From positions 1 to 26,778 of IMG/VR virus record IMGVR_UViG_3300030110_003875: 26,778 bases of DNA. One strand, written 5' to 3'. The notes beneath the pieces are model-generated. The model did no database searches. It worked only from the letters and a program-made list of their open reading frames with translations, and was not told where the DNA came from. The DNA is from a virus. Positions within the stretch are counted from its first letter, which is position 1. The number at the start of each line of letters is the position of its first letter. The position numbers and the translations under genes are program-made. Of this stretch, positions 1 through 26,778 are shown in pieces.

Positions 1-63
1 TTATTTCTGGAAAACAGCGAAAGAAAAATCACAACCGAAAGAACTCCCGAATTTTTAGTATAA
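1..63 (+). CDS. 3' end of an upstream gene (partial, unidentified)
   Basis: Reading from base 1, a frame stays open for 20 codons and ends with TAA at 61-63, just before the gp25 gene. The visible tail reads LFLENSERKITTERTPEFLV, a Leu/Glu-rich ending that reminds me of C-termini of other phage structural proteins, but I cannot assign a family. In T4-like marine phages the gene left of gp25 is often another tail or late gene, so a structural protein is plausible. The third frame is also open across this stretch (stop at about 111-113), so frame choice is not certain. The stop codon lies within the late promoter at 59-66. Confidence 0.4.
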   Translation, partial: LFLENSERKITTERTPEFLV

Positions 64-66
64 ATA
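59..66 (+). promoter_or_regulatory. T4-type late promoter (TATAAATA)
   Basis: TATAAATA matches the T4 late promoter core exactly, an element read by the phage gp55 sigma factor with the gp45 sliding clamp. It lies 21 bases before the gp25 start at 88, which leaves room for initiation about a dozen bases downstream of the element and a very short leader. It is the only exact copy I noticed in the window, and it stands ahead of the run of late structural genes, so it probably drives gp25-gp6-gp7. Confidence 0.75.
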
Positions 67-87
67 AGTTAGATCAACTATACTTAG

Positions 88-489
88 ATGCCTCAACAGC
101 GGGTAAAACGTAAATTTAAAGACATAAGCATGTCATTTGAGACTAATCCTCTTAATGATGACCTTGTTTCTTTGTCTGATACTAGCGCAATTGCTCGTTC
201 AATAAGAAATATTGTATTTACATCACCCGGAGAGAAGTTTTTTAATCCAGATTTTGGATCAAGAATCTCTGAATCTCTCTTTGAAAACGTAGATGACGTT
301 TCTGCACTTGCGATTGAGGATGAAATTAGGAGTTCGATAATAAATTTTGAGCCAAGGGTTAATTTGTTGAACGCAAACGTAGTTCCTAACCCTGATGATA
401 ATGAAATGAACGTGACAATAGAATACGAGATCACTGGAATTGATATTCCACCACAACAATTAGAATTTGTGCTATTGCCAACACGTTAA
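88..489 (+). CDS. 25: Baseplate wedge subunit gp25
   Basis: This 133-residue protein matches T4 gp25 (132 residues as I recall it) along most of its length. Conserved elements include the SIRN segment near residue 39, the P-G-x-x-x-F-x-P-x-F-G motif at about 47-57, the LFEN motif at about 64-67 and the F/Y-E-P-R motif at about 88-91. gp25 is the small wedge protein that connects to the sheath and helps start its assembly; it acts in the virion baseplate. Older 'lysozyme-like' labels for this family do not imply enzyme activity. The start at 88 keeps the KxKFKDIS segment seen in marine relatives; a second ATG at 130 would remove it. There is no clear Shine-Dalgarno. The stop codon directly abuts the gp6 start, which suggests translational coupling. 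Confidence 0.93.
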   Translation: MPQQRVKRKFKDISMSFETNPLNDDLVSLSDTSAIARSIRNIVFTSPGEKFFNPDFGSRISESLFENVDDVSALAIEDEIRSSIINFEPRVNLLNANVVPNPDDNEMNVTIEYEITGIDIPPQQLEFVLLPTR

Positions 490-2421
490 ATGTCACTTAT
501 AAATTTTACAAATCTGGATTTTGACCAGATTAAATCAACTTTAAAAGATTACATTCAAAGTAGTTCAGACTTTACGGACTATGATTTTGAAGGATCTAAC
601 TTATCGACAATATTAGACGTATTAGCTTACAATACTTACATTACTTCATACAATGCGAACATGATATCGAATGAGGTATTCATTGATTCAGCAACTTTGC
701 GTGAAAATGTAGTTGCATTAGCAAGAAATATTGGTTATGTACCTCGATCAAAGAAATCTTCAAGAGCATCAGTTAATTTTTTCGTTGATATTTCATCAGT
801 TTCACCTACTCCAGCAAATTTAACACTCAAAGCAGGGCCTGTTGCAACAACTGGAGGTCAATTTAATAATCAATCTTTTGTTTTTGGTATTCCCGAAGAT
901 AAAACAGTGTCAGTGATTGATGGAGTGGCAAATTTTGATGATATTGAAGTCTATGAAGGGTCATATTTAAGTCAAACCTACGTATATTCAACTCGAAATC
1001 CATTTCAAAAGTTTATTTTACCAAATGTTGGTATAGATTTAGACAGCTTGGTGGTTTCTGTGCGACCTTCTGTTGATTCTTCTGTCTCAACAAAGTATTC
1101 AAGGCAAGATCAACTCTTTGATACCGTTACAAAATCAACAATTACAGGTAATTCAAACATTTATTTCATTCAAGAGGTTGAAGGAGAGCAATATGAAGTA
1201 ATTTTTGGTGATGGAATCTTTGGAAAAGAACTTCAAGATGGAAATATTGTTGAAATGACGTATATTGTGACTAATGGTTCAGATGGAAATGGTGTTAACA
1301 GTTTTACTTTCTCCGGAAGTGTGTCTTATGTAAGAAATTCAGTAGAAATCTTTGTTACAAATGGTATTTCATTGATCACAACACCTTTACCATCAAGTGG
1401 AGGAGAGAGTATTGAGAGTGTTGACTCAATTCGTAAGTTTGCACCTCAAATTTATACGACTCAGAACAGAGCTTTGAGTGCAAATGACTATGAAATATTA
1501 ATTCCAAATAAAATATACCCAGAAACTGAATCAATTTCTGTTTTTGGTGGTGAAGATCTTGTTCCTCCTCAATTTGGAAAGGTTTTTATAAGTATTAAAC
1601 CAAGAAATGGTGATTTTGTACCTAATATTATTAAACAAAATATAAAAAGAGACTTAAAAAGATATTCTGTAGCTGGAATTGTCCCAGAAATACTTGATTT
1701 AAAATATTTGTTTGTTGAAACTAGCAGTAAAGTCTACTATAACACTAATTTAGCACCAAGTGCATCATTTGTATCAACAAAAGTTCAAAGAGATTTAACT
1801 TCATATGCAGAATCATCTGAATTAAACAAGTATGGAGCAAGATTTAAGTATAGTCGTTTCCTAAAAGTGATTGATTCAAGTCATGAGTCAGTAACTTCAA
1901 ACATAACCACAGTTGAAATGAGAAGAGACCTTCGATTAGCAACATCTGAGGTGGCTGAATATGCAATTGACTTTGGAAATGAGTTTCATATCAAATCAAT
2001 GAACGGATTTAATATTCGTTCGAGTGCTTTTCGTGTATTAAACATCAACACTGATGTTTATTTGTATGATGTACCAGATTCTACTGGTGAAAAAGGACAG
2101 ATTTCTTTATTTTCTTTAAATGAAGGATCATCATCTCCAATTATTCAAAGGAGAAACATAGGAGTTATCAACTATAAGACAGGACGCATCACTTTAGACC
2201 CCATAAATATAGTATCAGGTAAAACAAAAGACAATGTTGATATCATGGAAATATCGGCCTCACCTGAATCAAACGATATTATTGGATTACAAGATCTTTA
2301 TTTACAATTAGATAGGAGCGTTGTTGAAATGGTTGTGGATCAAATTAGTTCTGGTCAAGATCCATCAGGATCAACATATACGGTAACAACAAGTTACAAA
2401 AACGGAAGCATCATAAGATAA
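490..2421 (+). CDS. 6: Baseplate wedge subunit gp6 (baseplate J-like)
   Basis: This 643-residue protein (T4 gp6 is about 660) carries the gp6 signature near the N-terminus, with YDFEGSNLSTILDVLAYNT at about residues 31-49 and an ARNIGYVP segment at about 79-86. The baseplate-J-type core follows, with RALSANDYEILIPN at about 328-341 and FGGEDLVPPQFGKVFISIKP at about 352-371. In T4, gp6 dimers form the continuous inner iris ring that joins neighbouring wedges through gp25, gp53 and gp7. The gene starts on the base after the gp25 stop, with no leader and no Shine-Dalgarno of its own, so reinitiation is likely. Three bases separate its stop from the next ATG. No truncation or frameshift is seen. 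Confidence 0.93.
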   Translation: MSLINFTNLDFDQIKSTLKDYIQSSSDFTDYDFEGSNLSTILDVLAYNTYITSYNANMISNEVFIDSATLRENVVALARNIGYVPRSKKSSRASVNFFVDISSVSPTPANLTLKAGPVATTGGQFNNQSFVFGIPEDKTVSVIDGVANFDDIEVYEGSYLSQTYVYSTRNPFQKFILPNVGIDLDSLVVSVRPSVDSSVSTKYSRQDQLFDTVTKSTITGNSNIYFIQEVEGEQYEVIFGDGIFGKELQDGNIVEMTYIVTNGSDGNGVNSFTFSGSVSYVRNSVEIFVTNGISLITTPLPSSGGESIESVDSIRKFAPQIYTTQNRALSANDYEILIPNKIYPETESISVFGGEDLVPPQFGKVFISIKPRNGDFVPNIIKQNIKRDLKRYSVAGIVPEILDLKYLFVETSSKVYYNTNLAPSASFVSTKVQRDLTSYAESSELNKYGARFKYSRFLKVIDSSHESVTSNITTVEMRRDLRLATSEVAEYAIDFGNEFHIKSMNGFNIRSSAFRVLNINTDVYLYDVPDSTGEKGQISLFSLNEGSSSPIIQRRNIGVINYKTGRITLDPINIVSGKTKDNVDIMEISASPESNDIIGLQDLYLQLDRSVVEMVVDQISSGQDPSGSTYTVTTSYKNGSIIR

Positions 2422-2424
2422 CAG

Positions 2425-3240
2425 ATGTCTGAAAAAAGAGTTAAGTTAAATCAGATAGTTAAAAACCAACTACCCTCTTATGTCCAAGAGGATTTTCCTT
2501 TGGTCGGTAGTTTCTTGTCTCAATATTATCAAGGTCAAGAATATCAAGGTGGGCCAATTGATTTAATTCAAAATATTGACTCTTATATCAAGTTAAGTGA
2601 GTGTGGTAGTTTAATTAAGTCTACAAATACCACTGCTTATGCTGGAGTTACAACTTCAACTATTTTTGTATCAAACACAACAGGATTTCCTGACAATTAT
2701 GGACTTATAAAGATAAATGATGAGGTTATAACATATGAAAGTAAAACTGATATAAGTTTTGTTAACTGTAAAAGAGGTTTTAGCGGAATTACTTCATTCC
2801 GAAACCCATCCGATCCAGAAAATCTTGTTTTTACAACTTCCACAGCTGGAAAACACGAAAATAATACAACAGTCGAAAATTTAAGCGTATTATTTCTGGA
2901 TGAATTTCTTAAAAAAACAAAAAATCAATTTTTACACGGTTTTCAAAAAGATTTAAACGAAAAAGTTAATAAATCACAGTTTATAAGACAATCAAAAGAC
3001 TTTTACTCTACAAGAGGTACTGATGAATCATTTAATATACTATTTGGAGCTCTATACGGTGAACAGGTTGATATAATTCGTCCGATTGATGATGTTATAA
3101 AACCATCAAATGCAGATTATCGAAAAACAAGAGATTTCATAGTTGAACCATATGTTGGAGATCCAGAAAATCTTGTAAATCGAACATTATATCAAGACGA
3201 GTTTGAAAATATATCAAAAGCATATGCACCAGTTGGATCT
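2425..3240 (+). other. N-terminal gp7-like wedge module
   Basis: Residues 1-272 of the giant protein contain a short N-terminal helix-rich region (QLPSYVQEDFPLVGSFLSQYY at about 15-35). A small beta module with the pattern T-G-F-P-x-x-Y-G-x-I-x-I follows at about 87-100. The gp7-like FYSTRGT segment begins at residue 193. This part is the likely anchor to gp6 and gp25 in the assembled wedge. The boundary at its end is approximate. Confidence 0.6.
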
Positions 3241-6200
3241 GTTGAAAAAGTAGCAGTTGGAATAAACACTAACACATATTATAAGTTAAGTCTCGATGCT
3301 GGTCAATCAAATCCTGATGGATCAACAAGTTTAATATATGGTAACTTCTCAACTCATTCAAAAACTACAATTATTGGTCAAGTTGGAATTGCTCAAACTT
3401 ATATTGACGTTGATTCGACTTTAGGTTTCCCAAATTCAGGAACTTTATCATTTTTATATGAAAATGGCACTTCTGGAGTTTGCACATATTCAGATAGAAC
3501 AATAAATCAGTTTTTAGGAATCAATACAACTGGAATTACAACATCAATAGCTGACAACACTGCAATTGATCAAAGCACATTTGTTTATGCCTCTGATGGT
3601 GAAACTGATAATGGTATTCAAGTTAAAATTCGTGGAGTTTTAAACAATTTAATTATCCCACCAGATGTTAATAATCAAAAAATTGGATCAAAGATAAAAA
3701 TAAAAAATTTAGGAAAAATTGGAAATAATGTAAAAGAAAATAATTGGTTATTCAATACATCTCAAAGTTATGTTGTTAAATCTTTGGAAATTGTAGATTC
3801 TGTAAACAGCACTTACAAATTAGTAACTCAAGATACAAACATATTAAGAATAGGTGATAAAGTTACAACACACGAAACTCTAGCAGAAGGAACTCAGTGG
3901 GGAGATAAAATTACAGAAACTTTTGAACCAGCATCAAATAAACTATACACTGTTACTGATGTTTTCGATAACAATACTTGTTTAATTACAGGAACAGGAA
4001 TATCTGAACCTACAAAGGTAACAAAAGTCAGTAGAAGAATTTCAAAAGTTGATTCTGACATTCACAGTAATTTAAATAAATTTACTGCTAATATTCAAAA
4101 TATTTACATCAAACCAGATGGTGGATTAGTAAATGGTGTTCCATATTATGGGCCATCACATGAACACCCAACCAAAGGAACAATGATGGTTGGTGAAAAA
4201 CATATTTCTGGTTTTCATGAAACAATAGATCCTATTGAGGGACAAAACAAAGTATATGTAGCTTCATCATCTTTGCCTTTTACAGGAGTTGCAAAATTAA
4301 ATCCAAAAACCCAAAAATTAACATTTGGTGGCACTTATAACAAAAATGATGAAGAAATAAAAATATCTGATCAAGTTGATCATAATTATTTTACAGGAGA
4401 CTCTGTTTACTATACACCTCAGAAAGGATCTGTTAATACAGTCGATTCTGAAGGTAACACAATTTTTCAAGAATACATTATCAGTCGATTATTTGCTGAA
4501 GGACTTTATTATATAAAAAGAATAGATGCTAACACTGTTAAATTTGCAAAAAGTCAATCAGACATTTATAGGGGAATATTTACAAAAGTAACGCCTGATG
4601 GTGGAGTAGATTCGGTTACGATTGCATCAAATGATATTGAAAAATATCAGTTTCAAGGAAAAGTAATACAACCACAGAAGTTGGTGCGTGAAGTATCAAT
4701 ACCAATAAATGAATCTCAAAAAGTTACAACAAACCCCGGATATACTGGTATTTTGGTTGATGGTGTTGAAGTCTTAAATTACAAATCAAAAGACTTTGTA
4801 TATCACGGAAAATTAGAATCTGTAAATGTAGTGAAGGGAGGGGAAAATTTTGATATTATAAATCCACCTGTAGTTGCAATAGATGATTCTGTTGGAAGTG
4901 GAGCAACTGCAAAAGCTGCTGTAAGAGGATCATTAAAAGAAATAAGAATATTAGATTCTGGTTTTGATTACATTGAAGAACCAATAATAAAAATTACTGG
5001 AGGAAATGGAAGAAATGCAAATGCAGCTGCGAAATTAAATACCGTTCAACATGAATTAATTATAAATGGTGATGGTGTGGGTCTCGGAACTATTAAATTA
5101 GATGCTGCTGGAATAAACACATCTTCCATAGGATTTACTACCTATCATCGTTTTAGACAGGGTGAGAGAGTCGTATATGACCCTCTGGGGAGCATTCCGA
5201 TTGTAGGGTTAGCAACACAGGCAACTTACTATGTTTCATCGGTATCAGAGTATACTGTTACTTTACACAAAAGTTATGATGAGGCAATAACTGGAGTTAA
5301 TACAATATCATTCACATCTTATGGCAGTGGTGTTCAATCATTTAAGTCTTTGAATGGAAAGGCAGTTTTAAGTTCTGTTGTCATATTGAATAGTGGATCT
5401 GGTTATGAAAATAAAGAGAGATCATGTGAATCAACTGGCATAAGCACTGCTTTAAGCATTATCAATATACCAAGTCATGATTATAAAACAGGTGAGATAG
5501 TAAAGTACTCAGTTGATGGAACAACGATTGATGGTTTGTCAACAGATAAGGAATATTATGTTTCTGTTGTAAATGATGACCAATTTAAATTAGCTGCGGT
5601 TGGTGTTGGAACAACTGTAAGTAATTTTTATCTTAAAACAAATCAATTTAATGAATTTAGAAATACTGGAGTTGGAACACATACCTTTAACTATCCATCA
5701 ATTTCTGTTGAGGTTATTGGAAGAGTTGGTGTATCATCAATTTCTGGTAATACATTTGAAGCCTCAGTTCAACCTATCTTTAGAGGTGAAATAACTTCTC
5801 TTCAATTAACAAGCACCGGTGTCGGATATGGAGCATCTGAAATATTAAACTTCAATAGAGTTCCGGAAATAAATTTAAATACAGGTAGAGATGCTGTAAT
5901 AACTCCAGTTGTTGCAAATGGTAGAATAGTTGATGTAAGTGTTAGTTATGGTGGTACTGATTACAATTCACCACCAGATTTAGTGGTGTTAGGAATAGGA
6001 TCAGATGCAAAATTAGTTCCTCAGATAAACTCGTCTGGAACAATAACATCTGTGAATATAGAGAGTGGTGGTATTGGATATGGTGCTACTACTACAACCA
6101 TAAGAGTTGATGCATCAGGAAAAGGTTCTGGATTTCAACCATATCTTCAAAAGTGGAGAGTAAATGAATTTAGAAAAAACTTATCAAATTTAAATGATGA

Positions 6201-9200
6201 TGATGTATTCATAAGTTCACCGACGAATCGTTTATTTGGACTTCAATGTTCTTACATTTATGCTGCTAGAAATCTAAGAAGAATATCATATTCAAATGAT
6301 GCTGATGGAAAAACTTTGTTTGGTAAAAAAGATTTATCAATTATATCTGGTGTTGAAAGTGATAGTGACCAACATTCACCAATTTTGGGGTGGGCATATG
6401 ATGGTAATCCAATATATGGCCCATATGGGTATTCAAGAAGGGATGGTGGAGATATAGTTCAGCTTAAATCTGGATATGTTGATGAGACAAGTAAAAAAGA
6501 CAATAGACCTCCTACAAGTTCTTTCCCTCCAGAATTTTTTGTAGAAGATTTTACTTATAAAGTATCAAATGATGATTCCATATTAGATGAAAATAACGGA
6601 AGATTCTGTGTAACACCAGAGTATCCAAACGGCACATATGCATATTTTTCAACTTTTGATTCTACAGCAGCTTCAGATGGCATATTTAAAAATTTCAAAA
6701 AACCAAAGTTTCCATACTTGATCGGTGACAAATATAATTCAAGACCAAATAGATTTAATTTTAGTCGAGTTTCAAATCAAATTGATTTTGATATCAATAA
6801 ATCCAATTCAATAAGAAATGTATATCCACTCTCATTAAATAAAGACTTCAGTGGATATGATTATTTAACAGAATCATATAAATTTGTCAATCAAGACTCA
6901 AATATTGATTATGTTACAAAAGGTGGTGTAAATTCTGTTGGTATAACTTCTGGTGGTATTAATTATAAAGTAAATGATAGGATTGTATTTGATCCAAATG
7001 TAGATAGTTCATTTGAAGCAAGAGGTAAAGTTACAAAGTTAAAAGGATCTATATCTGGTATTAGTGTATCTACAGAAACTATTTCCGGAGTAAAGTTTTA
7101 TAGAGATGTAGGTGCTACATTTGTAGGTATTGCATCAACATCACTAAACTTACAAAATAATGTGATTGTTAATGTAGGTGGTCTTTCTACAACAAAATCA
7201 GATTTATTAGGATCATACTCAATAGGAATTAGTTCCACACGATTAATATTATCTCAAGGTATAGGAACTGCTGGTGCAACTGGTATAGTTACATTCTTTA
7301 ATGTTGAGGGTAATTTAGAAAGAATAAGAACTAATGATAGATTTAAAGTAGGTCTTTCCACAGAAACTGTTAAAGTATTAGAAGTTGATACATTGTCTTC
7401 TCGAATAAGAGTATTGAGACCAGTTGAAGCAGTAGGAGTATCTCATACTCAATCAACTATACTTGAAGAAATTCCTAGAGTATTTACTTTCTCCTCTGGT
7501 ATAAAGACAAGTTTTACAGCAAGAGAAGACAAAGAGTTATATTTTAATCCATCAAATTCAATTGGAACATCTCATTCAGATCCTGATAATGAAACTGGTA
7601 TTGGTAATACAATTACTATTAACAATCCCGGAGCAGGCCCTACCACTAGATTAATTCCGAGAGGATCAATCTTTATACCTCAACATGGTTTAAAAACTGG
7701 TGACGTTGTTAATTATGAATTAAATGGTGTTAATGGATCTGAAACAGCACCTAAAGTCAAATTCTTTACTGCGACTCCTACAGTTAATACTACGGTGGGT
7801 ATTGGAACATCTTTATTTGTAATTAGAAAGACTGACAATCTCATAGGATTATCAACAGTTAGAGTTGGTTTAGGATCAACTGGTATAAGATTCGGATTAG
7901 GCTTAACAGGAACACTTCCCACTTTTGAAGAAATACAATTCTTAGATGTTGGTATTGGATCTATTCATAGTTTAAGATTCAAAGACCGTAATGTAGTAAC
8001 TGGTAAAATTGATAGAAATGTAGTGACTATAGTTGGTACAGGAACTCATGGTTTAACAAATAATGACACTGTTTTTGTGGATGTCAATCCCGGAATCAAC
8101 ACAACGATCACTGTAAAATATAATAAGATTAGACGTAAAGCAATATTCAATCCTTTAGATTATGTAGCAGCAGGAATCACAACTAACGCAGCTACAGGTG
8201 GTATTAGAAATTCAATTAATATTGATGATCATAAATTAACAACAGGAACAAAAGTAATACACACCTCAGATAGTCCAATAGGTCTTGATAATAACAAAGA
8301 ATATTATGTTTATGTTGTTGACACAAATACCTTAAAATTTGTTGATGGAAAATATCAGTTATCTCAAGAGTTTCCTGAGTTTGTAGGAATCACATCAACA
8401 GGATCTGGAACGATATCTCCAATAAATCCACCATTTGTATTCTATAAAGATTCAAATGCAATCTTTGATTTAACTGATTCTTCATTATCATATACACAAA
8501 GTTCTACAAAATATCCAGCTTTCTACTTTGATTTTTATAAAGATCAAAAGTTTAATGAAGTATATGAAACAAGTGGTGTTACTGAATCATTTGATGTATC
8601 AAGAACCGGAACAATAGGAGTAACTGGTGATGCAAAGGTAACTCTTAAAGTTAATGAAAATACTCCAAGTAACTTATATTATAAATTATCACCTGTTGAT
8701 ATATCAGACAACTTAACAGAAAATAAAGAGATTGTTATTGATGATGAAGTTATTTTAAATAATAACATTACAACTAAGATAAGTGGATATAGTGGCGAAT
8801 TTAAGATAGTTTCAACAGGGTCAACAACATTCCAATATGATGTCGAATCATTACCAGAGTCTACCTCATATACTCCCACAACATCAACTCTTAAGTATAC
8901 AACAATATCTACAAGTACATATGGATCGATTGATGAAATAACAGTCACAGAGTCTGGTGGTGGATATCAAGTTGTGCCCGGAATTACAACAATCACATCT
9001 GATGTTGGAAGTGGTGCAGTTATTGAGGTGTTCTCATCAACAATTGGTAAACCAACTAAAATTTCTCTAGAAAATATTGGATTTAATTATCCAAGTGACA
9101 ATACTTTAAAACCTGAAGCCCTATTCCCACAAGTATTAAGAATTACTCCATTAAGTGGTTTTAAATCAATAGGTATCACATCATTCGGAAAAGGATATAA

Positions 9201-12200
9201 TCAAAATCCAAGTTTAGTTGTCTTAGATGGAGTAACTAAAAAACCAATAACAGACATTGATTTAAGATATAATCCTGAAGAGGAAATTGTTGAAATTTTA
9301 GAAAACACAGAGTCATTAAATGACACAACGCCAACATTGATTCCAATTGGAAATCCAAATGGTATAAGAGCAAAAAATGTCACTTATGATAACTCTACAC
9401 AAGAAGTAACAGTTACAATGAAGAACACCTTCAGTGGCACATTAAATGCCATAGGTGAATATATTGATCCGTTCCCATTTAGCGTCGGTGATAAAGTTCT
9501 CGTTGAAAATGTAAGTGTTGGTGTGGGATCTACAGCCTCTGGATACAATTCATCTGATTACGATTATGCTTTATTCACACTGACAAAGGTTCATCCAAAC
9601 TATGGTGGTGTTGGAATTGTTACTTACAGTATGGCAGAATTTTTACAACAAAACATTGAATTTCCCGGTATATTTAATGCGGTAAAGTCAAATGCTACTT
9701 TAGTTCCTGAAAAATATTTCCCACAGTTTGATGTAAAGTTACAACCAACTGATTTTAGAATTGGTGACGATATTCAAATGGTAGATAGTTCTGGAACTGT
9801 TGTGAAGGGTGCAGTTTCTGGATGGAATAATTCAAGTAAGTATATTACAGTTGAAAGTAATAGAGAGTTTGAGATTGGACAAATAATTGAACAAACAAAA
9901 TTCAGAGGAGAGAGGGGTAGTAATAATGAATACACAGCTCCGACTGGTGCAAAAGGTATCATTAAAGAAAAAATAAAATTTGAAACAAAATATAATTTAG
10001 ATAATTCTTCTATTGTTGATAATGGATGGCAAACAAAAACAGGATTTTTAAATGATGAAATTCAACGTGTTCATGATAATGATTACTACCATGCTTTCTC
10101 CTACTCTGTAAAATCAAAAGTTCAATATGATGAATGGAAAGATATTGTTGGAACATTAAATCATACTGCAGGATTTAAAAAATTTGGTAATCTTCAAGTT
10201 GAATCTCAATTGCCTAATGAAAGATTTGATGATTTAGTGGTTCGTCCAGTAAGTGTTGTTACAAAATTGGTTGATTTAATAAGTGTAGAGAGTTTACAGT
10301 CTTTCAATGATTTTGATTTAGTATCAGAAAATTATGTAAAAGGTTTTGAAAAACCTTTCTCTGACGAGTTTAACTTTAAATCAAGAATACTTACTGACTT
10401 CTCCGAATCAGTATCGAATAGAGTTGTCACGATTGATGACTTCAGTAATTTATTCAATAATAATCCAAGATCAACACCTTATGCGGATGTTTATCGAAAT
10501 AGATTATCTGATGGTAGGACACAATTCTTTGTAGCTTACATTCAAGATAGACTATTTACTGGTGAAAGACAGATCATGATTGTCAATACTTTACATGACA
10601 CTGGTAAAGGCATAACAATGATGAATCAATATGGTTCAGTTGAAACTACTTTAGATCTAGGAACATTTGATTATGTAATAGAAGGTATTGAGTCTGTTCT
10701 TCGTTTCTACCCACATAAATCCAGAATTAATGATTACAATGTAGTATTGTGGTCTTATCAAATTGACACAAATCAATTAGGTGTTTCTACAACAAATGTT
10801 GCCACAGCAACTACATCCATACCAGCAGAACCATATGATCCAACAACCTCTGAAGGATTAAATGGATCTTTAGTAAGTATTCAATCTACATGTGTATCAG
10901 TAGCTGGTGGTGCTGCGGGAACAGTATTCACACTCGCTGGTATTGGAACCACAGTCTCTGGACATAGATCTGCAAAACTATTTGTAAGTGTTGAGGCTAG
11001 TGATGGAAGTGTTGAATATGATCAAGTAAGTATTATTCATGATGGTACAAATGTAGGATTCCAAGAGTATGGTCAATTAACCGTACACTCATCTGATGCA
11101 TATTCATCAACTGGTAATATTGGAACGTTCTTCCCATTAATGGTGGGTAATGATCTTGTTGTCAGATACACACCAGACGCTGGATTAACAACTGCATTTA
11201 TAAATGCAACAGCAATCGGTATCGCAACAGAGGGTTATATTGGTATTGGTTCCTATGATATGGCTTATGCAGAAATGTCTGCACAAAGCACAGGTATATC
11301 TTCATCTGCAACTCCAGTTCCTGTTGGTATTGCAAGTTATAGTGATGCATATGACGCTGCATATTGTATTGTTCAGATTGCTGATAAGTTAAATGGAAGT
11401 TATGAATTAGCAGAAGTTATAATAATTGATGATTACTCTGATGACGATAATGTTTATCTAACTGAATATGGTAATGTTAAAGTTGGAACAGCATTTGCTG
11501 GTCTTGGAACAATTAGTGGTAGAAGAACAACAAACAATATCACTGAATTAACATTTGTTCCTAATGCAGGTATTGGAGTTTCAATTACAACATTCTTAAA
11601 TTCATTAAGAGTTGAAGAAAACTCTGAGTTATTGCCATCCGGTGCTACAAGAGAGGTTGGTGGCGAGGCTGTTAAAGATCTACAAAATGCCTCAATGGAA
11701 AGTGGATTTGCAAACTATGAAGGAACAGAATCAGCAATCAAAACTAAATTTGCTTTAGAGCATAAAGAAGATCCAATATTCAAAAAACCATATGATGGAT
11801 CAGAATCTGAAGTTGTTAATGTTACTGCCAATACTATTACATTACCAAATCACTTCTTTGTGACTGGTGAAGAAGTATCATATGCACATACAGATAGAAG
11901 AACTGGTATTTCATCTGCAATCGGCATAGCTTCAACTGAATTCCCTGCCCTTGGTATAACAACTACTTTAATGCCTTCATCACTCTTCATTATTAAGAAA
12001 GGAGAGAATAAAATTCAATTAGCAAGAAGTGCTCAAGATGCTTTGAAAGAAGTTGCTGTGCCTCTTGATCTAACTCATGTTGGTATCGGAACATCCCACA
12101 CATTTACATCTAAGAATGCAAATACAAGAGTATTAGTTGCAATTGATAATTATCTTCAATCACCTATTGCTGGAACATCAGTTACAACAACTCTTGATAG

Positions 12201-15200
12201 ATCGATTGACAAATCTCAAGATGTCATACATTTCTCAGGTATCACATCATTCTTTGGTGCTGATAACGTTAGAGTAAGTAGTGGTAATACAAGCGAGGTA
12301 ATGAAGATATTATCTGTCGGTATTGGGACAACAAATGGTATTAAAGTAAGAAGACAGAGATTAGGAACAACTATTGCAGGATTCCCAACTGGAGCATTAG
12401 TTGAAAAAATACGTGGTAATTATAATATTGTTGAAAGTGAAATAACTTTCGCAGAAGCACCTCCGGGAAAAAATCCAATAGGATCAGTAACAAATCCTCC
12501 AGATGAAAGAGACTTTGCTGGTATCACAACATCATCAAGTTTCCAAGGAAGAGTGTTTACTCGATCTGGTATTGTCAACGGAACTACAGAAACTTATTCT
12601 ACTAATCATTTGTATGATGATTTGACATCAGACTTTAATGGTAAAAATAGACAGTATGCACTCACTGTAGATAAGGCTCAAAAAACAGGTATCGCTACTA
12701 ATAATGCATTAATACTTATTAACGGTATATTACAAGCACCCGGATCGAATGGTGATTTTGAATTAACAACTGTTGGTTCAGGTACAACAATAACATGGAC
12801 TGGTGCTGCGAGTTCTGTAGCAAGAGATGTAAACACTGCTGGAATACCAGTCGGTGGAATTATTGTGTCAGTTGCATCTACAAGTGGATTTGGATATCAA
12901 CCATTAGTAAGTGCTGGAGGAACGGCAGTTGTATCATTAGCAGGTACTATTAATAGTGTAAGTATTGGTAATACAGGTTCTGGTTATAGATCAGGTATAC
13001 AGACTGTATCTGTAGGTTTACAAACTGAGGGATTTGATCAATCTGGCATAACAACCATTGGTCTTGCTAATGTAACTGATGGTCATGTAACTAGCGTAAG
13101 TATTACTAATCCACAATTCTTCTATAAACCAAGAGACATTTATAATGTTGGTTACTCTTCAATCACTGGTATCACAACTATAACTACCGCATTTGCACAT
13201 AACCTATCTGTTGGTAATGAAGTAGTCGTATCTGGTATTGCATTTACTTGTGACTATGCTCCAGCTGTTGGAGTTCAAAGTGCAAACTATGATAATACAA
13301 CTGGTATTATGACAGTTACTACATCTGCTGCTCATGGTTTATCAGTAACTGGTAAGAGTAGTGATGTAATATTAACTGGTTTAGCATTTACATGTGGACT
13401 CGGTGCTACAGTCAATCACGTTTATCCAAGAAACAGAGATCGTTTCTTCGACACTGCAATATCAATTGCATCTACAACATCAACTTCAATTACTTTAGAT
13501 GTATCCAAGTCTCCAGTTGGTCAACAATATACTCATAGATTTATAGGTGCTGCAAGTAGTGCTGTAATACAAGGTGGTGATTATTCTCACACATTCCGTT
13601 ATGCTCTTGAGAACGCAGTCACAACTGGTGTTGGAACTCAATTTACACCAACAAACGCAACTTATAATGCATCGACTGGAGTATTTGTAATATCAATACC
13701 AAGTCATGGTCTATCTACAAATGATACTGTGGGTATCGGTACAAGTTCAATTGTATTCTCTTGTGAAATGGATAATTATGGCAGCGATCATCCATACCCA
13801 AGACCAACTGATCCGATAGCTGGCATTCAAACTGCGATTACTGCCGTTACTACAAACACCATTACACTGAATGTAGGTAAGTCTGAATTGAACTTCTATG
13901 ACGTGTCTGATGCGACCTATGCTGCTGATACAGGTGTATTAGTACTAACCATAGGTGCTCATACATTATTACCCGGAAGAAGTATTAAATTGAAAAAAGA
14001 GTCTTTAAGATTTACTTGTTCTAAAAATAACTATGCTACTCAACACAGATATCCAAGAGAAGGAGATCCTTATTTTGACGGAACTCCAGTGGTAGGTGTT
14101 GCAAGTGCAACTCAATTTACAATTAATGTTGGTGTATCAACTGTTCCAACACAATATGTTTCTGGTGGATTTATTCAACCAGCGATTATTGCACCAAGAG
14201 CAAATAATAACTCTGCAAGTGGTCAAGATGTAGCATTTGATGGTGCATCAGTCATAAGAGTTCTAAGTGCGACAGAATTTGAAATTAATAGTGGTATATC
14301 AACAAGAGCTCACCTTTACGCAAGAGGTGGTAGAGTTGATCAGTTAACGAAGATTGTTATTGATGATCCACTATCATACAGTGATTTACAATTAATTCAT
14401 AGCACTACAAGTCCCGGATTTGCTGGATCTGAAGCAAGAGCAGATGTTGTTGTAAGTCAAGGATCTACTGTGATGGACTTTAAGATTACTAATACTGGAT
14501 ATGGATATGGTGTTGGTGAAATACTTACATTATCTCTCACTGGTTCAGCTGGAATACCTACTACTTCAAGTTTTGTTGATACTCAAGAATTTAGAATTAC
14601 AATCAATGACATATCAAGTGATAACTTTAGTGGATGGTCTGTTGGATCATTACAAGTATTGGATACTTTCCAAAATTTATTTGATGGATCGAGAAGAACA
14701 TTCCCACTAAGTGTTGGGGGAGATTCATTATCAATTCAGGCAAAACCCGGATCACCTGTTACTGTTCAGGATACATTATTTGTATTTGTCAATGATATAC
14801 TACAAATACCCGGTGAGTCATATACATTCTTAGGTGGTAGTAATATTACCTTTGATGAGGCACCTAAATTTGGAGATACTCTTAAAATATTATTCTATCG
14901 TGGAACAGGTGGTGCGGATGTTGTTGATAGAGATATCATTGAGTCTGTTAAAGTAGGTGATGATTTAACTCTTGGTTATGCAAGATCCCTCAATCAAGAA
15001 AGTTTCTTACAAGAAGAATCAAGAAGTGTCGTTGAGATAACATCATCAAATTCAGTTGACACAAACACATATAATGGCCCCGGTGTATTTGAAGACACTA
15101 GAGTTTATAGACCAATTGTTTGGACTAAACAAACTGAAGACAAAATTGTTGAGGGTAAAATAGTACATAAGGATAGAGACTTATATAAAGGTAACTTATC

Positions 15201-16200
15201 CCCAACTACAAACTTTATTCAAACAGTTGGTGTTGGCACAACTGTTGCTTATGTAACTGGTGTAAGACCATTCTTTAATGCAAAGAATGAAAACTCCGTA
15301 TCAACAGAGTTCCAAAAAAATATTGTCATTATTAATAATGTTGAAAGATTAGCAGCTGCAGCGACTGCAATTGTTTCTGCTGCTGGAACAATATCATCAG
15401 TTGCAATTTCAACGGGTGGTAGAGGATATGATAGTGCACCAACTGTAACTATACAAAATCCTGTTGGACTTGGAACCACTGCTCGTGCTGAAGCAACTGC
15501 TTCAATTACAAATGGTGTTGTGACAAGCATATCTGTCTCAACTGCCGGTACAGAATATAGTGATGCAACTCCACCAGTTGTTCTTATTGGTGCGGATCCA
15601 GTTCTTGAAGAACAAAATACAGTTATATCATATAATGGTGATCATGGTATCATCACTGGTATTGGAACTACATCTTTAGCTGGTGTTGCTGTTACTGGTA
15701 TAGTATTTGATTTAGTGATTCCAGCGGATTCATTCTTGAGAAAATCTGAGTTTACACAAGGAGCATCGGGTTCAGGTGCTAATAGTGGTATCGTTACCTC
15801 TGGATTAAACGTAGGTGATTTCTTCATTGTAAGTAATTCTAACGTAGGTCATGGATTAACATCACTAAATACAGATGGTAGTTCTGTGGGTGTTGGTACA
15901 ACTTACATCGACAATGTTTATCGTGTTGCTCACCGTACACTTGGTGTTACAACTGATGCGATGGGATTTGGATCAACAGTCGTTACACAGGTCGTAGTCA
16001 GTGTTAATAGTCTTAACGGATTAACTGGTTTAGGTTATAGTATGTACTTTGGTGACTATAGTTATGGTAAGTTAATGCTTAATGATAGAAACACAGTTCG
16101 CTCTTATCCAGTTAACACATCTAACGGAGTTACTGGTATATTGACAGGGCCAATCGTCAAGAGAAAACAATTCTTAAAAACTCAAAGTTATTCCACATAA
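2425..16200 (+). CDS. 7: Giant gp7-like baseplate wedge protein (4591 residues)
   Basis: A single uninterrupted frame encodes 4591 residues, against about 1032 for T4 gp7. Two segments identify it. The first, DFYSTRGTDESFNILFGALYG at about 192-212, followed by a glutamate-valine-isoleucine-like stretch and a V-N-R-T-L-Y motif, resembles gp7's YDFYSTKG region. The second, with YYHAFSYSVKSK at 2554-2565, W2571 and H2580-TAGF, resembles the later gp7 segment that ends in a His-Pro-x-Gly-Phe motif. Position between gp6 and gp8 agrees with the T4 order 6-7-8. Between these two anchors, and for 2,000 residues after them, lie repeated beta-rich modules: GxGY repeats, His-x-Leu-x-x-Gly modules, a degenerate YHYH domain at about 1313-1410, a duplicated domain at about 2820-3070 and a Cys/His-YPR array at about 3580-3890. 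I infer that the core docks in the wedge and the extra modules project outward. The codon use and AT-rich composition look like those of the neighbours. The gp7 assignment rests on remembered T4 sequence, so treat it as likely rather than proven. Confidence 0.8.
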   Translation: MSEKRVKLNQIVKNQLPSYVQEDFPLVGSFLSQYYQGQEYQGGPIDLIQNIDSYIKLSECGSLIKSTNTTAYAGVTTSTIFVSNTTGFPDNYGLIKINDEVITYESKTDISFVNCKRGFSGITSFRNPSDPENLVFTTSTAGKHENNTTVENLSVLFLDEFLKKTKNQFLHGFQKDLNEKVNKSQFIRQSKDFYSTRGTDESFNILFGALYGEQVDIIRPIDDVIKPSNADYRKTRDFIVEPYVGDPENLVNRTLYQDEFENISKAYAPVGSVEKVAVGINTNTYYKLSLDAGQSNPDGSTSLIYGNFSTHSKTTIIGQVGIAQTYIDVDSTLGFPNSGTLSFLYENGTSGVCTYSDRTINQFLGINTTGITTSIADNTAIDQSTFVYASDGETDNGIQVKIRGVLNNLIIPPDVNNQKIGSKIKIKNLGKIGNNVKENNWLFNTSQSYVVKSLEIVDSVNSTYKLVTQDTNILRIGDKVTTHETLAEGTQWGDKITETFEPASNKLYTVTDVFDNNTCLITGTGISEPTKVTKVSRRISKVDSDIHSNLNKFTANIQNIYIKPDGGLVNGVPYYGPSHEHPTKGTMMVGEKHISGFHETIDPIEGQNKVYVASSSLPFTGVAKLNPKTQKLTFGGTYNKNDEEIKISDQVDHNYFTGDSVYYTPQKGSVNTVDSEGNTIFQEYIISRLFAEGLYYIKRIDANTVKFAKSQSDIYRGIFTKVTPDGGVDSVTIASNDIEKYQFQGKVIQPQKLVREVSIPINESQKVTTNPGYTGILVDGVEVLNYKSKDFVYHGKLESVNVVKGGENFDIINPPVVAIDDSVGSGATAKAAVRGSLKEIRILDSGFDYIEEPIIKITGGNGRNANAAAKLNTVQHELIINGDGVGLGTIKLDAAGINTSSIGFTTYHRFRQGERVVYDPLGSIPIVGLATQATYYVSSVSEYTVTLHKSYDEAITGVNTISFTSYGSGVQSFKSLNGKAVLSSVVILNSGSGYENKERSCESTGISTALSIINIPSHDYKTGEIVKYSVDGTTIDGLSTDKEYYVSVVNDDQFKLAAVGVGTTVSNFYLKTNQFNEFRNTGVGTHTFNYPSISVEVIGRVGVSSISGNTFEASVQPIFRGEITSLQLTSTGVGYGASEILNFNRVPEINLNTGRDAVITPVVANGRIVDVSVSYGGTDYNSPPDLVVLGIGSDAKLVPQINSSGTITSVNIESGGIGYGATTTTIRVDASGKGSGFQPYLQKWRVNEFRKNLSNLNDDDVFISSPTNRLFGLQCSYIYAARNLRRISYSNDADGKTLFGKKDLSIISGVESDSDQHSPILGWAYDGNPIYGPYGYSRRDGGDIVQLKSGYVDETSKKDNRPPTSSFPPEFFVEDFTYKVSNDDSILDENNGRFCVTPEYPNGTYAYFSTFDSTAASDGIFKNFKKPKFPYLIGDKYNSRPNRFNFSRVSNQIDFDINKSNSIRNVYPLSLNKDFSGYDYLTESYKFVNQDSNIDYVTKGGVNSVGITSGGINYKVNDRIVFDPNVDSSFEARGKVTKLKGSISGISVSTETISGVKFYRDVGATFVGIASTSLNLQNNVIVNVGGLSTTKSDLLGSYSIGISSTRLILSQGIGTAGATGIVTFFNVEGNLERIRTNDRFKVGLSTETVKVLEVDTLSSRIRVLRPVEAVGVSHTQSTILEEIPRVFTFSSGIKTSFTAREDKELYFNPSNSIGTSHSDPDNETGIGNTITINNPGAGPTTRLIPRGSIFIPQHGLKTGDVVNYELNGVNGSETAPKVKFFTATPTVNTTVGIGTSLFVIRKTDNLIGLSTVRVGLGSTGIRFGLGLTGTLPTFEEIQFLDVGIGSIHSLRFKDRNVVTGKIDRNVVTIVGTGTHGLTNNDTVFVDVNPGINTTITVKYNKIRRKAIFNPLDYVAAGITTNAATGGIRNSINIDDHKLTTGTKVIHTSDSPIGLDNNKEYYVYVVDTNTLKFVDGKYQLSQEFPEFVGITSTGSGTISPINPPFVFYKDSNAIFDLTDSSLSYTQSSTKYPAFYFDFYKDQKFNEVYETSGVTESFDVSRTGTIGVTGDAKVTLKVNENTPSNLYYKLSPVDISDNLTENKEIVIDDEVILNNNITTKISGYSGEFKIVSTGSTTFQYDVESLPESTSYTPTTSTLKYTTISTSTYGSIDEITVTESGGGYQVVPGITTITSDVGSGAVIEVFSSTIGKPTKISLENIGFNYPSDNTLKPEALFPQVLRITPLSGFKSIGITSFGKGYNQNPSLVVLDGVTKKPITDIDLRYNPEEEIVEILENTESLNDTTPTLIPIGNPNGIRAKNVTYDNSTQEVTVTMKNTFSGTLNAIGEYIDPFPFSVGDKVLVENVSVGVGSTASGYNSSDYDYALFTLTKVHPNYGGVGIVTYSMAEFLQQNIEFPGIFNAVKSNATLVPEKYFPQFDVKLQPTDFRIGDDIQMVDSSGTVVKGAVSGWNNSSKYITVESNREFEIGQIIEQTKFRGERGSNNEYTAPTGAKGIIKEKIKFETKYNLDNSSIVDNGWQTKTGFLNDEIQRVHDNDYYHAFSYSVKSKVQYDEWKDIVGTLNHTAGFKKFGNLQVESQLPNERFDDLVVRPVSVVTKLVDLISVESLQSFNDFDLVSENYVKGFEKPFSDEFNFKSRILTDFSESVSNRVVTIDDFSNLFNNNPRSTPYADVYRNRLSDGRTQFFVAYIQDRLFTGERQIMIVNTLHDTGKGITMMNQYGSVETTLDLGTFDYVIEGIESVLRFYPHKSRINDYNVVLWSYQIDTNQLGVSTTNVATATTSIPAEPYDPTTSEGLNGSLVSIQSTCVSVAGGAAGTVFTLAGIGTTVSGHRSAKLFVSVEASDGSVEYDQVSIIHDGTNVGFQEYGQLTVHSSDAYSSTGNIGTFFPLMVGNDLVVRYTPDAGLTTAFINATAIGIATEGYIGIGSYDMAYAEMSAQSTGISSSATPVPVGIASYSDAYDAAYCIVQIADKLNGSYELAEVIIIDDYSDDDNVYLTEYGNVKVGTAFAGLGTISGRRTTNNITELTFVPNAGIGVSITTFLNSLRVEENSELLPSGATREVGGEAVKDLQNASMESGFANYEGTESAIKTKFALEHKEDPIFKKPYDGSESEVVNVTANTITLPNHFFVTGEEVSYAHTDRRTGISSAIGIASTEFPALGITTTLMPSSLFIIKKGENKIQLARSAQDALKEVAVPLDLTHVGIGTSHTFTSKNANTRVLVAIDNYLQSPIAGTSVTTTLDRSIDKSQDVIHFSGITSFFGADNVRVSSGNTSEVMKILSVGIGTTNGIKVRRQRLGTTIAGFPTGALVEKIRGNYNIVESEITFAEAPPGKNPIGSVTNPPDERDFAGITTSSSFQGRVFTRSGIVNGTTETYSTNHLYDDLTSDFNGKNRQYALTVDKAQKTGIATNNALILINGILQAPGSNGDFELTTVGSGTTITWTGAASSVARDVNTAGIPVGGIIVSVASTSGFGYQPLVSAGGTAVVSLAGTINSVSIGNTGSGYRSGIQTVSVGLQTEGFDQSGITTIGLANVTDGHVTSVSITNPQFFYKPRDIYNVGYSSITGITTITTAFAHNLSVGNEVVVSGIAFTCDYAPAVGVQSANYDNTTGIMTVTTSAAHGLSVTGKSSDVILTGLAFTCGLGATVNHVYPRNRDRFFDTAISIASTTSTSITLDVSKSPVGQQYTHRFIGAASSAVIQGGDYSHTFRYALENAVTTGVGTQFTPTNATYNASTGVFVISIPSHGLSTNDTVGIGTSSIVFSCEMDNYGSDHPYPRPTDPIAGIQTAITAVTTNTITLNVGKSELNFYDVSDATYAADTGVLVLTIGAHTLLPGRSIKLKKESLRFTCSKNNYATQHRYPREGDPYFDGTPVVGVASATQFTINVGVSTVPTQYVSGGFIQPAIIAPRANNNSASGQDVAFDGASVIRVLSATEFEINSGISTRAHLYARGGRVDQLTKIVIDDPLSYSDLQLIHSTTSPGFAGSEARADVVVSQGSTVMDFKITNTGYGYGVGEILTLSLTGSAGIPTTSSFVDTQEFRITINDISSDNFSGWSVGSLQVLDTFQNLFDGSRRTFPLSVGGDSLSIQAKPGSPVTVQDTLFVFVNDILQIPGESYTFLGGSNITFDEAPKFGDTLKILFYRGTGGADVVDRDIIESVKVGDDLTLGYARSLNQESFLQEESRSVVEITSSNSVDTNTYNGPGVFEDTRVYRPIVWTKQTEDKIVEGKIVHKDRDLYKGNLSPTTNFIQTVGVGTTVAYVTGVRPFFNAKNENSVSTEFQKNIVIINNVERLAAAATAIVSAAGTISSVAISTGGRGYDSAPTVTIQNPVGLGTTARAEATASITNGVVTSISVSTAGTEYSDATPPVVLIGADPVLEEQNTVISYNGDHGIITGIGTTSLAGVAVTGIVFDLVIPADSFLRKSEFTQGASGSGANSGIVTSGLNVGDFFIVSNSNVGHGLTSLNTDGSSVGVGTTYIDNVYRVAHRTLGVTTDAMGFGSTVVTQVVVSVNSLNGLTGLGYSMYFGDYSYGKLMLNDRNTVRSYPVNTSNGVTGILTGPIVKRKQFLKTQSYST
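6280..6655 (+). other. YHYH-type domain, signature degenerate
   Basis: Residues about 1286-1410 of the giant protein show the YHYH-domain pattern. LGWAYDGNPIYGPYGY lies at 1321-1336 and NGRFCVTPEYPNGTYAYF at 1391-1408. Typical members have a D-G-x-P-I-Y-G motif, then an N-G-R-F-x-x-T-P-E-Y-P-x-G-T-Y element and then the Y-H-Y-H string. Here the last element reads YAYF at 1405-1408, so both histidines are missing. The domain is known in secreted bacterial proteins and as an insert in cyanophage structural proteins; its function is unknown. Surface display on the tail is an inference. Confidence 0.75.
9985..10200 (+). other. Second gp7-like core segment
   Basis: Residues about 2521-2592 of the giant protein read like the conserved gp7 segment just before its C-terminal region. 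There is an aromatic YYHAFSYSVKS stretch at 2554-2564, W2571, then a hydrophobic helix and an N-H-T-A-G-F turn at 2579-2584 in place of the usual H-P-x-G-F. It is followed by a further conserved-looking region (about 2660-2790) that mentions no repeat pattern. In T4 gp7 this segment lies only about 150 residues after the FYSTKG motif by my recollection; here it lies some 2,350 residues after. Confidence 0.55.
10861..11625 (+). repeat. Two-copy duplicated domain in the giant protein
   Basis: Residues about 2820-2940 and 2960-3070 are two copies of the same fold. Each has a hydrophobic strand (AKLFVSVEASDGSVEYDQV and AYCIVQIADKLNGSYELAEV), then an H/D-D-x-x-x-V acidic turn, then an x-E-Y-G-x-(L/V)-x-V strand, a Gly-rich stretch and a final strand ending in T/V-P-(D/N)-A-G. 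Copies are clearly diverged, so the duplication is old. This domain pair lies directly after the second gp7-like core segment and may be a fibre or decoration module; its function is not known to me. Confidence 0.7.
12630..12815 (+). repeat. Fibre-type beta module, copy 1
   Basis: Residues about 3403-3464 follow the pattern N-R-Q-Y-A-L-T-V, then A-L-I-L-I-N-G-I-L-Q-A-P-G, then a hydrophobic strand with I-T-W-T-G. The second copy lies at 14680-14925. Each copy holds one 'x-x-I-N/D-G/D-I-L-Q-x-P-G' turn. I recognise this as a module that recurs in marine phage tail proteins, without a known function. Confidence 0.6.
13165..14165 (+). repeat. Cys/His-YPR tandem modules in the giant protein
   Basis: Residues about 3580-3915 contain tandem units of roughly 85-125 residues. 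Each complete unit has an A/S-H-x-L turn, then F-(T/S)-C, then H-x-Y-P-R about nine residues on, then an acidic residue and a strand with T-(I/F)-x-(L/I)-(D/N)-V. The cysteines are C3609, C3657, C3780 and C3865; the His-x-Tyr-Pro-Arg motifs begin at H3665, H3789 and H3874. The first cysteine (C3609) lacks its own HxYPR and looks like a shortened unit. The steady pairing of Cys and His could mean a metal site, but nothing else supports that. Confidence 0.7.
14680..14925 (+). repeat. Fibre-type beta module, copy 2
   Basis: Residues about 4086-4167 read G-S-R-R-T-F-P-L-S-V, then TLFVFVNDILQIPGESY, then N-I-T-F-D-E-A-P and a strand ending F-Y-R-G-T-G. It matches the module at 12630-12815 but is longer and closer to the usual form. 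It precedes the C-terminal 400 residues, which end with two more GxGY-type repeats and a short tail. Confidence 0.65.
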
Positions 16201-16207
16201 ATAAATA
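16196..16207 (+). promoter_or_regulatory. Late-promoter-like element before gp8
   Basis: Two overlapping elements, CATAAATA (16196-16203) and AATAAATA (16200-16207), match seven of eight positions of the T4-type late promoter. They straddle the giant gene's stop codon and end 11 bases before the gp8 ATG, in the longest gap between two complete genes. Marine T4-like phages accept variation at the first base of this motif, so a late promoter for gp8 and the downstream genes is likely. The very short distance to the start codon would give an almost leaderless message. Confidence 0.5.
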
Positions 16208-16218
16208 AAAAATCTCAA

Positions 16219-17769
16219 ATGGCAGCTATAATTACTGATCAGATAAGAATATTAAATGCAAAGAATTTTGTTGCAGGAGTTTCAACGTCTACTAATTCAT
16301 ATTATTCATTCGTAGGTTTAACAGATCCAACAGCAATACAATCAGATTGGGACGATGATCCCCCTTCTCCAATTGATAATTTTACAAATCATAATGATTT
16401 TTGGGACACTGCAATCGCTTTAAAGAAGATAAATGCGACTGATGTAAAACAAGTGGTTAAGAAGAACTCTTGGACTTCTGGAACAACTTATGATTATTAC
16501 AGAGCTGACTATAGTATAACCAATCCACCTAAACATGCACAAGGAACATCATTATATTCCTCTAATTATTTTATATTAAATAGTGATTTTAGAGTTTACA
16601 TTTGTTTAAAAAACGGAACAAGTCCTGAACAACCAGACGGTAAACCATCATTAGATGAACCAACATTTACCGATTTGGAACCAAAGGTTGCTGGAACAAG
16701 TGGTGATGGATACGTTTGGAAATATCTTTATACAATAAAACCCTCAGAGTTAGTCAAGTTTGACTCAACAGAGTACATGCCAGTTCCCTCAGATTGGGCA
16801 ACCGGATCAGATAACTCTGCTGTAAGAGACAACGCAGTTGATGGTGGTATTAAGGTTATTGTTATACAAGATCGTGGTGTTGGATTAGGAACTGCAAATA
16901 GAACATATACAAGAGTCCCTATTAAAGGTGATGGTAGTGGTGCCGAGTGCACAGTGGTTGTAAATGCAGATCAACAAATTGGATCTGTTGATATAACCAA
17001 TCAAGGGTCAGGATATACATTTGGAACGGTTGATATCGTGGCTGGTGGTTTACCAAGACCAGACTCATATCCCCAACTTGATGTTGTTATACCTCCAACT
17101 GGTGGTCATGGATCAGATATCTATAAGGAATTAGGTGCAACTAATGCTTTAGTATATTCTAGAATTGAAAATGATTCTGAAAATCCAGATTTTATCACAG
17201 GAAATCAAATTGCAAGAATCGGCATTCTTGAAAATCCAAAAGCATTTGGATCATCGTCAACACTTACCTTAGACAAAGCAAGTGCAGCATACGCCATGCG
17301 TCTTACTGGAACTGGATATAGTAGTGCTACATTTACTGCAGACGCTATTATTACACAAACTACTGGCACAGGTGTCACTGCGATAGGAAAAGTAATTAGT
17401 TATGAACAGACTACTGGCGTTTTAAAATATTGGCAAGATCGCACTATGGCTGGATTTACAACTGTGGGTGCTGCAACAACAACACCAATTTATGGATTTA
17501 ATGCTGATAGATTTACAGCGGATATATCTGATGGTGGAAGTGTAAATATAACAGGAGGAAGTATTTCTCTTGGTATTAACACGAGTTTTGATGGTTTATC
17601 AACCTCAATAAATAATAAAACATACTACCTTGGTCAAACATTTACAAGTGGTTTATCTAATCCAGAAGTTAAAAAATATTCTGGAAACATGCTTTATATT
17701 GATCATCGACCAGCAATCACACGTTCTTCTAATCAAAAAGAAGATATCAAAGTTATATTACAGTTCTAA
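16219..17769 (+). CDS. 8: Baseplate wedge subunit gp8
   Basis: This 516-residue protein matches T4 gp8 (334 residues) at several points: the G-D-G-Y-V-W-K-Y-L-Y-T-I motif at about 162-173, E-Y-M-P-V-P at about 184-189, and the C-terminal ending YSGNMLYIDHRP...EDIKVILQF, which lines up with T4's HSGEMIYMENRP...EEINILFTF. gp8 dimerises and links gp7 and gp6 arms in the baseplate wedge. The extra 180 residues lie in the middle: a GSGY-type repeat (about 235-275) of the same kind as in the giant gp7-like protein, and a beta-rich stretch at about 345-485. The start is the first ATG after the promoter-like site. I see no Shine-Dalgarno. The next gene begins six bases after the stop. Confidence 0.92.
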   Translation: MAAIITDQIRILNAKNFVAGVSTSTNSYYSFVGLTDPTAIQSDWDDDPPSPIDNFTNHNDFWDTAIALKKINATDVKQVVKKNSWTSGTTYDYYRADYSITNPPKHAQGTSLYSSNYFILNSDFRVYICLKNGTSPEQPDGKPSLDEPTFTDLEPKVAGTSGDGYVWKYLYTIKPSELVKFDSTEYMPVPSDWATGSDNSAVRDNAVDGGIKVIVIQDRGVGLGTANRTYTRVPIKGDGSGAECTVVVNADQQIGSVDITNQGSGYTFGTVDIVAGGLPRPDSYPQLDVVIPPTGGHGSDIYKELGATNALVYSRIENDSENPDFITGNQIARIGILENPKAFGSSSTLTLDKASAAYAMRLTGTGYSSATFTADAIITQTTGTGVTAIGKVISYEQTTGVLKYWQDRTMAGFTTVGAATTTPIYGFNADRFTADISDGGSVNITGGSISLGINTSFDGLSTSINNKTYYLGQTFTSGLSNPEVKKYSGNMLYIDHRPAITRSSNQKEDIKVILQF

Positions 17770-17775
17770 TAACTC

Positions 17776-20700
17776 ATGGCTCAAACCACAAATTTAAACG
17801 TATCGCCATACTTTGACGATTTTAATGCAGATGACAACTACTATAAGGTGTTGTTTAAACCGGGTGTGCCTGTTCAAGCAAGAGAACTAACTGGATTACA
17901 ATCAATATTACAAAATCAGATTGCTAAATTTGGTCAACATTTTTTTAAAGAAGGATCAAAAGTAATACCCGGAAATACAACCTATATTGATAATTATAAA
18001 TGCGTAGTAGTTAATAAAGAATATCTTGGAATAACTGTAGAGTCTTATATTGATCAATTATTAGATCAAAAAATATTTGGAGCGACATCTGGTGTAAGTG
18101 CGACCATAGTACAAATTATAAAATCTAAAGATTCTATAGACGGTGAATTAGCTCTTTACCTTCAATATGAATCTCAGGGTATTGAAAGCGCAGACGCTGT
18201 TGAATTTCAAGATGGAGAAAATTTAATTGCAAATATTAATATCACGTCAGGGCCAGAAAGTAGTGCTTTTATTCCAGCCGGTGAAGCTTTTGCATCGACA
18301 TTTTCAGTTGATTGTGTCGCTACGGGTTCTGCTTTTTCAATTAATGAAGGAGTTTATTTTGTAAGGGGTAATTTTGTCACAGTTAATTCACAAACTATAA
18401 TATTAGATCAATATTTTAATGATCCTACTGGTAGAATTGGATTAAAAATTTTAGAAGAGACAATAAACTCTGATGAAGATGCAAATCTTACAGATAATTC
18501 TAAGGGATTTAATAATTTTGCTGCTCCCGGTGCTGACCGCTTAAAAATATCTTGTTCTCTTACATTTAAAGGTATTGATGATTTTAATGATAATGATTTT
18601 ATAGAACTGGCATCTGTAAGAGAAGGTAATTTAGTAACAAAGACGACAACAACTGAATATAATCTAATTGCGAACGAATTAGCAAGAAGAACTTTTGATG
18701 AATCTGGAGATTATATAACAAAACCATTTACAATCAAAGTAAGAGAGTCAGCAAATAATGGAATCGGTAATAATGGTGTGTATCAAGAGGGACAAACTAC
18801 TTTTGATGGTGAACAAGCATCTGAAGAATTAGGTTTATATCAAGTATCATCTGGTAAAGCATATGTGAAAGGTTATGAAGTAAATAAACAAAACACAGAA
18901 TTTGTTGATTTTTTCAAACCAAGAACCACAAAAACTCTTGAAAATCAGGCAATAAATTATAACACCGGTGCATCATTAAGATTAAATCGTGTTTTAGGAT
19001 CTCCTGAAGTTGGTATTGGTAACACATATATTGTGAGTTTAAGAGATCAAAGAACAGGAACTCAAAGTGCAGCAAATATCATGTCTGCTCCCGGAGAGGA
19101 AATAGGTTTAGCAAGGGTATATGACTTTGCACTTGAGTCAGGAGCTTATAATACATCAACTCCAACTGCAAATGAATGGGATATATCACTATATGATGTT
19201 CAAACATTTACAAAGATAACTTTAAATACTAATCATACACTTTCTACACCAACTTTTGTAAAAGGAAAGTATAGTGGTGCTACAGGATTTTTAAGATCTG
19301 CAGTATCAGCATCTACCTCATTACAGGTTTATGAAACAAATGGAGAGTTCGTTCCAAATGAACCATTAATATTCAACGGCATTGAGAATTCTCGTGTGTC
19401 TGTTGCGGTTACAAGTTTTGGTGTAAGAGATGTTAAATCAATATTTGGTGGAACAGGACTAACAGATCAGAATAGTGGTGATGTTGGTTTTGCAAGAACA
19501 TTTACAGGTGACGTTAAGTTAAGGAATGAATTTATATTTGGTTCTGCTAATGTTACATCATCAACAGGGAGTGGAGGATCTGGAATTAGTACAATTACAA
19601 GTGGAAATGAACAGTTTCCCGGAAAAGTAAAAGTAGGTAATATTTTAAAATTTGGTGGACTTGGAAAAAATACTAAAACATTAGCAAGAGTAACTGCTGT
19701 AAGTAGTAGCAGTATCATTGTTGCTGGTGTAACCACCGTTGCAGGAGTAGCAGAGGGATTTTTACCTTTGGGTACAGCTGGATCATCTGTTGAAGTTCCA
19801 GATTTAACATTGGTGTCAAGTCCATTTGAAAAGTCAGATGATAATACTCTTTTTACATCACTACCAAAATCTCTAATATCAGATGTTGATTTAAGTGATG
19901 CGACTCTTGCGATTAGAAAAGTATTCAACGTTGCAATAAGTGCGTCTACAGATGCATTAACTGGTGCAGTTACAGCAGGAGATAATACTACATTTTTACC
20001 ATTTGATGAAGAAAGATATAGTTTGATAAGGGCAGATGGCACAATCGAGACATTGACTGACGATAAGTTTACCTTCACAAATGGAAATGGAACACTTCAG
20101 ATTAGTAATATTGGTGCAGATTTATCTGCAAATCAAGAAGCAACACTAATTGCAACTCTTAATAAAGTAAAACCAACAGCTAAAGTAAAAAGAAAAAATG
20201 CAGTTAATTCACTTGTCGTAGATAAATCAAATTTATCTGGATCAGGTATTGGTCGAACTACTCTTAATGATGGGTTGACTTATGGAAGTTACCCATTTGG
20301 AACTCGTGTACAAGATGAAAAAATATCTCTTAATACACCAGATGTTTTTGATATTTTAGGTATTTTTGAATCGACTGATACGAGTGATCCATCTTCACCA
20401 AAAATGACATTATCATCCATTAACACAGTTGATGGTGGGACAACTGATCTATTATTGGGAGAACAAATAAAAGGATCAACTTCTGGTGCGGTTGCTATCT
20501 ATACTGAACAACTTACGGATTCTCAAATTTCTTATATTCCAACAAATGAAAGTGAATTTGTGGAAGGTGAGTCTGTATTATTTGTGAACTCAAATGTTCA
20601 AGCCATCGTGAATACAATAGATGTTCCATCGAGAAATATCTCCGCAGACTTTACATTTAATAACGGTCAAAGTTCGACTTTATTCAATCATGGATTTATT

Positions 20701-23700
20701 ACAAAGAAAAGTAATGTTAATACACCAACTAAAAAAATAAAAATATATTTTACAAACGGATTTTTTGAATCTGACGATACAGGTGATATCACCACTGTTA
20801 ATTCTTATGGAGATTTAGATTATAAAAATGATGTTCAATCTATCAATGGTTTAAGAAATACTGATTTATTAGACATAAGACCTAGAGTTTCAAGTTATAC
20901 TGTTGCAGAGAGTAATAGATCACCACTTGAATTTTTAGGTAGATCATTAAATGCATCTGGAAATTCAGCATCTAATGTTCTTGCATCGGATGAATCAATA
21001 ACAGTTGATTTTTCTTTTTACTTAGGAAGAATTGATAAATTATATCTTACAAAAGCTGGTGAATTAACACATGTTCCCGGAACACCTGCAGAAGAACCAG
21101 ATTCTCCAGTTGCAGTAGACGATTCGCTTGAATTAGCAACTATTACGTTACCAGCATATCTTTTTGATGCTTCAGAGGCAACTATGTCTTTCTTGAAACA
21201 TAAAAGATATAGGATGGAAGATATAAGAAAACTTGAAACTAGAATAAAAAATTTAGAATATTATAGTTCATTAACTCTTTTAGAGACAGCAACCGCAAAT
21301 TTATTTGTTCCTGATGAGGATGGTTTAAACAAATTTAAATCTGGATTTTTTGTTGATAATTTCACAACCTTCCAACCTCAAGAGTCTGAAATACCTGTAA
21401 AAAATAGTATTGACTCCACAAATAAAGAATTAAGACCATCCCATTATACTTCCTCTATTGATTTACAAGTTGGCCCTGTTGAAGGTGAAACAAGCATTTA
21501 TACTGGAGCAGCACCTGAAGGAGTTAATATTAGAAAAACTGGAGATGTCATAACATTAGATTATGATGAAGTAGAATATCTTAATCAGACTTTTGGAACA
21601 AGATCCGAAAGTGTCACTCCATTTCTACTTAATTTCTGGGAAGGATTTGTTAAGTTGACACCTTCTACTGATACTTGGGTTAACACTGTTAGACTTGAAT
21701 CGAACGTTTTTGAAACTGAGGGCAATTTTGAAGATGTAACTAGAACAGCAGAAAGAAGGTATGGAGGTTTTGATCCACAAACAGGATTAACACCCTTAAT
21801 TTGGGGTGGTTGGCAGACTAATTGGACTGGAACAAGAAAAGAGAGTAGAGTTAGAAAAAGAAGAGAAGTAACAGGTAGAAAAACATTTAGATCTACATCC
21901 GGTTATAATTATAAAGATATAGAAAGAACAACTACAACAACATTCCAAGATACATTTACTGATACATTTAGAACAGGAACAGAATCAAGAGATGGTTCAA
22001 GACAATTAATCACTGAACAATTTGATCAAACATCTCTGGGTGATAGGACAATAAGTTCAGCCATTGTTCCCACAATTAGATCAAGAAACGTTGCTTTTGA
22101 TGGAAAAGGATTTTTACCACAAGCAAGACTCTTTGGATTCTTTGATGGTGTTAATGTAACAAAATATTGTGTACCAAAACTGATTGAAATAGAAATGGTA
22201 TCTGGTAGTTTCCAAGTTGGCGAAACTGTCACGGGAACTATTAAAACAAATCCTAACTTAGCGTCTGATCCACCATATATTCAATTTAGAACTGCCGTTT
22301 CAAACCATAAAGAGGGCCCTCATGATGTACCAACAAAAAGATATCTTAGAAATCCCTATACAGATACACAAGTAGCAAATTTAGCACTTGAATCTTTTGG
22401 TGGTAATGTGGGTCAAATTTTAGCAGGTGGTGGAGGTAGTTCTTCAATCATACCAAGCACTTATTCATCAACTTCAACTTTGTTAAATGTTGACACAGTG
22501 GCACTTGCCAATCAACCACAAGGAGACTTTTTTGGATATGTTCAAACTGGTATGATCCTAAAAGGTGGAACATCAGGTGCTGAAGCAAAAATTACAAATG
22601 TTAGATTAGTAACTGATTTTACATCAACAGTTCAAGGTAGTTTCTATATTCCAAATCCAAATGTTAATACAAATCCAGTTTTCCAAACAGGAGAGAGGGA
22701 TTTCTTATTAACAGATGATCCAGAAAATGATCCTGCTGAAGCAACCACTACAGGTAAAGATATCTACACTGCAAGTGGATCAGTTCAAACGGTTCAAGAA
22801 AATATTGTTTCTGTGAGAAATGCTAAGATTGTTAATCTTTTTGAATCACAAGACAGAGCTGTTTCTGAACAAATCGGAACTGAAGTTGACACTGAAGTTG
22901 AAGGAGAAGAAACATCTGATAGAACTATAGGAACTGGCAGAACCTACAGAGGGGGTCATTATAATAGAAGAAGAAGGAGAAATCGAGTTGGTAAGAGAAA
23001 CAGGGGTAAGAAAGGTAAGAAGGGTGGTAAGAAAGGAGGCGGTTGTTTTATGCCCGGCACCTTAATGACACTTGCCGATGGATCTCAAAAGAAAGTAGAG
23101 GAAATTAAAGTTGGTGATAAGTTACTAGGTTTATCTGATACAATCAATGAAGTAAAAGAAGTTTTAAATCCTAAGACAAACGGAAGAAAACTAGCAAACA
23201 TAAACGATAAGGGATACTTTGTAACAGAAGATCACCCATTCATGACATCTGATGGTTGGAAATCTTGTAATCAAGAAATTTCTAATGAAAACTATCCTGA
23301 CCTTGAAGTTAATCAACTTGAAATTGGTGATGAGATAAAATGTAAAGGTAATGAAGTTGAGAAAGTAACCTCAATAGAATTTAAAGAAGTTGATGCTAAC
23401 ACTGACTTGCATAACTTTACATTAGATGGTGATCATACATATATCGCTAATAACTTTGTTGCACATAATAAACGTGGTGGTGGACGTGGAAATGAGAAGG
23501 CTGGAGATCCATTAGCACAATCATTCTTTATAAAAGAGGAACAGGGTGTATTTTTAACAAGTTGTGAGGTGTTCTTTGAAAGAAAAGACCCGAATGATAT
23601 TCCAGTAACAATTCAAATAAGAACTATGAAAACTGGATTACCAACAACAGAGGTAGTTCCTTTTTCAGAGGTTACAATAGATCCAGATCAAATTACTACT

Positions 23701-26031
23701 TCCACTAATGGTAGTGTTCCATCTAAGTTCACATTTGAATCTCCAGTCTATCTTGAGGGTGGTGCTGAATACGCAATTGTATTAAAATCTGTATCTTTAA
23801 AATATAAAGTTTTCATATCAAGAATTGGTGAAAATGATCTAATTACGGATGAATTTGTATCTAATCAACCGACTTTAGGTTCATTATTTAAATCACAAAA
23901 TGCTTCAACATGGGAACCAAGCCAATGGGAGGATCTGAAGTTTAAATTAAATAGAGCAAATTTCGTTTCAGAGGGAATCGTTGAATTATATAATCCAATA
24001 CTATCAAGAGGAAATTATCAAATTCCAAAATTGATGCCAGATGCCTTGCAAACTCACTCGAAAAAAGTAAGAGTTGGTCTATCATCTGCATTTGGTGCAG
24101 GTATTCATCCAACATTTGGAAATACAATTTATCAGCAAGGATCAAATGTCACTGGTAATTTAGTTGGAACTTCTGGTGCTGCTTCTGGTTCTTTGACAGT
24201 TACAAGAGCTGGTATTGGATATACGTCATCGAACGCATCTGTTGCCTCTCGTGATGGTGATGGTCATACTGTTGCAGGAGTCGCTTTATCAGCAATCACA
24301 GGAAGCGGAGTAAACGCAGTCGCGACTGTTGAATATAACGAGGGATCAATAGTCAATGCAACTGTATCGTCAGGAGGTCAAGGTTATCAAATTGGAGATG
24401 TTTTAGGAATTACAACTGATTTAGGTATTAACGGAAGATTGTCTGTGGTAGCGATTGCTGCAACGAGTGAATTAATAGTTGACAATGTTCAGGGTGTATT
24501 CTTAACTGGTGCTGGAACAACTCTTATGTATGGTACAGCAGATGGTGATGTTGGTAGCACAAAGGCTGGAGTTGGTAGTGCTATTTGTGGTAACGGTGGA
24601 AGTTCTGGAGCATTTATTACTGACGGAACTGTTATATCCGTAACAGATGGTCTACACATTACTGTAAATCACAAGAATCATGGAATGTATCATGAACAAA
24701 ACTTGGTTACAATATCAGACGTAACAGGTGATATACCACCAACTAAGTTATCAGTTCCTTATAACAATAGTTCAACAGATCCTATCACTGTTGATAATAT
24801 TGGCATTCTTACATCGTTTGAAAATGTTTCAGTTGCTGCGACAAATCCCGGATATGTTAAAGTAAAAAATGAGATTATAAAGTATACTGGTGTATCAGCA
24901 TTCTCCGGTCAAGGAACAATCACTGGTGTTACACGAGCACAAGATTCAACAAGTGCTCAGAATTATGTTAAAGGTGATTTAGTTCAAAAATATGAACTTG
25001 GAGGTGTATCTTTACGTCGTATCAATCGAACTCATGATTTCAGAGAAGTGACTGACACTAATCCTATAACACTTGATTCATATAAAATAAAAGTGGATAT
25101 GGGAGAACAAGGGATCGGAAGAAGTACCTCTGATGTAACAAGTTACCCAGCTTTATTCTTAGATCAAACAAAATCAACTGGAGGCCTTAATATACGTGCT
25201 ACTCAAAATATGCCATTTGAAATTATCACTCCAATGATTCAAAATATGACCGTTTCTGGAACAACAATAGAATCTTTTGTTAGGACTGTAAGTGGAACAA
25301 GTGTAAATGATGGTTCGGGTGAAGGGACAGATGTTCCGTTCATAAACAAAGGTGAGGAAGCTATCGCTCTTGATGATATTAATTATCTTGACTCTCCTAG
25401 AGTCATTGCCTCAAGGGTAAATGAATTAAATACTGCAACTCTTAATGTATTACCGGGTGATAGGTCTTTAAACATATCATTGACATTACTTTCAGGGGAT
25501 AATTTACTATCACCAGTAATCGATACTCAAAGAATGAACGCGATATTGACCTCTAACAGAATTGATAATGTAATTGGTGATGTCACTGTTGACAGTAGAG
25601 TTGATACTCTACTTGATGACCCATCATCTGCGGTCTATGTTTCAAAAGAAAATATTCTTGAAACTTCTGCTACATCACTCAAAATTATCGTTGATGCTCA
25701 CGTCAATAACTTTAGTGACATAAGAGCATTCTATGCGATAAGTAATTCTCAAGGATCTGAACCAACATTTGTTCCATTCCCCGGATATGATAATTTAGAT
25801 GAAAATGGTAGAGTAAGAACAACTGATAAGAGTAGTGGTAGACCCGATGCATTAATCAATAAGAGTGATCCTACAGGATTTATACCAGAAGAACTTGAAT
25901 ATAGGGAATATACATTTACAGCAAATGAATTACCTTCATTCAAATCATTTAGAATTAAATTCTTAATGACTTCAACTAATCAGGCATTCGTACCTAGATT
26001 AACAAGTTTGAAAGTTATCGCAACTGCCTAA
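17776..26031 (+). CDS. DUF4815-type giant tail/baseplate protein with a Hint domain
   Basis: This 2751-residue protein opens with the DUF4815 pattern seen in many marine T4-like phages: PYFDDFNADDNYYKVLFKPG at 11-30, then VPVQARELTGLQSILQNQI. A KAYVKGYEV element lies at about 361-369. A helical stretch rich in Arg and Glu, with RMEDIRKLETRIKNLEYYSS, sits at about 1146-1165 and may form a coiled coil. A very basic linker at 1731-1753 leads into a Hint domain at 1757-1898. The conserved DPLAQSFF motif at 1911-1918 and a beta-sandwich-like region (about 1919-2090) follow. Residues about 2130-2240 hold GxGY-type repeats like those of the giant gp7-like protein. The protein ends in a strand pair with SFRIKFLMTSTNQAFVP. 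It takes the place of T4 genes 9-12 between gp8 and gp13, so I infer a role in peripheral baseplate or fibre attachment. It starts six bases after gp8 with no clear Shine-Dalgarno, and its stop overlaps the next start as TAATG. Confidence 0.88.
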   Translation: MAQTTNLNVSPYFDDFNADDNYYKVLFKPGVPVQARELTGLQSILQNQIAKFGQHFFKEGSKVIPGNTTYIDNYKCVVVNKEYLGITVESYIDQLLDQKIFGATSGVSATIVQIIKSKDSIDGELALYLQYESQGIESADAVEFQDGENLIANINITSGPESSAFIPAGEAFASTFSVDCVATGSAFSINEGVYFVRGNFVTVNSQTIILDQYFNDPTGRIGLKILEETINSDEDANLTDNSKGFNNFAAPGADRLKISCSLTFKGIDDFNDNDFIELASVREGNLVTKTTTTEYNLIANELARRTFDESGDYITKPFTIKVRESANNGIGNNGVYQEGQTTFDGEQASEELGLYQVSSGKAYVKGYEVNKQNTEFVDFFKPRTTKTLENQAINYNTGASLRLNRVLGSPEVGIGNTYIVSLRDQRTGTQSAANIMSAPGEEIGLARVYDFALESGAYNTSTPTANEWDISLYDVQTFTKITLNTNHTLSTPTFVKGKYSGATGFLRSAVSASTSLQVYETNGEFVPNEPLIFNGIENSRVSVAVTSFGVRDVKSIFGGTGLTDQNSGDVGFARTFTGDVKLRNEFIFGSANVTSSTGSGGSGISTITSGNEQFPGKVKVGNILKFGGLGKNTKTLARVTAVSSSSIIVAGVTTVAGVAEGFLPLGTAGSSVEVPDLTLVSSPFEKSDDNTLFTSLPKSLISDVDLSDATLAIRKVFNVAISASTDALTGAVTAGDNTTFLPFDEERYSLIRADGTIETLTDDKFTFTNGNGTLQISNIGADLSANQEATLIATLNKVKPTAKVKRKNAVNSLVVDKSNLSGSGIGRTTLNDGLTYGSYPFGTRVQDEKISLNTPDVFDILGIFESTDTSDPSSPKMTLSSINTVDGGTTDLLLGEQIKGSTSGAVAIYTEQLTDSQISYIPTNESEFVEGESVLFVNSNVQAIVNTIDVPSRNISADFTFNNGQSSTLFNHGFITKKSNVNTPTKKIKIYFTNGFFESDDTGDITTVNSYGDLDYKNDVQSINGLRNTDLLDIRPRVSSYTVAESNRSPLEFLGRSLNASGNSASNVLASDESITVDFSFYLGRIDKLYLTKAGELTHVPGTPAEEPDSPVAVDDSLELATITLPAYLFDASEATMSFLKHKRYRMEDIRKLETRIKNLEYYSSLTLLETATANLFVPDEDGLNKFKSGFFVDNFTTFQPQESEIPVKNSIDSTNKELRPSHYTSSIDLQVGPVEGETSIYTGAAPEGVNIRKTGDVITLDYDEVEYLNQTFGTRSESVTPFLLNFWEGFVKLTPSTDTWVNTVRLESNVFETEGNFEDVTRTAERRYGGFDPQTGLTPLIWGGWQTNWTGTRKESRVRKRREVTGRKTFRSTSGYNYKDIERTTTTTFQDTFTDTFRTGTESRDGSRQLITEQFDQTSLGDRTISSAIVPTIRSRNVAFDGKGFLPQARLFGFFDGVNVTKYCVPKLIEIEMVSGSFQVGETVTGTIKTNPNLASDPPYIQFRTAVSNHKEGPHDVPTKRYLRNPYTDTQVANLALESFGGNVGQILAGGGGSSSIIPSTYSSTSTLLNVDTVALANQPQGDFFGYVQTGMILKGGTSGAEAKITNVRLVTDFTSTVQGSFYIPNPNVNTNPVFQTGERDFLLTDDPENDPAEATTTGKDIYTASGSVQTVQENIVSVRNAKIVNLFESQDRAVSEQIGTEVDTEVEGEETSDRTIGTGRTYRGGHYNRRRRRNRVGKRNRGKKGKKGGKKGGGCFMPGTLMTLADGSQKKVEEIKVGDKLLGLSDTINEVKEVLNPKTNGRKLANINDKGYFVTEDHPFMTSDGWKSCNQEISNENYPDLEVNQLEIGDEIKCKGNEVEKVTSIEFKEVDANTDLHNFTLDGDHTYIANNFVAHNKRGGGRGNEKAGDPLAQSFFIKEEQGVFLTSCEVFFERKDPNDIPVTIQIRTMKTGLPTTEVVPFSEVTIDPDQITTSTNGSVPSKFTFESPVYLEGGAEYAIVLKSVSLKYKVFISRIGENDLITDEFVSNQPTLGSLFKSQNASTWEPSQWEDLKFKLNRANFVSEGIVELYNPILSRGNYQIPKLMPDALQTHSKKVRVGLSSAFGAGIHPTFGNTIYQQGSNVTGNLVGTSGAASGSLTVTRAGIGYTSSNASVASRDGDGHTVAGVALSAITGSGVNAVATVEYNEGSIVNATVSSGGQGYQIGDVLGITTDLGINGRLSVVAIAATSELIVDNVQGVFLTGAGTTLMYGTADGDVGSTKAGVGSAICGNGGSSGAFITDGTVISVTDGLHITVNHKNHGMYHEQNLVTISDVTGDIPPTKLSVPYNNSSTDPITVDNIGILTSFENVSVAATNPGYVKVKNEIIKYTGVSAFSGQGTITGVTRAQDSTSAQNYVKGDLVQKYELGGVSLRRINRTHDFREVTDTNPITLDSYKIKVDMGEQGIGRSTSDVTSYPALFLDQTKSTGGLNIRATQNMPFEIITPMIQNMTVSGTTIESFVRTVSGTSVNDGSGEGTDVPFINKGEEAIALDDINYLDSPRVIASRVNELNTATLNVLPGDRSLNISLTLLSGDNLLSPVIDTQRMNAILTSNRIDNVIGDVTVDSRVDTLLDDPSSAVYVSKENILETSATSLKIIVDAHVNNFSDIRAFYAISNSQGSEPTFVPFPGYDNLDENGRVRTTDKSSGRPDALINKSDPTGFIPEELEYREYTFTANELPSFKSFRIKFLMTSTNQAFVPRLTSLKVIATA
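22966..23043 (+). other. Basic Gly/Lys/Arg linker before the Hint domain
   Basis: Residues 1731-1756 run from an R-R-R-R-R stretch through alternating Arg, Asn, Gly and Lys to K-K-G-G-K-K-G-G-G. Of the 23 residues 1731-1753, 15 are Lys or Arg and none is acidic. The same character resumes after the Hint domain as K-R-G-G-G-R-G, so the Hint domain appears to interrupt a single flexible basic linker. The segment before it (about 1690-1715) is acidic, which makes a sharp charge switch. Confidence 0.8.
23044..23469 (+). other. Hint (intein-like/BIL-type) domain, 142 residues
   Basis: Residues 1757-1898 of the DUF4815 protein carry the standard Hint blocks. Block A begins CFMPGTLMTLADGS with the nucleophile C1757, followed by K-x-V-E-E-I-K-V-G-D. 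Block B is G-Y-F-V-T-E-D-H-P-F with the T-x-x-H pair. The C-terminal blocks are DLHNFTLDGDHTYIANNF and then V-A-H-N, with penultimate H1897 and terminal N1898. At 142 residues there is no room for a homing endonuclease. The residue after the terminal Asn is K1899, not Cys, Ser or Thr, so standard splicing is not expected. This fits bacterial-intein-like (BIL) Hint domains, which cleave or splice by alternative routes. A frame without stops runs through it, so it is translated with the host protein. Confidence 0.9.
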
Positions 26032-26255
26032 TGGATTACGTAAAAGTAAAAGACAATGATCATTTGATTAGAAATACTAAATCAAATTGTATTGTTAATA
26101 CGAATAAGGCTGAATATGAGGAGTATCTTACTCGTCGTAAATTAAAGAAAAGTGAAAAAAATAAAGTTGATAATCTTGAAAGAGACATATCAACTCTTAG
26201 GAATGAAATTACTGAAATCAAAGATATGTTAAGGAGTTTGGTAAATGGCAACTAA
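26031..26255 (+). CDS. Small coiled-coil virion-region protein
   Basis: The 74-residue product starts MDYVKVKDNDHLIRN, has a NTNKAEYEEYL segment at about 24-34, and then a Lys/Glu-rich helical region. Hydrophobic residues recur at heptad-like spacing in LERDISTLRNEITEIKDML (about 50-68). Similar small proteins, with an N-terminal 'visibly conserved' strand and a C-terminal coiled coil, sit next to tail genes in many T4-like marine phages, and I recognise the type without knowing its function. Its ATG overlaps the preceding stop by one base (TAATG), which suggests translation by reinitiation. Its own 3' end overlaps the next gene by 11 bases. Confidence 0.8.
   Translation: MDYVKVKDNDHLIRNTKSNCIVNTNKAEYEEYLTRRKLKKSEKNKVDNLERDISTLRNEITEIKDMLRSLVNGN
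26231..26236 (+). promoter_or_regulatory. Strong ribosome binding site
   Basis: AAGGAG lies eight bases before the ATG at 26245, inside the end of the coiled-coil gene. It is the clearest Shine-Dalgarno in the window and supports that start codon. Most other genes here lack one, so this gene may be translated more strongly than its neighbours. Confidence 0.75.
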
Positions 26256-26664
26256 AAAAATTACATTTGATCCAGAGGCAGGAGTCGCATATCCATGTGA
26301 TTTAACTCTCAATGTTGGTGCAGATTTTACTGCAAATTTTGAAGTTGTTAATACGGCAAATACTGGATACAATTTTGGAACAACAAACTCTGTTGGTATT
26401 GCAACAACAACTGGTTGGACAGGATCTTCTCAGATGACAAAAAGTGCTGCGATTGGATCAACAGCCTTTCCAAATGCAACATTTACAGTTGGATTTACAA
26501 GTGCAACAAGTGGTAAATTTAAAATATCTTTAGGATCAACAGATACAAGATCGCTAAAAGATGGAAGATATGTATATGATGTTTTAGTTGGATCTGGTGC
26601 AACAGTGTATAGAATTATAGACGGAAACATCCTTGTAAGAGGTGGTGTATCTTCTGCACCCTAA
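26245..26664 (+). CDS. Small beta-rich structural protein, unassigned
   Basis: This 139-residue protein has an N-terminal strand (ITFDPEAGVAYPCDLTLNVG at about 6-25), a Gly/Thr-rich centre with repeated short strands, and an ending GRYVYDVLVGSGATVYRIIDGNILVRGG at about 107-134. The D-G-x-Y-x-Y-D-V-x-V ... V-x-R-I-x-x-G-x-I-x-V-x-P/G pattern is common to small proteins that pack against phage fibres or whiskers. No signal peptide or membrane segment is visible. It is likely a virion protein because it lies between the DUF4815 gene and gp13 and shares the local composition. I cannot name a T4 counterpart. The strong AAGGAG site fixes the start. Confidence 0.75.
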   Translation: MATKKITFDPEAGVAYPCDLTLNVGADFTANFEVVNTANTGYNFGTTNSVGIATTTGWTGSSQMTKSAAIGSTAFPNATFTVGFTSATSGKFKISLGSTDTRSLKDGRYVYDVLVGSGATVYRIIDGNILVRGGVSSAP

Positions 26665-26672
26665 ATATTGAT

Positions 26673-26677
26673 AGAGG
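26673..26677 (+). promoter_or_regulatory. Ribosome binding site for gp13
   Basis: AGAGG lies ten bases before the ATG at 26688, slightly farther than usual. It sits in the 23-base gap after the preceding stop. Confidence 0.5.
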
Positions 26678-26687
26678 TATAGTATAA

Positions 26688-26778
26688 ATGGCTCAACCAT
26701 CAAGTAGATCAACATTAATAGATTATTGCAAAAGGCAATTGGGTGCTCCATTGCTTGAGATTAATATTGCAGATGAAC
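26688..26778 (+). CDS. 13: Neck protein gp13 (partial, N-terminus)
   Basis: Thirty codons are visible before the window ends. The stretch TLIDYCKRQLGAPLLEINIA matches T4 gp13's ELKDVILRRLGAP-(I/V)-x-(N/E)-V-E-L segment near its N-terminus, with the R/K-x-L-G-A-P core at residues 16-21. gp13 closes the head-to-tail junction together with gp14 after DNA packaging; T4 gp13 is about 309 residues. Finding gp13 here fits the T4 order, in which gene 13 follows the fibre and whisker genes. The rest of the gene lies outside the window. Confidence 0.8.
   Translation, partial: MAQPSSRSTLIDYCKRQLGAPLLEINIADE

Follow-up and report, generated by a model that had tools for sequence, protein, structure and literature searches.

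The window analysed here is the whole 26,778-nucleotide stretch of IMG/VR record IMGVR_UViG_3300030110_003875, and it contains a baseplate block of T4-like type from an uncultured, marine virus. A gp25-like gene (88-489) and a gp6-like gene (490-2421) are followed by a single giant open reading frame of 4591 aa (2425-16200), lying between gp6 and gp8, and then by a gp8-like gene (16219-17769). Behind these comes the gene of main concern, which encodes a protein of 2751 aa (17776..26031, plus strand) assigned by Pfam and PHROG profiles to DUF4815 / phrog_358; the match to PF16075 (DUF4815) has an E-value of 6.5e-56 and 190 bits, as against a cut-off of 30, while the phrog_358 profile scores 1986 bits. 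A separate family, PHROG 5986, covers only the C-terminal part of this host protein, and the start of its C-terminal half resembles cyanophage genes annotated as ‘structural protein’ or ‘VrlC’ at up to 64% identity (1541 phage records were matched). VrlC has been described as a stand-in for T4 gp7 in the baseplates of marine myophages (PMC7029224).

Within the host protein, a basic linker rich in Gly, Lys and Arg (residues 1724-1756; 22945..23043, this and the following features all being on the plus strand) leads into an A-type BIL-like Hint domain of 142 aa (residues 1757-1898; 23044..23469), which contains no homing endonuclease. Behind it a short linker, KRGGGRGNEKAG (23470..23505), connects to the C-terminal half, the first residues of which are DPLAQSFF (23506..26031). 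A preliminary description of this DNA had proposed that a complete catalytic set for Hint chemistry is present, and this is borne out in the 2751-aa reading frame: C1757 (23044..23046), the predicted nucleophile of an N-S acyl shift, follows G1756; the block B TxxH motif (23224..23235) supplies T1817 (23224-23226) and H1820 (23233-23235), the histidine being nearly invariant across 53 Hint sequences; and block G (23464..23469) supplies H1897 (23464-23466) and N1898 (23467-23469), the latter being the predicted site of Asn cyclisation. The residue numbers given there for K1899 (23470..23472), which stands directly behind N1898 at the +1 position, proved exact, as did the division of the chain into an N-terminal part of 1756 aa, the Hint domain of 142 aa and a C-terminal part of 853 aa.

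That residues 1757-1898 form a real Hint domain follows from profile searches, fold prediction and structure comparison taken together. Five Pfam families of Hint type match residues 1753-1852, each under its own curated cut-off, and a profile built from 15 homologues finds solved BIL and intein structures with E-values of 1.5e-10 to 1e-5, the best being 6y75/6tmm (BIL2) at 1.5e-10, with 2lwy (a C. thermocellum BIL) at 5.9e-8. Structural modelling, which the preliminary description had put forward as a check, was carried out using AlphaFold2; a model based on 15 sequences was poor (pLDDT 52.5) and was superseded by one based on an alignment of 53 sequences, which predicts a Hint fold with a pLDDT of 92.1 and a pTM of 0.85. 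In the VIA structure comparison this model gave Z-scores of 12-20 against 50 intein, BIL and Hedgehog entries, BIL2 coming first (Z 19.9 over 142 residues, 2.1 A), followed by gp41-1 (Z 16.7) and 2lwy (Z 16.6). From the full-length superposition we infer that the two active-site ends of the modelled domain meet.

As to class, the domain is closest to the A-type BIL domains, and it is well preserved. Besides the N-terminal nucleophile and block B TxxH that are characteristic of the Hint superfamily as a whole (C1757, T1817 and H1820), it has the C-terminal His-Asn pair of the A-type, which is invariant; it has Lys rather than a Cys, Ser or Thr at +1 in 15 of 15 complete copies; and it lies in a variable host region, namely a low-complexity linker that in most homologues carries no Hint domain. 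Other candidate classes were rejected. A class 1 (classical) intein would not be expected to have K1899 at +1 in place of Cys, Ser or Thr, nor to sit in a variable low-complexity linker with no conserved motif; a homing intein would have an endonuclease embedded in or adjacent to it; a B-type BIL would have no intein-like block G, whereas HN is present here; and in a Hedgehog Hog domain one would expect a sterol-recognition region to follow, not 853 residues of baseplate protein.

The best match in both profile and fold, BIL2 of Tetrahymena thermophila BUBL1 (6Y75, 6TMM), likewise lies between independently folded parts, shares the Cys at position 1, the block B His and the HN end, and has been reported to use amine (Lys) chemistry, but it differs in being eukaryotic and zinc-dependent, in having ubiquitin-like flanks and in its sequence (23% identity). 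The A-type BILs (C. thermocellum, 2LWY) are similar in being compact, in lacking an endonuclease, in lying within a variable region and in having an HN end without a Cys, Ser or Thr at +1, while the phage baseplate host, the invariant Lys at +1, the lateral exchange of cassettes and the tandem copies set the present domain apart. The class 1 intein gp41-1 (6QAZ) shares the fold, the mini size and the phage origin; it splices with Ser at +1, and is located in a helicase-type protein. What is seen here is thus a known class of self-processing domain in an unusual setting; the literature searched, which mostly did not extend to subscription papers, contained no description of a Hint domain within a DUF4815 protein.

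Comparison of homologous sequences indicates that the Hint domain is a cassette that has been passed laterally between distantly related viruses and that evolves under purifying selection. The Hint domain of the window is 87-88% identical in protein and 89-90% in DNA to those of contigs L008 and L009, the values for L008 being 88% and 89%, yet the host proteins of both are only 45% identical to that of the window (58% in DNA), and dS is 0.36-0.41 in the Hint domain as against about 1.1 in the hosts; in L010 the host is 34% identical to that of the window and the Hint domain 81%. The mismatch also runs the other way, as the hosts of L008 and L012 are 68-72% identical while their Hint domains are only about 30% alike. 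This lack of agreement between cassette and host relatedness is evidence that mini-domains of this kind pass from one virus to another with no endonuclease to help them, and a scan of genes in the window and of the neighbouring genes in L003 and L008 found no homing endonuclease. Across the 5′ boundary of the cassette DNA identity goes down from 88% to 57%, and at the 3′ boundary the shared unit runs about 11 nt past the edge of the Hint domain, and so stops within the short linker. In L005 and L097 the domain is present in tandem. Values of dN/dS are about 0.1-0.17 in most Hint pairs (0.27 for copy 1 of L005). Comparing homologues with and without the insert, as had been suggested earlier, showed that L017, L018 and L021 share 83% identity with the window protein over its C-terminal half and have a similar linker but no Hint domain, and no isolate with a Hint domain in a DUF4815 protein was found in the phage collection. 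The linkers of L018 and L021 at the Hint position are very long, of low complexity and rich in Ser, Gly, Lys and Arg.

Our preferred reading, to which we would assign a probability of roughly 0.6, is that residues 1757-1898, as a Hint domain resembling the A-type BILs, remove themselves from the baseplate protein by self-processing. In type A BILs, according to a review, the +1 nucleophile is absent, an N-terminal thioester is formed and Asn cyclisation cuts the chain; the flanks can be joined, at a low level, through attack of the released amino group on the thioester, cleavage products being dominant (PMC4031507). BIL2 has been found to join its flank to Lys through an isopeptide bond (PMC8616854). 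On the basis of this chemistry, self-cleavage would be expected at G1756/C1757 and N1898/K1899, together with some ligation. The acyl group of G1756 would pass to C1757 as a thioester, and cyclisation of N1898 would cut the chain before K1899; the thioester could then either be hydrolysed, leaving two separate halves, or be attacked by an amine of the fragment beginning with K1899, giving a re-joined protein. Cleavage would dominate, with some amine-mediated ligation, and the element would persist since the linker can accommodate both results. On this view the cassette spreads laterally and removes itself, has no homing endonuclease and is not a conserved maturation protease.

In favour of this reading we count the predicted fold, the active-site residues, the purifying selection, the exchange confined to one linker and the invariant Lys at +1. 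Several points weigh against it: altered residues in L007 and in copy 2 of L005 (see below) mean that some copies may be impaired; in the lineage with a split host gene (L094-L097) the Hint domain still precedes a long tail region, so that its removal may serve something there; and the invariance of the lysine exceeds what a purely selfish, sequence-indifferent element would need. The preliminary description was right to name cleavage on the N- and C-sides as the expected products, while its statement that normal splicing should fail was too strong, A-type BILs without a +1 nucleophile being known to splice at low level (PMC4031507).

The +1 lysine is a preferred state of this Hint class and no accident. 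Each of the 15 complete copies from hosts of DUF4815 type ends in HN-K, and none of them departs from C1, the block B His, HN or K+1, although these copies span two Hint lineages that are only about 30% identical. The lysine codon is AAA in ten copies and AAG in five or six, and an oddity or sequencing error is ruled out by this use of two codons in 15/15 copies; an origin in linker composition is unlikely, as the linker of L008 is composed of Arg and Gly and its +1 residue is still Lys. A wider scan of viral contigs yielded 39 Hint clusters at 60% identity, 23 of which have a clear +1 residue other than Cys, Ser or Thr, Lys being the commonest (K 10, G 5, R 4, A 2, Y 1, I 1). Since simple pattern reading of +1 misassigns copies with HNY or HNF in block F, several clusters were corrected from sequence, and those with no readable end were excluded. 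At following positions Lys makes up 6.3%, so that 10 of 23 corresponds to a binomial p of 6e-7, though the clusters are not fully independent. In several viral proteins (among them L160, L176 and L230) the Hint domain is C-terminal and its +1 lysine is the final residue, while in bacterial relatives the +1 residue is K, R, D or A.

The invariant lysine points to amine chemistry resembling that of BIL2, and a tentative alternative is that splicing here is programmed to accept lysine, K1899 using its alpha or epsilon amine to attack the thioester at C1757 so as to re-join the flanks efficiently, possibly through an isopeptide bond, or to link the N-terminal part to another Lys-bearing chain. The constancy of the lysine in two codons, its excess among clusters, its retention even as a last residue and the isopeptide chemistry of BIL2 all speak for this; set against it are the G, A or R found at +1 in other viral Hint domains at similar places, the incomplete independence of the clusters, and the possibility that a basic residue might merely aid Asn cyclisation or suit a basic linker. 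It is conceivable, at a similarly low level of confidence, that there is a mobile Hint class of phage tail proteins in which Lys at +1 (preferred generally, and invariant in DUF4815 hosts) replaces Cys, Ser or Thr, amine attack serving to excise the domain and re-join or cross-link its flanks, with an isopeptide bond as one option, and in which bare cassettes, sometimes in tandem, pass from virus to virus and settle in low-complexity linkers.

Four contigs, L094-L097, have a host gene that is interrupted at the Hint site. Their ORF1 carries one or two Hint domains ending HNK (in L095 it matches phrog_358 positions 665-1383) and stops partway through a Peptidase_S74 domain; the 84-aa ORF2 encodes the remainder of that domain; and ORF3, corresponding to the separate C-terminal half, starts MSDKLIDPLAQTF and matches phrog_358 from 1421. 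The presence of the halves as separate genes implies that separate chains are viable in that lineage. This split, the restriction of PHROG 5986 to the C-terminal part and the purifying selection on the Hint domain could be taken to mean that the baseplate protein is cut on purpose during assembly, into parts of 1756 and 853 residues. We consider such a functional maturation cleavage improbable, given that close relatives without the Hint domain retain a single chain, that its presence is patchy and that it was not found in isolates. A role in virion maturation or in attachment to the cell, both raised in the preliminary description, is left unsupported by the 83%-identical relatives without a Hint domain, by the phage collection, in which no isolate was found to have it in this protein, and by the mobility of the cassette; the same observations fit a tolerated intein-like element better than a conserved virion function. 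The Peptidase_S74 tail-fibre intramolecular chaperone is also a self-cleaving tail module, and shares the same linker in L094-L097, but differs from the Hint domain in fold and chemistry. Its split has the same form in all four contigs (e.g. L095 4351-4688), one part (SDFQLKTNI...) lying at the end of an ORF and the other in the 84-aa ORF, which begins 8 nt past the stop.

That the domain is a degenerate, inactive intein remnant which has lost its +1 Cys is quite unlikely. The lack of a +1 nucleophile and of a homing endonuclease would fit, as would altered block residues in L007, where the block F histidine is lost (HTY to NTY), and in copy 2 of L005, which starts CFMLNT; these changes imply that some copies may be impaired. 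A dN/dS of about 0.14, catalytic residues that are invariant across about 30% identity and the recent lateral exchange of intact copies nevertheless tell against it. Least probable is that a thioester on the virion surface captures amines of the host cell: such a bond can arise by Hint chemistry and the host protein is of baseplate type, but the Hint domain is not conserved along with that protein, and the thioesters of Hint domains are as a rule resolved inside the chain.

These results put A-type BIL domains in viral proteins of the baseplate and tail tip, in marine viruses and in others. They also offer a clean test, set by nature, of the way BILs act in the absence of a +1 nucleophile. In L168, L169, L184, L201 and L211, Hint domains were seen close to the N-terminus of the tail-tip protein J (phrog_31), with K, A or G at +1, L184 being assigned to protein J from sequence likeness only. 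Those of L168, L169, L201 and L211 resemble the Hint domain of the window in their tail-protein location, usually within a Gly-rich stretch, and have K or A at +1, but differ in host family and are only about 25-32% identical to it. Tail-type proteins in L111, L112, L115 and L117 end, after a Gly-rich stretch, in a Hint-like N-terminal part (CFIAGT..ADGSQKAVE) without a C-terminal HN. In L156, L165 and L176 there are C-terminal arrays of at least three Hint domains, in which HNR or HNK directly precedes the next Cys and the last Hint has HNK or HNKL at the stop.
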